From: Bacteroidota bacterium
GTDB taxonomy: Bacteria; Bacteroidota; Ignavibacteria; Ignavibacteriales; Ignavibacteriaceae
Reading direction: 5' to 3'
Assembly: GCA_021777835.1 (NCBI GenBank)
Contig: JAJYDC010000013.1
Location: 1-64,000, forward strand
Length of the DNA: 64,000 nucleotides
Shown one piece after another: positions 1 through 64,000 of this stretch; position 1 is the first letter of the stretch; each line of letters opens with the position of its first letter. Made by a program: the position numbers and the translations under genes. The notes beneath the pieces are model-generated. The model did no database searches. It saw only the letters and a program-made list of their open reading frames with translations, and had not been told where the DNA came from.

Positions 1-1
1 A

Positions 2-1648
2 TCCGGCTTGCAAAATTTGCAATCGATGATGGATGTTATCGGTAATAATATTGCTAACGTAGATACTATTGGTTTCAAAAGCTCAAGAGTTACTTTTAGC
101 GATACTTTTAATGAGCTTGTTAAATCTGGGACAAACCCAACTGACTCTACTGGCGGTACAAACAGTTTTCAAGTCGGCTTGGGCATGAAAATAAATTCAA
201 TCGACAGAAACTGGAACCAAGGAACTTTTCAAACTACTGGCATATCTACAGATTTAGCTTTGCAAGGTCCTGGAATGTTCATCCTTAACAGTAACGGTCA
301 AAATTTTTACTCTCGCGCAGGCGCTTTTGAGTTTGACTCCAATGGAAAACTTGTTGACCCTCAGAACGGTGCAGTTGTGCAAGGTAAAGTTGCTAACGGC
401 TTAGGACAAATTCCTCAAGGAACAACGATTCAAGATATAGTTGTTGATAAAAACTTAAAGCTGCCCGCAATAAAGACTTCTAATATTGCATGGGGCGGAA
501 ATCTTCAAAGTAGCTCGGCTACAATTGCAACTAATACTGTCAATCTTGACGATAGTCTTGCTGGCAGCACTCCTTATACCGCTCCGCCATCTCCTACTTC
601 TACTCAGATAGTTGGAAAAGACGGTACTGCTTACACGTTGAATGTTTCTTACACAAATACTGCAGGAGCCTGGACACCTAGTTATCAAGTTTATGATTCT
701 ACTGGAAAAACTTTGTTATCTCCTCAGCCTACTGTAACTCCTGCCATTACTGCATTAACTTTTAATTCATCAGGTAATTGCACTAGTGCTCCTGTTCAAA
801 TAACTAGTACAGATCCTCAACAAAATATCAATTTCAGTTTAGATTTTTCAAAAGTCACTTTAGCTGCAAGCTCAACAACATCCACAAGCATTCCTTCGAT
901 TGTGAACCAGGGAGGGGTTGAAGCACCTGTGATTGGCTCTGTAAGTGTTTATGATTCATTAGGAAATGCGCACACCTTGAGCGTTCAATTTGATCACAGT
1001 TATGGAAATACTTGGTCATGGAAAGTATCCGTACCTGCAACTGATGGTGGCACTTTCACTGGAGCTACTTCAGGTTCAATGACATTTGACCCCAATGGAC
1101 AAATTCAATCAATTACTCAAGGCGGAGTAACTGTTCCTGGAATTCCTCCTATTCCTCAAATTACTTATACACCGGGTAACGGCGCTGAAACAGAACCAAT
1201 AAATCTAAACTTTGGCTCAGGCACTGCAGGTATTACACAAACATCTCTTTCTTCTCAGGTAGCTGCATTAAGTCAGGATGGATCGCCGTCTGCAACTCTT
1301 ACAAATTTGAATATTGACCAGTATGGAAATGTTGTCGGGGTATTCTCAAACGGAAATTCGCGTACTTTAGCTCAAGTAATGGTTGCAACTTTTACTAACC
1401 CTAATGGCTTGGTAAGCGCAGGCAGTAATATGTATTCGGTAGCTGCAAATTCAGGAACACCAAGAATTGATACTCCCGGAGAAAACTCTGCTACGACTAT
1501 TCAATCAGGTGCTTTAGAGCAGTCCAATGTTGACCTTTCTCAAGAATTTACTAATATGATTGTATCTCAAAGAGGCTTTGAAGCAAATGCAAAAGTAGTA
1601 ACTACTTCGGATACTCTATTGCAAGATATTACTAATCTTGTAAGATAA
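2..1648 (+). CDS. flgE: flagellar hook protein FlgE (5' end outside window)
   Basis: Structural subunit of the flagellar hook, exported by the flagellar type III apparatus. The visible N-terminus reads SGLQNLQSMMDVIGNNIANV, the rod/hook helix whose usual start lies about 8-10 residues further upstream, so the true start is outside the window. The C-terminus has the matching signature (SNVDLSQEFTNMIVSQRGFEANAKV). About 547 residues are visible, long for FlgE because of large Thr/Ser/Pro-rich middle domains (roughly residues 150-430), which form the surface-exposed hook domains in this family. A hairpin terminator follows 22 bases after the stop, so it closes an upstream operon. FlgE rather than FlgF/FlgG because complete flgF and flgG genes occur later. 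Confidence 0.93.
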   Translation, partial: SGLQNLQSMMDVIGNNIANVDTIGFKSSRVTFSDTFNELVKSGTNPTDSTGGTNSFQVGLGMKINSIDRNWNQGTFQTTGISTDLALQGPGMFILNSNGQNFYSRAGAFEFDSNGKLVDPQNGAVVQGKVANGLGQIPQGTTIQDIVVDKNLKLPAIKTSNIAWGGNLQSSSATIATNTVNLDDSLAGSTPYTAPPSPTSTQIVGKDGTAYTLNVSYTNTAGAWTPSYQVYDSTGKTLLSPQPTVTPAITALTFNSSGNCTSAPVQITSTDPQQNINFSLDFSKVTLAASSTTSTSIPSIVNQGGVEAPVIGSVSVYDSLGNAHTLSVQFDHSYGNTWSWKVSVPATDGGTFTGATSGSMTFDPNGQIQSITQGGVTVPGIPPIPQITYTPGNGAETEPINLNFGSGTAGITQTSLSSQVAALSQDGSPSATLTNLNIDQYGNVVGVFSNGNSRTLAQVMVATFTNPNGLVSAGSNMYSVAANSGTPRIDTPGENSATTIQSGALEQSNVDLSQEFTNMIVSQRGFEANAKVVTTSDTLLQDITNLVR

Positions 1649-1670
1649 AACCTATAGATTCCTTCCAAAT

Positions 1671-1701
1671 AAGAGGAGCTCTGTTTAACAGAGCCCCTCT
1701 T
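1671..1701 (+). terminator. rho-independent terminator after flgE
   Basis: The two arms (1671-1685 and 1687-1701) are complementary over 15 bases with a single A/C mismatch, and a realistic loop is about TTTAA. The stem is GC-rich for this genome and is followed by CCTTT. It separates the upstream hook operon from the fliL operon. Confidence 0.8.
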
Positions 1702-1959
1702 CCTTTAAAGTAATAATTCTTTAGTTGCCTTAATTTCTTGTAAATAGCAAAATATCAATCCTTTAGTTTCTAGTACTAAGTTATTAGTTTAGTCTTGTAG
1801 TCAATATAAAATCTAACTCAAACTTTGTTTTGCATAAAATTCAACCAGGTGTTTAATAGTAACCAATTTTTCTCCTTTCAGCTCATTAATACTCAATATT
1901 TCCAGCCTAGGAAATTGGCATATCAATTGAAACCATTTAAGAAAAAAATATATATCTAT
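1702..1959. other. intergenic leader upstream of fliL
   Basis: About 260 bases between the flgE terminator and fliL. In-frame codons upstream of fliL are open back to 1825, but their translation has no FliL character, so this is read as untranslated leader and promoter. No sigma-28 or sigma-54 consensus could be recognised. An AT-rich segment near 1795-1835 is the most plausible promoter area. Confidence 0.4.
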
Positions 1960-2514
1960 ATGGCATTACCAGAAGAAACATTAGACAGCATTAAACCGGA
2001 AGACATTAAAATAAATCCTGAAAAGTCAGCAGTGAACTTGAAGGTCTTACTAATAGGTATCCCGATTTTTATAATTCAGTTAGTTGCAGTTTATTTTATC
2101 ACTGCTAATATCCTAATAAAAAGATTTGAGGGGCAATTAGTAACTGCAAATAAGAATAGTGCCTCAATTTCAGCACCGGCAGCAGCTGCACAAAGTCAGA
2201 CTGTCGACTTGGGCAAGTTTATCTATTCAATTGATGATATTATAGTAAATCCGGCAGATACTGATGGCAAACGCCTGTTACTTACATCCGTCGGCTTTGA
2301 TTTACCCAAGATAGAAATGGAGAATGAATTGAAGACGAGAGAGGCAATGGTAAAGGATGCAGTTATCTCGACTCTATCTAGTAAAGATATTTCACAACTG
2401 GATAATATTGCATACAGAGATACCCTTAAGATGGAGATTACAGGAAGATTAAAGAAATCTATCCCTGACGTTACAATTAACAATATTTATTTCAGCAAAT
2501 ACATCTTGCAATAA
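1960..2514 (+). CDS. fliL: flagellar basal body-associated protein FliL
   Basis: FliL is a single-pass inner-membrane protein that surrounds the stator at the basal body and modulates motor function. The 184-residue protein has a cytoplasmic acidic N-terminus, one membrane segment (about residues 28-52), a short Ala/Ser linker and a periplasmic SPFH-like domain with the motif LTSVGFDLPKIEMENELKTR and a C-terminus NNIYFSKYILQ typical of FliL. The start at 1960 (MALPEETLD) is preferred over an upstream TTG at 1825, whose extra 45 residues look like translated leader. It is the first gene of the export/switch operon, and fliM follows after 2 bases. Confidence 0.88.
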   Translation: MALPEETLDSIKPEDIKINPEKSAVNLKVLLIGIPIFIIQLVAVYFITANILIKRFEGQLVTANKNSASISAPAAAAQSQTVDLGKFIYSIDDIIVNPADTDGKRLLLTSVGFDLPKIEMENELKTREAMVKDAVISTLSSKDISQLDNIAYRDTLKMEITGRLKKSIPDVTINNIYFSKYILQ

Positions 2515-2516
2515 TT

Positions 2517-3503
2517 ATGGCTGAAGTTTTATCACAACAAGAAATAGACTTACTTCTAAACAAAGTAAAAAGCGGTGAAGAACAGAACACCTCGCAAAAT
2601 ACCGAGAAGGAAGCTCTTCTTTTCGACTTCCGTTTACCTAATAGAATCTCCAAGATTCAACTAAGGACTATAAGAAGTCTTAACGAAACATTTGCTGAAA
2701 GCTTTGCCTCTTTTCTTGTATCAAAGCTTCAATGCATTGTTAATATGAATGTAACGTCAATTGATCAAATTTACTATTCGGAATATATCCTTTCAGTTTC
2801 CAATCCCGCTTGCCTTTATACTTTTGAGATAAGAAACACTGATATCAAAGGAATCCTTGAGTTGAATTCGGATTTAGCTTTAATATTAGTTGAAAGACTA
2901 TTAGGCGGTAACGGAACGGGCACAAAACAAGCTTCAGTTATTACACCGATTGAGCAAAAAGTACTTCAAGTTATTGCCGAAAGAGTTATGCTTGACCTTC
3001 GTAAAGCATGGCAGATGGTTGATACCTATGACTTTAGAGTAGAAAGGTTCGAATCAGACATTGACTTTGCGCAAATAACATCGCAAAGCGAATCGGTATT
3101 GCTAATTACTTTCGAAATAATTATTGCCGAAAAGGCCTATATGATGAACCTGTGCTTTGCCACATTTGCTTTCGATAAGATCTTATCAAAGCTAACCTCT
3201 CAAAATTTGTCTACAGTAAGGCATACAAAATATGCTGGCACTACTTCCGGCGAAATATTAACAAACCATCTTTATAAAACCAATTTGCCAATAACCGTTG
3301 AATTTGGTACTGCTAAAATATCAATGAAAGATGTATTTGAACTTGAAAAAGGTGACATAATAAAACTAGATACAATGATAGGGGACGAACAAACAATTAA
3401 AGTCGGGAATAAACCGATTTTCTTAGGTCGAACTGGAATATTAAATAGTAAGAAAGCTATTAAGATTACTAGAAAATTTGAGTTAAATAATAAAACAGAA
3501 TAG
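2517..3503 (+). CDS. fliM: flagellar motor switch protein FliM
   Basis: FliM is the C-ring component that binds phosphorylated CheY and sets rotation direction. The N-terminal peptide LSQQEIDLLLN is the CheY-P binding motif (family form LSQ-E-EIDALL). It is followed by the CheC-like middle domain (about 40-235) and a C-terminal SpoA/FliN-like domain (about 250-325, DVFELEKGDIIKLD). The length of 328 residues is normal. It lies between fliL and fliN. The intact CheY-binding motif implies a CheY somewhere in the genome, although no canonical chemotaxis genes are in this window. Confidence 0.95.
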   Translation: MAEVLSQQEIDLLLNKVKSGEEQNTSQNTEKEALLFDFRLPNRISKIQLRTIRSLNETFAESFASFLVSKLQCIVNMNVTSIDQIYYSEYILSVSNPACLYTFEIRNTDIKGILELNSDLALILVERLLGGNGTGTKQASVITPIEQKVLQVIAERVMLDLRKAWQMVDTYDFRVERFESDIDFAQITSQSESVLLITFEIIIAEKAYMMNLCFATFAFDKILSKLTSQNLSTVRHTKYAGTTSGEILTNHLYKTNLPITVEFGTAKISMKDVFELEKGDIIKLDTMIGDEQTIKVGNKPIFLGRTGILNSKKAIKITRKFELNNKTE

Positions 3504-3512
3504 GCAATTTAG

Positions 3513-3938
3513 ATGGAAGATTTAAGAGAAGAAGAAAATTTATTGAATCAACAAGATTCAACTAATGATTCAGATGGTTATTCAACTGCTGATAACCGCA
3601 ATGGAAATTCTAAAGTTTTAGCCGGAGTTGCAGATTTTGAGGAGTTCGATGATGCTAAGATTAAGGGCATTGGAACAAATGAAAAACTTGACTTTCTAAA
3701 AGACCTTCAGCTGAATGTATATATTGAATTGGGCAGAACCCAGATGCAAATTAAAGAAATTTTAGAATTGGAAAGAGGATACGTTATCGAACTTGACAAA
3801 CTTGCCAGTGAACCCGTAGACATATACGTGAATAACAAAAAAATTGCTGAAGGTGAAGTTGTAGTTATCGACAAACATTTTGGTATCAGAATAACGAATT
3901 TAAATGAAGCCTCAACCAGGCTTAAAGGATTATACTGA
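3513..3938 (+). CDS. fliN: flagellar motor switch protein FliN
   Basis: FliN is a C-ring subunit that forms the base of the switch with FliM and docks the export ATPase complex. The 141-residue protein has an acidic, low-complexity N-terminal extension (1-60) and a C-terminal SpoA domain (about 65-140) with LNVYIELGRTQM, ILELERGYVIELD and the final GIRITNL. There is no CheC-like domain, so it is FliN rather than FliY. Its stop overlaps the fliO start by one base (TGATG). Confidence 0.93.
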   Translation: MEDLREEENLLNQQDSTNDSDGYSTADNRNGNSKVLAGVADFEEFDDAKIKGIGTNEKLDFLKDLQLNVYIELGRTQMQIKEILELERGYVIELDKLASEPVDIYVNNKKIAEGEVVVIDKHFGIRITNLNEASTRLKGLY

Positions 3939-4279
3939 TGTCATTCTTTGATATAATTAAAGCAATTATTCCTCTTTTATTAATAGTGGGTTTACTTTAT
4001 GCTGTACTAATATTCGTAAAAAAGTATGGTGTCTCTATAAAAGGTAATAAAGCAGGCTCGATCCCTGTCAATGTATTAAGCTCACACATGATAATGCCTA
4101 AGAAATTTATTTCAATAGTAAAGGTACAAGACAGACTATTAGTATTGGGAATTAGTGAACAATCAATAACATTATTAAAAGAATTAGATCAGCCGGCAGA
4201 GATTCAAAAACAATCTAATAGCTTAGATGAAAAAAATAATTTTCTCGATGTATTAAAAAGAAATCTTGGACTCAAATGA
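3938..4279 (+). CDS. fliO: flagellar biosynthesis protein FliO
   Basis: FliO is a small bitopic inner-membrane protein that assists assembly of the FliP ring of the export gate. The 113-residue product has one membrane helix (about 7-28) followed by a cytoplasmic domain with the FliO/FliZ-like pattern PVNVLSSHMIMPKKFISIVKVQDRLLVLGISE. FliO is poorly conserved; the call rests on that pattern and the invariant position between fliN and fliP. The end overlaps fliP by 4 bases (ATGA), suggesting translational coupling. Confidence 0.82.
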   Translation: MSFFDIIKAIIPLLLIVGLLYAVLIFVKKYGVSIKGNKAGSIPVNVLSSHMIMPKKFISIVKVQDRLLVLGISEQSITLLKELDQPAEIQKQSNSLDEKNNFLDVLKRNLGLK

Positions 4280-5034
4280 AAAAGGCAGCGTTAATCCTAT
4301 TATTATTTATACTCGTATTAAGCCCTGCGGTAATTCATGCGCAGCAATCAACCTCAATACCTTTCCCCAAGATCGGTATAAACGTAGGAACTTCAAGTAA
4401 GCCCGGAGATGTTTCAGTAACTCTGCAAATTCTTTTGCTGTTGACTATATTGTCCTTAGCGCCTTCAATTATGATTATGACGACTTCGTATTTAAGAATA
4501 ATTATTGTATTCAGTTTCTTAAAAACCGCAATGGGTACGCCGCAGATGCCCCCTAGTCAGCTTATTGCTGGAATATCTCTATTCCTTACCTTTTTTGTAA
4601 TGGCCCCTACTTGGAACAAAGTAAATGTTGAAGCGTTAAAGCCGTTTATGAATGGTCAAATCTCTGCAGAACAAGCATATGATACTGGTATTGAGCCAAT
4701 TAGAGACTTTATGTTTCGTAATGTTAGAAATGAAGATCTTGAATTATTTATTGGGCTAGCAAACTTAAAAAGACCTAATGACAGGAAAGATTTACCTACC
4801 TATGTAGTTATCCCGGCATTTGTATTAAGTGAATTAAGAGCCGGCTTTATTATAGGCTTTTTCCTGTTCATTCCTTTCATCATGGTGGATATGATAATTG
4901 CAAGTATTTTAATGTCAATGGGTATGATGATGCTTCCGCCAACTTTAATATCCTTGCCGTTTAAGATCTTGCTCTTCATCCTTGTAGACGGTTGGCATCT
5001 AGTTATAGGGTCAGTTGTCAGGAGCTTTTCATAA
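4276..5034 (+). CDS. fliP: flagellar type III export gate protein FliP
   Basis: FliP forms the core of the FliP5Q4R1 export gate in the basal-body membrane patch. The 252-residue protein has a cleavable signal peptide (1-22, ending VIHAQ) followed by the family signature around residues 75-105 (TTSYLRIIIVFSFLKTAMGT, then PPSQLIAG). Four membrane helices are visible. It overlaps fliO by 4 bases and fliQ by 1 base, within the fliOPQR-flhBA string. Confidence 0.96.
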   Translation: MKKAALILLLFILVLSPAVIHAQQSTSIPFPKIGINVGTSSKPGDVSVTLQILLLLTILSLAPSIMIMTTSYLRIIIVFSFLKTAMGTPQMPPSQLIAGISLFLTFFVMAPTWNKVNVEALKPFMNGQISAEQAYDTGIEPIRDFMFRNVRNEDLELFIGLANLKRPNDRKDLPTYVVIPAFVLSELRAGFIIGFFLFIPFIMVDMIIASILMSMGMMMLPPTLISLPFKILLFILVDGWHLVIGSVVRSFS

Positions 5035-5303
5035 TGACAGAAGAGTTAATAATAGAGATCTTAAAAGAAGTATTTTATACTACATTTATAATTTTACTTC
5101 CAATACTCGGCGTATCTCTTGTGGTCGGAATCGTAATCTCAATATTTCAGGCTGCAACCTCAATCCAGGAAATGACTTTAACCTTCGTTCCAAAAATATT
5201 TGCTACGGTTATAACTATAATATTCTTGATGCCATGGATTATGGATAAAATTTTAGCATTTACAACAAAAATGTTTACAATGTTTATAACCGTAATAAAA
5301 TGA
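5034..5303 (+). CDS. fliQ: flagellar export gate protein FliQ
   Basis: Small two-helix subunit of the FliPQR export gate. The start at 5034 (MTEELIIEIL) overlaps the fliP stop by one base and gives 89 residues, the usual FliQ length. The same frame is open from an upstream ATG at 4992, but that would lie inside fliP. Family features include GIVISIFQAATSIQEMTL and FVPKIFATVI. The end overlaps fliR by 4 bases (ATGA). Confidence 0.94.
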   Translation: MTEELIIEILKEVFYTTFIILLPILGVSLVVGIVISIFQAATSIQEMTLTFVPKIFATVITIIFLMPWIMDKILAFTTKMFTMFITVIK

Positions 5304-6076
5304 TTACCATTCCGGAAGTTGATTTTATAATTATACTGCTAATCTTTTTGAGAATATTTTCGGCTTTTGTTTCATCACCGGTATATAGTCATAAAGCGGT
5401 GCCGGTTTTAGTGAAAATATTCTTATCTGTTATAATCTCTTATATTGTCTTTCTGACATTAGATAAATCTAAAATTATTGTTGAGACAAATTTGGGATGG
5501 CTATTTACAAATGCTATGACTGAAATATTTACCGGCCTCTTAATTGGCTTTATGCTAAATTTTGTATTCTATGGGATTTCTTTTGCAGGTTCTTTAATAG
5601 GATTTAATATGGGTCTATCAATGGCAGAAGCTTTGAATCCTGTTGACGGATTTAGCAACAATATAATAGGCAATCTTCTATCAATGGCATCTCTCGTTCT
5701 TTTTATATTAATTAATGGACATCAGTATATTATTAGCGGATTATTTTATTCATTCTCTGTTATCCATATTGGGAAAAATACTTTTACAGATTCTGCCTTT
5801 CAGTTATTGATTAGATATTCTTCTGGTATTTTTATAATTGCGGTAAAAATTGCCTCTCCTTTTATTGTATCATACTTTCTGGTGTATATAGCTGAAGGAA
5901 TAATGGCTAGAGTAATTCCTCAGATGCAAGTATTCTTTGTATCTCAGCCTATAATGCTAGGCCTTGGATTTACGCTTCTGGGGATTTTAGTTCCTATATA
6001 TTTTTATGTAATTAAATATTTACTAGGCGGTTATGAAAACAATCTTGCTTCTTTAATTAAAGCAATGGGACAGTAA
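5300..6076 (+). CDS. fliR: flagellar export gate protein FliR
   Basis: FliR is the single-copy component that closes the FliP ring in the export gate. The 258-residue protein is almost entirely hydrophobic with about six membrane helices and typical FliR segments (LRIFSAFVSSPVYSHKAVP near the N-terminus, GFNMGLSMAEALNPVDG near residues 98-115). It overlaps fliQ by 4 bases and is immediately followed by flhB. Confidence 0.94.
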   Translation: MITIPEVDFIIILLIFLRIFSAFVSSPVYSHKAVPVLVKIFLSVIISYIVFLTLDKSKIIVETNLGWLFTNAMTEIFTGLLIGFMLNFVFYGISFAGSLIGFNMGLSMAEALNPVDGFSNNIIGNLLSMASLVLFILINGHQYIISGLFYSFSVIHIGKNTFTDSAFQLLIRYSSGIFIIAVKIASPFIVSYFLVYIAEGIMARVIPQMQVFFVSQPIMLGLGFTLLGILVPIYFYVIKYLLGGYENNLASLIKAMGQ

Positions 6077-7162
6077 ATGGCCGAAGTTGACGGACAGGAA
6101 AAAACCGAACAAGCCTCCGGTAAACGCCTCACTGAGGGCAGAGAAAAAGGCCAAGTAGCCAAAAGTATTGAAATAAATTCCTTTGTCATTTTTTCAGCCG
6201 GCATGTTAATGATTTTTTTTACTCAACATTATATGAGTAAACATATAACAGATCTTGCAACTAACTCTTTCAACTCATTTGACATTCATAATATTAATCA
6301 GGATACATTCACCATAATAATTAGAAGGACCATCTTAACTTTTCTTATTACTCTTGCTCCAATTTTGGGAGCGCTGTTCGTAGTTGCACTTGTGGCCGGT
6401 ATTGGACAAGTGGGCTTTCATTTTAGTGTTAAGGCGCTAGCTCCAAAATTTGGTAAGTTTAATCCAATTACGGGTATAAAAAAATTGTTAATCTCACCAA
6501 GGTCATTGATTGAAGTTGCAAAATCTTTAATAAAATTGGCTTTAATCGGAGGGTTGACTTATTCTATCATTTCAGAATTTGTGCTTAAATCTGAAACACT
6601 TGTTGAGATGTCTATACCTCAGATTCTTACTTTTATGGTTGATTCGGCATACACATTGATTTGGAAACTTGCCCTTGCGTACTTTTTAATTGCATCAGCT
6701 GATTTTGTATATCAGAAGGTTAAGCACAAAAAGGAAATGATGATGACTAAGCAGGAAGTAAAAGAGGAAAACAAACAAACCGAAGGTGATCCTCAAATTA
6801 AAGCAAGGATAAGAAAAGTACAATTTCAAGCAGCAAAAAACAGAATGATGCAAAAGGTACCTAAAGCGGATGTTGTTATTACGAATCCAACTCACTATGC
6901 GATTGCCTTAAAGTATGATATGTCAAAAAACATTGCTCCGAAAGTTCTAGCCAAAGGTGTGGATGAATTAGCCCAAAGAATAAAACAAATAGCGTTAGAA
7001 AATAATGTGCCTCTGCATGAGGACCGCGAGCTTGCACGAGCTTTATATAGGATATGTGATGTGGGCGATGAAATTCCTTCAACCTTATTTAAGGCTGTGG
7101 CACAAGTTTTGGCATATGTTTATCAGTTAAAGAATAAAAAGAAAAGAAAACTTATAGTGTAA
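6077..7162 (+). CDS. flhB: flagellar export switch protein FlhB
   Basis: FlhB controls the substrate-specificity switch of the flagellar export apparatus from rod/hook to filament substrates by autocleavage. The 361-residue protein has an N-terminal GQEKTEQASGKRL motif, four membrane helices (about 30-215) and a cytoplasmic domain carrying the autocleavage motif NPTH at residues 270-273. The C-terminus is short and basic (KNKKKRKL). All catalytic elements are present. It begins right after the fliR stop and abuts flhA. Confidence 0.96.
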   Translation: MAEVDGQEKTEQASGKRLTEGREKGQVAKSIEINSFVIFSAGMLMIFFTQHYMSKHITDLATNSFNSFDIHNINQDTFTIIIRRTILTFLITLAPILGALFVVALVAGIGQVGFHFSVKALAPKFGKFNPITGIKKLLISPRSLIEVAKSLIKLALIGGLTYSIISEFVLKSETLVEMSIPQILTFMVDSAYTLIWKLALAYFLIASADFVYQKVKHKKEMMMTKQEVKEENKQTEGDPQIKARIRKVQFQAAKNRMMQKVPKADVVITNPTHYAIALKYDMSKNIAPKVLAKGVDELAQRIKQIALENNVPLHEDRELARALYRICDVGDEIPSTLFKAVAQVLAYVYQLKNKKKRKLIV

Positions 7163-9211
7163 ATGAAAAGTATAGGAAAAAATACAGATATAATATTAGC
7201 CTTTGCATTAATTTTTATGCTGGGGTTAATGATTATTCCTCTCCCTGCGTATATTCTAGATTTCTTTCTTGCACTGAATATAACTTTATCTGTGCTGATA
7301 CTTATTGTTTCGCTATATATTCAGTCGCCGTTGGACATTTCTATTTTCCCGGGCTTACTTTTGGTTCTCACACTCTTTAGGCTTTCTCTTAATATCAGTT
7401 CTGCAAGATTGATCCTGTTGGATGGATACGCTGGTAAAGTAATCGACACTTTCGGCGCATTTGTGGTGGGAGGAAATTATGTCGTAGGCTTTATTATCTT
7501 CATTATTTTGGTTGTTATTCAATTTATAGTGATTATTAAAGGCTCAGGCAGGATTTCAGAAGTTGCAGCTCGATTTACTCTTGATGCAATGCCGGGTAAG
7601 CAAATGGCAATTGATGCTGATTTAAACACAGGTTTAATTAACGAATCAGAAGCTAGACAAAGAAGAGAATCAATTGCAAGAGAAGCTGAATTCTACGGTG
7701 CAATGGATGGAGCAAGCAAATTTGTAAAGGGAGATGCTATTGCGGCACTTCTTATTAATGTTATTAATATTATCGGAGGATTTATTATTGGCGTTGCTTC
7801 TAAGGGAATGTCCTTTACAGATGCTATCCATACCTATACAATATTAACTATTGGAGATGGTCTTGTTTCTCAAATTCCCGCTTTATTAATAGCAACTTCT
7901 GCTGGTTTAGTTGTAACCAGAAGTGCAGCCGGAACAGCACTTGATAAACAAATGAAAAGTCAGTTGTTATCAAACCCGCGTGTTTTAGGAACGGTTGCAG
8001 GGGCAATCGGTCTTTTTGCTTTGATACCGGGTATGCCGGCTATTCCTTTTATTTTACTAAGTACGTTGTTAGGAACACGCGCTTTTCTTACAAAGAAAAG
8101 TCAGAGTAATTCCGCAGCTTTGGCAGAGCCTCAAGTTGCCGAAGTTGAACCAGGTGAGGAAAAGGTTGAGCAATATTTGCAGGTTGATCCTGTCGAAATT
8201 GAAATTGGTTATGGGCTTATTAGCCTTGTAGATGAAAAGCAGGGAGGAAATCTATTTCAAAAAATATCTTCTACGAGAAAATATATTGCCTTAGAATATG
8301 GCGTCTTAATTCCTCCTGTGCGTGTTAGGGATAATTTGCAGCTTGAACCGAACGAATATATAATTAAAATAAAAGGAAATATAGTTGCATCATACGAAAT
8401 TTATACAGATAGATTTCTTGCCATGAATCCCGGAAATATTATTGAGCCGTTAAATGGAATTCCGACCAAAGACCCCGCCTTTAATCTATCCGGCTTTTGG
8501 GTTACGCGCGAAGAAAAAGATAAAGCTGAACTTATGGAATATACTGTTGTTGATAGTATTTCAGTACTGTCAACTCATTTGCAAGAGACATTAAAGAAAA
8601 ATTTCGACAAGATATTGACAAGACAGGCTGTAAAACAACTTCTGGAGAATCTAAAGAAAGAGTACCCGGCAGTAATAGAAGACATAAATTCAGACGCGCT
8701 GTCATTGGGAACAATTCAAAAGGTGCTTCAGAATTTATTAAAAGAATTGATTCCCATCAAGGACCTTGTCCAAATTTTGGAGGCGTTAATTGATTATTCT
8801 AAAGTAACAAAAAATATTGATGTACTTACCGAGTATGTTAGACATGCAATGGGTGAAACGATTGCTAATTTATATAAGGATAATAATGGAATTATTCATG
8901 CAATTTCACTTGGAGAAGAAATAGAATCGTTTATCACGAAAGCATTGCAAAATCAAAAAGACGCAGTTCAAACCCTAGGATTAAGTCCGGTAATATTACG
9001 TGAACTAAATAATAGGATTCAAAACTTTGTAGAAAAATTCAAAATTCTCGGATTTAGCCCTATCGTAATTACCTCCGCTACTATAAGGCCATATTTTTAC
9101 AGGCTAATAAACGCAAGCTTTCCCGATGTCGTAATACTTTCGTATTCAGAACTTCCTTCACACATAGAAATTGAGTTCATTGAAAAAATTGAGGTAATTA
9201 ATGCAAATTAA
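7163..9211 (+). CDS. flhA: flagellar export gate protein FlhA
   Basis: FlhA is the largest export-gate component; it forms a nonameric ring, uses proton motive force and docks chaperone-substrate complexes. The N-terminal half (about 1-315) has multiple membrane helices. The FHIPEP-family signature (ARFTLDAMPGKQMAIDADLN) lies near residues 137-156, followed by a charged cytoplasmic loop. Residues from about 335 to 682 form the soluble domain. The length of 682 is standard. The end overlaps the flhF start by 11 bases. Confidence 0.97.
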   Translation: MKSIGKNTDIILAFALIFMLGLMIIPLPAYILDFFLALNITLSVLILIVSLYIQSPLDISIFPGLLLVLTLFRLSLNISSARLILLDGYAGKVIDTFGAFVVGGNYVVGFIIFIILVVIQFIVIIKGSGRISEVAARFTLDAMPGKQMAIDADLNTGLINESEARQRRESIAREAEFYGAMDGASKFVKGDAIAALLINVINIIGGFIIGVASKGMSFTDAIHTYTILTIGDGLVSQIPALLIATSAGLVVTRSAAGTALDKQMKSQLLSNPRVLGTVAGAIGLFALIPGMPAIPFILLSTLLGTRAFLTKKSQSNSAALAEPQVAEVEPGEEKVEQYLQVDPVEIEIGYGLISLVDEKQGGNLFQKISSTRKYIALEYGVLIPPVRVRDNLQLEPNEYIIKIKGNIVASYEIYTDRFLAMNPGNIIEPLNGIPTKDPAFNLSGFWVTREEKDKAELMEYTVVDSISVLSTHLQETLKKNFDKILTRQAVKQLLENLKKEYPAVIEDINSDALSLGTIQKVLQNLLKELIPIKDLVQILEALIDYSKVTKNIDVLTEYVRHAMGETIANLYKDNNGIIHAISLGEEIESFITKALQNQKDAVQTLGLSPVILRELNNRIQNFVEKFKILGFSPIVITSATIRPYFYRLINASFPDVVILSYSELPSHIEIEFIEKIEVINAN

Positions 9212-10337
9212 AAAGTATTTGGCTCCTACTCTAAAACAAGCTACATCTCAGATGAAAGCAGAATTAGGCGGCGATGCTATGATTTTAGGAACAAGAGTAA
9301 TTTATGACAAAGAATATAATGGCTCAAAAAAGACGTTCGAAATTACAGCCGGCATAGACGAATCTGAATCTTTTGAATCTACAGGTAATTATACAAAAAG
9401 CAATAAACCTGTGCTAAACGAGAATTTTTCAGATGAACTTAAAAAATTATCAAATAAAATCTTTATAAATCCACCCTCATTCAACAATGCGAATTCAACA
9501 GTTAACAAAAAAATAAAGTCATCGCCGGTTAAAAAGGATATTGTTAGCATTCGACAAAAGGAACTTAAGGAAATTATTGATTTATTATATCATCGAGATG
9601 TGCAGAAGAAAGTGTTAACTTCACTAATAGCTCAATTAAAGAAATATAAAGGATATTTAGATTCTTCTGACTTAGAAAGTTATGTTTTGTCAAGCATTTC
9701 TTCAATGATACCTACTTATAACTTTGAAGTAAATAAAAATAAAAAACCTAAAAAAGTTGCCTTAGTAGGGCCAACCGGCGTTGGAAAGACGACCTGTATT
9801 GCAAAGCTTGCCGTAATATCTAAAATATTGCATAATCTAAATGTAGGGTTGATCTCAGTTGATACATTCCGTCTTGGCGCGATTGACCAACTGCGAATTT
9901 TTTCAGAGGTCAGCAATATTGATATGCTTGTGGCTTATGAGCCTTCTGATATACCAAGACTTATTAATTCATTCAAAGATAAAGATATTATCTTCATTGA
10001 TACAGCCGGCAGAAGCCAGAAAAATGTTGAACACTTGAAAAAAGCAAAAGAATTTTTAACGGCAGGAAAAGTTGATGAGACCTATCTTGTTTTAAGCGCT
10101 ACGAGTACTTCAAAAAATCTTTTTGATGTGGCAGAAAAATTTAAGCTCTTCGGTTACAATTCTGTCATTTTTACAAAAATTGATGAAGCTGTTACATACG
10201 GAAATATATTAAATATTGTTACAAATTTTGACGTACCTGTTTCCTTCTTGACTAATGGTCAAGTAATTCCGGATGATATAATTTCTGCCGATCCGGAGTT
10301 CATTTCTAAAATGATTTTAACTGGTAAAATAAATTAA
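9201..10337 (+). CDS. flhF: flagellar placement GTPase FlhF
   Basis: SRP-like GTPase that directs where flagella are built, typically a pole, and whose activity is set by FlhG. The N-terminal B domain (1-130) starts MQIKKYLAPTLKQA. The NG domain (about 135-378) shows a P-loop GPTGVGKTT near residues 190-198, DTFRLGAIDQLR, DTAGRS and a TKIDEA guanine-specificity motif. It overlaps flhA by 11 bases and flhG by 1 base. The flhF-flhG pair suggests spatially controlled, probably polar, flagellation (inference). Confidence 0.95.
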   Translation: MQIKKYLAPTLKQATSQMKAELGGDAMILGTRVIYDKEYNGSKKTFEITAGIDESESFESTGNYTKSNKPVLNENFSDELKKLSNKIFINPPSFNNANSTVNKKIKSSPVKKDIVSIRQKELKEIIDLLYHRDVQKKVLTSLIAQLKKYKGYLDSSDLESYVLSSISSMIPTYNFEVNKNKKPKKVALVGPTGVGKTTCIAKLAVISKILHNLNVGLISVDTFRLGAIDQLRIFSEVSNIDMLVAYEPSDIPRLINSFKDKDIIFIDTAGRSQKNVEHLKKAKEFLTAGKVDETYLVLSATSTSKNLFDVAEKFKLFGYNSVIFTKIDEAVTYGNILNIVTNFDVPVSFLTNGQVIPDDIISADPEFISKMILTGKIN

Positions 10338-11173
10338 TGACCGGACAAGCTGAAAGAGTAATTGAACTTGAAAATCTAAAAAGAAATAAAGTTTTAGATT
10401 ATCCCCCTAAAATAGTAGCGTTCACTTCCGGCAAAGGAGGAACAGGCAAAACTTTTATTTCAGTTAGTTTAGCTTATGCACTCTCAAGAAATAATAAAAA
10501 AGTTTTGTTCATTGATTTAGATTCAAACCTCTCAAATGCTAATATATTAATGAATGTTGTAGCCGGTAAGACTCTTTACAATTTTTTTTCAGGGAGAAGT
10601 TTAATAAGTGAATTGATAACCGAATACCAGCCAAATCTGCATTTTATATTCGGTGACTCGGGAAAATTGGATTATCCAAAAGCAAAATCTGAACTATATG
10701 GCCAATTATTTAACCAAATAAGAAATCTTCAAAACGCTTATGATATTATTCTATTGGACACAGGAGCAGGCGCGGGAGAAGATGTCCTTTCTATACTTAT
10801 GAATGCCGACAAAACTATAATAGTTACTACCCCGGAACCCACAGCTGTGATGGATGCATATGTAATTGTAAAATTTCTGAGCCGTCGTAATTACTCCGGT
10901 GAAAAACAAGTTATAATTAATAAGTGTGTTGACAGAAATGACGGACAAGCAACTTTTAATAATCTTTCGATGGCAGCAAATCATTTCCTAAAAGAAAAAA
11001 TTAATTTGCTTGGGGAAATATCATTTGATAATAATGTAAGTAAGACAATCAAAGCACAAGAACTTTTTGTTAAGAAATATTTGAAATCTGAAGTTAGCCT
11101 GCAAATAGTAAAAGCAGCAAAAAGACTTTATGATATCACTCAAGTGGCTAATATTCACCATTCAAACAAATAG
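10337..11173 (+). CDS. flhG: flagellum number regulator FlhG (MinD-like ATPase)
   Basis: MinD/ParA-family ATPase that limits flagellum number and stimulates the FlhF GTPase. The 278-residue protein has the deviant Walker A motif SGKGGTGKT (about residues 31-39), the switch segment FIDLDSNLSNANILM and a Walker B-like LLDTGAG. A short basic N-terminal extension precedes the P-loop, the region that contacts FlhF in known FlhG proteins. It overlaps flhF by one base. A 109-base gap follows. Confidence 0.93.
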   Translation: MTGQAERVIELENLKRNKVLDYPPKIVAFTSGKGGTGKTFISVSLAYALSRNNKKVLFIDLDSNLSNANILMNVVAGKTLYNFFSGRSLISELITEYQPNLHFIFGDSGKLDYPKAKSELYGQLFNQIRNLQNAYDIILLDTGAGAGEDVLSILMNADKTIIVTTPEPTAVMDAYVIVKFLSRRNYSGEKQVIINKCVDRNDGQATFNNLSMAANHFLKEKINLLGEISFDNNVSKTIKAQELFVKKYLKSEVSLQIVKAAKRLYDITQVANIHHSNK

Positions 11174-11282
11174 CCATTTCCTTAAACCTCATTATTTAAG
11201 CCCAATTAAGCAATATTACTAAATAAATCAAAAGCATTGGCTGGTATAGAATTTGACTTTTCATATCAAAAAATAGGATGAA

Positions 11283-11507
11283 ATGAATAAAATTGTATTG
11301 AGACTTGGAATGTTAACCTTTTTTCTATCGGTAATTTTCTTTAGTCGAATGGGTTTATCAATTACAGAATTATTATTTAAGTCATTTATAATCTTTGTTG
11401 CTACTACAATTTTGCTAAGTATCATAATCATGTCATTTATAAGGGCAATAAATAAAACTTCTTTCGAAAAAAATAAAGATACTGCAAATAATATTATCAG
11501 GAAATAA
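11283..11507 (+). CDS. small membrane protein of unknown function between flhG and fliA
   Basis: A 74-residue protein with two predicted membrane helices (about 6-24 and 30-52) and a charged, Lys/Asn-rich C-terminal tail. An AGGATG ribosome binding site lies just upstream of the ATG. No family is recognised. It sits between flhG and fliA on the same strand with only 5 bases to fliA, so it is probably cotranscribed with the flagellar genes. Whether it has a flagellar role is unknown. Confidence 0.65.
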   Translation: MNKIVLRLGMLTFFLSVIFFSRMGLSITELLFKSFIIFVATTILLSIIIMSFIRAINKTSFEKNKDTANNIIRK

Positions 11508-11512
11508 TTTAA

Positions 11513-12142
11513 ATGGATACTGCAACACTTTGGGATGAATTTAAAACTACGCCGACTGCGAGTCTAAAGAAGCAGATTGTGATGAACTATGTAAAATTAG
11601 TTCATTATGTAATTCACCATTCGAAATTTATAAATCTTGAAATTCTAGATGACCGTGATTATTTCCAGTTTGGTATAGAGGGATTAAGCGAAGCAATTGA
11701 TAGATTTGATCCTCAGTACGGAACAAAGTTTGAGACTTATGCAATACAAAGAATAAGGGGCAAAATTATTGATGAATTAAGAAAACTTCAGATTAAACCT
11801 CGACCAAACACCTCTGATTCAGAACAAGTAAATCTCTATTCAAATGTGTCTTTAACAAGTTCGGTTGATGAAGAAGACGGCTACCTATTCGTGGAAGTAA
11901 TTCCCGGAACATCAGAAATTCCGGACCAATCAACAGAAAAAAATCAAATAAAGGAAATTCTTACAGACGCAATCAAACAATTAGAAGAAAGAGATCGTTT
12001 GATTATTACACTATATTATTACGAAGACTTAAATTATAAAGAAATTGCAAAAGTCCTGAACATTACCGTTTCTAGAGTATCGCAAGTTCATACTAGGATA
12101 ATTGATATGCTAAAAAACAAGCTGGCGTTTATAAATGAATAA
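11513..12142 (+). CDS. fliA: flagellar RNA polymerase sigma-28 factor FliA
   Basis: Alternative sigma factor directing late flagellar transcription. The 209-residue protein has region 2 (about 25-90: YFQFGIEGLSEAIDRFDPQYGTKF and YAIQRIRGKIIDELRK) and region 4 (about 150-205: LEERDRLIITLYYYEDLNYKEIAKVLNITVSRVSQ). Region 3 is degenerate, and the total length is somewhat short for FliA (about 235-250 is usual). The anti-sigma gene flgM was not found in the window. It overlaps the next gene by 8 bases. Confidence 0.9.
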   Translation: MDTATLWDEFKTTPTASLKKQIVMNYVKLVHYVIHHSKFINLEILDDRDYFQFGIEGLSEAIDRFDPQYGTKFETYAIQRIRGKIIDELRKLQIKPRPNTSDSEQVNLYSNVSLTSSVDEEDGYLFVEVIPGTSEIPDQSTEKNQIKEILTDAIKQLEERDRLIITLYYYEDLNYKEIAKVLNITVSRVSQVHTRIIDMLKNKLAFINE

Positions 12143-13013
12143 TAATTACTCTCAAAATATTGATCAAAAGAAAATTTATCTCCGCTTATTATCAAGTATC
12201 CGGAATCTTCCTTCAATTCCTATAGTAATTTTTGAAGTCTCCAAATTATTAAATAATCCAAAGACCAGTGCTTCCGATCTTGGTAAAATGATTAGCCAGG
12301 ATCAAGGTATGGTAGCAAAAATATTAACTGTAGCTAATTCACCGCTTTATGGACTGCCGCGTAGAGTTTCCACTATTGAATTTGCTATCGTCATATTAGG
12401 ATTTGAGCACATTAAGAATATTGTTGTTGCTCTTTCGATGATTGAAGCATTTAAAAAAGAAGATGGAAAGAATTGGGATAGCAAATCTTATTGGAATCAT
12501 TCTATTATAACAGCTAGTGCTGCCAAAAGAATAGCTGACGATTTAAACTTTCCTAAATCAGGAGAGGCTTTTACCGCCGGCCTCTTACACGATCTTGGTA
12601 TATCAATTGTCCAGAGATACTTTAACACTGAGTTTAAGGCTATATGTGATTTAGTTGATAAAGAACAGATGAGATATTTGAAAGCAGAAGAACAAATTCT
12701 AGGCATAACTCATCAGGAGATCGGGAAATTTTTAATTAGTAGATGGAATTTACCTGAGTTTCTTGGAGACGCAATTTTTAACCATCACTGCCCTTCCAAA
12801 TCTGAAGGAAGCAAGGTCCTTTCTTCAATCGTTCACCTGGCTGATTATATGACTCAAAGATTTGGAATAGGTTGTTTCTATTGGGATGAAAATATAGAAC
12901 TTGATGAAAATATTATATCAATTTTGAACTTTGGGAGCGAAGCAAATTTGAATAAATTCATCGATAAATACGAAGAACTATTTAAAAATCAAACTGAATT
13001 AACAATTTTTTAA
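12135..13013 (+). CDS. HDOD-domain signalling protein, copy 1
   Basis: The HDOD domain is a catalytically uncertain relative of HD phosphohydrolases found in signalling proteins. The 292-residue protein carries the hallmark LPSIPIVIFEVSKLL (about 25-39), a SPLYGL motif, the HD-like segment GLLHDLGISI (about 153-162) and a C-terminal HLADYM helix. No receiver or output domain is fused. It is a tandem paralog of the next gene. Its position directly after fliA, overlapping by 8 bases, suggests a flagellar regulatory role, but the biochemical function is unknown. Confidence 0.85.
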   Translation: MNNNYSQNIDQKKIYLRLLSSIRNLPSIPIVIFEVSKLLNNPKTSASDLGKMISQDQGMVAKILTVANSPLYGLPRRVSTIEFAIVILGFEHIKNIVVALSMIEAFKKEDGKNWDSKSYWNHSIITASAAKRIADDLNFPKSGEAFTAGLLHDLGISIVQRYFNTEFKAICDLVDKEQMRYLKAEEQILGITHQEIGKFLISRWNLPEFLGDAIFNHHCPSKSEGSKVLSSIVHLADYMTQRFGIGCFYWDENIELDENIISILNFGSEANLNKFIDKYEELFKNQTELTIF

Positions 13014-13022
13014 TAAAATATT

Positions 13023-13907
13023 ATGATGGCATTTACAATGACAGTGCAGAAGAAAAAAGAGAAAACAGAATTGGTGTTGAGAAATATTTATAATTTACCC
13101 CCAATTCCGGATGCAATAAAGCAATCCCTTGAAATGCTTGATCGACCGGAACTCAATAGCCACTCCTTATCAAATATAATTTCGAAAGACCAGGGACTGG
13201 TTACTAAAATTCTCACAATAGCAAACTCACCTTTATACGGACTGCAGAGGAAAGTAACTACTGTTGAATTTGCAATTCTCGTTCTTGGGTATAGCGAACT
13301 TAGGAATATTATTTCGGTCCTTTCAATTGTTGAAGCTTTTAAGAATAAGACGGATGCATTTCTTAATCAAAAAGAATTTTGGCTTCACTCCTTTCTTACA
13401 GGTTCTGCATCAAAAAGATTAGCTGAAGACTTTGATTTCCCAAATAGTGGCGAAGCTTTCATTGCGGGCTTCCTCCACGATTTTGGTTTTTCTATAATCC
13501 ATAGATTTTTCCATGCAGATTTTATTGAAATCTATAAGCTAGTGAATGAAAAAGGAGTAAGCTATAATGATGCAGAATTGGAAGTACTCGGTATGACTCA
13601 TCAGCAAATTGGGAATTATTTAGCAGACAAGTGGAATTTTCCTGAAACTCTTTGCGAAGCAATTTTATTTCATCATAATCCTGAGGAATCCAAACAAAAT
13701 AAAATGTTAGCCTCTATTGTGCATCTTGCGGATTATATGACCGAAAAATTGGACATAGGAAATTCATATTGGGATAAGAATCTAGTTCTAAGCGATTCGG
13801 AAATAGGAGTTTTAAGATTTAGAGAGCATGAACAGGTGGACAAATTTATCGAGAGTTATAGAGAATTATTCAGTGAACAAGTTGATACTGTAAGGTTTGT
13901 CAATTGA
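13023..13907 (+). CDS. HDOD-domain signalling protein, copy 2
   Basis: A 294-residue HDOD protein that aligns end to end with the preceding gene: LPPIPDAIKQSLEML, SPLYGL, GFLHDFGFSI and HLADYM all recur at matching positions. The pair looks like a tandem duplication that has diverged substantially. Several Met codons open the gene (13023, 13026, 13038); the first is used here. Its stop overlaps the TTG start of the next gene. Confidence 0.85.
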   Translation: MMAFTMTVQKKKEKTELVLRNIYNLPPIPDAIKQSLEMLDRPELNSHSLSNIISKDQGLVTKILTIANSPLYGLQRKVTTVEFAILVLGYSELRNIISVLSIVEAFKNKTDAFLNQKEFWLHSFLTGSASKRLAEDFDFPNSGEAFIAGFLHDFGFSIIHRFFHADFIEIYKLVNEKGVSYNDAELEVLGMTHQQIGNYLADKWNFPETLCEAILFHHNPEESKQNKMLASIVHLADYMTEKLDIGNSYWDKNLVLSDSEIGVLRFREHEQVDKFIESYRELFSEQVDTVRFVN

Positions 13908-15211
13908 GAGTAATTAAACAAAATACCTTAAGCTATGAGTCCTTTCAACAGTCATTGCCAAACATGACGAGAAGCGGAATATCCGGGCGAACTCTAAGAC
14001 TTATTCAGTACAATAACAGCGGGGGAAAAGAAGCAGATAAGAATAAGTATTATAAGACATTTCTTGCAATTCTAGATTTTGAAGAGAAAATTAAATGCTT
14101 AAATGATATTCCAAAAATCATAGAAGAATTTAATGTTTGTATGAAAAGCATTATCAATTATGAGGATGCTGATATCCTAATATTTGATAATCACAAAAAA
14201 ACACTAAAAGGTTTCTTAAACAAAGTTTCTTTAAGTGCAAAAAGAAATTTAGGCAATTCAGCGGTTCTTGAAATTCTCGAGGAGATATTTAGGACAAATA
14301 AATATAAATTGTTTCCTGTCAGTTCATCTGTCGGCGAAACGAAAAATAAAGTTTGCATCTTAATTCCTGCAATAACAGTATCTAAGAAAAAAATTGTCCT
14401 CTCAATTTTAACTGATATAAGATTATCAACAGAATCTCCGATAGAAATTCCAATAATCCTTTCGGTTCTGCAAATATTATTAGCTAAAAATGAGCTGCTT
14501 GCGAAGCAGGAAGAACTTATCCGTGCATACGAAAATCTTCAAACCTACCAATCGAAAATTGCAAATGATCATAAACTTTCTGCCATTGGAGAGCTTACTA
14601 CCGGGATTGTTGATGAAATTCTTTCACCGCTGCAAGTAATTATTAGCTACACCGAATTTCTTAAAAAAGATAACATTAACGGAGAGAATAAAATTGTAGA
14701 TACAATTCAGCATCAAGTCAAGAAAGTCGAAAGCGTTGTCAATCGTTTAGTCAAATTTGCCAGCACAGGCGACAATAAATCAAAAATTCAATCATGCAAT
14801 CTGAATAAACAAATTACTAATTTTTATGAAGTGGTAATCTCATCAATAAATAATAATAATCACGAATGTATTTTGGACTTAGATGATAAAATTCCGCCTA
14901 TGCTTAGTCATCCGAATATAATTGATCAGATCCTTACAAACTTGTTTTCCTTTATTGTAAATGATGGAAATGAACCGGGAGGTTTTTTAATTCAAACAAG
15001 ATTTCAAAATGAAAATATAGTTCTAAAATTCCTATCAACTGATAACCTTAACGAAATCAAGGATGAAAATGTTCGATCGGCAAAACATTTGAACTTAAAA
15101 TTGGTTAAGAATTTAATGGATCAGCATCAAGGTGAGATAAGAATTGAATCTGATGATAGCAGAGGTACTATAGTCACTTTACTATTCCCATTAAAAAGGA
15201 AAATAAATTAA
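13904..15211 (+). CDS. degenerate sensor histidine kinase (pseudokinase-like)
   Basis: A 435-residue protein with a GAF-like N-terminal region (about 55-200), a coiled segment (200-225), a DHp-like domain (225-290) and a HATPase-like domain (330-432). In the DHp the usual H-E-x-x-x-P phosphoacceptor His is replaced by Asp237 (GIVDEILSPL). The ATPase domain keeps the N-box Asn346 but has no recognisable DxGxG loop or G2 box. It is therefore unlikely to be a working autokinase. The start is TTG at 13904, forming a TTGA overlap with the previous stop. It may act as a scaffold or sensor for the neighbouring HDOD proteins (inference). Confidence 0.78.
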   Translation: MRVIKQNTLSYESFQQSLPNMTRSGISGRTLRLIQYNNSGGKEADKNKYYKTFLAILDFEEKIKCLNDIPKIIEEFNVCMKSIINYEDADILIFDNHKKTLKGFLNKVSLSAKRNLGNSAVLEILEEIFRTNKYKLFPVSSSVGETKNKVCILIPAITVSKKKIVLSILTDIRLSTESPIEIPIILSVLQILLAKNELLAKQEELIRAYENLQTYQSKIANDHKLSAIGELTTGIVDEILSPLQVIISYTEFLKKDNINGENKIVDTIQHQVKKVESVVNRLVKFASTGDNKSKIQSCNLNKQITNFYEVVISSINNNNHECILDLDDKIPPMLSHPNIIDQILTNLFSFIVNDGNEPGGFLIQTRFQNENIVLKFLSTDNLNEIKDENVRSAKHLNLKLVKNLMDQHQGEIRIESDDSRGTIVTLLFPLKRKIN

Positions 15212-15831
15212 TGAAGCCTACTTTTTTAATAGTCATTTCAATATTCCTTATTTGTTCTGCGATGGGGCAAGAGCCTGATGAAAAGCCGCTGACTACAAGT
15301 GTAAGTCCTGACACAACTGCGTTTAATTCTGCCGGAGCTGATACTGATTCTGTAAATATTGCCCAAATGGTCGCTTCGCAGATTGAAGCTGCACGAAAAA
15401 AGGAAGAACTAAATAACTACACGCAAACTGCTGACATTAAAACTCATATTTCCAAAAGCAGCAATCTAGGTTTATTAAATATTTACAAGGAAATACAAGA
15501 TAAATTATCAATACCGGAAGATGTAATGATGAAAGCATCTATTCTCATTTTTGCTTCGTTCCTTTCTACAGCAGTTATTTTTGTTAGAAGAAGAAAAATG
15601 AAGCGAAAGAAACAACCGGCTAATAAGAATTTAAGAGAAAATATAAAGTCTTTGAGAGAAGAAAAAATTCAAATCAAAGGTAATAGTAAGCTTTCGAGTG
15701 TAAGAAATAGATTGACTGAAAATGCAACTGCATATAATTTAAATCAGGAAGACGCATCAAGATCTGCTAAAAAGTTAAATATATCTACAGAAGAAATATT
15801 ATTAGCTCAAAGACTAAAACGGATGCATTAA
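15211..15831 (+). CDS. unknown membrane protein of the flagellar operon
   Basis: A 206-residue protein with a signal peptide (1-20, ending AMGQ), an acidic Thr/Ser-rich periplasmic stretch, one membrane helix (about 107-126) and a strongly basic cytoplasmic tail starting RRRKMKRKK. The topology resembles FliO-like accessory proteins, but a separate fliO is present and no family is recognised. Its start overlaps the preceding stop by one base. It is followed by flgF after 89 bases, so a role in rod or ring assembly is possible but unproven. Confidence 0.7.
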   Translation: MKPTFLIVISIFLICSAMGQEPDEKPLTTSVSPDTTAFNSAGADTDSVNIAQMVASQIEAARKKEELNNYTQTADIKTHISKSSNLGLLNIYKEIQDKLSIPEDVMMKASILIFASFLSTAVIFVRRRKMKRKKQPANKNLRENIKSLREEKIQIKGNSKLSSVRNRLTENATAYNLNQEDASRSAKKLNISTEEILLAQRLKRMH

Positions 15832-15920
15832 TATTAAAGATACTTAGAAACAGAAGAATTATAGGAATTTAATGATGAAGAGTAATTCTCCAATAACAAA
15901 AAATAATTGGAATATTTCAA

Positions 15921-16625
15921 ATGGTTAAAGGAATATATACAGCAGCCCGCGGATTAGATGTCCGTATGAAAAATCTTGATGTTATTGCTAACAATTTAGC
16001 AAATCTTAACACTACTGGGTTTAAAAAGGAAATGCCTTTTTCTGAAGTCATGAATCAGTACGGTCAAACCCAAATCCAACAGGTCACTGATTTTAGCCAA
16101 GGAGATTTAGCTCAGACAAATAATCCAACTGATGTAGCTATTTCCGGTAAAGGATTTTTTGTAGTTCAAACTGGAAACGGACCCGAACTTACCCGTAACG
16201 GTAGTTTTAAACTTTCGGATAGCGGATACCTTATAGACCAGCAAGGTAATAAAGTAATGGGTCAAAACGGTGAAATTAAATTGGACTTGCAATCATTTGA
16301 AAAACAAAAAACATTATTAATATCCAGTGATGGAGAAGTAAAATACGGTAATAATGTTATAGATAAACTAATGATTGCAAAAATGAATGGTCAGCAAGAT
16401 GCATCAAGAGACTCAGGAACCAATTTCTCTGCAACAACTGGGTTCCAAGTAGCAAATCAAAGTGATTTTCAGATAAAACAAGGATATTTAGAAGAATCAA
16501 ATGTTAACCCGATTAAAGAATTAGAGAATATGATCCAGGTAAATAACGAATATCAATCGGCAAGTAAGATGATCACTTTCTTAGATAAGTCGCTTGACGA
16601 AGCTAATCAAATTGGAAAAGTTTAG
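15921..16625 (+). CDS. flgF: flagellar basal-body rod protein FlgF
   Basis: Proximal rod protein. The 234-residue product has the rod/hook N-terminal helix (MVKGIYTAARGLDVRMKNLD, VIANNLANLNTTGFKK) and the C-terminal motif LEESNVNPIKELENMIQVNN. The C-terminal wording and the shorter length separate it from the FlgG that follows. No strong ribosome binding site is visible. With flgG and flgA-flgL it forms the rod, ring and hook-filament junction section of the operon. Confidence 0.9.
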   Translation: MVKGIYTAARGLDVRMKNLDVIANNLANLNTTGFKKEMPFSEVMNQYGQTQIQQVTDFSQGDLAQTNNPTDVAISGKGFFVVQTGNGPELTRNGSFKLSDSGYLIDQQGNKVMGQNGEIKLDLQSFEKQKTLLISSDGEVKYGNNVIDKLMIAKMNGQQDASRDSGTNFSATTGFQVANQSDFQIKQGYLEESNVNPIKELENMIQVNNEYQSASKMITFLDKSLDEANQIGKV

Positions 16626-16641
16626 ATAAGGAGTAATAAAA

Positions 16642-17442
16642 ATGCCAACAAGAGCACTAAGAACCGCAGCGTCCGGAATGTATGCGCAAGAGCTAAATAT
16701 AGAAGTTATTTCTAACAATATTGCGAATATTAATACAACTGGATTCAAGAAAAATCAAGCAGAGTTTCAAGACTTGATGTATCAGCAGGTAAATGTTAAT
16801 CCGGTTAATTCTGCCGTGCAAGGCGTCGCGCAAAATTCATCTACTACTATTCAAGTTGGTAATGGTGTCCAGCCAACTACTGACGAAAAAATATTTACAC
16901 AAGGAGATGTAACGCAAACTAACAATCAGCTTGATCTTGCTATTCAAGGCGATGGATTTTTCCAGGTGGTCAAGCCTGATGGCACATATGCGTATTCCCG
17001 TGATGGATCATTCCAGGTTAATTCTGAAGGAAAGATAGTTACATCAAGCGGATATGCTTTAGATCCTCCTATTACCCTTGATCAAAATTCTCTTACCGTA
17101 TCTATTGGACAGGATGGAACTGTAACTGCCCAACAGGTAGGAGGAACTTCAAAAGTACTTGGTAATATCGAGCTTGCGAGGTTCATGAACCCGGGTGGGC
17201 TAAAATCTTTGGGCGATAACCTATATGCCCAAACAGATGCATCAGGAACACCTATTATTGGTACACCCAGCAAAGATGGCTTTGGCTCAGTTAGTCAGGG
17301 CTACCTTGAATCTTCAAACGTTGATATTGTCCAGGAAATGATAGCGATGATAGCTGCTCAAAGAGCATATGAAATTAATTCCAAAACGGTTCAAACCGTA
17401 CAAGATATGATGACTATGGCTAATAATCTTAAACAAAATTAA
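16642..17442 (+). CDS. flgG: flagellar distal rod protein FlgG
   Basis: Distal rod subunit, 266 residues, normal for FlgG. It has the N-terminal MPTRALRTAASGMYAQELN and NIANINTTGFKK, the middle GDGFFQV segment and the C-terminal LESSNVDIVQEMIAMIAAQR, all diagnostic. A good AAGGAG ribosome binding site precedes the ATG. It lies 16 bases after flgF and 5 bases before flgA. Confidence 0.95.
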   Translation: MPTRALRTAASGMYAQELNIEVISNNIANINTTGFKKNQAEFQDLMYQQVNVNPVNSAVQGVAQNSSTTIQVGNGVQPTTDEKIFTQGDVTQTNNQLDLAIQGDGFFQVVKPDGTYAYSRDGSFQVNSEGKIVTSSGYALDPPITLDQNSLTVSIGQDGTVTAQQVGGTSKVLGNIELARFMNPGGLKSLGDNLYAQTDASGTPIIGTPSKDGFGSVSQGYLESSNVDIVQEMIAMIAAQRAYEINSKTVQTVQDMMTMANNLKQN

Positions 17443-17447
17443 AAATT

Positions 17448-18101
17448 ATGTACGCAGTTTTTTTAATCATATTGTCTTTAATAGGTCAAGGGAAAAATTC
17501 ATTTAATGACGAATTAAATAATTATTTAAAGAAAAATTTATCTGGTAAGTTCGAAGACTATGAATATCAAATCTTGCAGATGCCGAAGTCTTACGATAAA
17601 ATAAAATTACTGGCAACAAACGATTTTAATTTAAGCGGGAATATGGTCTATGTCCCAATAAAGATTTTTCAAAAGAATTCACGGGTAATAGAATCTATAC
17701 TTTCTGTAAAGTTGAAAATATTCAAAAAAGTTGTTGTTGCCTCAAAAGATATCTTAACGCGCCGTCAATTAGAAGATAATGATTTTTGTATAAAGAAAGT
17801 TGACATTTCGCAGGTTTTAGGCATTCCGCTTACTTCCTTAAATGATATAAAAAGTTTAAGAAGCAAAGAGTTCATTAAATCAGGTGAAATTCTTACTAAA
17901 GACCTTGTAGAACGGATGCCTATAATTAAAGCGGGCGACCCCGTGACTGCAAAATATATCGAGAGTAATGTAATTATATCTTTTAATGCTCTCTCCCGCC
18001 AGGACGGAGCTTTAGGCGATGTAATTACGATTATTGCAAAAGACAAAAGATTGTATAAAGCAAAAATTGTAGACTCGAAAAACGTAATTATAATAGAGTA
18101 A
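17448..18101 (+). CDS. flgA: flagellar P-ring chaperone FlgA
   Basis: FlgA is the periplasmic chaperone for P-ring (FlgI) assembly. The 217-residue protein has a short hydrophobic N-terminus acting as a signal peptide, a SAF-like domain (about 98-150, VVASKDILTRRQLEDND and GEILTKDLVERMP) and a C-terminal beta domain with GDPVTAKYIESNVIISFNA and ITIIAKDKRLYKAKIVD. It sits between flgG and flgH, a usual position. Confidence 0.88.
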   Translation: MYAVFLIILSLIGQGKNSFNDELNNYLKKNLSGKFEDYEYQILQMPKSYDKIKLLATNDFNLSGNMVYVPIKIFQKNSRVIESILSVKLKIFKKVVVASKDILTRRQLEDNDFCIKKVDISQVLGIPLTSLNDIKSLRSKEFIKSGEILTKDLVERMPIIKAGDPVTAKYIESNVIISFNALSRQDGALGDVITIIAKDKRLYKAKIVDSKNVIIIE

Positions 18102-18105
18102 TAAA

Positions 18106-18678
18106 ATGAAAAGAATAATTTTTTTAATGATGATAATTTATTCAATGCACCTCTATGGGCAAGACATGAGGCAAAATTCATTCTCATCTCTTTTTTCAGA
18201 TCAAAAAGCAAATAGAGTTGGTGATGCGATAACTATCCTAGTTGTTGAATCTTCTCAAGCCTCTAATGGCGCTGAAACTTCGGCGGGAAGAACAAGCAAT
18301 CTTGGTCTAACAGGGCAGCTAAATACAGGTGCTGCTACTGCCCCTGGCGTCGCAGCTACTGTCAGTACAAATAATGATTTTAAAGGCACAGGTTCAACAG
18401 CAACGCAAGGTATGATAAACACTAAAATAAGTGCAACGGTAGATTCTGTCCTCTCAAATGGAAATTTAGTGATAGATGGAAATAGAAAAATTGTTATTAA
18501 TGGACAGGAACAAACCGTAAGTATAAAAGGAGTGGTAAGACCTGCGGATATCGCTGCTGATAATTCGGTTTTGTCATATAATATTTCAGATGCGCAAATA
18601 GTATTTAAAGGCGAGGGCTTAATTAATAGTGCTCAGTCACCGGGCTGGCTAACCAAATTTTTACATTGGATATTTTAG
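18106..18678 (+). CDS. flgH: flagellar L-ring protein FlgH
   Basis: Outer-membrane L-ring subunit. The 190-residue protein shows the FlgH features SLFSDQKANRVGDAITILV, repeated Gly/Thr segments, and GNLVIDGNRKIVINGQEQTVSIKGVVRPADI. The signal peptide (about 1-18, ending LYGQ) has no lipobox, and the whole protein contains no cysteine, so it cannot be N-terminally lipidated as FlgH is in enteric bacteria. It is shorter than the roughly 230 residues usual in proteobacteria. Confidence 0.93.
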   Translation: MKRIIFLMMIIYSMHLYGQDMRQNSFSSLFSDQKANRVGDAITILVVESSQASNGAETSAGRTSNLGLTGQLNTGAATAPGVAATVSTNNDFKGTGSTATQGMINTKISATVDSVLSNGNLVIDGNRKIVINGQEQTVSIKGVVRPADIAADNSVLSYNISDAQIVFKGEGLINSAQSPGWLTKFLHWIF

Positions 18679-18685
18679 GTTGACA

Positions 18686-19774
18686 ATGAAAAAGCTAATT
18701 CTCTCTTATTTGTTAATAGGCATTTCTTTTATTTACGGGCAAAGGATTAAAGATATTGCTTATATCACCGGTGAAGGCTCTGAACAAATCATTGGATACG
18801 GTCTTGTTGTTGGTTTAGCCGGAAGTGGTGATACACAGCGTTCTACCTTTACAATTCAGTCAATAACAAGCATGCTCAAACGATTTGGCATTACAGTATC
18901 TCAGGATAATTTAATTACAAGGAACGTTGCTGCGGTTATGGTTACTGCCTCTCTCAATGATTATCTAAAGACTGGTGCAAAATTCGATGTAACAGTTTCT
19001 TCAATGGGTGATGCAACAAGCCTTCAAGGGGGAACTTTATTAATGACTCCGTTATCAAGCATGACAGGGAAAGTCTATGGCTATGCTCAAGGTTCAATTT
19101 CAGTTGGCGGGTTTGACGTTCGAACCCCTACAGGAAATAGAGTTTCTCAAAATCATTCTCTGGCAGGAAGAGTCCCAATGGGTGGAATCCTTAACCATCC
19201 ACTAGAGCCGGATAGTATATCTAAGCAAAATATTAGCGTGTTTTTAAGAGAACCTGATTTAACAACTGCGAATAATGTCGCTGTTGCAATAAACACTAAG
19301 TTTGGAAATAATGTAGCTCTCGCTAAAGATGGTGCCGAAATTGATGTTAAGATCCCTTCAGCTAAACAAAATAATATTGTTTCATTTCTTGCCGACCTTG
19401 AAAGCATAACTGTCCAAAAAGATGAAGTAGCTAAGGTAGTTCTTGATGAAAGAACTGGTACTGTGGTTGCCGGAAATAATGTTAAAATACTTCCTGCTAC
19501 TATTACTCATGGTAATTTAAATATAACAATTAGATCATATCCAACAATATCTCAGCCTAATGCCTTCTCGAATGGTACAACTCAAGTTTTTAATAATTTG
19601 ATACCTTATGTAACTGAAGATTCAACAAACACGATCGCAATTCAAGGAGCTTCTACAGTGCAGCAAGTTGCTGCTGCGTTGAACTCCCTAAAAGTGTCTC
19701 CGCAAGACATTATATCAATTTTCCAGGCTCTTAAAAAAGCTGGCGCATTAATAGGCGAATTGGACATAATATGA
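18686..19774 (+). CDS. flgI: flagellar P-ring protein FlgI
   Basis: Periplasmic P-ring subunit, 362 residues. A signal peptide (1-18, ending IYGQ) precedes the mature start RIKDIAYITGEGSEQIIGYG, a FlgI hallmark. Further signatures are GLAGSGDTQRSTFT, VMVTASLNDYLKTGAKFDV and the C-terminal PQDIISIFQALKKAGALIGE. The ATG at 18686 is chosen over a TTG two codons upstream because an AGG sits at suitable spacing. The end overlaps flgJ by 4 bases. Confidence 0.96.
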   Translation: MKKLILSYLLIGISFIYGQRIKDIAYITGEGSEQIIGYGLVVGLAGSGDTQRSTFTIQSITSMLKRFGITVSQDNLITRNVAAVMVTASLNDYLKTGAKFDVTVSSMGDATSLQGGTLLMTPLSSMTGKVYGYAQGSISVGGFDVRTPTGNRVSQNHSLAGRVPMGGILNHPLEPDSISKQNISVFLREPDLTTANNVAVAINTKFGNNVALAKDGAEIDVKIPSAKQNNIVSFLADLESITVQKDEVAKVVLDERTGTVVAGNNVKILPATITHGNLNITIRSYPTISQPNAFSNGTTQVFNNLIPYVTEDSTNTIAIQGASTVQQVAAALNSLKVSPQDIISIFQALKKAGALIGELDII

Positions 19775-20610
19775 TAGGTAATTTAGAACTCAAAATAACA
19801 GACCCGCAAAAACAAATTGCTAACGCGACAAGCTTAACCGATCGCTATACCGATGCTCAGAAAGCAAAAATTGAGAATGCGGCAAAACAATTTGAAAGTC
19901 TTTTAACTTCTATGATGTTAAAAAGCATGACTAAAACTACCGATGGAATGTTTGGCGATAAGAATTTCGGAGGTGATGATTTTGATACTATTTTTCAAAA
20001 TGAAATAGCATCGTTTATCTCTAAGAATAAAAGCATGGGCGTAGCTAATGTTCTTTATAAGAAGATAACAGGCGAAGATATGGACTCCAAGATTCAAGCT
20101 GACGGTGTATCTTCATTAAATAATGGTGTGAATTCAAGTCTTAAAATACATGATAATGCTAGTCCAATAGCCCCAAGTACTAAATCAATGGATAGACTTA
20201 GTAGGTACGATAACATAATTAATTCGGCTTCCACTCAATACGGTGTGGATAAAAACTTAATTAAGTCTGTAATTCTAACAGAATCTGCAGCTAACGAAAA
20301 GGCAGTCTCAAGCGCTAAAGCTAAAGGCCTAATGCAGCTAATTGATTCTACGGCTAGTCAAATGGGAGTATCAAATGTGTGGGACCCAAAGCAAAATATA
20401 TTAGGTGGGACAAAATATTTAGCTCAAATGCTTCAAAAATTTAATGGAAATGTAAACCTCGCGCTTGCATCTTACAATGCTGGGCCGCAAAATGTTGAAA
20501 AATACGGCGGAGTCCCTCCTTTTGAAGAGACACAGAATTATATTAAGAGAGTTATGAGTTACTATAATCATTTAAATGGAGCAGAAAATGGAAATGATCA
20601 ATCTATTTGA
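19771..20610 (+). CDS. flgJ: FlgJ: rod-binding domain fused to SLT lytic transglycosylase
   Basis: Opens the peptidoglycan for the growing rod and caps rod assembly. The N-terminal rod-binding domain spans about 25-110 (AAKQFESLLTSMMLKSM, FQNEIASFISKNKSMGVANV). The C-terminal domain (about 140-270) is a lytic transglycosylase of the SLT family with catalytic Glu171 in LTESAANEKAVSSAKAKGLM, then ASYNAGPQNVEKYGG. Enteric FlgJ instead carries a glucosaminidase-type domain. It overlaps flgI by 4 bases and the next gene by about 20. Confidence 0.92.
   Translation: MIGNLELKITDPQKQIANATSLTDRYTDAQKAKIENAAKQFESLLTSMMLKSMTKTTDGMFGDKNFGGDDFDTIFQNEIASFISKNKSMGVANVLYKKITGEDMDSKIQADGVSSLNNGVNSSLKIHDNASPIAPSTKSMDRLSRYDNIINSASTQYGVDKNLIKSVILTESAANEKAVSSAKAKGLMQLIDSTASQMGVSNVWDPKQNILGGTKYLAQMLQKFNGNVNLALASYNAGPQNVEKYGGVPPFEETQNYIKRVMSYYNHLNGAENGNDQSI
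20578..20581 (+). promoter_or_regulatory. ribosome binding site deciding the flgN start
   Basis: GGAG lies 6 bases before the ATG at 20588 and inside the flgJ coding end. It favours 20588 over the ATG at 20576. Confidence 0.55.
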
Positions 20611-21040
20611 CGAACTTAAAAAACAGCAGGAATTGCTTCAAAGGTTCATGGACTTAATTTCTTTGCAACAAAAAGCGATAATAGATGGTGATATTAATTC
20701 TTTGGAGGAAACGCTTAAGAAAGAAAGCGTTTATTTTCATGAAATTGAAGTGAATCAAAAAATGACTATTGAAACTATAAAAAAACTTGCAGAGAAATAT
20801 TCTTTGACTCTAAAATCCAACAGGCTTTCTGATTTCCTTGATGCGCTTGAAGATAAGAAAGAAATCAAACTTGGTAGTTTTAAAAAATTGCAGTCTTCTC
20901 TAAAAAAAATAATAAATAATATTAATTATGTGAATAATCAGAATAAAATGTTAATAAGTCAGGCAAGGAATTTTATTAAAGAGATGATTGGCGTTTTAGT
21001 TAACTCAAATAAAAGTTCAATATTAGACAGGAAAGTTTAG
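20588..21040 (+). CDS. flgN: FlgN-family export chaperone for FlgK/FlgL
   Basis: Cytoplasmic chaperone that escorts the hook-filament junction proteins to the export gate. The 150-residue protein is highly helical and charged with the FlgN pattern of an N-terminal LFDELKKQQELLQRFMDLIS followed by a long coiled coil and a C-terminal NYVNNQNKMLISQARNFI helix. It is immediately upstream of its expected clients flgK and flgL. No flgM separates it from flgJ, unlike many clusters. Confidence 0.82.
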   Translation: MEMINLFDELKKQQELLQRFMDLISLQQKAIIDGDINSLEETLKKESVYFHEIEVNQKMTIETIKKLAEKYSLTLKSNRLSDFLDALEDKKEIKLGSFKKLQSSLKKIINNINYVNNQNKMLISQARNFIKEMIGVLVNSNKSSILDRKV

Positions 21041-22402
21041 ATGAGCATAAGTAGTGTCTTTGACATATCGCAAAAAAGTTTGGCGGCATACCAAGAAGCT
21101 CTTGATGTGACATCTAACAACATCTCTAACGCCTCAAACCCAGATTATTCAAGGCAGCAAGTTATTCTTACGCCTTCGCAACCTCAGCAAATAGGAAATT
21201 ATATATTTGGCACTGGAGTCCAGCTTGGAAGCATTCAACGCGCCTCAGATGCTTTGACTAATAGCCAGATAAGAACTAACAACCAAAAATTTTCAGATAA
21301 TAATCAACGAAGCACTATCCTTAACCAGGTCCAACAATTATTCTCAGAACCTTCAAGCACTGGACTAGCCAGCCTTAGTACGGCATTTTTCAATTCATGG
21401 CAGCAGCTTTCTGTTACTCCAAATTCCACCGCTTTAAGAAATAACGTAATTCAAGCAGCACAAAATTTAAGCAGCCAGATTCAAAATATTAACGATGGAT
21501 TAAATTCTATAAAATCGGATTTAACTTCCGAAGCCGGTGGGCAGGTAACTCAATTAAATGCCGATATTAAACAAGTTCAAAGCCTTAATGCGCAAATATT
21601 TCAGGCACAAAACGCCGGACAGCAGCCAAATGATTTGCTTGATCAAAGAGATAAGGTGCTAAATGATTTGAGTAATATTGCTAATGTAAATATTAGCTAT
21701 GATTCCGGTAATTCAGCTCAAGTGTCAATTGGAGGCGTATTTGTAGCAGATAGAGCTACATATACTCAGCTTCAATTATCAAACTCAAACGGAAAAATTA
21801 GCCTTACTACAACTGATGGTTCAGCTACTGCCGCATTAAATGGAGGTACCCTAAATGCGCTAACCGATATGTATAACAATACCATCCCTTCATATCAATC
21901 ATCTCTTGATGGTTATGTGAATAATTTAATGAATAGTGTGAACGCACAACATTCAACCGGATATACTACCAATAACCCTCCGCAAACATTAGTGAATTTT
22001 TTTAACAGCTACCAGAATGGGACTCTAACGGTCAATCCTGCAATAGTACAGGATCCAAATAAGATCGCAGTATCAAGCGATGGAACAGCGGGTAATGGCA
22101 GTATTGCGTTAAATATTGCAAATCTAATTAATCAGAAAAATTCAAATGGCACTTCTTTGCTTGATAATTATACTCAATTAATCTCTAAGATTGGAAATGA
22201 TACTCAAAGCGCTTCAAATTCTGCACAGTCGTATAAACTTGTCCTCAATCAATTGCAAACACAAAAGGCTTCAATATCAGGTGTATCAACAGACGAAGAA
22301 ATGTCTAATGTAATTCAATATCAAAAATCATATGACGCATCGGCAAAAATAATGTCGATTGCAAGTCAAATGTTGGATACTTTAATAGCTATGGTGGTAT
22401 AA
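21041..22402 (+). CDS. flgK: flagellar hook-filament junction protein FlgK (HAP1)
   Basis: First hook-filament junction protein. The 453-residue product has the N-terminal helix SISSVFDISQKSLAAYQEAL and SNNISNASNPDYSRQQV, and a C-terminal helix with ISGVSTDEEMSNVIQYQKSY, both diagnostic of FlgK. The C-terminal motif also matches the export-competent helix bundle of axial proteins. The start directly follows the flgN stop, and flgL begins 4 bases after its end. Confidence 0.95.
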   Translation: MSISSVFDISQKSLAAYQEALDVTSNNISNASNPDYSRQQVILTPSQPQQIGNYIFGTGVQLGSIQRASDALTNSQIRTNNQKFSDNNQRSTILNQVQQLFSEPSSTGLASLSTAFFNSWQQLSVTPNSTALRNNVIQAAQNLSSQIQNINDGLNSIKSDLTSEAGGQVTQLNADIKQVQSLNAQIFQAQNAGQQPNDLLDQRDKVLNDLSNIANVNISYDSGNSAQVSIGGVFVADRATYTQLQLSNSNGKISLTTTDGSATAALNGGTLNALTDMYNNTIPSYQSSLDGYVNNLMNSVNAQHSTGYTTNNPPQTLVNFFNSYQNGTLTVNPAIVQDPNKIAVSSDGTAGNGSIALNIANLINQKNSNGTSLLDNYTQLISKIGNDTQSASNSAQSYKLVLNQLQTQKASISGVSTDEEMSNVIQYQKSYDASAKIMSIASQMLDTLIAMVV

Positions 22403-22406
22403 ACTT

Positions 22407-23663
22407 ATGAGAATATCAGACAGCATTTTTAATACTAGTTATCTTAGTAATCTAAATACAATAAAAAGCAACGTTACAACGCTTCAAAATCAGTTGGCAA
22501 CAGGTAATAAAATCCAACAACCTTCTGATTCTCCTTCCGGAACAAGTGAATTGCTAAATTGGAATAGTCAACTAGATCAAATGTCTACCTATTCAAGCAA
22601 CATAGATAGCGCAACTTCATTTGTTGCTGATACTACTAACACTATGCAGAGTATTCAAGATGAAATTACAACTGATTTAACACAACTCACTTCAGTAAAT
22701 AGCGCAACGGTTAGCGGCACTGATCTTACGAATTATGCTAACAAAATAAATCAATCCATACAAACAATCTTGGATCTGGCTAATTCTCAGTCTGATGGGA
22801 AATATGTATTTGGTGGAACAGACATAAATTCTGCACCCTATAGCCTATCGCCGGGTAATAATTCTGTTGGCGTTAATACTGACGTATCAGGTTCGCAATT
22901 AATTAGAACATCCCAAAACGTTTTGCAGAAAATAAATATGAGTGGTTCTGAAGTATTCGGAACAATTCTATCACAAAACGGAAATATAGATCCAACTACT
23001 ACAGTAGGGTCAACTGTTTCAGATCAATCTAGTGTTTATGATACAGCCGGAACAAAATACACTTTCAAAACGAATTATACCAAGACGGCTGCAGATACAT
23101 TTTCTATGACCTACGATATTGTAGACGGTAGTGGGAATACTATTCTGTCTCAACCGCCGGCTTCAAAAACATTTGTTTTTAATTCAACTAATGGTACCCT
23201 GCAAACGGTAAATGGGCAAGCACCCGCACCGATTCAAATCAATCTTCCTTCAAATAATATTTATTTTACTTTTGATCCCACTGGTGTAACAGAAAATTCA
23301 GGTACCTCATCATTATCAACTTCAGCTAATCAGAACATGGATATATTTAATACTCTCATTGCTGTAAGGAACAATCTGCAGTCAGGTACAAAACCAACTT
23401 CAGCCCAAATCCAGGCTATTACAGATTTTAATAACAGACTTCTAGACAATATTGCTAAAGCAGGTAACAATACTAACCAGCTTAGCAATTCTAAAACGCT
23501 ATTAACTAACCAGCAAACCCAATTACAAAGCATGATCGGAAATGTTCAAAGTGTGGATGTCGCTAAAACTGTTACAGATCTTCAGAATCAACAAAATGTT
23601 CTGCAAGATATTTACCATGTTGCGGCAATGGTCAGTTCAAATTCATTACTAAATTACTTATGA
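22407..23663 (+). CDS. flgL: flagellar hook-filament junction protein FlgL (HAP3)
   Basis: Second junction protein, of the flagellin superfamily. The N-terminus (MRISDSIFNTSYLSNLN, then LATGNKIQQPSDSPSGTSEL) and the segment NSQSDGKYVFGGTD are diagnostic. At 418 residues it is longer than enteric FlgL (about 317) because of a Thr/Ser-rich insertion around residues 170-310. It overlaps the following stator gene by 4 bases. Confidence 0.94.
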   Translation: MRISDSIFNTSYLSNLNTIKSNVTTLQNQLATGNKIQQPSDSPSGTSELLNWNSQLDQMSTYSSNIDSATSFVADTTNTMQSIQDEITTDLTQLTSVNSATVSGTDLTNYANKINQSIQTILDLANSQSDGKYVFGGTDINSAPYSLSPGNNSVGVNTDVSGSQLIRTSQNVLQKINMSGSEVFGTILSQNGNIDPTTTVGSTVSDQSSVYDTAGTKYTFKTNYTKTAADTFSMTYDIVDGSGNTILSQPPASKTFVFNSTNGTLQTVNGQAPAPIQINLPSNNIYFTFDPTGVTENSGTSSLSTSANQNMDIFNTLIAVRNNLQSGTKPTSAQIQAITDFNNRLLDNIAKAGNNTNQLSNSKTLLTNQQTQLQSMIGNVQSVDVAKTVTDLQNQQNVLQDIYHVAAMVSSNSLLNYL

Positions 23664-24439
23664 TAAGAAAATTAAGCACTCTAAGTGGTTTAACTTTAGG
23701 AATTCTCTCAATATTTGGGTCTTTCTTTTTAGAGGGAGGTACTTTTGGTGCTTTATTTTTAATTCCTCCCTTAATAATAGTATTTGGTGGAACATTTTCT
23801 GCAGTAATTATAGGGTTTGGCTTCGATAAGTTCAAAAATATTTTGAACTTAATAAAATTAGCTTATTTCCCGGTCAAATATAATTTAAACAGACTCATAA
23901 ATAATTTGGTAGATATTTCGATAATATCAAGAAGAGAAGGACTCCTTTCAATCGAAAAAAGGTTAGATACGATTGATTATGTCTTTCCTAGGAAGTTATT
24001 AAAATACGCCATTGATGGTACAGACCCAGATTCAATGTTAAGCCTTGCCTCCTTGGAAATAAAATCAATGCAGGAACGCCATTATTCAAATATTTTTATA
24101 TTTACGAAAATGGGCGGCTATGCACCTACAATGGGTATTATAGGAACAGTAATGGGCCTGATAATGACGCTGGCTAATGCAGGTGGAGATCCAAACTCTT
24201 TAATTAAAAATATTGCTTCTGCATTCATTGCAACTTTATGGGGCGTTTTTAGTGCAAATATTTTATGGTTACCAATTGGCGATAAACTAAAAAAATGTCA
24301 TATAGAAGAAAAACATATGATGGAGATTTCCCTGGAAGGCATCTTAGCCTTGCAGAGCGGAGAGATACCATCAATAGTAAAAGCAAGATTATTAAGCCTG
24401 CTCCCGCAAAAAGAGCAATTAGAACTAATGACTCTTTAG
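23660..24439 (+). CDS. flagellar stator protein, MotC/PomA-like MotA paralog
   Basis: Ion-channel subunit of the flagellar stator. The 259-residue protein has four membrane helices and the MotA/ExbB core (GYAPTMGIIGTVMGLIMTLA around residues 154-173, then IASAFIATLWGVFSANILWL). The compact N-terminus (LSGLTLGILSIFGSFFLEGG) resembles MotC/PomA-type stators rather than enteric MotA. Its C-terminal 48 codons overlap in another frame with the partner gene. The C-terminal wording (ISLEGILALQSGEIPSIVKA) is typical of the family, so the overlap is genuine coding on this side. Confidence 0.88.
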   Translation: MIRKLSTLSGLTLGILSIFGSFFLEGGTFGALFLIPPLIIVFGGTFSAVIIGFGFDKFKNILNLIKLAYFPVKYNLNRLINNLVDISIISRREGLLSIEKRLDTIDYVFPRKLLKYAIDGTDPDSMLSLASLEIKSMQERHYSNIFIFTKMGGYAPTMGIIGTVMGLIMTLANAGGDPNSLIKNIASAFIATLWGVFSANILWLPIGDKLKKCHIEEKHMMEISLEGILALQSGEIPSIVKARLLSLLPQKEQLELMTL

Positions 24440-25110
24440 AATTTGAAGAATCACCGTTTCACGAAAGCGGTGATAAAGATCGTTACTTAATTACCTATGC
24501 AGACTTAATTACTCTTTTATTAGGGTTGTTCATTATACTTTATGCAATTTCTAATATCGATGCTCATAAATATCAAAAAGTGGTTGCCGCAGCAGGTGAT
24601 ATTTTCGGAAATAGAGGTAAAATAATAAATTTGAAAAATAATCTTATTAGTAAGCCTTCTGCTCCCGAATTAAGTTTGAAATCTGAGCTGACTAGACTTA
24701 TTGACAAATATCATTATAATAATTCAATAAGACTCGAACAAAATTCAAGAGGAATTACAATTCACATTTTGGACGATATTTTGTTCTCATCTGGTAGCGC
24801 AAATTTGACTAAAGGCTCTTTGATTGTACTTGATAGGTTAGCTCAAATTCTGAAAGAATTGCCAAATGATATTAGAGTAGAAGGGCATACTGATGATGTA
24901 CCAATTAACACAATTGAGTTTCCATCAAATTGGCATCTTTCGGTAGCAAGAGCATTAAATACTGCATATTATTTAATTAAAAATGAAAGTTTGAATCCGG
25001 AAAAGATATCTATTGTTGGTTACTCCGAATACAAACCGATTGATTCTAATGCTACTGTTGAAGGCAGAGCTACAAATAGAAGAGTTGATATTGTAATAAT
25101 AAAAAAGTAA
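24295..25110 (+). CDS. flagellar stator protein, MotD-like MotB paralog
   Basis: Peptidoglycan-anchoring stator subunit, 271 residues. It has one membrane helix containing the channel Asp70 (YLITYADLITLLLGLFIILY) and a C-terminal OmpA domain (about 150-271) with VEGHTDDVPI. The helix resembles MotD of MotCD stators (SYADFITLLFAFF type). The only ATG, GTG or TTG that keeps the membrane segment is at 24295, inside the upstream stator gene, creating a 145-base overlap. The N-terminus it specifies (MSYRRK) is basic, as expected. Confidence 0.85.
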   Translation: MSYRRKTYDGDFPGRHLSLAERRDTINSKSKIIKPAPAKRAIRTNDSLEFEESPFHESGDKDRYLITYADLITLLLGLFIILYAISNIDAHKYQKVVAAAGDIFGNRGKIINLKNNLISKPSAPELSLKSELTRLIDKYHYNNSIRLEQNSRGITIHILDDILFSSGSANLTKGSLIVLDRLAQILKELPNDIRVEGHTDDVPINTIEFPSNWHLSVARALNTAYYLIKNESLNPEKISIVGYSEYKPIDSNATVEGRATNRRVDIVIIKK

Positions 25111-25115
25111 AAATT

Positions 25116-25499
25116 ATGAAAATTAACACTAGACAGTTTGGCGAAATTGACTTTAATCCTGAAATAATGATTAATTTTAATTCTGGAATATTTGGATTCG
25201 AAAATCTGAAGAATTATTTATTAATTAAAGCTGAAGATGACTTTTTCTATTGGCTGAATTCAGTAGAAGAGCCGGAAATAGCCTTCCCGATGATTGGCGT
25301 AAGAGTGATTGACGATAAGTATCCTTTGGAAAATGACAATGAAGCGTTTGGAATTGTCACTATGAACCCCGATATCCTTAAGATATCAATTAATTTGAAA
25401 GCCCCTGTTTATATTAATCAAACAAATAAAACCGGGTTTCAAAAAATATTGGATACTGAAAAATATCCGGTAAATTACAATTTATTCAAAGAAGAATAG
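25116..25499 (+). CDS. fliW: flagellar assembly factor FliW
   Basis: FliW binds flagellin and antagonises CsrA, linking flagellin translation to assembly. The 127-residue protein has the family pattern GEIDFNPEIMINFNSGIFGF, then YLLIKAEDDFFYWLNSVEEP and FGIVTMNPDILKISINLKAP. It is directly upstream of csrA, the classical fliW-csrA arrangement. By analogy the pair would regulate the flagellin mRNA, although flagellin itself is not in this window. Confidence 0.94.
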   Translation: MKINTRQFGEIDFNPEIMINFNSGIFGFENLKNYLLIKAEDDFFYWLNSVEEPEIAFPMIGVRVIDDKYPLENDNEAFGIVTMNPDILKISINLKAPVYINQTNKTGFQKILDTEKYPVNYNLFKEE

Positions 25500-25511
25500 T
25501 GTAGGAAATTT

Positions 25512-25766
25512 ATGCTCATATTAACTAGGAAAATAGATGACGAAATAATGATTGGCTCTGATATTTCAATCAAAGTACTCTCAATTTCTGATGGTCAAGT
25601 TAAACTTGGTATAGCAGCTCCTAATAATATTGAAATTTTCCGCGGAGAGATTTATCAAAAAATCAAACAGATAACTATTGAAGCATTGCAAAACAACAGA
25701 AATACACCTAAAGATATCTCGAAACTTGGATTAAATAATATTAGAAAACTAAATAATGAAAGTTGA
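25512..25766 (+). CDS. csrA: translational regulator CsrA
   Basis: Small RNA-binding dimer that represses translation of mRNAs with GGA motifs. Residues 1-60 show the complete CsrA core (MLILTRKIDDEIMIGSDISI, VKLGIAAPNNIEIFR and GEIYQKI). A C-terminal tail of about 24 residues is longer than in E. coli (61 residues total), as is seen in CsrA proteins controlled by FliW. A GTAGGAAA ribosome binding site precedes the ATG. It overlaps the next gene by 11 bases. Confidence 0.95.
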   Translation: MLILTRKIDDEIMIGSDISIKVLSISDGQVKLGIAAPNNIEIFRGEIYQKIKQITIEALQNNRNTPKDISKLGLNNIRKLNNES

Positions 25767-26481
25767 ACAAGGAAAAGCAACAATACTTGTTGTCGATGAC
25801 TCTGATCTTATTTGTCATACATTAAGGACTTTTTTTAGCGACTTTAATTTCGAAATTATTACAAGTCATGATGGGCTGGATGGTATTCAAAAAGCAGCTA
25901 TTAATAAACCGGCTTTAATCTTTCTTGATCTATTAATGCCCAACTTTGACGGAATTAAGATGCTGCAAGTTATTAAAGTCTTGGATAATCTTAAAGATAT
26001 TCCGGTGATAGTAATTAGCGGTAACACAAATAGATCAAACGTTGTTACGGCAATTGAGAACGGCGCAGATCGGGTTATCTCTAAGCCGCTGCATCGTGAA
26101 ATTATACTTAAAAATGTTACTGAAATCTTTGGCGAAGACTTTTTAGCCAAAATGAAAAAACCCAGTGTATTTTCTACTTCCGAAATTAAAGACATAAAAA
26201 AGGAACTTGGAAATTATTTCCTTTCCACTTTTCCTCAAAAAAAGGAAAGCATTTTAAAAGCGCTTGATGAAGGCGACCATGATACTTTGAAATTTATTAT
26301 GCATGAAATTAGAGGAATCGGAGGGACAATCGGATATCCGAATCTCAGCTTGCTTGGTAGCGTTATAGAAGATCAACTTGGAGGTAAATATTTGAACTGG
26401 GAAAAATTAAGGTCTATGTGTGTTCAGGTGTTTACTGCTGTTAAAGAAATTGAACTTTCACTAAAGGAATCTGAAGGGTAA
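25756..26481 (+). CDS. REC-Hpt phosphorelay protein
   Basis: A 241-residue signalling protein with an N-terminal receiver domain (about 8-125; acidic pair D14-D15, phosphoacceptor Asp58, Lys110) and a C-terminal Hpt-like helical bundle (about 145-238) with the phosphotransfer His183 in MHEIRGIGGTIGYP. It can in principle both receive and pass on phosphate. It is placed between csrA and the second stator pair and touches both (11-base overlap; 1-base gap). No partner kinase can be assigned from sequence alone. Confidence 0.85.
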   Translation: MKVEQGKATILVVDDSDLICHTLRTFFSDFNFEIITSHDGLDGIQKAAINKPALIFLDLLMPNFDGIKMLQVIKVLDNLKDIPVIVISGNTNRSNVVTAIENGADRVISKPLHREIILKNVTEIFGEDFLAKMKKPSVFSTSEIKDIKKELGNYFLSTFPQKKESILKALDEGDHDTLKFIMHEIRGIGGTIGYPNLSLLGSVIEDQLGGKYLNWEKLRSMCVQVFTAVKEIELSLKESEG

Positions 26482-26482
26482 T

Positions 26483-27337
26483 ATGTTTGTTATTATAGGC
26501 TTTATTGTTGTTGTACTTGCAATTGTTGTCGGCTTCTTTATCGCCGGAGGTAATTTTTTACTTCTTCTTCAATATTCCGAATTAATAACTATTGGAGGCG
26601 CTGCTATTGGTAGTCTATTAATAGCTTCTCCAATTAGTCTTTTGAAAAAAATATTTGCTGAAATTCCGAAAGTATTTAAGTCAGAAAATTATACAAAAAA
26701 AGATTATTTAGAATTACTAAAATCTTTTAATGAATTATTCCTCGTTGCTCAAAGAGACGGACTTTTAGCTATTGAAAAACATATTGAAGATCCGCGCACT
26801 AGCCCTATACTCTCCGTTAATAAGAAGTTTATTGATAATGATATTGCTAGAAATTTCTTTGCCGATACTATGAAGGTTATGCTCTCGGGCGGGGTACCTC
26901 CTCATGAGTTAGAAGAATTAATCGATACCGAAATCGAAACTCTTGAAATTGAATCTAAACCTGTCCCCGCTGCTTTAGCCAGGGTCGGAGATTCTTTACC
27001 TGGTCTGGGTATTGTTGCTGCAGTATTGGGAATTATTGTCACAATGGCATCTATAGATAAAGGTGCTGAAGTCGTAGGACACCACGTTGCTGCTGCTTTG
27101 GTTGGAACTTTCCTTGGCGTTTTGCTGGCTTATGGATTTGTTAATCCGCTAGCCGCAAATATTGAACATAATATGGAAACTAGATTGCGCCTGTTCTATA
27201 CAATTAAATCTTGTATTGTTGCATATGCTAAGGGCAATCCTCCGATTATTGCAATTGAAATTGCTAGACGAACAATTTTCTCCGATGAAAGACCTACTTT
27301 TTCAGAACTAGAAAATTATGTCAGAGGAAAGAGTTAA
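26483..27337 (+). CDS. motA: flagellar motor stator protein MotA
   Basis: Proton-channel subunit of the enteric-type stator. The 284-residue length and N-terminus (FFIAGGNFLLLLQYSELITI) match MotA proper. Conserved elements are PVPAALARVGDSLPGLGIVA (the two Pro residues implicated in the channel), VAAALVGTFLGVLLAYGFV and a large cytoplasmic loop with charged residues. It is a second, distinct MotA beside the MotC-like gene at 23660. The partner motB follows after 2 bases. Confidence 0.95.
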   Translation: MFVIIGFIVVVLAIVVGFFIAGGNFLLLLQYSELITIGGAAIGSLLIASPISLLKKIFAEIPKVFKSENYTKKDYLELLKSFNELFLVAQRDGLLAIEKHIEDPRTSPILSVNKKFIDNDIARNFFADTMKVMLSGGVPPHELEELIDTEIETLEIESKPVPAALARVGDSLPGLGIVAAVLGIIVTMASIDKGAEVVGHHVAAALVGTFLGVLLAYGFVNPLAANIEHNMETRLRLFYTIKSCIVAYAKGNPPIIAIEIARRTIFSDERPTFSELENYVRGKS

Positions 27338-27339
27338 TA

Positions 27340-28116
27340 ATGTCACTAGGAACTGATACACCACCGCGAATAATTAAAAAAATAAAAAAGCATTCGGGCG
27401 GACACCATGGCGGAGCTTGGAAAGTTGCTTATGCAGATTTCGTTACTGCAATGATGGCTTTGTTTATTGTCTTGTGGGTGTTAAGTCAAGACCAAAATGT
27501 TAGAAAACTTGTTGCAAATTATTTTAAGAATCCTATTGGCTTTTCTGATAAAGGCCAAAACATCCTTCAAGGAAATACTCCTTCTCTAATTAAAACTAAC
27601 CAGATGAGTATGCAGGACGCACGGCAAAAGGAAGTCGAAATACTTAAGAAAATGGGCGATGAAATCATCGGTGATTTATCTAGGGACTCAAAGTTTAGTA
27701 ACTTGATGGGGCAAATTAAGATTGAATTTGTTAAAGAAGGCCTTAGGATTGAATTAGTTGAAGCGGCTAAAAATCTGTTTTTCGAAATTGGTACCGCAAA
27801 ACTTACTAAAGAAGCTGAGCTTCTTCTCCGAAAAATAGGTGACGAATTAGCGAAACTACCAAATAAAATTATAATTGAAGGCCATACGGATGCTCGTCCT
27901 TATTCCGGAGGCGCTAATGGCTATACTAATTTTGAGCTGAGCTCGGACCGCGCTAACTCGGCACGGCGCGCTTTAACTTCGGACAAATTACCAGATAGCC
28001 AAATTTTTGAAGTAAGAGGATATGCCGATAGAGAGTTGCGTGATCCAAAAGATCCGTTTAGTTTTGTAAACCGGAGAATTAGCATTATTATTAAATATTT
28101 AAAAAATCAAGAATGA
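27340..28116 (+). CDS. motB: flagellar motor stator protein MotB
   Basis: Peptidoglycan-binding stator subunit, 258 residues. It has a basic N-terminus (KKIKKHSGGHHGGAWKVAYA) characteristic of enteric-type MotB, a single membrane helix with channel Asp33 (YADFVTAMMALFIVLWVLS) and a C-terminal OmpA domain with IEGHTDARPYSG. The helix wording is close to proton-driven MotB. It overlaps the next gene by 4 bases. Confidence 0.95.
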   Translation: MSLGTDTPPRIIKKIKKHSGGHHGGAWKVAYADFVTAMMALFIVLWVLSQDQNVRKLVANYFKNPIGFSDKGQNILQGNTPSLIKTNQMSMQDARQKEVEILKKMGDEIIGDLSRDSKFSNLMGQIKIEFVKEGLRIELVEAAKNLFFEIGTAKLTKEAELLLRKIGDELAKLPNKIIIEGHTDARPYSGGANGYTNFELSSDRANSARRALTSDKLPDSQIFEVRGYADRELRDPKDPFSFVNRRISIIIKYLKNQE

Positions 28117-28505
28117 AGAATATTTTAGTTATTGAAGACGATCCCATAACAATCACTTTGTATAAATATATTCTCAAAAAAGCTGGGTATAATCTTTTCA
28201 TACTTGAAGATGGAAACGAAATTCTAAGTCTTTTGAATGATGTTGAAATTCATTTGATTATCATGGATATTAGCTTAAAGAACTCTTATCTTAATGGTCA
28301 AAAAATGGACGGAATTAAGCTTTCTAGTTATATTAAAGGGAACTCAAAATATGTGAATATTCCTATTATTATCGTTACTGCCTATTCAGCCAAAATCGAA
28401 GGCGACGAATTTTTCAAGAAAAGTTTTGCCGATGATGTTCTGACAAAACCAATTATTGACTTTAATTTATTTATTAGTAAAATTGATAGACAGATAAAAA
28501 ATTGA
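28113..28505 (+). CDS. single-domain response regulator (receiver)
   Basis: A 130-residue stand-alone receiver domain with acidic pair E8-D9-D10, phosphoacceptor Asp52 (LIIMDISLKN), Thr89 and Lys112. A short insertion (NSYLNGQKMDG) follows the phosphoacceptor strand, which departs from CheY, so it is not called CheY. It overlaps motB by 4 bases and the next receiver gene by 4 bases. It may serve the motor or the adjacent signalling proteins. Confidence 0.85.
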   Translation: MKNILVIEDDPITITLYKYILKKAGYNLFILEDGNEILSLLNDVEIHLIIMDISLKNSYLNGQKMDGIKLSSYIKGNSKYVNIPIIIVTAYSAKIEGDEFFKKSFADDVLTKPIIDFNLFISKIDRQIKN

Positions 28506-29167
28506 AAAAGAATACTGTCCTAATCGTTGAAGATGAAAAAGATACTCTTTTTATTCTTGATAAGCTTTTAACTAAAAATGACTTCCAGGTCTATACCTCT
28601 ACTAACGGCCAGGAAGCTTTGAAATTACTCGAAGATATTGTCCCCCAGGTTATTATTGCGGACTGGACTATGCCTATAATGAGCGGACTTGAGTTGTGCA
28701 ATTCTATTAAGAAAAACGAGAAATTCAAATCTATTTATTTTATAATCCTTACAGCAAGAGCTTCATTAAAGGATAGAGTAACAGGACTAGACTTAGGAGC
28801 AGACGACTTCCTTGTGAAGCCTGTCCAAAATCAGGAACTGCTTGCCCGAATTCGCTCCGGCATCAGAATACATAATCTTCAAAACGAACTTGTAAAAATT
28901 GAACATAACAAAGCCCTTATTGAGATGGCTTGCACTATTGGACACAAAATAAACAATCCTTTAAGCAGTCTCGTGGTTTCTATTCATAATATTGAAGAAG
29001 AAATAAAAAAAATTGAAAAAAATGAAAAGAAATCATTTGATGAGGACTTTGTCATTATTTCTCAATCAATTGAACGAATTAAACTTCTGGTAAATGACCT
29101 TACTCACCTGCAAAATCCTGAAATTATCGATTACACTTCTGACAATAAAATGCTTAAATTAGACTGA
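28502..29167 (+). CDS. REC-DHp protein lacking a kinase ATPase domain
   Basis: A 221-residue protein with a complete receiver domain (about 5-122; Asp54, Thr84, Lys106) followed by a HisKA-like dimerisation helix pair with a well-formed H-box (IGHKINNPLSSLVVS, His148). The protein ends about 55 residues after the H-box, at the point where a HATPase domain would normally begin. Intergenic and AT-rich sequence follows, with no ATPase remnant in the next frames. It could work as a phosphotransfer hub or be a shortened hybrid kinase. The start is TTG at 28502, overlapping the previous stop. Confidence 0.78.
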   Translation: MKKNTVLIVEDEKDTLFILDKLLTKNDFQVYTSTNGQEALKLLEDIVPQVIIADWTMPIMSGLELCNSIKKNEKFKSIYFIILTARASLKDRVTGLDLGADDFLVKPVQNQELLARIRSGIRIHNLQNELVKIEHNKALIEMACTIGHKINNPLSSLVVSIHNIEEEIKKIEKNEKKSFDEDFVIISQSIERIKLLVNDLTHLQNPEIIDYTSDNKMLKLD

Positions 29168-29221
29168 TTTAGCAATCCCCTAAATTATTTTCCCGTTTTT
29201 TCGATTATAATTTGAGGAATT

Positions 29222-29887
29222 ATGGGCATACTAAATAAAATTGATAACATATCAGCCAGAAGCGATTATAATAATGCATCTAAGGCCACTAATTCAGGCA
29301 ATTTATTAAATGTAAACTTTGCCCGCCGGCTAGATATGCACGATAAAGTCGATTTTTCTCCCTCGCTTAGGTATGTAAATAAGATAAATTGGAAATTGAA
29401 GGAATTTAAGCACGTTGTAAATGAAAAGATTTACCTCGACTTTGTTGTTTCTAATTTAGAGTTCCAAACTACAATAGACCTTGCAAATTTTAGTAATTTG
29501 GAGCTCTTAAATTATCTGGTTATGAAAGAAACCGATAATTATAAAACAAAGAAAAAAATCATTACCGATATTTCTTCCTATATCGGAAAAACAAATTATA
29601 ACCAGGAAACTGTTTATATTAAGTTTTTGTCCCTTAACTTATTCTTTCAAAGAGTTGAAGACTCAAATCTATCTGGGGATTTAATAGGAAGAGATAAATT
29701 TGCCGTTGATAATTTCGTCAATGATATTATAAATGGAATAATGAAGGAATTTGACTTATTAAATAATCAAATTTTTATTTTTATCGATAAGCTTGCAAAA
29801 TTGAAATTAGGCATAGCAGAAAAAAACACAAATAATAAAAGTGATTTATTAGTAATTAAAAAAATTAACGTATCCAAAATTGACTGA
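29222..29887 (+). CDS. protein of unknown function in the flagellar/signalling operon
   Basis: A 221-residue soluble protein without signal peptide or membrane segment. The N-terminal 50 residues are Asn/Ser-rich and probably disordered, and the rest is predicted helical with many Lys/Asn/Ile. No family is recognised. It starts 54 bases after the REC-DHp gene and overlaps the PAS kinase gene by 8 bases, so it is probably translated with it. Confidence 0.6.
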   Translation: MGILNKIDNISARSDYNNASKATNSGNLLNVNFARRLDMHDKVDFSPSLRYVNKINWKLKEFKHVVNEKIYLDFVVSNLEFQTTIDLANFSNLELLNYLVMKETDNYKTKKKIITDISSYIGKTNYNQETVYIKFLSLNLFFQRVEDSNLSGDLIGRDKFAVDNFVNDIINGIMKEFDLLNNQIFIFIDKLAKLKLGIAEKNTNNKSDLLVIKKINVSKID

Positions 29888-31766
29888 TTTTAACTATAAT
29901 AACGATAAAGACGGACCTAAGAATTTCATTTCTTTCAGGGAATTTGAAGCTCTTTACCATATGTCAGATAGCAGCCCTTTGGCAATTGTTGATGCAACCT
30001 TCCGCATTATTTTTTCGAACAGCACTTTTCTAAAGATCTTTAAATTTTATCATAACCAAAAATTCTTTGAGCTGAATTCTGAACCTGACTTGCGCAATAT
30101 GTTGCTGATATTGACAAATAGCAGCTATAATAATATGCAGTTTGATCTTTTTTACTCCCCTGAACATAACCTTGAATCGAGTGACTTCAATGTCCAAGCC
30201 GAAAGAATTTTTATTGAAGAACATGAATATTTTGTATTAGTTTTTAAATCACTTAAAGAAAAAAATAAGCTTGAAGACAGAATAAACGATCTTCATAATG
30301 CCCTGGAATATGGGAATGTGCCGATTATTATAACAAATGATTCAGGTATAATAACATATTCTACTACTTCATTTGAGAAAATATTAAAAACCGGAATAGA
30401 AATTATTTATAACCAGTCCGTCGTTGATGCACTTGCATTTTATTTAACCAATGAGGATAAAAAGGAACTTCAAGACGCAATTAACAATGTCAAGGTATGG
30501 AATAAGATTATTTCGTCTACAAGTTTTGATGGAAATACACTTTATGAAGAGTTGAAATTGAATCCTATCTTTATTGAAGGCAAGGATACACTAAATTTCA
30601 TCTTAACAGCGAATGATATTACAAATTATATCTTGAAAAATCTTTTTATCAGAAAATCCGAAAGACGCCTTAAATCAATTATTAATAATATTTCCGATCT
30701 TCTTTTCATATTTAAGTTCAAAGACGGAAAATATCTTTTTGAAAATGCAAATGAAAATTTTTGCAGAATATTTTCAATAAATAAAGTTACTGCTGTCAAA
30801 AAGGAAATTAGCTCAGTCTTAAATACCGAATTTTTTATTGAGATAATGAATTCAATAAAACAATTTGAAGGCAACGATATCTCATTTGTCGAATTTAAAT
30901 TTGTTGGTAATGAAAACAACCAGTACAGTGTAAAAATCTCTATAATTAAAGATGATCTGGAAAAAGAAGATATTTATATTGTTGGAATGCAGGATATTAC
31001 AGATCAAGTTCTCTACCAGGAACGGCTAAAGAAGGCATATGAAAAGGAAATAAGCCTTAATAAAATGAAGACCGCATTCTTAGAAAATATGTCTCATGAA
31101 ATTAGAACACCCTTTAATGCTATTGTCGGCTATTCAGAAATAATAGATGATTGCATTAAAAGTAAGGAATATGACGCTATTTTAGAGTTGATTAGCTCCT
31201 TCAAGGATGTACTAAGTCGGGTTCTCAATTTATTTAATAACATTGTCGAAGTATTTCAAATATATTCTGGGGAGGTCGAACTTGATTTAGTTGCCCTTAA
31301 TTGTAATCAGGTTCTTAAATCAGTCTATAACAAAAAACTTATAGAAGCACAAAAGAAAAATCTTGAATTTCTTTTAGAGATAGATGAGGAAAACTTAACT
31401 GTAAAGACAGATTGGATAAAATTAGAAAAAATAGTCGACTCTCTTGTTAGCAATGCAATTAAATATACAGATAGCGGCGAAATTATTATAAATTCTTTCG
31501 CTCTTAATGATAAGGTTCAAATCATAATCTCAGACTCTGGAAAAGGGATTGAAGATTCTGATATTAAGAGACTCTATGAGCCTTTTGTTCAATCAGAAGA
31601 TGCTTATGTGCGAAATTATGAAGGCGCAGGACTTGGTTTGACGATTGCATATCAACTAACCAAGTTGATGAACGGTGATTTTGAGATCCAAAGCGAAAAA
31701 GAAAAAGGCACAAAGATTATTATAACCTTTCCTAAAGTTGAAGAATCAGTTCCGGAGGAATTTTAA
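29880..31766 (+). CDS. PAS-domain sensor histidine kinase
   Basis: A 628-residue cytoplasmic kinase with no membrane segment. Three PAS-like regions (about 25-125, 138-250 and 258-378) precede a HisKA domain with phosphoacceptor His406 (FLENMSHEIRTPFNAIVGYS). The HATPase domain carries the N-box LVSNAIKYT, G1 ISDSGKGI and G2 YEGAGLGLTIAY. All catalytic motifs are intact, unlike the kinase at 13904. The start is a TTG overlapping the previous gene by 8 bases. It closes the co-directional flagellar block and could drive the upstream REC proteins (inference). Confidence 0.9.
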   Translation: MTDFNYNNDKDGPKNFISFREFEALYHMSDSSPLAIVDATFRIIFSNSTFLKIFKFYHNQKFFELNSEPDLRNMLLILTNSSYNNMQFDLFYSPEHNLESSDFNVQAERIFIEEHEYFVLVFKSLKEKNKLEDRINDLHNALEYGNVPIIITNDSGIITYSTTSFEKILKTGIEIIYNQSVVDALAFYLTNEDKKELQDAINNVKVWNKIISSTSFDGNTLYEELKLNPIFIEGKDTLNFILTANDITNYILKNLFIRKSERRLKSIINNISDLLFIFKFKDGKYLFENANENFCRIFSINKVTAVKKEISSVLNTEFFIEIMNSIKQFEGNDISFVEFKFVGNENNQYSVKISIIKDDLEKEDIYIVGMQDITDQVLYQERLKKAYEKEISLNKMKTAFLENMSHEIRTPFNAIVGYSEIIDDCIKSKEYDAILELISSFKDVLSRVLNLFNNIVEVFQIYSGEVELDLVALNCNQVLKSVYNKKLIEAQKKNLEFLLEIDEENLTVKTDWIKLEKIVDSLVSNAIKYTDSGEIIINSFALNDKVQIIISDSGKGIEDSDIKRLYEPFVQSEDAYVRNYEGAGLGLTIAYQLTKLMNGDFEIQSEKEKGTKIIITFPKVEESVPEEF

Positions 31767-32135
31767 TTTATTCCAAATGAGTCAATAACTAATCGTTAGA
31801 AGTAGAGTTTTTAATAATATAAAGTAATTTTTTATTTTAAGTCATAATGAGCAATATCCCTGAATATAGTCTCAGAATATATATTCCGATTGACAATCGA
31901 AATAATAAATTATATTTTAATAAACATAATATTGACAATAACACGGAATAACTGGGTGAGCGTTCATGATTGATAAATATGGGACATTCTTCATATCTAT
32001 TTTGTCATTTTTCCTCTACAATTCATAAACATTCCCTTGATAATTAAATTATGTATCCAAAACCTAAATTGCATCGTCTGTTTTGGTTTTGCTGTAACTA
32101 CTTTATACACAAATATATAGCCATTTAATACTATT
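31767..32135. other. intergenic region before the large sensor kinase
   Basis: 369 bases with no coding potential, AT-rich. It contains one 13-base palindrome (31887-31899) and probably the promoter of the signalling cassette. No terminator with a long stem was recognised. Confidence 0.5.
31887..31899. promoter_or_regulatory. 13-base palindrome, possible operator
   Basis: CGATTG and CAATCG are perfect inverted copies around a central A, about 240 bases upstream of the 1184-residue kinase gene. This may be a regulator site, but short palindromes arise by chance in AT-rich DNA. Confidence 0.25.
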
Positions 32136-35100
32136 ATGATTAAGTCAAATAAAATATTAGCAAATAGGAGTTATATCCTGGCTTTAACAGGCTTAATGAG
32201 TATCATTTTGATTATTGGAGCATTCATTTACTATTCTTATGAGTCAAATATTATTCGAAACACAATTCATTATGAACTAAAATCATTAGCTGAGCTGAAA
32301 ATTGACCAGGTAGCAAACTGGAATAGGGAAAGAATATCAGATGCTAGAGCCCTTTCCTCTGACCCCCTTTTTATTAAAAACATTGAAAGTTATTTAGTTA
32401 GCAAAAATCAAAGCAACAAGAAAATTATTAATGAACAAACTTCCTTAGTTACAGTAAATAAAATTTATAAAAACATTTTAATCGTTTCTAATAGGGGCAA
32501 ACTGATTACTTCTTTTAACAAGGGGCTAATTCCTCTGGATTCTGTTACTGTAAATTATGTTGAGATGGCTAGAATACAAAAAAGGATTCTTAACTCAGGA
32601 TTATATTACGATAGTATCCAAAAGAAAATTCAGCTTGATTATATTGCCCCTATTATTGGAAAGAATGATTCAGTAATTGCAGCAGTAATTCTTAGAGTAG
32701 ATCCCAAAGATTACCTGTTACCCCTAATTCAAGCACCTTTCCTGCAAATTAAATCATTCGATGCCTTTCTTGTAAAAAAGGATTCTTCTAGAGCTATTTA
32801 TCTTAGCCCAATAAGAAATATTGTTGATTCTAACCTTAGCCTTAATGAAATCTTACAGAAAAAATTTATTCTATCAGTTCAAGCAGCATCTGGATATGAT
32901 GGCTTCGTTGATGGCAAAGATCATGCAGGAAATAGTGTGCTGGCATATGTCTCCCTTGTCCATGGCACCAATTGGTATGTAGTCTCTGAAGTCCATAAAA
33001 GTGAAATATATTCTGATCTCCATACTAAGCTGATTTTTATAGTATTATTTACACTGCTTCTTATATTTGCACTTTCCGCCGGACTCTTCTTCATTTACAG
33101 CCAGGTTCAGAAAAATCTCTTTAAAGAATTATTTATAAAAGAAAAGGAACTACGTGAATATCACGAAGAATTCCGAACAATTCTTTACAGCATTGGAGAC
33201 GGTGTAATTATTACTGACTCATTAGGTTTAGTTAAACAGTTGAATCTTCCTGCGGAAGGAATGACTGGTTGGTCTGAACAAGATGCAATAGGAAAAAGAA
33301 TAGACGAAGTTTTTAATATCATTCTAGAGGGAACAAGAGAAATAGTGGAAAGTCCCGTCAAAAGAGTGTTAAGAGAAGGAGCCATTGTTGGACTTGCTAA
33401 TCACACATTACTAATTTCTAAAGATGGAATTGAAACTCCGATTGCAGATAGCGGAGCTCCAATTCGTAATGAAATGGGTGGTATAGACGGCGTAGTCTTG
33501 GTCTTTCGAGATAAAAGCGAAGAACACAAATCTGAAAAACTTATTCGGCAAAGTGAAGCTCGGTTAAGACGGGCTGAACTTACATCAAAATCAGGTAACT
33601 GGGAATTGCATCTTAATTCCAATATTATGATTTCCTCCGAAGGTGCTAGAAAGATATATGGACTATCAGGAAAGGATTTTGATTACAATACTATCAAAGT
33701 AGTGCCCTTGCCTGAATATCGGGCAAAACTTGATGCAGCTATTAAGAATTTAATGAATAATAATGAACCTTACGATCTTGAATTCAAAATTAAAACCGTC
33801 GACACCGGGGAAATAAAATACGTCCATTCTATTGCTCAGTTTGATAGACAAAGTAATATTCTCTTCGGAGTTATACATGACATTTCTGAACGCAAAAACG
33901 CTGAACTAGCAATGCGCGAAAGCGAAGAGCGCTTTAGAACTATTTATAATGCGGCACCTGATGGTATTTCTATTTCGGAAATCAATACGGGCTTATTAGT
34001 TGAAATTAATGAAGCGTATGTGAGAATATTTGGATTCGAAAAAGAAGAGGTAATTGGCAAAACTTCTTTTGAAATTGGAATATGGGTAAATGATGATGAC
34101 CGTAAAACAATTATAAATGAACTTCAAAATTATGGTAAGTATAATAATAAGGAAATTGTTTTTAAACGAAAGGACGGCTCTATAATCCATACTATTATAT
34201 CTGGAAGAGAAGTTTCTATTCATGGTTATAAGTATATGCTTACAATTGTAAATGATATTACTGAATTGTTCAATATTGGGATGATACTCAGAAAAAGTGA
34301 AGAGCGTTTTCGCACTACGTTATATAGTATTGGTGACGGCGTTATTGCCACCGATGAAAACAGCATTATCCAGCATATCAATCCTGTTGCAGAACAGTTA
34401 ACAGGTTGGAAGGAAAGCGAAGCCAAAAACAAACCTCTAGAAGAGGTCTTCAAAATTATAAATGAAACAACAAGAAACTCGGTTGAAAACCCCGTGAATA
34501 AAGTTCTTAAAGAAGGGAAGATTGTCGGACTGGCGAACCATACTTTGCTCATTTCAAAAGATGGTAAAGAAATTCCCATTGCAGATAGTGGGGCACCGAT
34601 CCGGAATGAAAATGGTGATATTGATGGAGTTGTTCTTGTTTTTCGTGACCAGTTAAAAGAAAGAGCTGCGCAAAAAATCCTAAAAGAAAGTGAGTCACAA
34701 TTAAAACAATCTCAACGTGTGGCTCGTATAGGATATTATATCTTTGATATTAAAACAGGAATATGGACGAGCTCCGAAATGCTCGATGAAATTTTTGGAA
34801 TTGATATTAACTATAAACGGGACTACGAAGGTTGGCTTAATATTGTTACTCCAGAACAGCGCGAAGAAATGTCATTCTATTTCGCAAATAATGTTTTGAA
34901 AGATAAAAACCAGTTTAACAAAGAGTATAAAGTATTAAAAAGAAACGTTAATTCAATAATATGGGTTCAGGGTCTTGGAAACCTGGAGCTGGATAAAAAC
35001 GGTAACCCGTCAAGAATGTTCGGTACTATTCAAGATATAACTGAGCGTAAGAAAGCTCAGAATATAATTGAACAGTCTCTGGTAGAAAAAGAAATTCTAC

Positions 35101-35690
35101 TTAAAGAAATCCATCATAGGGTTAAGAATAATTTTCAAAGAATTATTAGCCTTATTTCCCTGCAGGCAGATTTAATTGAAGATAAATATGTCCTGGATAT
35201 ATTTGGCGAATTGCAGTCAAGACTTCGCTCTATGTCTCTCATTCACGAACTCATGTATGGAACCGGTAATTTTACGGCTGTTGACATCAAAGAGTATATA
35301 GAAAGTCTTGCTAATTACTTAATTAAAACGTACTCTTCTTATGGGCGTATAACCCTAAATTTTGATTTGGAAAGCCATAACCTTAATCTTGACTCGATTA
35401 TTCCGTGCGGCCTAATCATAAACGAAATTATTACGAATTCATTAAAATATGGCTTCCCTAATGAATCCGAAGGAAATATTTATATTTCATTTAAGAAAAA
35501 TGAAGATGAATTTTCGCTGATCTTGTCTGATAATGGAATAGGAATAAAAAATAAAATTGACTTCGAAGATATTAACTCACTTGGGCTAAGATTAGTTCAT
35601 CTTCTTACCAAACAATTAAGGGGATCGCTTGAAGTTATTCAACCTCACAGGGGCATACAATTCATAATAAAATTTGATGGAGATAGTTAG
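32136..35690 (+). CDS. membrane sensor kinase with multiple PAS domains and HisKA_2 (LytS/HWE-like) core
   Basis: An 1184-residue inner-membrane kinase. Two membrane helices (about 15-37 and 302-324) flank a Cache-like periplasmic sensor domain. Then come about five PAS regions, two of which (about 346-475 and 725-855) are clear internal duplicates sharing LYSIGDGVI, VGLANHTLLISKDG and IPIADSGAPIRNE-type strings. The catalytic core is of the HisKA_2 type with the phosphoacceptor His993 in KEIHHRVKNNFQRIISL, followed by a HATPase with NEIITNSLKYGFP and SDNGIGI. It is probably transcribed with the hybrid kinase and LytTR regulator that follow. Confidence 0.9.
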   Translation: MIKSNKILANRSYILALTGLMSIILIIGAFIYYSYESNIIRNTIHYELKSLAELKIDQVANWNRERISDARALSSDPLFIKNIESYLVSKNQSNKKIINEQTSLVTVNKIYKNILIVSNRGKLITSFNKGLIPLDSVTVNYVEMARIQKRILNSGLYYDSIQKKIQLDYIAPIIGKNDSVIAAVILRVDPKDYLLPLIQAPFLQIKSFDAFLVKKDSSRAIYLSPIRNIVDSNLSLNEILQKKFILSVQAASGYDGFVDGKDHAGNSVLAYVSLVHGTNWYVVSEVHKSEIYSDLHTKLIFIVLFTLLLIFALSAGLFFIYSQVQKNLFKELFIKEKELREYHEEFRTILYSIGDGVIITDSLGLVKQLNLPAEGMTGWSEQDAIGKRIDEVFNIILEGTREIVESPVKRVLREGAIVGLANHTLLISKDGIETPIADSGAPIRNEMGGIDGVVLVFRDKSEEHKSEKLIRQSEARLRRAELTSKSGNWELHLNSNIMISSEGARKIYGLSGKDFDYNTIKVVPLPEYRAKLDAAIKNLMNNNEPYDLEFKIKTVDTGEIKYVHSIAQFDRQSNILFGVIHDISERKNAELAMRESEERFRTIYNAAPDGISISEINTGLLVEINEAYVRIFGFEKEEVIGKTSFEIGIWVNDDDRKTIINELQNYGKYNNKEIVFKRKDGSIIHTIISGREVSIHGYKYMLTIVNDITELFNIGMILRKSEERFRTTLYSIGDGVIATDENSIIQHINPVAEQLTGWKESEAKNKPLEEVFKIINETTRNSVENPVNKVLKEGKIVGLANHTLLISKDGKEIPIADSGAPIRNENGDIDGVVLVFRDQLKERAAQKILKESESQLKQSQRVARIGYYIFDIKTGIWTSSEMLDEIFGIDINYKRDYEGWLNIVTPEQREEMSFYFANNVLKDKNQFNKEYKVLKRNVNSIIWVQGLGNLELDKNGNPSRMFGTIQDITERKKAQNIIEQSLVEKEILLKEIHHRVKNNFQRIISLISLQADLIEDKYVLDIFGELQSRLRSMSLIHELMYGTGNFTAVDIKEYIESLANYLIKTYSSYGRITLNFDLESHNLNLDSIIPCGLIINEIITNSLKYGFPNESEGNIYISFKKNEDEFSLILSDNGIGIKNKIDFEDINSLGLRLVHLLTKQLRGSLEVIQPHRGIQFIIKFDGDS
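35679..35682 (+). promoter_or_regulatory. ribosome binding site supporting a TTG start
   Basis: GGAG 9 bases before the TTG at 35692, inside the end of the preceding kinase gene. It argues for that TTG over the ATG at 35677, which has no such signal. Confidence 0.45.
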
Positions 35691-35691
35691 C

Positions 35692-37995
35692 TTGAGTAAT
35701 CAACTTAATTCAAAAGCAAACATCCTAATAGTTGATGACGACGTTCTGATTGCCGAAAGCATTAGGTTTCTAATAAAAAAGGCAGGCTATAATTCAATAG
35801 GAATTGCAGTTTCCGGTGCCCAGGCTATAGAATTAGCTAAAGAAAAACAACCTAATTTAATACTGATGGATATTAATCTTGGGGATTCAATTGGAGGCAT
35901 TACTGCTGCTACTGAGATCCAAGAATTTGCCGATATTCCGTTTATATTCCTAACTGCTTATTCTGATCCTGCAACTATTGAAAAAGCTAAGAAGGTTGGA
36001 CCATTCGGATACCTAATTAAACCCTTCGATAATCGTGAGGTGCTGGTAGCAATCGAAACTGCACTTTACAAACATTCATTCGATAAAAAGATAAAAGAGC
36101 AGGAACTGTTGTTTAGAACTGTTGCTAACCATGCATATGAATGGGAATCATGGCTATTACCCGATCTGAAATTCAAATATTGCTCTCCCTCTTGTGAAAG
36201 AGTTACGGGGTTCAAAGATATAGAGTTTATGTCTAACCCTCATTTGCTCTCTGAAATAGTGCATCCTGATGATAGAGAAAGTTTCGAATATCATATAAAT
36301 AAATTTCATTCCGAAAAGATAGATGAAACTGTGGAAGGTTTTGAATTTAGAATTAATGATAAATTCGGTAGGGTAAAACATATTCGCCATACATGTATTT
36401 CAATTATTGATGAAAAGGATAATTATCTCGGTAGAAGAGTTACGAACGTGGATATTACTGAACGTATGGAAGCTCAAGAAGCGTTGAAAGAAAGTGAGGT
36501 TAGATATAGAAGATTAGTAGACAACGCGCCTATTAGTATTGCTGTCTATCAAAATGGTGTATTTGTATTTGTGAATACTTTTGGACTAAAGTTGATGGGA
36601 GCATCTAGCCCTGCAGATCTTTTAGGTAAGTCGGTATTGGAAATCGTTCATCCGGATTCATTAAATGAAGTTGTCAATCGAATGCTTCTAGTTGCCAATA
36701 GCAGTGAACTACCTGCCTTTGAAGAGCGGCTTATTAAACTTGACGGGACTATTTTTGATGCCGAAGTTACCGCTAGTAGTACACTTTTTAATGGTAAACC
36801 TGCAGCTCAAGTTATTGTCAAGGACATTACAGAACGAAAACTTATTGAAAACGAACTTAAGAAATATCGCGAGCACCTTGAAGATATTGTAGAAGAAAGA
36901 ACATTGGAGTTAACAAGCTCAGAGGAACGGTTTAAGAAACTATCAGAGTTGTCGAAAGACTCTATCTCCAGAATTGATAGAAATTATAGGTTATGCTATG
37001 CCAATAGTATATTAGCTTCAAGGTGGGGAACGAAAATTGAGAATATCCTTGGTAGGTCGTTTAAGGAATTGGGGGCCCCAAAAGAAATTGTAAATATTGA
37101 AGAAGCAGCAATTAAGAAAGTATTTACTACCGGAAAAGAAAATAGAATTGAGCTTAATCTGCCAAGCGGGCAATGGATAGACTGGTACTTGGTTCCTGAA
37201 TTTAATGCTCTCAATGAGGTAGAGACAGTGCTAGGCTTTGGTAGAGATATTACTGAAATTAAAAATTTGCAGGAGAATATTCAAAAAGCATTTGTGAAGG
37301 AAAAGGAGCTTAATGAGATAAAAACAAACTTTGTCTCTTTTGCTTCGCATGAATTTAGAACTCCTCTTACCTCAATCCAAAGTTCAACGGACTTGTTAAA
37401 ATTGTTCGGAAGAACATGGAGCGAAGAAAAATATAATAAATATTTATCTCAAATTGGTTCTTCAGTCGACGAGATGACCCATATGCTTAATCAAGTCCTG
37501 ACATTAAACAAAGCTGAAAAGGGAAAACAGAAATTTGAAGTTGATCTCATTCCGTTGCGATCGCTAATTGAAGAGGTCATAAAGAACATAGAAACGCTTC
37601 CATATTTCAATCACAATGTTGAAGTAATCTATAATATTCAGAATAATGAATTTTTTCTGGATGGTGAAATAATTAAAAGGATTCTGAATAATTTAGTCTC
37701 TAACTCGGTGAAATATTCACCCTCTGAAAGCGCAATTACATTATCCATTTCTCAGCAAGAAAATTATCTGCACTTTAGTGTTCAGGATTATGGAATTGGA
37801 ATTCCAAAAAACGAATTGAAAAATATCTTTGAACCATTCCATAGAGCTTCTAATGTAGGAAGCGCTGAGGGCTCAGGCTTAGGATTGGCTATCGTTAAGC
37901 AAATGGTTGAGCTGCACAAAGGCACTATGTCTGTTGAAAGCGAAATAAAAAAAGGCACAAAAATTCTATTCAGTATAAACATAGAAAAAGATTAA
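35692..37995 (+). CDS. hybrid REC-PAS-HisKA sensor kinase
   Basis: A 767-residue cytoplasmic protein. An N-terminal receiver (about 9-122, Asp60 in LILMDINLGD) is followed by three PAS domains (about 140-265, 275-390, 415-530) with a coiled coil, then HisKA with His553 (FVSFASHEFRTPLTSIQSS) and a HATPase domain (NNLVSNSVKYSP, DYGIGIP, GSGLGLAIV). Because the receiver is N-terminal, it probably accepts phosphate from the preceding kinase and then modulates its own kinase output. The start is uncertain between TTG 35692 and ATG 35677. Confidence 0.88.
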   Translation: MSNQLNSKANILIVDDDVLIAESIRFLIKKAGYNSIGIAVSGAQAIELAKEKQPNLILMDINLGDSIGGITAATEIQEFADIPFIFLTAYSDPATIEKAKKVGPFGYLIKPFDNREVLVAIETALYKHSFDKKIKEQELLFRTVANHAYEWESWLLPDLKFKYCSPSCERVTGFKDIEFMSNPHLLSEIVHPDDRESFEYHINKFHSEKIDETVEGFEFRINDKFGRVKHIRHTCISIIDEKDNYLGRRVTNVDITERMEAQEALKESEVRYRRLVDNAPISIAVYQNGVFVFVNTFGLKLMGASSPADLLGKSVLEIVHPDSLNEVVNRMLLVANSSELPAFEERLIKLDGTIFDAEVTASSTLFNGKPAAQVIVKDITERKLIENELKKYREHLEDIVEERTLELTSSEERFKKLSELSKDSISRIDRNYRLCYANSILASRWGTKIENILGRSFKELGAPKEIVNIEEAAIKKVFTTGKENRIELNLPSGQWIDWYLVPEFNALNEVETVLGFGRDITEIKNLQENIQKAFVKEKELNEIKTNFVSFASHEFRTPLTSIQSSTDLLKLFGRTWSEEKYNKYLSQIGSSVDEMTHMLNQVLTLNKAEKGKQKFEVDLIPLRSLIEEVIKNIETLPYFNHNVEVIYNIQNNEFFLDGEIIKRILNNLVSNSVKYSPSESAITLSISQQENYLHFSVQDYGIGIPKNELKNIFEPFHRASNVGSAEGSGLGLAIVKQMVELHKGTMSVESEIKKGTKILFSINIEKD

Positions 37996-38053
37996 AATAT
38001 TTGGAGAGCATAGATAAAAGCAGATTATATTTAAAAAAATATATATTTACTAA

Positions 38054-38806
38054 ATGAAAAAAAATATTACTCTTCTTGTAGTTGAGGATGACGAATTATT
38101 ATCCTCAAATCTTATTGAACTCCTTACCTCTTCAGGGTATCAAGTAGTTTCTGCAACGAATGGGATTGATGGATTCAACCTAATTAAAAAGAAAATTCCG
38201 GATCTGATTATCTGCGATGTAATGATGAGAGGTATGGACGGCTTTACTTTACTTAAAAAAATTAATGATACTTTACAAATTTCAATTCCTTTTATCTTCC
38301 TAACTGCTAAGACCGACGCGGCTGACCTTCGCCAAGGAATGAACTTGGGCGCAGACGACTATATATTTAAGCCATACAAAGCCGAAGAATTACTAACGGC
38401 AATTGAAGTAAGATTAAATAAATTTATAAAAGTTTCAAGTGTCATTACGCAGAAAGCATCCGGCCAATTATCACCTTCCGACATTGTTTTTATTAATGAA
38501 AACAATAAAAATACTCCTTTGCTAATTCGTGATATTAAATTTATATCCGCAAACGGAGATTATTCTAATATAACTTCCGTGAATATTAAAAATATTATTG
38601 TGAAGAAGACTCTAATTGAATGGGAAGGGCTTCTTCCCAAAAATAAATTCCTAAGAATTCATAGATCAACTATCGTAAATCTTGAACATATCACTAAAAT
38701 TGAAAAAGGATTTAATCGGGGTTTATTTGTCGAAATTAGAGATCATGATGAAAGCCTAATAGCCAGCAGCCGCTATTCTGCTAAATTAAAAGAAAAAATC
38801 ATGTAA
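38054..38806 (+). CDS. LytTR-family response regulator
   Basis: A 250-residue DNA-binding response regulator with an N-terminal receiver (about 5-122, acidic E11-D12-D13, Asp55 in IICDVMMRGMDG, Lys107 in FKPYKAEELL) and a C-terminal LytTR DNA-binding domain (about 150-250: IKFISANGDYSNI, FLRIHRSTIVNLEHITKIEK). The receiver wording is OmpR/CheY-like. It lies 58 bases after the hybrid kinase and is the probable output of the two kinases. Such regulators bind direct repeats upstream of target genes; the targets here are unknown. Confidence 0.93.
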   Translation: MKKNITLLVVEDDELLSSNLIELLTSSGYQVVSATNGIDGFNLIKKKIPDLIICDVMMRGMDGFTLLKKINDTLQISIPFIFLTAKTDAADLRQGMNLGADDYIFKPYKAEELLTAIEVRLNKFIKVSSVITQKASGQLSPSDIVFINENNKNTPLLIRDIKFISANGDYSNITSVNIKNIIVKKTLIEWEGLLPKNKFLRIHRSTIVNLEHITKIEKGFNRGLFVEIRDHDESLIASSRYSAKLKEKIM

Positions 38807-38907
38807 TTTCCAGTGCATAATCGTAATTGAATATTTTTATTATATTTGAATTACACCTTATCCTATATATCAAACAATAAAAGAATTAACTGAAAGTGTC
38901 GGAAACG

Positions 38908-39267
38908 ATGAATAAAAAAAATATAGAACATTTTGATGCCGGTGAAGATAAGAATAAACTTCGTTCCGCAAGGCCTCCCAAGCTTAAAAAAGTAAAGGTC
39001 GTTATTCCGGATAAATCTAATAAGCTTTGCCAAATGATCTTGGAGAAAATTGAATCTTCAAGACCCAAACTTACTCAGGACGATTTTATAAAAAATATTG
39101 AGATTGTTAAATCCTCTATTGTTGAACTTGCGGATTGTTCTAACTTATTGCTCAATAATAAAAAGGATATGAAAAGTCAGCATATTAGGGATTGTCGCAA
39201 TGCAATCAAGAATATGTATAGAATACAAATGGATATAAGAGAAAAATTGGAATCCGGAAAGCTCTGA
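38908..39267 (+). CDS. small soluble protein of unknown function
   Basis: A 119-residue Lys-rich protein, predicted mostly helical in its second half (about 45-119), with no membrane segment and no recognised family. The ATG at 38908 is preferred over a GTG four codons upstream. It has 101 bases of its own upstream sequence and lies convergent to lptG, so it may be an independent gene. Function unknown. Confidence 0.6.
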   Translation: MNKKNIEHFDAGEDKNKLRSARPPKLKKVKVVIPDKSNKLCQMILEKIESSRPKLTQDDFIKNIEIVKSSIVELADCSNLLLNNKKDMKSQHIRDCRNAIKNMYRIQMDIREKLESGKL

Positions 39268-39385
39268 ACTCGTTCACCTTAAAAAAACTACGTTTATAAT
39301 ATAATTACTAATCTTTTAAAATATTTAATGTTTGCCTCAGGTACTTTACTAAATATGACTAAGTGTCTTACAAATTAAAATATCA

Positions 39386-39407
39386 AAAGAATATATTTAT
39401 ATTCTTT
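39386..39407. terminator. bidirectional hairpin between convergent genes
   Basis: Perfect 10-base inverted repeat (AAAGAATATA / TATATTCTTT) with 2 central bases, flanked by A- and T-rich sequence and touching the lptG stop codon. It fits a bidirectional terminator for the + strand gene ending 39267 and lptG, although the stem is very AT-rich. Confidence 0.45.
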
Positions 39408-40488
39408 ACTGAGGCGCTTTCATCAGACTAAAAATTGCAGCTGCAAAAAATATTAGATTAGCTGACCAGGCTGTCAGAAGGGGACTGAGAGCACCATTCT
39501 TTCCAAAGGCTTCGCTGACCTGCATAAATACCAAATATATAAAAGTAACAAGTATGTTTACTCCCATTTGTATGGCTAGTCCGCCTCTCCTTTTGTTTGC
39601 GGAAATTGGCAGACCAAATAATACAACTACAAGGCTTGCTAGTGGAAATGAAAATCTTGAATAATACTCAATCTGCGTTACTGTGGGATCACTTCCTGAG
39701 GCTTTCTCTGATTTAATTAAATCATTCAGCTGTGCAAGATTCATGTCCTCTGGACGCTGTTGCTTTGTCATTAAATCATGAGGTGAAAAATTTAAATAGC
39801 TAATCTTCATTGAAGAGATATATCGCGCCGTCTGTGATGTGTCATTAAAAGTTCTTTGAACTACATTGTGAAGTATCCACGAACGACTCGTTGAATCATA
39901 ATTCATATTCATTGCGTCTATTCGCGATACCATCTTCGTTAAGTTATTCTTATCAAACTCTTCTATACTTACCCGGTTAGCTTGATTTCTGATGTTATCA
40001 AAATAAACAATCGTTACAATTCTCGTTTGCGAGTCCTGAAAAAATAAATTATTTCCTGTGTCGGCAAATCCGGAATTAAGGTATTTCATTTCAATTTGTC
40101 GTTTAGTCTTGTTTGCAAGTGGAACTACGTAACCTGCAAAATATATTGAAAATAAGCTTACGAAAAATGTTACAATTAAAAACGGAACCATAAACCTATA
40201 AAGACTTACTCCGCTTGACTTGATCGCTGTTAATTCGCTAAGATTGGCTGCTTTTCCAACTACGAATAGAGCTGAAAAAAGCACCGCCACAGGTGTCATT
40301 AGCTTTATAATATCCGGACTGAAAACAATATAATAATACGCAATAAATTGCCATGGAACATTCTGATCCAAAAAACCGCCTAGATTCTCAAGCATATTCA
40401 AGACAACAAAGATTAGCGTAAACGAAATTATACCAAAGAAAATTGTCTGTATAAATTGTTTGATTAAGTATTTATCTAGTATCTTCAT
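39406..40488 (-). CDS. lptG: LptF/LptG-family permease (LptG-like)
   Basis: Inner-membrane permease of the LptBFGC ABC exporter that extracts lipopolysaccharide and drives it to the outer membrane. The 360-residue protein begins MKILDKYLIKQFIQTIFFG and shows three N-terminal membrane helices, a periplasmic beta-jellyroll region (about 120-265) and three C-terminal helices (RFSFPLASLVVVLFGLPISA). The wording LTAIKSSGVSLYRFMVPF is typical of the YjgP/YjgQ family. Its start abuts the stop of the upstream paralog. LptG is assigned by order and length; F versus G is uncertain. Confidence 0.85.
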   Translation of the reverse strand: MKILDKYLIKQFIQTIFFGIISFTLIFVVLNMLENLGGFLDQNVPWQFIAYYYIVFSPDIIKLMTPVAVLFSALFVVGKAANLSELTAIKSSGVSLYRFMVPFLIVTFFVSLFSIYFAGYVVPLANKTKRQIEMKYLNSGFADTGNNLFFQDSQTRIVTIVYFDNIRNQANRVSIEEFDKNNLTKMVSRIDAMNMNYDSTSRSWILHNVVQRTFNDTSQTARYISSMKISYLNFSPHDLMTKQQRPEDMNLAQLNDLIKSEKASGSDPTVTQIEYYSRFSFPLASLVVVLFGLPISANKRRGGLAIQMGVNILVTFIYLVFMQVSEAFGKNGALSPLLTAWSANLIFFAAAIFSLMKAPQ

Positions 40489-41865
40489 TTAGTTTTCTTC
40501 GGATTCTTCCTGGTAACTGCGCCATTGCTTTGGTATAATCTTCTTTATTGCTGAAAAATTAATGGTTACTGTCTCTTGTATAGTCTTCGTAGTCAATAAT
40601 AACCCTACAATTATTAAAAGTATATTTGCAGACCACATTCCCCAAAATGGAGTTATTATATTTCTATCGGCAAGTTTTTCTCCGCCAATCAAAAATGCCC
40701 AATAAACAACGAAGAAAAATAAACTTATGCTTGCTGCTATCCCGAATCCTCCTTTTTTGACCATTACTCCCAGAGGCGCTCCAATCAAAATAAATACTAT
40801 ACATGCTACCGGCAATGCATATTTTTTATGCACTTCTACTGTGTATGAGTTTATTTCATCCTGTATAGATTGCCATACTCTATAATTTGCAGTAATTATA
40901 TTTTGTGCTGTTCTTATTTGTTGTAATGCATTCAAATAAAGAAGTTTTTGCGTCGTTGACTTAGGAAAGTTAGGAGGATTTAACACGGATGCATTATCTA
41001 TCAACATATATTTATTCGTTTGGACAGTTAAATTCTTAAGTGCATTATATTTTACCTGATTAAGACTGTCAATTATCGTTAGCATTGCTCCGGTGCTTAA
41101 TTCACGGTCTCCTCGCGGCTCTCCGGGTGCAGATTGTTGAAATGAAAACTGATCCCCGTTCATTATGATTCTGTGCTTTTGAAATTGTATTTCTCTGTAA
41201 TAATTAGTTTGTACAACATCAGATTCGTGAATTTCTCCATCCCATAAATCCATAATTAATTTTGACTGGTTCTTTGAAAAATAAATTCTACCTTTCTGAG
41301 CAGTAACCACATCTACCCTTGTTGGATTAGTATAATCGTATATAACCACATCCTTTAGTTCATTTGTCCCCTTGTCAATTTCTCGCGCTAGTATTGCATA
41401 GTTAGCTACGTCTTGTGAAAAAACTCCGGGCTGCAGTGAAAGCGTAGGCTTTTGTCTGGAAATATCTTCCATTAGAATTTTAGCCTGGTGGTTTGCATCT
41501 GGTAAGACATCATTATTAAAAAGGAACAGTAAATATGCAACTACTATGCTTGCAATAAATGGCGCTGCCATCATCTTCTTAAGACTTATACCTGAAGACT
41601 TTAATATTGTTATTTCATTATTTTGCGACATGCTCCCAAATGCCATCAGCGTAGATACTAGCGTTGCCATGGGTACTACAAGCACAACCATCCACGCTAA
41701 ATTAAAGGTTATCAATTTTATTATTACCCAAACTCCCAAACCTTTACCGATAAGCCTGTCTGCAAACTTCATCATGAATTGAAGTAGAAATATGAAAATT
41801 AAAGTGATGTTTGAAAAAACAAACGGCACTACGTGGTTCTTTAATATGTATCGCGATAAAATCAT
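40489..41865 (-). CDS. lptF: LptF/LptG-family permease (LptF-like)
   Basis: Second Lpt permease, 458 residues from the ATG at 41865 (MILSRYILKNHVVPF); a TTG seven codons upstream is an alternative. It is larger than the usual 350-370 because the periplasmic region (about 130-350) carries an insertion with a helical stretch near 300-345. Family features include NEITILKSSGISLKKMMAAP and the C-terminal VACIVFILIGAPLGVMVKKG. It is the promoter-proximal gene of a two-gene minus-strand operon with lptG. The partner ATPase lptB is not in the window. Confidence 0.85.
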   Translation of the reverse strand: MILSRYILKNHVVPFVFSNITLIFIFLLQFMMKFADRLIGKGLGVWVIIKLITFNLAWMVVLVVPMATLVSTLMAFGSMSQNNEITILKSSGISLKKMMAAPFIASIVVAYLLFLFNNDVLPDANHQAKILMEDISRQKPTLSLQPGVFSQDVANYAILAREIDKGTNELKDVVIYDYTNPTRVDVVTAQKGRIYFSKNQSKLIMDLWDGEIHESDVVQTNYYREIQFQKHRIIMNGDQFSFQQSAPGEPRGDRELSTGAMLTIIDSLNQVKYNALKNLTVQTNKYMLIDNASVLNPPNFPKSTTQKLLYLNALQQIRTAQNIITANYRVWQSIQDEINSYTVEVHKKYALPVACIVFILIGAPLGVMVKKGGFGIAASISLFFFVVYWAFLIGGEKLADRNIITPFWGMWSANILLIIVGLLLTTKTIQETVTINFSAIKKIIPKQWRSYQEESEEN

Positions 41866-42105
41866 GCAGTCAATATATAAAAGCAATAAAAGTTTAACAA
41901 GAAGTTAAGCTCCATATAAGTAAAATAAATTATTCATTCTTTACTAAATTCTTTATTAGAAATAATTTTTATATGTTTGATCGCTAGAACTATAAGGAAT
42001 ATGAAAAACCTTAAAGGAGAACTTTCTGAATTTGCGCTGTCAGAATGAAAACTGATTTTGCAGAATAATTAACTTAATCATTTAATACACAGAAGGAGCT
42101 TAGTT

Positions 42106-43470
42106 GTGCAGGAAGTAATTAATTATATCGAAAGCAACCAGCAAAATTATATCGAAGAGCTTAAAGAATTCTTAAAAATTCCTAGTATAAGTACATCGAT
42201 AGAATTTAAAGATGAAGTAAATCGTTGTGCTAACTTCGTCTCATCAAAATTAAAAGATGCCGGCATGAGCCGCGTAGAAATATTTAAAACTGAAGGTCAT
42301 CCTCTTGTTTATGGCGAGTGGCTTGGAGCACCTGGAAAACCTACAGTTTTAATTTATGGTCACTATGATGTCCAGCCGGTTGACCCAATTGATCTCTGGG
42401 ATAGCCCTCCTTTTGAACCTGTAATTAAAGACGGAAAAATCTTTGCTAGAGGTGCCACTGACGACAAAGGTCAGGTGTTTATGCATATTAAAAGCGTTGA
42501 AGCTTTTTTCAAAGTAGAAGGCAGCCTTCCCCTTAATGTGAAATTTATTATAGAAGGTGAAGAAGAAATCGGAAGTGAGAGTCTTGAGCCGTTTATAAAT
42601 CAACACCTTGATCTCCTTAAATGCGATACAGTTTTGATTTCTGATACCGCCCTTTATGATGTGGGAATTCCAACTTTAACTTATGGTCTTCGTGGACTTG
42701 CTTATATGGAAGTTGAAGTTACTGGACCCCAAAGAGATCTTCACTCGGGTACCTTCGGCGGCGCTGTTGGTAACCCTATAAATGTTTTGGCTGAAATAAT
42801 TGCAAAACTGCACGATAAAAATGGAAGAGTTACTATACCTCATTTCTATGATAACGTTTTAAGTCTTACTAAAAAAGAAAAAGAAAATTTTAAACTCCTT
42901 AAGTTTTCTGAAAAGAAATTTGCTAAAGAACTCGGCGTTGCAGAACTAACCGGCGAGAAAGGATTCTCTTCTCTTGAAAGAACATGGGTTCGTCCTACTT
43001 TAGACTGCAATGGTATAATTGGCGGATTTACTGGACAGGGCGCTAAAACTGTTATTGCTTCAAAAGCTACTGCTAAAATAAGCATGCGCTTGGTGCCTAA
43101 TCAGGATCCGGCGAAAATTGCAAATGAATTTACTAAGTATATAAAAAAAATTACCCCTAAGACCGTAAAAGTGAAAATCCAAAATCTCCATGGCGCTTAT
43201 CCTGTACTGATTCCGCTTAATGACCACTCGACAGTTGCAGCAACAAAAGCTATGGAAAAAGCTTTCGGTAAAAAAATCGTTTTCATTAGAGAGGGCGGCT
43301 CCGTACCTATTGTAACTTCTTTCGTGAAGAAATTAAAAGCCCCTACCGTCTTAATGGGACTTGGTTTGAATACAGAGAATCTTCATTCTCCTAATGAACA
43401 TTTTAACCTAAACCACTTCCGGCTTGGTATAATAAGTTCCGCATATTTTATGAAGGAATATTCTTTATAA
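42106..43470 (+). CDS. M20-family dipeptidase / metallopeptidase
   Basis: Zinc-dependent cytosolic peptidase, 454 residues. The first metal motif is YGHYDVQP (about 84-91), followed by FARGATDDKGQ, the catalytic EGEEEIGSES (about 150-159), and a dimerisation domain with RDLHSGTFGGAVGNP. The C-terminal NTENLHSPNEHF supplies the last ligand. The pattern matches the ArgE/DapE/CPG2-like dipeptidases that cleave small peptides. The start is GTG at 42106, supported by AAGGAG 7 bases upstream. It is monocistronic and divergent from lptF. Confidence 0.93.
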   Translation: MQEVINYIESNQQNYIEELKEFLKIPSISTSIEFKDEVNRCANFVSSKLKDAGMSRVEIFKTEGHPLVYGEWLGAPGKPTVLIYGHYDVQPVDPIDLWDSPPFEPVIKDGKIFARGATDDKGQVFMHIKSVEAFFKVEGSLPLNVKFIIEGEEEIGSESLEPFINQHLDLLKCDTVLISDTALYDVGIPTLTYGLRGLAYMEVEVTGPQRDLHSGTFGGAVGNPINVLAEIIAKLHDKNGRVTIPHFYDNVLSLTKKEKENFKLLKFSEKKFAKELGVAELTGEKGFSSLERTWVRPTLDCNGIIGGFTGQGAKTVIASKATAKISMRLVPNQDPAKIANEFTKYIKKITPKTVKVKIQNLHGAYPVLIPLNDHSTVAATKAMEKAFGKKIVFIREGGSVPIVTSFVKKLKAPTVLMGLGLNTENLHSPNEHFNLNHFRLGIISSAYFMKEYSL

Positions 43471-43675
43471 CTTGTGTCCTATTCTTAGATTGATAACAGA
43501 AATTCAATCCTGGAATTTTTAAATATTAAGCTCACAAGCGAATTCCTTTGTTTTTTATATAATTTGTGGAAAACATTAACTAAATTAATGCCTCGTATAC
43601 GGCATAATTGTTGGTATTTATGCCTATGTTTTTATTTCCACAATTGATAGATTGTAAAAACAATAGAATATGATT

Positions 43676-44533
43676 ATGAAAAAAGTATTTCCATTGGTGC
43701 TGCTGACTCTGTTTTCGCTTATCTTTTTCTCCTGCGCTAAGAAAAGTCAACCAAGTGTTCAGCAAAGTGCAACCGGAGACGTCGCTAGATCTCCAAATAC
43801 CGATATTCAAATACAAATGTATAATCTAAGCGTTAAGAAGGAGCAAGCTACCACTCAATCTGCCTACGACACTTTATCAGTTGTTGAATATGTCCTGAAA
43901 AACTATCCGAAAGGCTCATACCTGGTAAATTTTGACAAAACTTTTACATATAACATTCCCAAGCCTGCTGTAATTTATCTAAGAAACCAAAATAGCACTT
44001 ACGTTTTTGCAGTTGTTGCAAAATCAAAACCCGGAGAAAGACTTATAGAGTCTAAAAATATTGTCGGCTACGATCAAAGTTTTGTCAACTTAGATAGCAC
44101 TCACCTTGGCACTGCGTTTTTCTACCTCGTCCTGCTTAAAGCCGATAGCGGAAGCTTTACTGATATTTGGGAATCACCAATTCCTGCACACGGCGGATTT
44201 AATTATATGGACATGCAAAGATGGGCTTATGACGGTTGCCCGTACATTCGTGTTGATTTCCATTATGCAAGAGGAATAGGTCATATTGACTATAACTACT
44301 TCCTTGTAAATGGACTGATTAATCCTCCTCATTTACTCATGACCTATGAATGGATTGATGCTAAACGAACTATCGCTAATGTTAATAATGATATTTACCC
44401 GGACTATTATGAATATCTTTATTATAATCTTCCGAATAGAATTTATGCTGCAGATTCAATTCCCTTTGTCTGGAACGTAAAAGACAGTGTCTATATGAAT
44501 ACCAGAAATCGCCGGCAAACCCAACCCTATTAA
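43676..44533 (+). CDS. putative lipoprotein of unknown function
   Basis: A 285-residue exported protein. The N-terminus MKKVFPLVLLTLFSLIFFSC fits a lipoprotein signal with Cys20 as the lipidation site, followed by a Ser/Gln-rich linker. The rest is rich in Tyr, Asn and aromatic residues and looks beta-rich, with a GGFNYMDMQRWAYDGCPYIR segment. No family is recognised. It is isolated, with 205 bases upstream and a 758-base gene-free region downstream. The ATG at 43676 is preferred to one two codons earlier. Confidence 0.7.
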   Translation: MKKVFPLVLLTLFSLIFFSCAKKSQPSVQQSATGDVARSPNTDIQIQMYNLSVKKEQATTQSAYDTLSVVEYVLKNYPKGSYLVNFDKTFTYNIPKPAVIYLRNQNSTYVFAVVAKSKPGERLIESKNIVGYDQSFVNLDSTHLGTAFFYLVLLKADSGSFTDIWESPIPAHGGFNYMDMQRWAYDGCPYIRVDFHYARGIGHIDYNYFLVNGLINPPHLLMTYEWIDAKRTIANVNNDIYPDYYEYLYYNLPNRIYAADSIPFVWNVKDSVYMNTRNRRQTQPY

Positions 44534-44719
44534 TTCACATTTAATATCACTACATTCCTATCGTTTATAAATTCATTATTAATATAAAGTCGATTTCGAT
44601 CAATAAAATCAGTACTCAAACAATTTTTAAACCGGACAGTAGTGAACTAATATACATTCACCCGAAATCATTTTCCTCTACTCGAATATAATCTTTGTCA
44701 ATACTTCACAACACCTGTA

Positions 44720-44818
44720 TTAACAAAACACCAATCCCACCTTCGCTGCACTTTATTAACAAGACGCCGACCCCACCTTCACTACAGCCGTTTTGACAAA
44801 ACAGCGACTCCACCTTAA
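44720..44818. repeat. three imperfect direct repeats of 36-37 bases
   Basis: Copies start at 44720, 44756 and 44793 with the shared form TT(A/G)ACAA(A/G)AC followed by a CCAC-CTT element (CCCACCTTC or TCCACCTTA). Spacing of 36 and 37 bases is regular. The third copy is degenerate at its 3' end. No spacers or cas genes accompany them. Confidence 0.75.
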
Positions 44819-44946
44819 TAATACTTTCTTGATAAATTTATACTAATTTTTTATCTTTGATATAAGAATACTTGTATGTCGCAATAAAATATGACATATG
44901 CTTATTTTTTAGAATCTCACATCAGCAACCCAACCAAAATAATAAT

Positions 44947-45012
44947 CTGAATACGTCCTGAAAACGTCATGAAATCGTTCTGAAAACGTCATGAAAACGT
45001 TCTGAAAACGTT
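44947..45012. repeat. six tandem copies of an 11-base unit
   Basis: Units at 44947, 44958, 44969, 44980, 44991 and 45002, each 11 bases with consensus (C/A)TGAAAACGT(C/T). Copies 1 and 3 carry one A-to-T change each. The 11-base period is close to one helical turn, so every ACGT core faces the same side of the DNA. Confidence 0.92.
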
Positions 45013-45291
45013 GTGACACCCACCTAACAGGCGTCCTATACCTATCTCCACCTCACCTAATCACCCCATCCCAGTTAAATAAGAACTCTACTCTACCCAA
45101 CCCAAAAGCAGTTTTTACCTCTTCTTATAACAAATTCACCATATTCTGCACAAAATCCATTACATGCATCTACCTTACTATCAGTAAATTTTACCGAATA
45201 CCCCCAAATACTTATTGCCGCGTGTGATTTATTTTATTAACTTGCAATAGTTTTAATCTTGCCATAAATAATACTTATAGAAGGATATTCG

Positions 45292-46383
45292 ATGTTTGAT
45301 GTTGAAATAAGACATAACTCACTACTAGAATTTTTAGAATCTGCAGGCTATTCGCCGGATATTGTTGATGGTAATAAGAAGTTCAATATATTTACTTCCA
45401 TTCAAAGTGAACTAAGTTCACTGAATATGGGCGTCGGGCTCAGAGATATTTCCAATAGCGGCATAATAGAGCTTAGAGGAAACGATGTACTGGATTTCCT
45501 TCATAGAATAACAACAAATTCTGTTAAAGACTTACAAAAGGAAAGCTTGGTCGGAACAATTTTTACTACAGAAAAAGGAAGAATAATTGATACTGCAACA
45601 ATTCTTAGCTTTGAAGATCACCAACTTCTAATTTGTAGCCAAGCTAATAAGGAAAAAGTCCTAAGCTGGATAAATAAATACGTTATTACGGATGATGTTC
45701 ATATTAATAACTCTTCTGAAAGCTACATCTTCCTTGAGATGATTGGACCGCAATCAGATTCATTCTTGACATTAGTATGTGGAAATGCAGTCAACGAAAT
45801 TAAGCTCAACAACTTTAAACTAGTTCGTACAGAAGGTTTAATCTTTATTGTTGCAAAGCTGAAAGAAACTAATGGAAACGATAAATACTGGATTCTAGCA
45901 GATATAAGGAATGGAATTCAGCTTATTCAATACATGATCTCCCATGCAGGACCATTTGATTTTAACCTTGTCGGAGAAGATGCCTATAATATTTATCGAA
46001 CTGCAAAAGGTATCCCTGCGGCTCCAAATGAGTTGAATGATCAATTCAATCCACACGAAGCTGGGCTGTTGAATTTGGTAAGCTCAACTAAAGGATGCTA
46101 CATAGGACAGGAAGTAATTGCCCGATTAGAAACTTACGACAAAGTTCAAAAGCATCTTAAACGTATAACATTTCAAGATCCTGTCGATGAAAAAGGGAAT
46201 TATGCCCTTGTTGATCAGGAAGGAAATGATGCAGGTATAATTACCTCAATTGCATACTCCCCGAAGTCAAATAAATATTATGGACTTGCCTATGTAAGAA
46301 AAGCATATTGGACAGCTGACAAAATCCTCTTTGCCGCAAATCAATCTGCAGACAAAGTGCCCGTAACTATTAGTAATATTTAA
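45292..46383 (+). CDS. ygfZ: YgfZ/GcvT-like folate-binding protein
   Basis: Folate-dependent protein of the GcvT fold that supports Fe-S cluster enzyme maturation or repair. The 363-residue protein carries the YgfZ signature KGCYIGQE with Cys269 and lacks the glycine-cleavage T-protein active-site context. The N-terminal folate domain includes LRDISNSGIIELRGNDVLDF and TEKGRIIDTATI. An AGAAGGATA ribosome binding site precedes the ATG. The adenosyltransferase gene follows 8 bases later, so the two probably form an operon. Confidence 0.9.
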   Translation: MFDVEIRHNSLLEFLESAGYSPDIVDGNKKFNIFTSIQSELSSLNMGVGLRDISNSGIIELRGNDVLDFLHRITTNSVKDLQKESLVGTIFTTEKGRIIDTATILSFEDHQLLICSQANKEKVLSWINKYVITDDVHINNSSESYIFLEMIGPQSDSFLTLVCGNAVNEIKLNNFKLVRTEGLIFIVAKLKETNGNDKYWILADIRNGIQLIQYMISHAGPFDFNLVGEDAYNIYRTAKGIPAAPNELNDQFNPHEAGLLNLVSSTKGCYIGQEVIARLETYDKVQKHLKRITFQDPVDEKGNYALVDQEGNDAGIITSIAYSPKSNKYYGLAYVRKAYWTADKILFAANQSADKVPVTISNI

Positions 46384-46391
46384 GATGCGAA

Positions 46392-46940
46392 ATGAAAATC
46401 TACACAAAAACTGGAGATGAAGGACTTACAGGATTATTCGGTGGAGAAAGGGTATCAAAAGATTCTGCAAGAATTGAAGCCTATGGAACAGTTGATGAAC
46501 TAAATTCTTTTATTGGTCTTACAGTAACCGAAATTAAGAATGAAGAAATAAAAACCCTGCTTCTAAAGCTTCAAAACCAGCTCTTCGTCCTCGGCTCTGA
46601 TTTGGCTACACCGCTAGTAGAAAAAAACAAAAAATACAACATCCCCAGGTTAACTAAGGAATCATACCTCGAACTCGAAAAGGAAATAGATTATTTTGAG
46701 GCAAAACTTGAGCCTTTAAAGAATTTCATCTTACCCGGTGGCACTAAAGGCGCAGCTCTATTGCACGTATGTCGATCAATAACAAGACGAGCTGAACGGC
46801 AAATTGTGTCACTTAAAAAGGAAGTGAATATCGGAGATAATATACTTATATTTGTAAATAGAGTTTCAGATCTCCTTTTTGTCTTAGCCCGCTATGAAAA
46901 TCACTGGCTAAATGTCGATGATACCAAGTGGGAAGCTTAA
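46392..46940 (+). CDS. ATP:cob(I)alamin adenosyltransferase, PduO type
   Basis: Transfers the adenosyl group of ATP to cob(I)alamin, giving adenosylcobalamin. The 182-residue protein has the N-terminal signature KIYTKTGDEGLTGLFGGERV, then EAYGTVDELNSFIGL, and the ATP-site helix CRSITRRAERQIVSL followed by NRVSDLLFVLARYEN. All are standard for the PduO/MMAB family, and the length is normal. It implies B12-dependent metabolism in the organism. It lies 8 bases after ygfZ and just upstream of ssrA. Confidence 0.95.
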   Translation: MKIYTKTGDEGLTGLFGGERVSKDSARIEAYGTVDELNSFIGLTVTEIKNEEIKTLLLKLQNQLFVLGSDLATPLVEKNKKYNIPRLTKESYLELEKEIDYFEAKLEPLKNFILPGGTKGAALLHVCRSITRRAERQIVSLKKEVNIGDNILIFVNRVSDLLFVLARYENHWLNVDDTKWEA

Positions 46941-46973
46941 AAGACAATAAAACTGTTCTTTGAACTTTATGTG

Positions 46974-46979
46974 TATAAT
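46974..46979 (+). promoter_or_regulatory. possible -10 element for ssrA
   Basis: TATAAT 26 bases before the mature tmRNA 5' end. No good -35 box was seen at 16-18 base spacing, so the assignment is tentative. Confidence 0.35.
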
Positions 46980-47004
46980 TTAAACCTGGTCAGAATAATT
47001 ATTA

Positions 47005-47361
47005 GGGGGTGAATTTGGTCTCGACGGGGTTGAAGACGCACTGGACTGCACATCGTGTTCTCCGAGTTACACGTTAAACAATTGGAAACAAAACAATAAC
47101 TGGCGAATCTAATTACGCCCTAGCCGCTTAATAAAATAAGCGACCGTTCACTAAGCTTTCGCATACCGGACTTTAGATGAACGACGTTTAGGTATGATAG
47201 CTTGATCTATCGCCCTTATAGAGATAGCAAAATAAATAATGGGCAAAGCTTAAAGCGATCCCCGTCTGTTTGGTAACCTTAAGCTAATCAAAAACAGGCT
47301 ATGTGTGTAGACGTTCTCTGGATCTTAACTTCGGACGCGGGTTCGACTCCCGCCACCTCCA
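47005..47361 (+). ncRNA. ssrA: transfer-messenger RNA (tmRNA)
   Basis: Rescues stalled ribosomes by adding a degradation tag. The 5' end GGGGGTG pairs with CACCTCC at the 3' end (one G-T wobble) to form the tRNA-like acceptor stem, and GGTTCGACTCCCGCC gives the T-arm. The 5' part has the diagnostic GGTCTCGACGGGG string. The tag frame lies at 47102-47131 and encodes GESNYALAA followed by two stops, matching the Bacteroidota type GETNYALAA. The discriminator A at 47361 is followed by CTA, so the 3' CCA is not encoded. One-piece (not permuted) form. Confidence 0.96.
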
Positions 47362-47581
47362 CTAGTACAATAATATTATCTTGCTATTTACGTTTAATTC
47401 CTTCTCATCTCACTACTAACTATTTATGAAGCATAAAACTACCCGTAAATCAGTTAATACCAAACAACTAATTCCTATATTTGTAAAACATTACTCCTAA
47501 AAAAACATTCCATTCAATTTAAAAAAGTCAGTAAAAAGGATTATTTTAGTACGACATAAAATTATCTAATAGGGATTTGAA

Positions 47582-48208
47582 ATGGGATTTAGCTTACTAC
47601 CTAAAGAGTATGAATTTTTTGATATGTTCGATAAGTTGGCAGAACAATGTATCAATGTATCCAAACAATTTTGTTCAAATGTTGATAATGAAAACTTCAG
47701 CACAGAATCCCTTCATAAAATAAAAGACATAGAACATGTAGCCGATAGCATTACATTCGAAATCTTCGAGAAACTCAATAAGACATTCATTACTCCCCTT
47801 GATAGAGAAGATATTTTCTCTTTAGCTCACGAATTTGATAATGTAATAGATTTAATCCTGAAAATATCCAACATGATGAAAATATATAACATTGATCGAG
47901 TTAATAATCATTTTGTGGAAGTCGTGAAGTTAATTGACAAATCTATTTCATCATTATGCGACGCAGTAAGAGGATTACGCAATCTCAAGAATGGAGCCGT
48001 AATCAATAATCATTGTTCAGAGGTAAATCGTTTGGAAAGCCTTGGTGACCAACTTAGGAATGAAGCAATTGCGGAGCTTTTTACTGGCACTACAGACGCG
48101 ATCTATATTATGAAATGGAAAGATATATTCCAAACATCAGAAAAGATACTTGACCAATGTGACGATGTAGCTAAAATTGTAGGCTCACTTATAGTAAAGC
48201 AGGCTTAA
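47582..48208 (+). CDS. PhoU-like DUF47 protein (Pit accessory)
   Basis: A 208-residue helical protein of the DUF47/PhoU-related family, which usually accompanies PiT transporters and is thought to regulate phosphate uptake. Features are LPKEYEFFDMFDKLAEQ at the N-terminus, KDIEHVADSITFEIFEKLNK, and FTGTTDAIYIMKWKDIFQ near the end. Acidic motifs along the helices fit the metal-binding pattern of PhoU. It overlaps the transporter gene by one base, supporting translational coupling. Confidence 0.9.
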   Translation: MGFSLLPKEYEFFDMFDKLAEQCINVSKQFCSNVDNENFSTESLHKIKDIEHVADSITFEIFEKLNKTFITPLDREDIFSLAHEFDNVIDLILKISNMMKIYNIDRVNNHFVEVVKLIDKSISSLCDAVRGLRNLKNGAVINNHCSEVNRLESLGDQLRNEAIAELFTGTTDAIYIMKWKDIFQTSEKILDQCDDVAKIVGSLIVKQA

Positions 48209-49194
48209 TGCTAACCATCTCAATAATTTTAATAATTCTGTTGGGGCTAACCTTCGACTTCCTAAACGGATTTCATGATGCAGCTAATTCTGTTGCGACA
48301 GTAGTCTCAACAAGGGTGCTTTCTCCTAATGCAGCAGTAATCTGGGCGGCCTTCTTTAATTTCATCGCATTCCTTTTCTTCGGTCTTCATGTAGCGAATA
48401 CAATCGGAAAAGGCATTGTTGATATAAAGGTAATTGATTCATCAATAGTCTTTGCCGCCTTAGCAGGCGCTTCTATCTGGAATATTATCACTTGGTATTT
48501 TGGTCTTCCAACAAGCTCTTCTCACGCCTTGATCGGTGGATTAATAGGTGCAGCAGTTGTAAAAGCAGGAGTTTCCTCCTTGGTTTCAAGTGGGATAATT
48601 AAAACCATATTATTCATTTTTATTTCACCCTTACTCGGTTTAGTATTAGGTAGCACAATAGGAATTATTGTTTTTAGAATATTCCGCAAAAGCACCCCAT
48701 CAAAAGTTGATCATATTTTTAGGAAAGGTCAACTTGTTTCTGCTGCCTTTTACAGCCTTGGACATGGAGGCAATGATGCACAAAAAACAATGGGCATAAT
48801 TGCAGGACTTCTCTTTAGTGCACATTTAATAGATAAGTTCTTTGTACCCCTCTGGGTAGTTCTTGCATGTCAAGCAGCTATGGCGCTTGGTACGGTGTTT
48901 GGAGGATGGAGAATTGTTAAAACCTTAGGACAAAGAGTTGTCAAGTTGAAACCTGTCGACGGGTTCTGCGCAGAACTTGGAGCAGCAAGCACACTTTTCG
49001 TTTCTACTGCTTTTGGAATACCGGTCAGTACAACTCATACTATAACAGGAGCTATAACGGGAGTAGGTTCTTTAAAGAGATTTTCTGCTGTAAGGTGGGG
49101 CGTTGCCGGTAGAATAGTCTGGGCATGGATATTTACTATTCCTCTCACTGCAATTATATCTGCTATTGCCTATTTTGCTACCAGAATTTTTTAA
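48208..49194 (+). CDS. pit: PiT-family inorganic phosphate transporter
   Basis: Inner-membrane phosphate:cation symporter, 328 residues with about ten membrane helices. The duplicated PiT signatures are both present: GFHDAANSVATVVSTRVLSP near residues 22-41 and GHGGNDAQKTMGI near 189-201, plus GLPTSSSHALIGG and GIPVSTTHTITGA. The length is at the short end, typical of the single-unit bacterial and archaeal PiT proteins. It is coupled to the DUF47 gene. Confidence 0.94.
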   Translation: MLTISIILIILLGLTFDFLNGFHDAANSVATVVSTRVLSPNAAVIWAAFFNFIAFLFFGLHVANTIGKGIVDIKVIDSSIVFAALAGASIWNIITWYFGLPTSSSHALIGGLIGAAVVKAGVSSLVSSGIIKTILFIFISPLLGLVLGSTIGIIVFRIFRKSTPSKVDHIFRKGQLVSAAFYSLGHGGNDAQKTMGIIAGLLFSAHLIDKFFVPLWVVLACQAAMALGTVFGGWRIVKTLGQRVVKLKPVDGFCAELGAASTLFVSTAFGIPVSTTHTITGAITGVGSLKRFSAVRWGVAGRIVWAWIFTIPLTAIISAIAYFATRIF

Positions 49195-49315
49195 TACCGG
49201 ATTATTTCTATAAAATAACATTTGCTTATCTTATTTAACAAGATACATTATAAAATTATTAATCATTAATATTATTATTGAAAAGGATTTCATATTGTCC
49301 TAAATTGCAAGTGCA

Positions 49316-50170
49316 ATGGAAAAAGTTTCTTTTATAAAAATGAGCGGCGCAGGAAATGATTTTGTCGTTATAGATAAAAACATTAATCCAGCCATTGTTT
49401 TAAAACAAAATATTATCCAGAAGTTATGTGATCGCAGAAATGGTATAGGTGCTGACGGTGTTATAACTATTTCTAACTCTGTCGACTATGATTTTGAAAT
49501 GGAATATTTTAATGCTGATGGCTCAACAGGAAGTCTCTGTGGTAATGGCGCTAGATGTGCCATTAAATTTGCTGAAAACTCAAGCCGAATTAAAAACAAA
49601 AAGACTCATTTTTTATCTAATTCAGTACCCTTTACTGGAGAAGTTCTAGATGAAAATATAATAAAATTTGATTTTAATCCGCCGACTAAACTCAAGTTTA
49701 ATTTTAAGATTAAGGCAGGCGGCCAATTGATGAATGCTTGCTTTGCAGATACCGGTTCTCCTCATGTGGTAATTAAGATTGAGGATGTACTTCAAAATCC
49801 AAATGACTTGAATTCTAATTATTCGGAAATTGATAAATTTCCTGCGTATGAATTAGGAAGAGAAATAAGATATCTGAAAGAATTTGCTCCAGGCGGCACA
49901 AACGTAAACTTCATCAAAATAGTCGATAATAAAATTTATATTCGAACTTATGAACGAGGTGTAGAAGATGAAACGCTGGCATGTGGAACAGGTTCTACTG
50001 CTGCTGCCATAATAGCTCACGTTACTGATAAGCTAGAATCACCAATTACGCTAATATCTCACGGTTTAGATGAGCTTAAAGTTAACTTTAATGTTGAAAA
50101 TCAAAAAATAAATAATCTTTCATTAACTGGACCAGCTAAAATAATTTTTAGCGGGAATATATATATATAA
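49316..50170 (+). CDS. dapF: diaminopimelate epimerase
   Basis: Converts LL- to meso-diaminopimelate for lysine and peptidoglycan synthesis. The 284-residue protein begins MEKVSFIKMSGAGNDFVVID and carries both catalytic cysteines, one in NADGSTGSLCGNGARC and one in EDETLACGTGSTAAA. The length and motif order are standard. It has its own upstream region of 121 bases and is followed by a small gene, possibly in the same transcript. Confidence 0.97.
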   Translation: MEKVSFIKMSGAGNDFVVIDKNINPAIVLKQNIIQKLCDRRNGIGADGVITISNSVDYDFEMEYFNADGSTGSLCGNGARCAIKFAENSSRIKNKKTHFLSNSVPFTGEVLDENIIKFDFNPPTKLKFNFKIKAGGQLMNACFADTGSPHVVIKIEDVLQNPNDLNSNYSEIDKFPAYELGREIRYLKEFAPGGTNVNFIKIVDNKIYIRTYERGVEDETLACGTGSTAAAIIAHVTDKLESPITLISHGLDELKVNFNVENQKINNLSLTGPAKIIFSGNIYI

Positions 50171-50199
50171 AAATTTTACTAAAAATATATGGAGACTAA

Positions 50200-50505
50200 A
50201 TGCCAAAGGTAATATTCACAATTCAATATGAACTCAAGCCTGACAAAAAAGAAGAATATCTGAGTGTTGTTAAGGAGCTGAAAAATCTTCTTAAAGCCGA
50301 GGGTTTGGAGAACTATGCAGTTTATGACTTAAAAGGGAAAGTAAATCATTATGAAGAAATTTATTCCTTTGCATCCTCTGAAGCCTATGAAGCTTTTGAT
50401 GATAATCAGGACGAAAGAGTGAACATTCTTATTAGTAAATTGAATGATCTCACTGTCGATAATTCCACAAAATATTCAACATTATATGAGCTAGACCAGC
50501 CTTAG
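50200..50505 (+). CDS. small dimeric alpha-beta barrel-like protein of unknown function
   Basis: A 101-residue protein beginning MPKVIFTIQYELKPDKKEEY, a beta strand followed by a helix, a pattern seen in dimeric alpha-beta barrel (monooxygenase-like/EthD-like) proteins. Later segments YAVYDLKGKVNHYEEIYSF and the C-terminal TKYSTLYEL add strands. A GGAG ribosome binding site precedes the ATG. A strong hairpin follows, so the transcript with dapF probably ends here. The enzymatic role is unknown. Confidence 0.65.
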   Translation: MPKVIFTIQYELKPDKKEEYLSVVKELKNLLKAEGLENYAVYDLKGKVNHYEEIYSFASSEAYEAFDDNQDERVNILISKLNDLTVDNSTKYSTLYELDQP

Positions 50506-50518
50506 CAAAAGATATAAT

Positions 50519-50546
50519 AATAGGCGGTCATTAGTGACCGCCTATT
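50519..50546 (+). terminator. rho-independent terminator, perfect 12-base stem
   Basis: AATAGGCGGTCA and TGACCGCCTATT are perfect complements around a TTAG loop, flanked by A-rich upstream and T/A-rich downstream sequence. It separates the dapF unit from the cytochrome cluster, and may work in both directions. Confidence 0.85.
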
Positions 50547-50592
50547 TAAATTAAAATCAATTAAATTATTCTTCAATAATCTTTCTGTTTGA

Positions 50593-51468
50593 ATGAATAA
50601 GAAACTGCACACAATATATATCGCATCTTTTTTTATAGTTGGAATTTCGTCTACACTCTTGTTGGTGATAAACGGATATCAATATTATAATACTCCTCTG
50701 CTGACAAGGTTTTTTAATCCTCAGGATATCCTATTAAAACCCAGTGGTTTTATTGGGCAAGGATTAGGGGTTCTTGGTAGCCTCATGATGATACTAGGTG
50801 TTGCAATTTATATGATAAGAAAAAGGGTAAGATATTTTTTACACTTCGGATATTTAAAGAACTGGCTTGAACTTCATATCTTTCTATGCACTCTTGGACC
50901 TATATTTGTCTTGTTTCACACTGCTTTTAAATTCGGAGGACTTGTAGCTGTAAGTTTTTGGAGTATGACAGCAGTAGTCCTAAGCGGAATAGTAGGTAGA
51001 TTTCTTTATGTTCAGATACCGCACACAATTCAGGGGCAGATAATTGGGATGGATGAATTAAATGCACAAAACGAAAATCTTTCGCACCAATTAAAGGAAG
51101 TATACAATTTACCCACAAGAATATTCGAGGAAATTGAACAAATTTCTTCACTTAAGAGGCATAATAGCCCAAAGTTAAAAATCGGGATTGCATTTCTAAT
51201 AAAAGATTTTTTTGGTACAAAAAGTGTAATTCATAATCTGAAACATGAATTAGCTCTTGCTGAAGTACCAAAATCAAAGCGAAAAAGCATAGCGAAAATA
51301 GTCAAAACAAAGCTGATCTTTTCTAGAAGAATCGGTCTACTAAAAACTATGCAAAAATTTTTTAGATATTGGCATGTTGTACATTTACCATTTGCCATTC
51401 TTATGTTTGTTATAATGTTTATCCACATAGCTGTTACTGTCGCTTTTGGCTATAGGTGGATATTCTAA
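50593..51468 (+). CDS. membrane b-type cytochrome-like protein
   Basis: A 291-residue inner-membrane protein with about five helices (6-27, 54-75, 92-112, 117-139, 262-286). Histidines placed for heme ligation occur on two helices: His95 and His109, and His261, His264 and His278 (YWHVVHLPFAILMF and FIHIAV). This two-helix, multi-His pattern resembles diheme b-type cytochromes such as cytochrome b561/ferric-reductase-like proteins, but no exact family is recognised. A soluble linker (about 145-255) is inserted before the last helix. It is the first gene of a string ending in multiheme cytochromes, so quinone or NAD(P)H-linked electron transfer is likely (inference). Confidence 0.72.
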   Translation: MNKKLHTIYIASFFIVGISSTLLLVINGYQYYNTPLLTRFFNPQDILLKPSGFIGQGLGVLGSLMMILGVAIYMIRKRVRYFLHFGYLKNWLELHIFLCTLGPIFVLFHTAFKFGGLVAVSFWSMTAVVLSGIVGRFLYVQIPHTIQGQIIGMDELNAQNENLSHQLKEVYNLPTRIFEEIEQISSLKRHNSPKLKIGIAFLIKDFFGTKSVIHNLKHELALAEVPKSKRKSIAKIVKTKLIFSRRIGLLKTMQKFFRYWHVVHLPFAILMFVIMFIHIAVTVAFGYRWIF

Positions 51469-51585
51469 ATGAAATAACATTAATTCCTTCTAATAGCTTA
51501 TTCTGCTTGAGCATTATGTTTCTAACGATTGGTTTTTCACTATCGAAAAACCTTTATATTGTTTTTTCAACAAATCAAGTAATCG

Positions 51586-52926
51586 ATGGAAACACTAATA
51601 GAGAATTATACTACTTATTTTTTTGTTTTATTATTTACAATCGCTATTCTGGTTTTGTATCTAAAAAAACATTTCCATGAGTCGAAAGCTACTCTAAATA
51701 AAATCCAAACGTCCAAGAGATTAGGGTTTCACGAACCTATTTCTCTGCATCCTGTAATTGACCATGAACGCTGTATTGGAAGCGGGGCTTGCATTACAGC
51801 TTGTCCTGAGCAAGATATTATAGGATTGGTAAATGGACAAGCTCAAGTAATCAATGCATCGCGCTGTGTTGGCCATGGCGCATGTTTCCATGCGTGTCCC
51901 TTAAATGCAATTACACTTTGCATAGGAACTGAAAAACGAGGGGTTGAATTACCGCATGTCAGCCAAGAGTTTGAATCAAATATTCCCGGTCTTTTTATAG
52001 CTGGGGAACTGGGAGGCATGGGGCTAATCAAGAATGCCATTGAACAGGGTGTCCAAGCTGTAACTTCCTTTACAAAAAAGATAAATAAACAAATCCAGAC
52101 AGAATATGACCTTATAATCGTAGGTGCAGGGCCTGCGGGTATTTCTGCTACGTTGACAGCAGCAAAGAACAAATTAAATTTCTTAACGCTAGAGCAAGAC
52201 ACTCTTGGTGGGACGGTTTATAATTTTCCACGATCAAAAATAGTAATGACTTCAACAGTAGAACTACCAATGTATGGCCAATTAAAAATGAAAGAGACTT
52301 CTAAGCCTGAACTTCTATCAATTTGGAAATCAGTATTAAAAAATAATAAAATATCAATAAATGAAAATGAGAAAGTTGAATCAATAGAAAAAATAAAGGA
52401 TCATTTCGAAATTAAATCATCAAAAAGCGTTTATACTTCAAAGGGAGTCATTATCGCGATAGGGAGAAGAGGATCCCCCCGTAAACTTGGTGTTAATGGA
52501 GAAGAAATGGAAAAAGTAGCGTATCGCTTAATAGAACCTGAATTAATCTCTAATAAAAAAGTTCTTGTCGTTGGTGGAGGTGATTCAGCAATTGAGGCTG
52601 CTCTAATGCTGTCGCATTCAGAAAATAATATAGTAACTCTTTCCTACCGGGGTAGCAGCTTTTCGAGAATTAAGCCGAGAAATTTAGAAAATATTACAGA
52701 AGCCTCTTCAAAAAAAGAGGTAGGAATATTTTTTAATTCTAATGTTAAAGAGATTAAAGAAGATAGAGTTATTCTGGAAATTAATAATTCTGATCAATTA
52801 TTCGAGCTAGAAAATGATCTGGTATATATTTTAGTTGGTGGGCAGCTACCAACGGATTTTCTGCAGAAAACGGGAATTCATATTACTAAAAAATTCGGCG
52901 AAGCTGTCTTAAAACATGAAAATTAG
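51586..52926 (+). CDS. membrane-anchored ferredoxin-like/FAD/NAD(P) oxidoreductase
   Basis: A 446-residue redox protein. One N-terminal membrane helix (10-26) is followed by a 2[4Fe-4S] ferredoxin-like domain (55-112), a flavin-fold fragment with NIPGLFIAGELGGMG (132-146), an FAD domain with GAGPAG (180-185) and an NAD(P) domain with VVGGGDSA (328-335). In both Fe-S motifs the second Cys is replaced: C63-x2-S66-x2-C69-x3-C73-P and C94-x2-H97-x2-C100-x3-C104-P. No thioredoxin-reductase CxxC is present. It likely passes electrons between a pyridine nucleotide and the neighbouring cytochromes. It overlaps the next gene by 11 bases. Confidence 0.85.
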   Translation: METLIENYTTYFFVLLFTIAILVLYLKKHFHESKATLNKIQTSKRLGFHEPISLHPVIDHERCIGSGACITACPEQDIIGLVNGQAQVINASRCVGHGACFHACPLNAITLCIGTEKRGVELPHVSQEFESNIPGLFIAGELGGMGLIKNAIEQGVQAVTSFTKKINKQIQTEYDLIIVGAGPAGISATLTAAKNKLNFLTLEQDTLGGTVYNFPRSKIVMTSTVELPMYGQLKMKETSKPELLSIWKSVLKNNKISINENEKVESIEKIKDHFEIKSSKSVYTSKGVIIAIGRRGSPRKLGVNGEEMEKVAYRLIEPELISNKKVLVVGGGDSAIEAALMLSHSENNIVTLSYRGSSFSRIKPRNLENITEASSKKEVGIFFNSNVKEIKEDRVILEINNSDQLFELENDLVYILVGGQLPTDFLQKTGIHITKKFGEAVLKHEN

Positions 52927-54538
52927 AATACAAATTATTATAAATATTTTGTTTGTCATTATGATTTTGTTTTCATATACATCTAATGTACATGCACAAA
53001 TATCTCCAGGTAATCTTACATTCGCACACGCAAACCTTGAGGGATTAAGCAATTGTACAAAGTGTCATGTTTTGGGTAAGCAATTGGAGAATTCAAGATG
53101 CTTAGCATGTCATACGGAAATAAACGCAATGATTAATCAAAATAAAGGTTTTCATTCAAGCTTAGGGGTAAAGAATAAAAAGTGCTGGGAGTGCCATAGT
53201 GAGCATCATGGAAGAGCTTTTAGAATAATTAATTTTTCGCCTGATAATTTTGATCATTCTATTACAGGGTTTGCACTTGATGGGGAACATTCTCAAATAA
53301 AATGCCAGGAGTGTCATCAAGATAAATTTATATCAAACTCTTTGTTCAAAAAAAGGAAAGATACTTACCTTGGGTTAAGTACTAAATGCGTTTCCTGCCA
53401 CCAGGATGTGCATCAAAATACTCTTGGGAATAATTGTTCTTCATGCCACAATACCATTAAGTTTAAGCCTGCAGCTCTTTTCAACCACAACAGTGATGCA
53501 AAATTTAAACTTACAGGTGCCCATTCAAAAGTTGAATGCATTAAATGCCATATAAATGAAAAATTGAACGGCAAACAATTTCAGAAATTTGTAGGTCTTC
53601 AATTCAAAAACTGTACCCCATGTCATCAGGATGTTCATAAAAGGCAATTTGGTGAAAATTGTATTAGATGTCATAATGTGGAATCATTCAAAGAAATGAA
53701 TAGAAATTCCTTTGACCACAGCAAGACGAGATTCCCGCTTGAAGGCGCTCACTTACGAGTTTCTTGTACAAATTGTCATGGTAAAGATTTACTGTCAAAA
53801 CCAAAATTTACAGAGTGTATAGATTGCCATAAAGATGCTCACTTTGGTGAATTTACAGTAAACAATATTGTTACAGACTGCAAAAAATGCCATAATGTTA
53901 TTAGCTTTAAGACAACCTTATTTACTTTAGCTGAACATAATAAGGAAGGATTCAGGTTAACTGGCGCGCACTTGGCTGTTTCTTGTCAATCCTGTCACTT
54001 TAAAAAAGTCTTAAGACAATGGCACTTTATGAAAATTGGGGAAAGGTGTATTGATTGTCATGAAAATGTGCATGGGGTAGAGCTAACTCAAAAGTTTATG
54101 CCTGATAATAAATGTGAATCATGTCATGTTACTGAAAGCTGGAGGACAATTAATTTCAATCATAATATTACTGGCTTCAAACTTTTGGGAAAACACGATT
54201 CGGTTTCGTGCAATAGCTGTCATGAAGTGAAAAATGAAGCGGGTAAATTCACTTTCAGATTCGTTTCTCTTCATTCGAACTGCACAACATGTCATAATGA
54301 CATTCACTTCGGTCAATTTAATTCAGAGAAAATAAAAAAAGTATCTGTTTGCGAAAATTGTCACGGTTTCGACAATTGGAGACCGGTTAATTTTGATCAT
54401 GAAAAAACCAATTTCCCTTTGAAGGGAGCACATGAGAAAGTATCATGTTTTTCATGTCATAAAAAAATTACGAAGAACGGAAATGTTTTTATTCAATATA
54501 AATTAAGAGACTTCAAATGCGCAACCTGTCATGCATAG
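52916..54538 (+). CDS. periplasmic 20-heme c-type cytochrome
   Basis: A 540-residue exported cytochrome with signal peptide 1-27 (VHA-QIS cleavage) and 20 CXXCH heme-binding motifs (first at Cys47, last at Cys535). The protein is built from six to seven units of about 76 residues, each with an F-x-H-x-x-x-x-F-x-L-x-GAH-x-x-V-x-C-x-x-CH start (near 112, 189, 266, 338, 414, 493) and three hemes. The many extra His residues in the repeats could be distal ligands. It is Lys-rich, unlike the next protein. Probably an electron wire between the inner membrane and the cell surface. It overlaps the next gene by 22 bases. Confidence 0.93.
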   Translation: MKIRIQIIINILFVIMILFSYTSNVHAQISPGNLTFAHANLEGLSNCTKCHVLGKQLENSRCLACHTEINAMINQNKGFHSSLGVKNKKCWECHSEHHGRAFRIINFSPDNFDHSITGFALDGEHSQIKCQECHQDKFISNSLFKKRKDTYLGLSTKCVSCHQDVHQNTLGNNCSSCHNTIKFKPAALFNHNSDAKFKLTGAHSKVECIKCHINEKLNGKQFQKFVGLQFKNCTPCHQDVHKRQFGENCIRCHNVESFKEMNRNSFDHSKTRFPLEGAHLRVSCTNCHGKDLLSKPKFTECIDCHKDAHFGEFTVNNIVTDCKKCHNVISFKTTLFTLAEHNKEGFRLTGAHLAVSCQSCHFKKVLRQWHFMKIGERCIDCHENVHGVELTQKFMPDNKCESCHVTESWRTINFNHNITGFKLLGKHDSVSCNSCHEVKNEAGKFTFRFVSLHSNCTTCHNDIHFGQFNSEKIKKVSVCENCHGFDNWRPVNFDHEKTNFPLKGAHEKVSCFSCHKKITKNGNVFIQYKLRDFKCATCHA

Positions 54539-56394
54539 TCTTCTTGTTGATTGGTTCACTTAGTATTTTTGCTCAATCACCACATGGCAATTCTTTGAAA
54601 ATAGATTGCTCGAGTTGTCACGAGTCAACAAATTGGAGAATAATTCCAAAAAACGTAAAGTTTAATCACAACTCTGAAACATCCTTTAAGCTTACCGGGC
54701 AGCATGTTACAGTAAACTGCATATCGTGTCATAAGAGTCTAATTTTTTCAGAAGCAAAAACACAATGTATCTCATGTCATTTAGACGTTCATCAAAACAG
54801 CGTTGGAGTGAACTGTGTACGATGTCATAAAACAAACTCTTGGATAGTCAACAATATAATTCGAATACATCAGAACAGCAGATTTCCGTTGATGGGAGCT
54901 CATTTAAATGTGGATTGTCAAAGTTGTCATTCTGAGTATTTGAACTTGTATTTTCCCATTATAAGTGTATCTTGCTTTAGTTGTCATAAACAGCAGTACT
55001 ATGCAACCACATCACCAAATCACGTTCAGGCAAATTTTTCTACAAACTGCCAGACTTGTCATGGATTAACGGATTTTACATGGGGCAACGCAAGTTTTGA
55101 CCATAGTTTTTTCCCATTAGTAGGTGGACATAATATTCAAAATTGTTTTGCTTGTCATGCTCCGGGAAGTAATTTCAAAGGTTTGACAACTGATTGCTAT
55201 CCGTGTCATAAACAGAACTATATTACGGCAAAAAATCCTGATCATATTGCCGCAAAATTTCCAACCACTTGTCAGGATTGCCATAATACTTTAACGTTTA
55301 CGCAAGCAGTGTTTAATCACAATAGTACTGGTTTCCCTTTGACAGGAGCCCATGCGTCGATATCATGTCAGTCTTGCCATATATCTGGATATACAAATAC
55401 GCCTACCAATTGTTATTCGTGCCATGCGTCGGATTATGCAAACACAACTAATCCAAATCATTCTGCGCAAGGATTTTCTCATGATTGCTCGCAATGTCAT
55501 ACAACCAACGATTGGGGTGGAGGTTCATTTGATCATACCGCAGTAGGATTTCCATTAACTGGTATGCATGCAAATTTACAATGTGCTCAATGCCATACGT
55601 CTGGATTTACGAATACCTCTATGGCCTGCGTTACATGCCACTTAAAAGATTACTCAGCTGCCATATCCCCTGTGAATCATGTCGCGGCAGGATTACCACA
55701 AACATGTCAAGACTGCCATAGTATTGCCGCACAATTTACAACCACTTCATTTACGCATTCATCAACAGGTTTTGCTTTGACAGGCGCTCATACGACAGTT
55801 AGCTGTGAATCATGCCATAAAGGTAGTGTTATGAATACGCCGGTAGACTGCTATTCATGTCATGCAAATGACTATGCAAACACAACAGACCCGAATCATG
55901 TTCAACAAGGATTTCCTCATGATTGTACTCAGTGTCATACAACTACTAGTTGGGGAGATGCTAATTTCAATCACAGTGGTACGGGATTCCCATTAACTGG
56001 AGCACATACAACGGTGGCATGTCAGTCCTGTCATAATTCAAATTATACAAATATATCACCTCTATGTTATAGTTGCCATCAACAAGATTATGCAGGAACT
56101 ACTAACCCTGCCCATCAATCAGCTGGTTTCCCGACTGATTGTACCCCATGTCATACTACTTCAGGATGGACACCATCTACATTTAATCATGCTCAATATT
56201 TTCCATTATCAGGAAATCACGATATTTCAACTTGTAGTACATGTCATACTACAGCTTCGAATTTTGGAGTTTTCTCCTGTACAGCCACTTGCCACAGTCA
56301 GGCGAACACTGATCCCCATCACACTGATGTTAGTGGCTATGTATATAGCCCAACTTCATGTTATGGATGTCATCCAACAGGGCAAGGAGATTAA
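54517..56394 (+). CDS. 25-heme repeat c-type cytochrome
   Basis: A 625-residue exported cytochrome (signal peptide 1-19, IFA-QS) with 24 CXXCH motifs and one CX3CH (CTATCH at residues 588-593). It consists of about eight repeats of roughly 72 residues beginning F-x-H-x-x-x-x-F-P-L-x-G-x-H (near 49, 115, 194, 266, 338, 412, 484, 556), three hemes each. Units 4 to 7 are the most alike, sharing GFPLTGAH, CYSCHAxDYANTT and GFPxDCxxCHTT strings. It is Thr/Ser/Asn-rich and Lys-poor, which fits a surface or outer-membrane location. It precedes the beta-barrel gene by only 5 bases. Confidence 0.93.
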   Translation: MRNLSCIVFLLIGSLSIFAQSPHGNSLKIDCSSCHESTNWRIIPKNVKFNHNSETSFKLTGQHVTVNCISCHKSLIFSEAKTQCISCHLDVHQNSVGVNCVRCHKTNSWIVNNIIRIHQNSRFPLMGAHLNVDCQSCHSEYLNLYFPIISVSCFSCHKQQYYATTSPNHVQANFSTNCQTCHGLTDFTWGNASFDHSFFPLVGGHNIQNCFACHAPGSNFKGLTTDCYPCHKQNYITAKNPDHIAAKFPTTCQDCHNTLTFTQAVFNHNSTGFPLTGAHASISCQSCHISGYTNTPTNCYSCHASDYANTTNPNHSAQGFSHDCSQCHTTNDWGGGSFDHTAVGFPLTGMHANLQCAQCHTSGFTNTSMACVTCHLKDYSAAISPVNHVAAGLPQTCQDCHSIAAQFTTTSFTHSSTGFALTGAHTTVSCESCHKGSVMNTPVDCYSCHANDYANTTDPNHVQQGFPHDCTQCHTTTSWGDANFNHSGTGFPLTGAHTTVACQSCHNSNYTNISPLCYSCHQQDYAGTTNPAHQSAGFPTDCTPCHTTSGWTPSTFNHAQYFPLSGNHDISTCSTCHTTASNFGVFSCTATCHSQANTDPHHTDVSGYVYSPTSCYGCHPTGQGD

Positions 56395-56399
56395 TACGT

Positions 56400-58031
56400 A
56401 TGAATAACAATTTGAAAAAACTGTTAGTCTCTTTTTCCTTTACAATATTATTATCAGCTGCATTACTTGCGCAGGATAATAAAACTATTAAGAAAGATGG
56501 AAAAGTTTCTTTTATCACTTCGCAAAATGTTTATCTAATTTTCGGCAATACAGATGGAATTGAAGTTGGTGATACTCTTTATTTTGAGTTTAGGGAAAAA
56601 ATTATTCCGGCAATTGTAGTAAAATATTTATCTTCGCAATCAGTTGCTGGTGAGAAAATAGGAAAAAATGATATAAGAATCGGTGATAAAATCATTGCTT
56701 TTGTTAGGAAGAAGGACACCAGAAGCACACTACATGTAATAGCCGGAGATGAAAAAGATACTACTCTGATTATAAATGCCAAACCGCAAATATTAAATGC
56801 TGATAGGTCTATTGTTCCCGTTAAAAGAAAAACAATTTACGGAAGTTTTAATGCTACATCATTTTCAAATTATGCAAACTATCCCAACAGTGTTGGTATT
56901 CAAAGGTGGAATTATTCTTTGAATTTACAGGATGAGAATATAAGTGGAAGTTCTTTTTATTTTTCTAATTATATGAATCTGTCTTATATGAGCTCTGAAT
57001 GGAAAGATGTTAAAGCAAATATTTTTAATAATCTAAGAGTATATGATTTATCTTTAGGATATAGAGGTAGTGGTTTTAATATATGGCTAGGGAGGCATAT
57101 AAATTATAGTATATCAAGTGCAGGTCCAATTGACGGGTTGCAAGTAGAAAAATCTATTGGGAATTTTGCTATAGGTGGTATTTTTGGATCAAGACCTGAC
57201 TATAATAATCTTGGATTAAATTCACAGCTATTTGAATATGGCGGATATGTTAATAGAATTGATTCTGTAAATAGCGGGGTAATACAAAGCACGCTCGCAA
57301 TATTTCAACAAACAAATCATGGGGATACCGATCGAAGATTTTTATATTTTCAGCATACAAACAATGCATTTAAGAATTTATATTTCTTCCTTTCATCAGA
57401 AGTTGATCTATATAAAGTTAAAAATAACATTCAGCAGAATGACTTATCTTTAACAAGTTTATTCTTCAATACCCAATATACACCGGACAATATAATCTCA
57501 TTAAATTTGTCTTATGATGCTAGGAAAAATGTGGTTTATTATCAGTCCTTTAAAAGTTTTTTGGATAGTTTGTTTACAAATGAAATGAGGCAAGAAATAC
57601 AAATAGGTATTTTTTTAAGGCCTGTAATTGATTTATTTATTAACATGAATGGCGGATACAGCTATCAGAAGGGAGATATTAGGCCGTCTAGAAATTTTAA
57701 TATTTCTATTTCTGAATCAGAGATCCCGATTATAGACTTAACAGCGACAGTTAGCTATAACAGGGTCTTTAACAATTTTCAGGACGGATCAATATACAAT
57801 TTTACATTATACAAATATTTAACTTTCAACGCTTCCACTATATCTTTAGGCTTTTCAAACGTAACTTATAATTTCGGATATAATGCGAATAAGTTTTTCC
57901 AAAAATCAATAAATGCCCAAATAGACACGAAAATACTTGGGCCGTTATTTTTTAATTTCTATTATGAAGGTGATTTTACTGGGACGACTACGTATAATCG
58001 TTTTATGACTGGGCTTAATTACAGATTTTAA
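56400..58031 (+). CDS. outer-membrane beta-barrel (porin-like) partner of multiheme cytochromes
   Basis: A 543-residue exported protein. The signal peptide (1-24, ALLA-QD) is followed by a small periplasmic domain (about 30-105, GNTDGIEVGDTLYFEFREK and IRIGDKIIAF) and then alternating amphipathic strands rich in Tyr, Asn and Phe to the C-terminal NRFMTGLNYRF, ending in Phe as outer-membrane barrels do. An AAGGAGA ribosome binding site supports the ATG at 56400. It has no heme motif. Its position after two multiheme cytochromes parallels porin-cytochrome conduits of metal-reducing bacteria, but sequence similarity to them cannot be judged here. Confidence 0.8.
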   Translation: MNNNLKKLLVSFSFTILLSAALLAQDNKTIKKDGKVSFITSQNVYLIFGNTDGIEVGDTLYFEFREKIIPAIVVKYLSSQSVAGEKIGKNDIRIGDKIIAFVRKKDTRSTLHVIAGDEKDTTLIINAKPQILNADRSIVPVKRKTIYGSFNATSFSNYANYPNSVGIQRWNYSLNLQDENISGSSFYFSNYMNLSYMSSEWKDVKANIFNNLRVYDLSLGYRGSGFNIWLGRHINYSISSAGPIDGLQVEKSIGNFAIGGIFGSRPDYNNLGLNSQLFEYGGYVNRIDSVNSGVIQSTLAIFQQTNHGDTDRRFLYFQHTNNAFKNLYFFLSSEVDLYKVKNNIQQNDLSLTSLFFNTQYTPDNIISLNLSYDARKNVVYYQSFKSFLDSLFTNEMRQEIQIGIFLRPVIDLFINMNGGYSYQKGDIRPSRNFNISISESEIPIIDLTATVSYNRVFNNFQDGSIYNFTLYKYLTFNASTISLGFSNVTYNFGYNANKFFQKSINAQIDTKILGPLFFNFYYEGDFTGTTTYNRFMTGLNYRF

Positions 58032-58075
58032 GCAATAAAACAATTTAATCTATTAGTAATAATTTAATAATTCAT

Positions 58076-58699
58076 ATGAAAAAAATTAAACCTATTTTCT
58101 TTTATCTAAGCGGAATAGCCGCAACTATCATTATTTTATATTTTGTTGCAAGTATCAATCCTGATTTTTCTTCAACACCAAACATGAAAGCACCCCCCGG
58201 AGATATTTCTGGGCAACCTATCCCACAAGATAAAATACATCAAGGACTGAAAAATCCAATTGCTCAAAAGCCAAGTAAAAGTAATGTATTGCCAAGCATT
58301 ATGCAGCACATGAATCAGCTAAAGAAAGCAGTAGAGAAAAATCCGAGAGACACTGCAAAGTTGAAGGAGTATGCAGACTTTTTACTGAGTGCACAAATGA
58401 GTGATCGTGCATTATATTATTATAAAGAAATACTGAAAATTAATCCGCGAAGAATTGATATTTTGTCCTCTGTGGTATTTATTTATTTTTCTCAAAACAA
58501 ACTTGATAATGCTGAAAAGTATTTAAATAAGATCCTTTCGGTTGATAAGAATAATGTTGATGCACTATATAATCTTGGTGCAGTATCAGCAAATAAAGGG
58601 AACAGAATTAAAGCAAAGGAGTATTGGCAGAAGATCATAACCAACTTTCCTAAATCGCCATTGGCTCAAAAGGCAAAAGAATCAATGAGCCAGTTGTGA
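58076..58699 (+). CDS. membrane-anchored TPR protein, copy 1
   Basis: A 207-residue protein with one N-terminal membrane helix (about 6-26), a Pro/Gly-rich linker containing IPQDKIHQGLKNP, and about three tetratricopeptide repeats (95-200: ALYYYKEILKINPRRIDIL, AEKYLNKILSVDKNNVDALY). TPR domains usually bind partner proteins. It follows the barrel gene after 44 bases and is a paralog of the gene at 59649. It may assist maturation or assembly of the cytochrome complex, as TPR proteins do in c-type cytochrome biogenesis (inference). Confidence 0.82.
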   Translation: MKKIKPIFFYLSGIAATIIILYFVASINPDFSSTPNMKAPPGDISGQPIPQDKIHQGLKNPIAQKPSKSNVLPSIMQHMNQLKKAVEKNPRDTAKLKEYADFLLSAQMSDRALYYYKEILKINPRRIDILSSVVFIYFSQNKLDNAEKYLNKILSVDKNNVDALYNLGAVSANKGNRIKAKEYWQKIITNFPKSPLAQKAKESMSQL

Positions 58700-58996
58700 T
58701 ATTTTGAATATCAGGACCTTATTACTTAATAAGTGAAATTGCGCAAATAGTCTATTTAGCAAATTCAATTGATTGCTGATGGACTTACTGTAATTATTCA
58801 TAAGCTGCCTTGATAGCTTTCTCGTAAATCTCTTCTTTATGCAAAATGATTTAGTTTTGGTTTTCATTCTTACGCACTTTAATTTACAAAGGGCAAATAT
58901 TGAAGCAAAAATCTGATTACAAAAGCGGGAATTGTATATCGAAATATTTGAGTAAAAAGAGCGAACTAATCTATAAATTTAAGACAAAAAATATCA

Positions 58997-59008
58997 AAAA
59001 TGGCAGAC
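58997..59008 (+). repeat. 12-base direct repeat copy of the downstream palindrome arm
   Basis: AAAATGGCAGAC occurs here and again at 59104-59115, 107 bases downstream, where it forms the right half of an inverted repeat. Confidence 0.6.
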
Positions 59009-59096
59009 TACCTATAATATAAGTACAAGATATGAAAAAAAAGGAAAGTGTGAAAATGAGCTAGAAACGAACTATTTAAGGTAGGTAAATTTTAAC

Positions 59097-59115
59097 GTCT
59101 GCCAAAATGGCAGAC
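59097..59115. promoter_or_regulatory. 19-base inverted repeat, possible operator
   Basis: GTCTGCCA and TGGCAGAC are perfect inverted copies around AAA, in the gene-free region upstream of the second TPR gene. The length and symmetry fit a dimeric regulator site. It is about 530 bases from the next start codon, so its target is unclear. Confidence 0.45.
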
Positions 59116-59648
59116 ACAAAAAGGGTGGATTTTCTGTTATAGACGCACTAAAAATCAGACAACAAATCAAAGACCCGTGAACAAAGGTCACTTATTTGCA
59201 CCCCAATATAAAAAATTTTAGAAAAAAGCTAAACTGAGTCATTATAATTACGTAATTACTTAAGTTATGCAAAAATGAATTTTATTATGAAAAAAATCTT
59301 AATTAATTATTCCCACAATTTGCCCCCGAACCTTCGGAGAAAGAGGGAATACATTTTTTCCTATTTTAGAATGTTGGGTAACCGCTTTTGGGTGTATGAC
59401 TTATATTATTTACAGTCTCGCAGAACCTCAGTAAGTATAATAATTGTAGGATAACAAATAAAAACTACTGAAATTCTTTCTCAATGATGAGAACTAATTT
59501 TTATTATTAGATAAAAATAAATTAATTGAAGTCTTATATATTAAAAAAGCGACAATTGGAGGACAATTCTTTAATTTTATTATTGGTATAAAAACTGTAA
59601 TACAATAAGCAATTTTATGAATTAACAAAGAATCAAGATGGAGATTCC

Positions 59649-60251
59649 ATGAAAACAATAAAACCTCTCTATATATATATTGCAGGAATTATACTAGCCG
59701 TATTAGTCTTTTACTTTATATCAAATAATTCAACACAAACAACATCCTCCTCGAGCAAGGTCAATACTAATCAAATGCCCCAAGATAAAATACATAGCGA
59801 ACTACAGAATCCACAAGCGCCGGGTAAAAATAATGTAATGGCCGGCATTATGCAGAAAATGGATGAACTTAAAATGGAGGTTGAGGCTCACCCCAATGAT
59901 ACTTTAAAAATAAGGCAATATGCTGATTTCTTAACCGAGGCGCATCAAAAAGACCAGGCATTAATATACTACAAGAAAATTCTAAATATTAATCCAAGAA
60001 GAGTTGATATTCTTTATACTGTAGCTTATCTAAATTATGTTGGTAAAGATTTTAACGCAGCAGAAAAAAATTTGAATAAGATTTTGTCAATTGATAAAAA
60101 TAATGTCAATGCTTATTATAATTTGGGAGCTATTGCCGTAAGCCAGGGTAACAAAGCCAAAGCGGAACAAATATGGGAAAAATTAGTAATGGAATTTCCC
60201 AAATCACCTATTGCTCAAAAAGCCAAGGACTCGATTAAACAACTTAACTAG
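59649..60251 (+). CDS. membrane-anchored TPR protein, copy 2
   Basis: A 200-residue paralog of the TPR protein at 58076: the same N-terminal membrane helix, the same linker motif (MPQDKIHSELQNP) and matching TPRs (ALIYYKKILNINPRRVDILY, AEKNLNKILSIDKNNVNAYY), ending FPKSPIAQKAKDSIKQL. A GGAG ribosome binding site precedes the ATG. The two copies are separated by 949 gene-free bases. The close match suggests a duplication within this lineage. The role is probably shared with copy 1. Confidence 0.82.
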   Translation: MKTIKPLYIYIAGIILAVLVFYFISNNSTQTTSSSSKVNTNQMPQDKIHSELQNPQAPGKNNVMAGIMQKMDELKMEVEAHPNDTLKIRQYADFLTEAHQKDQALIYYKKILNINPRRVDILYTVAYLNYVGKDFNAAEKNLNKILSIDKNNVNAYYNLGAIAVSQGNKAKAEQIWEKLVMEFPKSPIAQKAKDSIKQLN

Positions 60252-60279
60252 TAAAGTGAACCAGTAATGAAGGCGTTCA

Positions 60280-60306
60280 TTGGATTGCAATTTTTGTGCA
60301 ATTCAA
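60280..60306 (+). terminator. hairpin after the second TPR gene
   Basis: A 10-base stem (one G-T wobble) with a 7-base loop, 28 bases after the stop. The T-run is in the loop rather than after the stem, so termination is only plausible. Confidence 0.35.
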
Positions 60307-60389
60307 ACTGCCGTTTTGTATATAATATTTTTTGTTATCTTTTTCTTGAGTAAATTATTATTATTATTTCAAAGAAAAAGTAATAGAAT

Positions 60390-61442
60390 ATGTTTGAATA
60401 TACTGGTGCGCTTCATATGCACTCAATTTTTTCCGACGGATCTGGAGAAGTTGGAGATATTATTAATGCTGCTAAAGAATCTGGTTTAGATTTTATTATT
60501 CTCACAGATCATAATACTCTTCGTGCTTTGAACGAAGGTTTTGAGGGCAGATATGGTAATACATTATTACTTGTTGGCTGCGAAATTAATGACAAAGAAA
60601 ATAAGAATCATTACCTGGCCTTTGGAATAAATGAAACCTATTCCACAAGAACTTCTGCGAAAGAATATGTTAAAAAAATAAAAGACTCAGGCGGAATTGG
60701 TTTTCTGGCTCACCCTCACGAAAAAAGGACTCACATGCAAGATCATCCCCCCTATCCATGGACAGAATGGGATACGGAAGATTTTACGGGGATTGAAATT
60801 TGGAATCATATGTCTGAATGGATGGAAAATTTAACAGAACAAAACAAATATCAATCATTTCTACATCCGCTAAAGCTAATTACTAAACCCCCAGAAGAAA
60901 CGATAAAAAAATGGGACGAGTTAAATATGACCAGAAAAGTAGTTGGTATTGGAGGAGTTGATGCCCATGCTCACAAATATAATCTTCTCGGTTTTTTAGA
61001 AGTAGAAATTTTCCCATATAAGGTATTATTTAAATCGATAAGGACTCATATTTTAGTGCCAGAAGAAATTCCTTCGGAAAAGGAATTGTTCCCTAAAGCC
61101 AAAGAGCTTGTTTACAACTCGCTAAAAAATGGATTGTGTTTTGTTGCAAATGACTACCATGGAGACTCCAATGGCTTTAGATTTTTTGCAGAAAGCAATA
61201 AAAGAATTTTCAATATGGGTGATACTTTATATTGCAGCGAAAGGATGAAACTAAATGTTTTAGTCCCAATTGATAATTCTGAAATTCGGCTTATTCATAA
61301 CGGCAAAGAAATTGACTCGGTAGTTAGCGGCAATGCTGAATTTATTGTCAAAGAAAAAGGGATTTATCGAGTCGAAGTTTTCATTGCTAATAAAGCTTGG
61401 ATATATTCAAATCACATACGCATAAAGCAGAATTTAGCTTAA
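60390..61442 (+). CDS. PHP-domain metal-dependent phosphoesterase
   Basis: A 350-residue cytosolic protein with the PHP metal-binding motifs GALHMHSIFSDGSG (about 6-19) and ILTDHNTLR (about 36-44), then LVGCEIN and FLAHPHEKRTHM (about 106-117) and a late GGVDAHAHKYN (about 189-199). These match PHP phosphoesterases such as the YciV-like and histidinol-phosphatase-like groups. The C-terminal 90 residues form a separate beta-rich domain. The exact substrate cannot be told. It is monocistronic, flanked by two hairpins. Confidence 0.85.
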   Translation: MFEYTGALHMHSIFSDGSGEVGDIINAAKESGLDFIILTDHNTLRALNEGFEGRYGNTLLLVGCEINDKENKNHYLAFGINETYSTRTSAKEYVKKIKDSGGIGFLAHPHEKRTHMQDHPPYPWTEWDTEDFTGIEIWNHMSEWMENLTEQNKYQSFLHPLKLITKPPEETIKKWDELNMTRKVVGIGGVDAHAHKYNLLGFLEVEIFPYKVLFKSIRTHILVPEEIPSEKELFPKAKELVYNSLKNGLCFVANDYHGDSNGFRFFAESNKRIFNMGDTLYCSERMKLNVLVPIDNSEIRLIHNGKEIDSVVSGNAEFIVKEKGIYRVEVFIANKAWIYSNHIRIKQNLA

Positions 61443-61465
61443 ATAGATGGTCACATTTAAGCTAA
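61434..61465 (+). terminator. hairpin overlapping the PHP gene stop codon
   Basis: Perfect 11-base arms (TTAGCTTAAAT / ATTTAAGCTAA) around a 10-base loop, covering the TAA stop and followed by GATTTAAT. The lack of a long T-run makes it a moderate terminator candidate. Confidence 0.5.
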
Positions 61466-61649
61466 GATTTAATAAAATAATATCTAAATAAAAAACAACC
61501 ACAAAAAGACTCTATTTATTAAGTTAAATACTTCAGCATATTTTTTCATTTTATAATTTATTATACTAAATTCTCAATTGCTTAACATGACCGGTATTAT
61601 TAAATTTACGAGTGAAATTCACATATTTTTAAGAAATTCGGCGGACTGA

Positions 61650-62120
61650 ATGAAAGTTTTAGATTTATTGAACAAAAATTTTATTATTTCAGATCTTAAA
61701 TCGACTGAAAAAGTAGATGCTATAAATGAAATGATCGACCTATTCGAAAATGACCCTCGTATAATTGATCTTGATAAAGTAAGGGATGCGGTTTTAGAAA
61801 GAGAAAAAATAATGTCAACAGGTGTTGGAAAAGGATTTGCAATACCTCATGGAAAAACAAATGCAGTAAATGATATCCTAGCTGCATTCGGAAAGTCTAA
61901 TAAACCAATCGAATATGACTCGCTTGACGGGCACCCTGTTTATCTTGTTTTCCTTCTTGTTGGAAAAGATAATCTTGTAAGTAACCATATTAAGTTACTT
62001 AGTCGCATTTCAAGAATGATGAACAAAGATGAATTTAGAGAAAAATTAATTAAAGCAAAAACTTCAGAAGAGATTTTAGAGATTTTTAGAAAAGAAGAAG
62101 AAAATTATTTTGAAGTGTAA
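61650..62120 (+). CDS. PTS EIIA component, PtsN-like
   Basis: A 156-residue EIIA domain of the fructose/nitrogen (EIIA-2) type. The phosphorylated His lies in FAIPHGKTNAVNDILAAFG (about 65-83), and the C-terminal LVSNHIKLLSRISRMM helix is typical. It is a single domain without EIIB or EIIC, so it fits a regulatory PtsN-type protein more than a sugar transporter. No other PTS gene is nearby. It has 207 bases upstream and is followed by hisS after 69. Confidence 0.88.
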   Translation: MKVLDLLNKNFIISDLKSTEKVDAINEMIDLFENDPRIIDLDKVRDAVLEREKIMSTGVGKGFAIPHGKTNAVNDILAAFGKSNKPIEYDSLDGHPVYLVFLLVGKDNLVSNHIKLLSRISRMMNKDEFREKLIKAKTSEEILEIFRKEEENYFEV

Positions 62121-62189
62121 GCCGATCTTCCAAATACTTTTTCTCCAGAGAAAAATTCTGTCCCTCATTTCTTGTTATAAAAATGTAAT

Positions 62190-63476
62190 ATGATTAAGTC
62201 TATAACCGGCACTAAAGATATCCTTCCCGCAGAAATACCTTACTGGCAGAGGCTGGAAAGTATTGTTGAGAAAATTTTCTCGAGCTTTAATTATAAAGAA
62301 ATTAGAACTCCCGTTTTTGAAGAGACAAACTTATTTGTTCGGAGTATTGGCGAGGAAACAGATATTGTCGGCAAAGAAATGTATACATTTAATGACAAGA
62401 GTAATGCTAGCATTACTTTAAAGCCGGAAATGACTGCTTCAGTTGCACGTGCATTTATTGAACATTCTTTTGGAAAACTCCAGCCGTTAAATAAATTTTA
62501 TTATATCTCCCCGATGTTTCGTCAGGAAAGGCCTCAAGCCGGAAGGCAACGACAGTTCCACCAATTTGGGGGAGAAGCTTTAGGGAGCCCATCTCCTCTG
62601 CTTGATGCAGAAATTATAATCATTGCTTTTAGAATATTATCTTCGCTTAATCTAAAAGACCTAACCGTAAAAATAAATTCTCTCGGGATTCCTTCATCAA
62701 GAGAAAATTATAAAAATATTTTAAGAAAACATCTCGATGACAAAAAAAATCAACTTTCGGAAGACAGCAGGAAAAGATTCGATAAAAATATTTTAAGGAT
62801 ATTCGATAGTAAAGTTGAATTGGATCAGGAAATAATAAAAAATGCTCCTGTACTGATTGATTTTATTGATGAGGAGAGCAAGAATGATTTTGAATTGGTA
62901 AAAGCTCTTTTAAAGCAAAGTAAAGTCCCATTCGAGGTAGACACAAAATTAGTACGTGGACTGGACTATTATACCAAAACCACGTTTGAAATTGTAAGCG
63001 GAAAAGTTGGTTCTCAAAATGCTCTTTGCGGCGGCGGCAGATATGACCTTCTAATTGAACAGCTTGGAGGCGCACCAACACCCGGTGTTGGTTTTGCAGC
63101 AGGAATGGAAAGAATCCTACTTGCTTGCCAAAATGAAAAATCATTAAACTTGCCAGGTGAAAAAATTGATTTGTACATAACCAGAGTTGATGAAGATTTA
63201 ACTCAAAAAGTTTTTGAGCTTGCTGTTTACTTTCGTCAGGAATCCTTAATAGTTGAATTAGATTACCTAGGAAGAAGTGTAAAAGCACAAATGCGAGAGG
63301 CAAATAAGCTTAATGCCCGGTTTGTACTATTTGTCGGCGGTGAGGAGTTTAAGTCAAAAAAATTAATTCTAAAAATAATGTCGACCGGTGAACAAAAAGA
63401 ATATCCGTTAGAAGAGTTAAATGAAATCAAAAGTTTTATTTATGGAGAGGTCTATAAATCATATCCGAATTATTAA
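62190..63476 (+). CDS. hisS: histidyl-tRNA synthetase
   Basis: Class II aminoacyl-tRNA synthetase charging tRNA-His, 428 residues. Motif 2 is FRQERPQAGRQRQFHQFGGE (about 112-131), the histidine-specific motif is LVRGLDYYTKTTFE (about 253-266), and GGGRYDLLIEQLGG with GFAAGMERI forms motif 3. The C-terminal anticodon-binding domain ends with a GGEEFKSKKLILKIM-type strand. All key elements are present. The next gene, lgt, starts 66 bases later. Confidence 0.96.
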   Translation: MIKSITGTKDILPAEIPYWQRLESIVEKIFSSFNYKEIRTPVFEETNLFVRSIGEETDIVGKEMYTFNDKSNASITLKPEMTASVARAFIEHSFGKLQPLNKFYYISPMFRQERPQAGRQRQFHQFGGEALGSPSPLLDAEIIIIAFRILSSLNLKDLTVKINSLGIPSSRENYKNILRKHLDDKKNQLSEDSRKRFDKNILRIFDSKVELDQEIIKNAPVLIDFIDEESKNDFELVKALLKQSKVPFEVDTKLVRGLDYYTKTTFEIVSGKVGSQNALCGGGRYDLLIEQLGGAPTPGVGFAAGMERILLACQNEKSLNLPGEKIDLYITRVDEDLTQKVFELAVYFRQESLIVELDYLGRSVKAQMREANKLNARFVLFVGGEEFKSKKLILKIMSTGEQKEYPLEELNEIKSFIYGEVYKSYPNY

Positions 63477-63542
63477 GAATTCTAAAACTTTATTTCTTGA
63501 AATATAATACCGAATCACATTACCAAGCAAAGGAAATGAAAA

Positions 63543-64000
63543 ATGTACCCAGAATTATTTAAGATTGGCCCATTTACCGTATACAGCTACGGTTTAATGC
63601 TCGGTATATCTTTTATTGTTGCTAGCTATATTCTGAATAAAGAATTTGAAAGAAGAAAACTTAATCCAGCAATAGCTACAGAGATAACTTTGTTTGCTAT
63701 TATTTTTGGTATTGCAGGTAGCAAAATTCTTGACCTGATTGAAAATTGGGATTCATTTATAGCAAATCCTTTAAGCGCATTTTCTCCGGGTGGCTTGACT
63801 TTTTATGGAGGATTAATTTTAGCTACGTTTGCAATTTGGATTTATGTTAAAAAGAAAAAAATTCCCTTCCTTGTTGTCGCTGATGCAGTTTCTCCATCCT
63901 TAATATTAGCTTATGGAATCGGAAGAATTGGCTGCCAGCTAGCTGGCGACGGTGATTATGGAACTCCAACTTCTCTTCCATGGGGGACAATATTTGCAAA
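63543..64000 (+). CDS. lgt: prolipoprotein diacylglyceryl transferase (3' end outside window)
   Basis: Inner-membrane enzyme that attaches diacylglycerol to the lipobox cysteine of prolipoproteins. The visible 152 residues include IGPFTVYSYGLMLGISFIVA near the N-terminus, LTFYGGLILATFAI and the Lgt signature region GRIGCQLAGDGDYG (about 130-143). Several membrane helices are visible. The gene runs off the end of the window. An AAGG ribosome binding site precedes the ATG. It would process lipoproteins such as the one at 43676. Confidence 0.93.
   Translation, partial: MYPELFKIGPFTVYSYGLMLGISFIVASYILNKEFERRKLNPAIATEITLFAIIFGIAGSKILDLIENWDSFIANPLSAFSPGGLTFYGGLILATFAIWIYVKKKKIPFLVVADAVSPSLILAYGIGRIGCQLAGDGDYGTPTSLPWGTIFA

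Follow-up and report, generated by a model that had tools for sequence, protein, structure and literature searches.

Known conduits and the layout of the locus

PCC3 has been described as a putative porin-cytochrome conduit of proteobacterial Fe(II) oxidisers (He et al. 2017, PMC5566968), and work on Sideroxydans CL21 calls it functionally unverified (PMC12442390). As presented in the passages of He et al. and of a Gallionellaceae survey (PMC10734462), it comprises four genes in Proteobacteria, which encode an inner-membrane protein (IMP), a periplasmic multiheme cytochrome (MHC) with about 21-27 hemes, a larger extracellular MHC and a porin; we took the gene order in strain ES-1 from PMC8788666 and PMC12016527. 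For the IMP of PCC3 and PCC4, He et al. gave five helices, two WX3HX13H motifs and SGxxG, and proposed that it works with the quinone pool (PMC5566968). The passages of the literature examined give PCC3 no proven function and no inner electron partner. Two further systems invite comparison: MtrCAB/MtoAB, with a barrel and an inner and an outer multiheme cytochrome, and OmbB-OmaB-OmcB (Pcc), with two cytochromes and a porin for which 18-22 strands are predicted (PMC4245776). OmbB-type Pcc clusters are known in Ignavibacteria (PMC4245776, PMC7399161, PMC6137239), "pcc-like" and "mto-like" clusters are mentioned without detail for Ignavibacteriales and a Caldithrix bin (PMC6137239), and cytochromes of 40 and 33 hemes have been found in Ignavibacteria (PMC7399161).

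We analysed a cluster at 50593-60251 of a 64,000-nucleotide stretch of ignavibacterial DNA (the window). ORF listing gave seven plus-strand genes, A to G, encoding a probable cytochrome b (A), an Fe-S/FAD protein (B), a 20-heme (C) and a 25-heme (D) cytochrome, a 22-strand barrel (E) and a pair of TPR proteins (F and G). B overlaps C and C overlaps D, the D/E, E/F and A/B junctions measure 5, 44 and 117 bases, and the 949 bases between F and G are occupied by a dispersed repeat. The cluster holds 45 heme-type sites, namely 20 CxxCH in C and 24 CxxCH plus one CxxxCH in D; their concentration is not due to chance, because a six-frame translation of the window gave just three further CxxCH. Pfam recognised Fer4 and Pyr_redox domains in B, TPR in F and G and c7/c3 domains in C and D, and nothing above its cut-off in A and E, while Rfam gave no match over 50000-61000. 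A terminator-like hairpin (50519..50546, reported on the minus strand), which is a consensus match only with a 12-pair stem, separates the cluster from the upstream ORF (50200-50505). These results bear out a sequence-only reading of this DNA, which had claimed seven same-strand genes at these positions, four junctions overlapping or shorter than 50 bases, 45 candidate heme sites, and flavin, NAD(P) and Fe-S domains.

In content and order, the cluster fits a PCC3-type conduit, and it appears to fit this better than an OmbB-type Pcc. It has an IMP with the PCC3 motifs, a 20-heme cytochrome, a larger cytochrome and a barrel, and the order A-C-D-E is identical to that of IMP, periplasmic MHC, extracellular MHC and porin. 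With 20 hemes in the window, C was scored as agreeing with the range of about 21-27, its periplasmic place being predicted. The locus differs from PCC3 as described in that it lies in Ignavibacteria/Bacteroidota, contains B as a fifth component and encodes free TPR proteins, and in that E has 543 aa, compared with 598-888 aa in 13 proteobacterial porins (of which two are truncated where a contig stops). Its 20 and 25 hemes set it apart from MtrCAB/MtoAB, with 10, and from OmbB-OmaB-OmcB, with 8- and 12-heme cytochromes in Geobacter and a 14-heme periplasmic one in I. album (PMC4245776). Mtr/Mto membership was rejected, as C and D fall far below the cut-offs of the DmsE/MtrA (TIGR03508) and OmcA/MtrC models (44.5 against 192.2 and 26.4 against 209.3 bits). 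The conduit inferred earlier against the background of Mtr/Pcc types is thus upheld in part: as a predicted function it is well supported by synteny, motifs and models, whereas the Mtr type has to be given up and PCC3 seems preferable to OmbB-type Pcc.

Lack of a conserved gene order in relatives had been named beforehand as a finding that would overturn the proposal; synteny is present, and the proposal stands. At 8 of 40 places in the class, the fetched stretch lacked at least one of the five genes; five of these places lie at a contig end. The gene set occurs in Ignavibacteria, in Bacteroidota (including a plasmid of Emticicia) and in further phyla, Acidobacteria among them. A literature search for PCC3 together with Bacteroidota found no paper.

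Membrane proteins, cytochromes and TPR proteins

A (50593..51468, plus strand, 291 aa) is a PCC3-type IMP and a probable di-heme cytochrome b. A motif scan detected two HX13H motifs and SGxxG, with H95/H109 and H264/H278 as candidate heme ligands; H95, H109 and H278 are invariant in all 59 rows of the A alignment and H264 in 58. The AF2 model (pLDDT 91) has five long helices with WX3HX13H on the third and fifth, so that A shows all the features listed for the PCC3 IMP. An A profile reached a Gallionella IMP at 1e-32, and a Gallionella IMP query retrieved homologues from Emticicia (1.9e-15) and Arenibacter (4.9e-12). A classification of A by fold was tried and abandoned: Foldseek gave no significant match in the PDB, and VIA-align listed mostly unrelated helical proteins, with cytochrome b561 (Z 7.2, rmsd 3.5, 135 residues) below the noise of helical models. 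A shares with NADPH oxidases and ferric reductases (FRD) the HX13H pairs on TM3 and TM5, a likeness already noted by He et al. (PMC5566968), and an NAD(P)H-FAD partner. It differs from them in having no Pfam FRD match and in that the flavoprotein is separate, TrxR-like and equipped with a ferredoxin domain.

The outer-membrane barrel that had been claimed was recovered in the model of E (56400..58031, plus strand, 543 aa; alternative in-frame ATG at 56358), which has a mean pLDDT of 82, a small N-terminal beta domain and 22 strands from residue 145 (counted manually, one 3-residue strand omitted). VIA-align related it to outer-membrane porins with Z up to 18.9, and MtrB (6r2q_B) ranked 44th in the barrel search (E 2.7e-6, TM 0.32), amid general porins. 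Profile comparison with the 13 proteobacterial PCC3-type porins gave 98.0% (E 1.7e-13, 375 columns); these were taken from PCC3-layout clusters on proteobacterial contigs with a name, instead of from published accessions, and were selected by position and a barrel-like C-terminus, that of L116 also owing to its match. When E was searched singly against 69 proteobacterial candidate ORFs, seven exceeded the inclusion threshold (best 6.4e-7), all of them porins of PCC3-type clusters; other porins in PCC3 position stayed below inclusion (0.02, 0.055, 0.47 and 1.5), and that of L115 gave no match. Judged by these comparisons, E is a distant homologue of PCC3 porins.

C (52916..54538, plus strand, 540 aa) is probably periplasmic and D (54517..56394, plus strand, 625 aa), with 25 hemes and an export-like N-terminus, probably extracellular. 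A simple hydropathy rule scores the N-termini of the window's C, D and E as resembling export signals, the second point besides the barrel on which the earlier proposal could have failed. The same rule held for 24/33 C, 36/40 D and 38/40 E proteins of relatives, whose starts were chosen mechanically. Among 33 complete C ORFs of the class, 29 have 20 hemes; the count is 20 or 23 in 59/62 rows of the window's lineage, and 21 or 24 in 20/28 rows from other phyla. D spans 10 to 70 hemes in the window's lineage and follows 3n+1 in 65 of 69 distinct proteins, with a repeat period of three hemes per ~72 aa. For these counts, 6 of 46 class rows touching a stretch end were excluded, short neighbours of 10-13 hemes from loci with two D-type genes were included, and two genomes reached twice were counted once in all distinct figures. 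As a universal rule 3n+1 was rejected, since just 9 of the 19 remaining large cytochromes in other phyla obey it. Tandem repeats at the DNA level were not found in the window's D; relatives do have them. A near-fixed heme number in C against a D varying in three-heme steps appears to be new.

F (58076..58699, plus strand, 207 aa) is a membrane-anchored TPR protein and G (59649..60251, plus strand, 200 aa) its paralogue, with 50% identity; by sequence the two stem from a local duplication. TPR genes were recognised at 17/40 class places and at 6/32 named Bacteroidota-type loci, a set that includes one Calditrichota locus (L143). Among the 13 proteobacterial PCC3-type porins, 11 carry TPR-like motifs ahead of the barrel, mostly as weak matches, a fusion that appears new. 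Plain NrfG-type maturation factors were rejected for F and G (32.5 and 27.3 bits, compared with 306 for the NrfG model), and with PF23914 they also stay below the cut-off (36.8 and 28.9 against 42). F and G may possibly chaperone apocytochromes.

The flavoprotein beside PCC3-type inner-membrane proteins

B (51586..52926, plus strand, 446 aa) consists of an N-terminal membrane anchor, a ferredoxin domain and a NAD(P)H/FAD domain nearest to YpdA, thioredoxin reductases and TrxR-like ferredoxin-NADP reductases. Its ferredoxin motifs (51772..51900, plus strand) read CxxSxxCxxxCP and CxxHxxCxxxCP; H97, which replaces the second Cys of the latter, is present in 109/109 rows (107 distinct). Six of the seven Cys of the window's B lie in these motifs and the seventh is C112. 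Because its flavin domain has no Cys, B is not a TrxR-type thiol reductase.

We counted B in genomes with and without its presumed partners. In Gammaproteobacteria, B occurs in 37 of 39 genomes with the IMP and in 2 of 282 without it (both in 37 genomes, the IMP alone in 2, B alone in 2 and neither in 280). In the window's class, it accompanies E in 69 of 74 genomes and is present in 4 of 220 lacking E (both in 69 genomes, E alone in 5, B alone in 4 and neither in 216). Of the 45 gammaproteobacterial IMP matches, 37 have B within 11 kb; B is divergently transcribed in 34 of these 37 pairs and therefore stands outside the IMP operon there. B thus seems to be a near-obligate partner of the PCC3-type IMP, which appears new. 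The combination with a flavoprotein and TPR proteins, which the earlier reader did not recognise, is accordingly a general one: PCC3-type IMPs have the flavoprotein as a near-obligate neighbour, and most of the proteobacterial clusters scanned have a porin with TPR-like motifs fused to it.

No flavoprotein is named for PCC3 in the passages, supplements aside, of PMC5566968, PMC10734462, PMC8788666, PMC12442390 and PMC12016527, nor in those of PMC7399161, PMC4245776, PMC11475568, PMC12977616, PMC6137239, PMC8258643 and PMC6295460. Searching for PCC3, Gallionella and FAD matched PMC10734462 only, where "FAD" is part of an author name. Passages of that survey report a 4Fe-4S domain protein with a heme-type motif in 41/87 iron oxidisers; among the 109 B rows one has such a motif, and the protein could be B or a different one. 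For other IMP clusters, which lack a porin, He et al. speak of "another redox protein" (PMC5566968), and B may have been described earlier in the PCC3 literature.

A comparable pairing was seen on plasmids. Relatives of A (22-26% identity) adjoin an FNR-type FAD/NAD and 2Fe-2S protein and a 7-heme cytochrome in all five non-Emticicia records examined out of 20 matched (Alteromonas, Methylophaga, Variovorax, Spirosoma and Bradyrhizobium; Pfam on four flavoproteins). Two HX13H sites are present in 5/5 and SGxxG in 3/5. Like the cluster, these modules join an A-related IMP to a NAD-flavoprotein with Fe-S; they differ in that the flavoprotein family is unrelated to B, the single cytochrome is small, and none of the genes directly next to them is named as a porin.

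A candidate electron path and its rivals

We lean, by a modest degree, towards a PCC3-type trans-envelope conduit whose inner end would be a dehydrogenase for NAD(P)H (or ferredoxin) on the cytoplasmic side. The NAD(P)H-linked model is supported by the computed IMP features, gene order, porin match, B-IMP co-occurrence, kinship of the B flavin domain and plasmid FNR pairing. NAD(P)H would reduce the FAD of B, from which electrons would pass to its two Fe-S clusters, one with His for Cys, to the cytoplasm-side heme b of A (H95/H264) and on to the periplasm-side heme b (H109/H278). C would then carry them across the periplasm through its 20 hemes and into the barrel E, and thence to the extracellular wire D, whose length would vary by three-heme modules; F and G would hold or assemble the periplasmic side. 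Content, conservation, synteny, motifs and the barrel and IMP models support the earlier proposal of a conduit that ties NAD(P)H or quinol to the cell exterior, and from them we infer its function together with electron path, localisation, orientation, direction and acceptor. Net outward flow, with NAD(P)H as donor and an acceptor outside the cell, seems more likely. Against the model, direct oxidation of NAD(P)H to the outside would dissipate membrane potential and thus be costly. The absence of a significant fold match for A, the genes missing at 8 of the 40 class places, the divergent B genes of Gammaproteobacteria and the conflicting expression data given below count against it as well.

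Electrons could instead run inward from an external donor (Fe(II), mineral, electrode or partner cell) through D, C and A, mostly to quinone and oxidases and in some part via B to NAD(P)+, which we hold to be rather unlikely. Heme-copper oxidase genes in the window genome and B matches in Gallionella, Methylotenera and clam symbionts would suit inward flow, yet no pumping subunit was seen. Moving electrons from Fe(II) onto NAD(P)+ while the membrane potential opposes them is also strongly uphill, which counts against inward flow. PCC3 was described from Fe(II) oxidisers (PMC5566968), and expression data conflict: in Sideroxydans CL21 the PCC3 genes lay above the mean and one PCC3 IMP gene was significantly up in iron-oxidising cells (PMC12442390), which favours the inward direction, whereas both PCC3 clusters of S. 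lithotrophicus ES-1 were down on Fe(II) (PMC8788666). That the IMP exchanges electrons with quinones of the pool, in line with the proposal of He et al., and B is an adjoining accessory for sensing, repair or a side branch strikes us as improbable. They likened the IMP to quinone-active cytochromes b (PMC5566968), and an accessory would agree with the divergent B genes of Gammaproteobacteria and with the position of B 3' of E in 12/32 full class loci; the Cys-free flavin domain, the near-obligate co-occurrence in two distant groups and the unrelated flavoprotein family in the same place beside related IMPs argue against it. We give very little credence to a surface reductase that detoxifies metals or oxyanions and is not a respiratory wire. 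C matches ExtN and ExtO of selenite/tellurite operons (3e-14 and 1.3e-14), yet with 53-54 bits where the cut-offs are 200, and on 4/5 plasmids examined the IMP-FNR-cytochrome modules have genes for copper or heavy-metal resistance no more than 12 kb away; no metal-resistance gene was seen among the ORFs listed for 45000-64000, and the long, variable D suits a wire.

The near-obligate NAD(P)H/Fe-S flavoprotein would supply PCC3 conduits with an inner end that can be tested, and predicts that they couple directly to NAD(P)H, either in place of the quinone pool or in addition to it. More tentatively, and with the balance somewhat against it, PCC3 systems could be NAD(P)H- or ferredoxin-driven, quinone-independent exporters, in which a split, NADPH-oxidase-like core of A and B is wired to a near-fixed C and a D growing in three-heme steps; if true, one conserved gene set would link cytosolic NAD(P)H to the outside in several phyla. 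Within a single lineage, the three-heme steps of D beside the near-fixed C amount to a natural experiment in wire length, and the spread over phyla together with the Emticicia plasmid copy suggests a widespread, sometimes mobile route beyond iron oxidisers.

Layout and conservation of the cluster

The cluster is real and conserved. All seven genes that the sequence-only reading had placed on one strand at 50593-60251 were found as plus-strand ORFs: an inner-membrane protein (IMP; A), a ferredoxin/flavoprotein (B), two multiheme cytochromes (C and D), an outer-membrane barrel (E) and two TPR proteins (F and G). The close junctions claimed for them were recovered, B/C and C/D overlapping and D/E and E/F being separated by 5 and 44 bases, and so were the heme sites, with 20 CxxCH motifs in C and 24 CxxCH plus one CxxxCH in D; six-frame translation of the 64-kb window gave just three more CxxCH elsewhere. 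A terminator-like hairpin (50519-50546) lies upstream of A. The F/G gap is occupied by a dispersed repeat (window 58700-59640) with 16 more partial matches of 72-94% identity in the same genome, and it contains the palindrome CTGCCAAAATGGCAG at 59099-59113 (expectation 0.01 per window).

The barrel gene E is present in 74 of 294 Ignavibacteria genomes, at 80 places; of the 79 other than the window's own, we fetched the loci of 40. Genes A to E are all present at 32 of these 40, so that the proposed check of gene order came out in favor of conservation: the order is A-(TPR)-B-C-D-E at 20 places and A-(TPR)-C-D-E-B at 12, with no third order among the 32. Eight places lack the full set, five of which run to a contig end. 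A scan with the B alignment confirmed at least 512 loci; we inspected the best 80, which come from many phyla by record title. Among the 32 of Bacteroidota type (one being Calditrichota), 28 keep the window's gene order over whatever part of the cluster the stretch covers, and B lies behind E in four. Three class genomes (G257, G125 and G269) were tested for B and E: a 99% complete same-genus genome has neither, and two same-family genomes have only short E fragments, one carrying stop codons. We read from these that the cluster is lost or gained as a unit. A full A-E set, with 23 and 40 hemes, resides on plasmid pEMTOL02 of Emticicia oligotrophica, adjoining ccsA. That gene (L068:6899-9985; annotation: cytochrome c biogenesis protein CcsA) precedes the plasmid cluster, so a maturation factor may move along with the system.

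Relation to PCC3 conduits

The 48 remaining loci carry A and B in 29 cases and A, B and C in 23, counted within fetched stretches of which many are short contigs. In proteobacterial loci the IMP is succeeded by a cytochrome with 21 or 24 hemes, then by another large cytochrome and, in most cases, by a porin, which is the PCC3 layout in the available text of PMC5566968; B is mostly divergent and adjoins the IMP. The PCC3 gene order of Sideroxydans lithotrophicus ES-1 appears in the accessible parts of PMC8788666 and PMC12016527. When 69 candidate ORFs were searched with a profile of E, the seven above the inclusion threshold were all porins of PCC3-type clusters; the remaining PCC3-position porins fell below it, and no non-porin ORF rose above it. 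Profile-profile comparison of E with 13 proteobacterial porins gave 98.0% (E-value 1.7e-13) across the barrel. Judged from sequence, the cluster is a PCC3-type conduit, a kind that is itself functionally unproven. The available portions of the cited texts neither name the cluster's lineage for PCC3 nor mention a flavoprotein component.

The barrel claimed for the 543-residue E is borne out by its model (pLDDT 82.1), in which we count 22 strands behind a small N-terminal beta domain; structure alignments span about residues 141-543, with Z 15.9-18.9 in the 50 listed rows. The two TPR proteins, F and G, each have a membrane anchor and share 50% identity. In 11 of the 13 proteobacterial PCC3-type porins a TPR match (E-value < 0.01; the L105 porin was scanned at 0.001 only) precedes the barrel, the curated cut-off being passed by two only (L121 and L146). 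In the cluster's lineage a gene of its own encodes the TPR; it frequently stands between A and B and was recognised at 17/40 class places and 6/32 named loci. The fusions in the proteobacterial porins hint, without proof, that the TPR is part of the conduit. Five of the 13 porins (L105, L117, L121, L130 and L135) have a SPOR match N-terminal to the barrel, all over the cut-off, and this domain perhaps fixes the conduit to the cell wall.

The flavoprotein and the direction of electron flow

The flavin, NAD(P) and Fe-S domains claimed earlier were confirmed in B by matches to the Pyr_redox_3 and Fer4 families, and the solved structures nearest to its flavin domain are YpdA, thioredoxin reductases and TrxR-like ferredoxin-NADP reductases. 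We aligned 109 complete, strongly matching ORFs: one from the window, 34 from class places and 74 from the 80 named loci. An N-terminal hydrophobic segment occurs in 101, and His replaces the second Cys of the second ferredoxin motif in 109/109 (107 distinct), where it would serve as an Fe-S ligand; in the first motif the equivalent residue is Ser (53), Cys (40), Thr (10) or others (6). In A, a probable di-heme cytochrome b, H95, H109 and H278 are conserved in 59/59 rows and H264 in 58/59. Five long helices make up most of its AF2 model (pLDDT 91.4); a further helical stretch lies between helices four and five, and the positive-inside rule would place this stretch on the cytoplasm side.

Across 321 gammaproteobacterial genomes, the IMP (E-value up to 1e-8) and B (up to 1e-80) each occur in 39 and together in 37. 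Of the 45 IMP hits, 37 have B at a distance of up to 11 kb, divergent in 34 of these, and in the other eight B is absent from the contig. Class genomes contain B and E (69), E only (5; two of the matches are fragments ~110-130 residues long, and the E-values of two are close to 1e-3), B only (4) or neither (216). Fisher p values for co-occurrence, 1e-43 (B/IMP, Gammaproteobacteria) and 8e-56 (B/E, class), are descriptive because related genomes are not independent. On plasmids, in all five non-Emticicia records opened, of 20 hit, relatives of A have an FNR-type flavoprotein carrying a 2Fe-2S domain on one side and a 7-heme cytochrome on the other; a Pfam scan covered four of these five flavoproteins, and that of the Bradyrhizobium plasmid is a 211-residue piece adjoining a transposase gene. 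The strongest argument for a putative exchange of electrons between the IMP and NAD(P)H is that two unrelated flavoprotein families occupy one and the same position beside the IMP.

Electron flow from NAD(P)H to the outside is downhill, and flow from Fe(II) to NAD(P)+ needs energy input. Heme-copper oxidase genes are present in the window genome. We favor electron export with moderate confidence; in their available parts, expression reports on PCC3 genes conflict (PMC8788666 versus PMC12442390).

Copper/heavy-metal resistance genes lie within 12 kb of the plasmid three-gene modules (L069, L070, L071, L072 and L073) on four of five, and hydrogenase genes within 12 kb of the Alteromonas module. 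An exported-looking ankyrin-repeat protein follows B in all five proteobacterial loci scanned (L112:11314-13275, L105:11323-13314, L116:11213-13246, L123:7753-9744 and L146:11247-13112), with Sel1 repeats listed for four; it is a possible further PCC3 partner.

Heme number and proposed wire length

Among 33 complete class ORFs of C, 29 contain 20 hemes (the rest 19, 19, 16 and 23); the 29 named Bacteroidota-type rows have 20 (17) or 23 (12). D ranges from 10 to 70 hemes, a count that short-read assembly could affect by collapsing repeat arrays, and follows 3n+1 in 65 of 69 distinct proteins, with a repeating heme spacing of ~32-15-25 residues. One exception is missing a motif from a series that is regular in all other respects, two are without the final part of the pattern, and in the fourth the gene has probably been split, with 15 hemes in one ORF and 16 in the following one. 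Outer cytochromes outside the cluster's lineage follow 3n+1 in just 9/19. The 40-heme D of a same-genus relative contains repeated 432-base units (two modules; 4.2 copies, 89% matches), which points to lengthening by tandem duplication. The available text of PMC7399161 describes related large cytochromes that gain or lose heme motifs in groups, and that of PMC10734462 reports Gallionellaceae PCC3 with variable outer cytochromes and periplasmic ones of 21, 24 and 27 hemes, for which a periplasm-spanning role is considered possible.

Other c7-type multiheme cytochrome genes occur outside the window on contigs C36, C67, C69, C81 and C95 of the same genome, and hence additional conduits may exist there.
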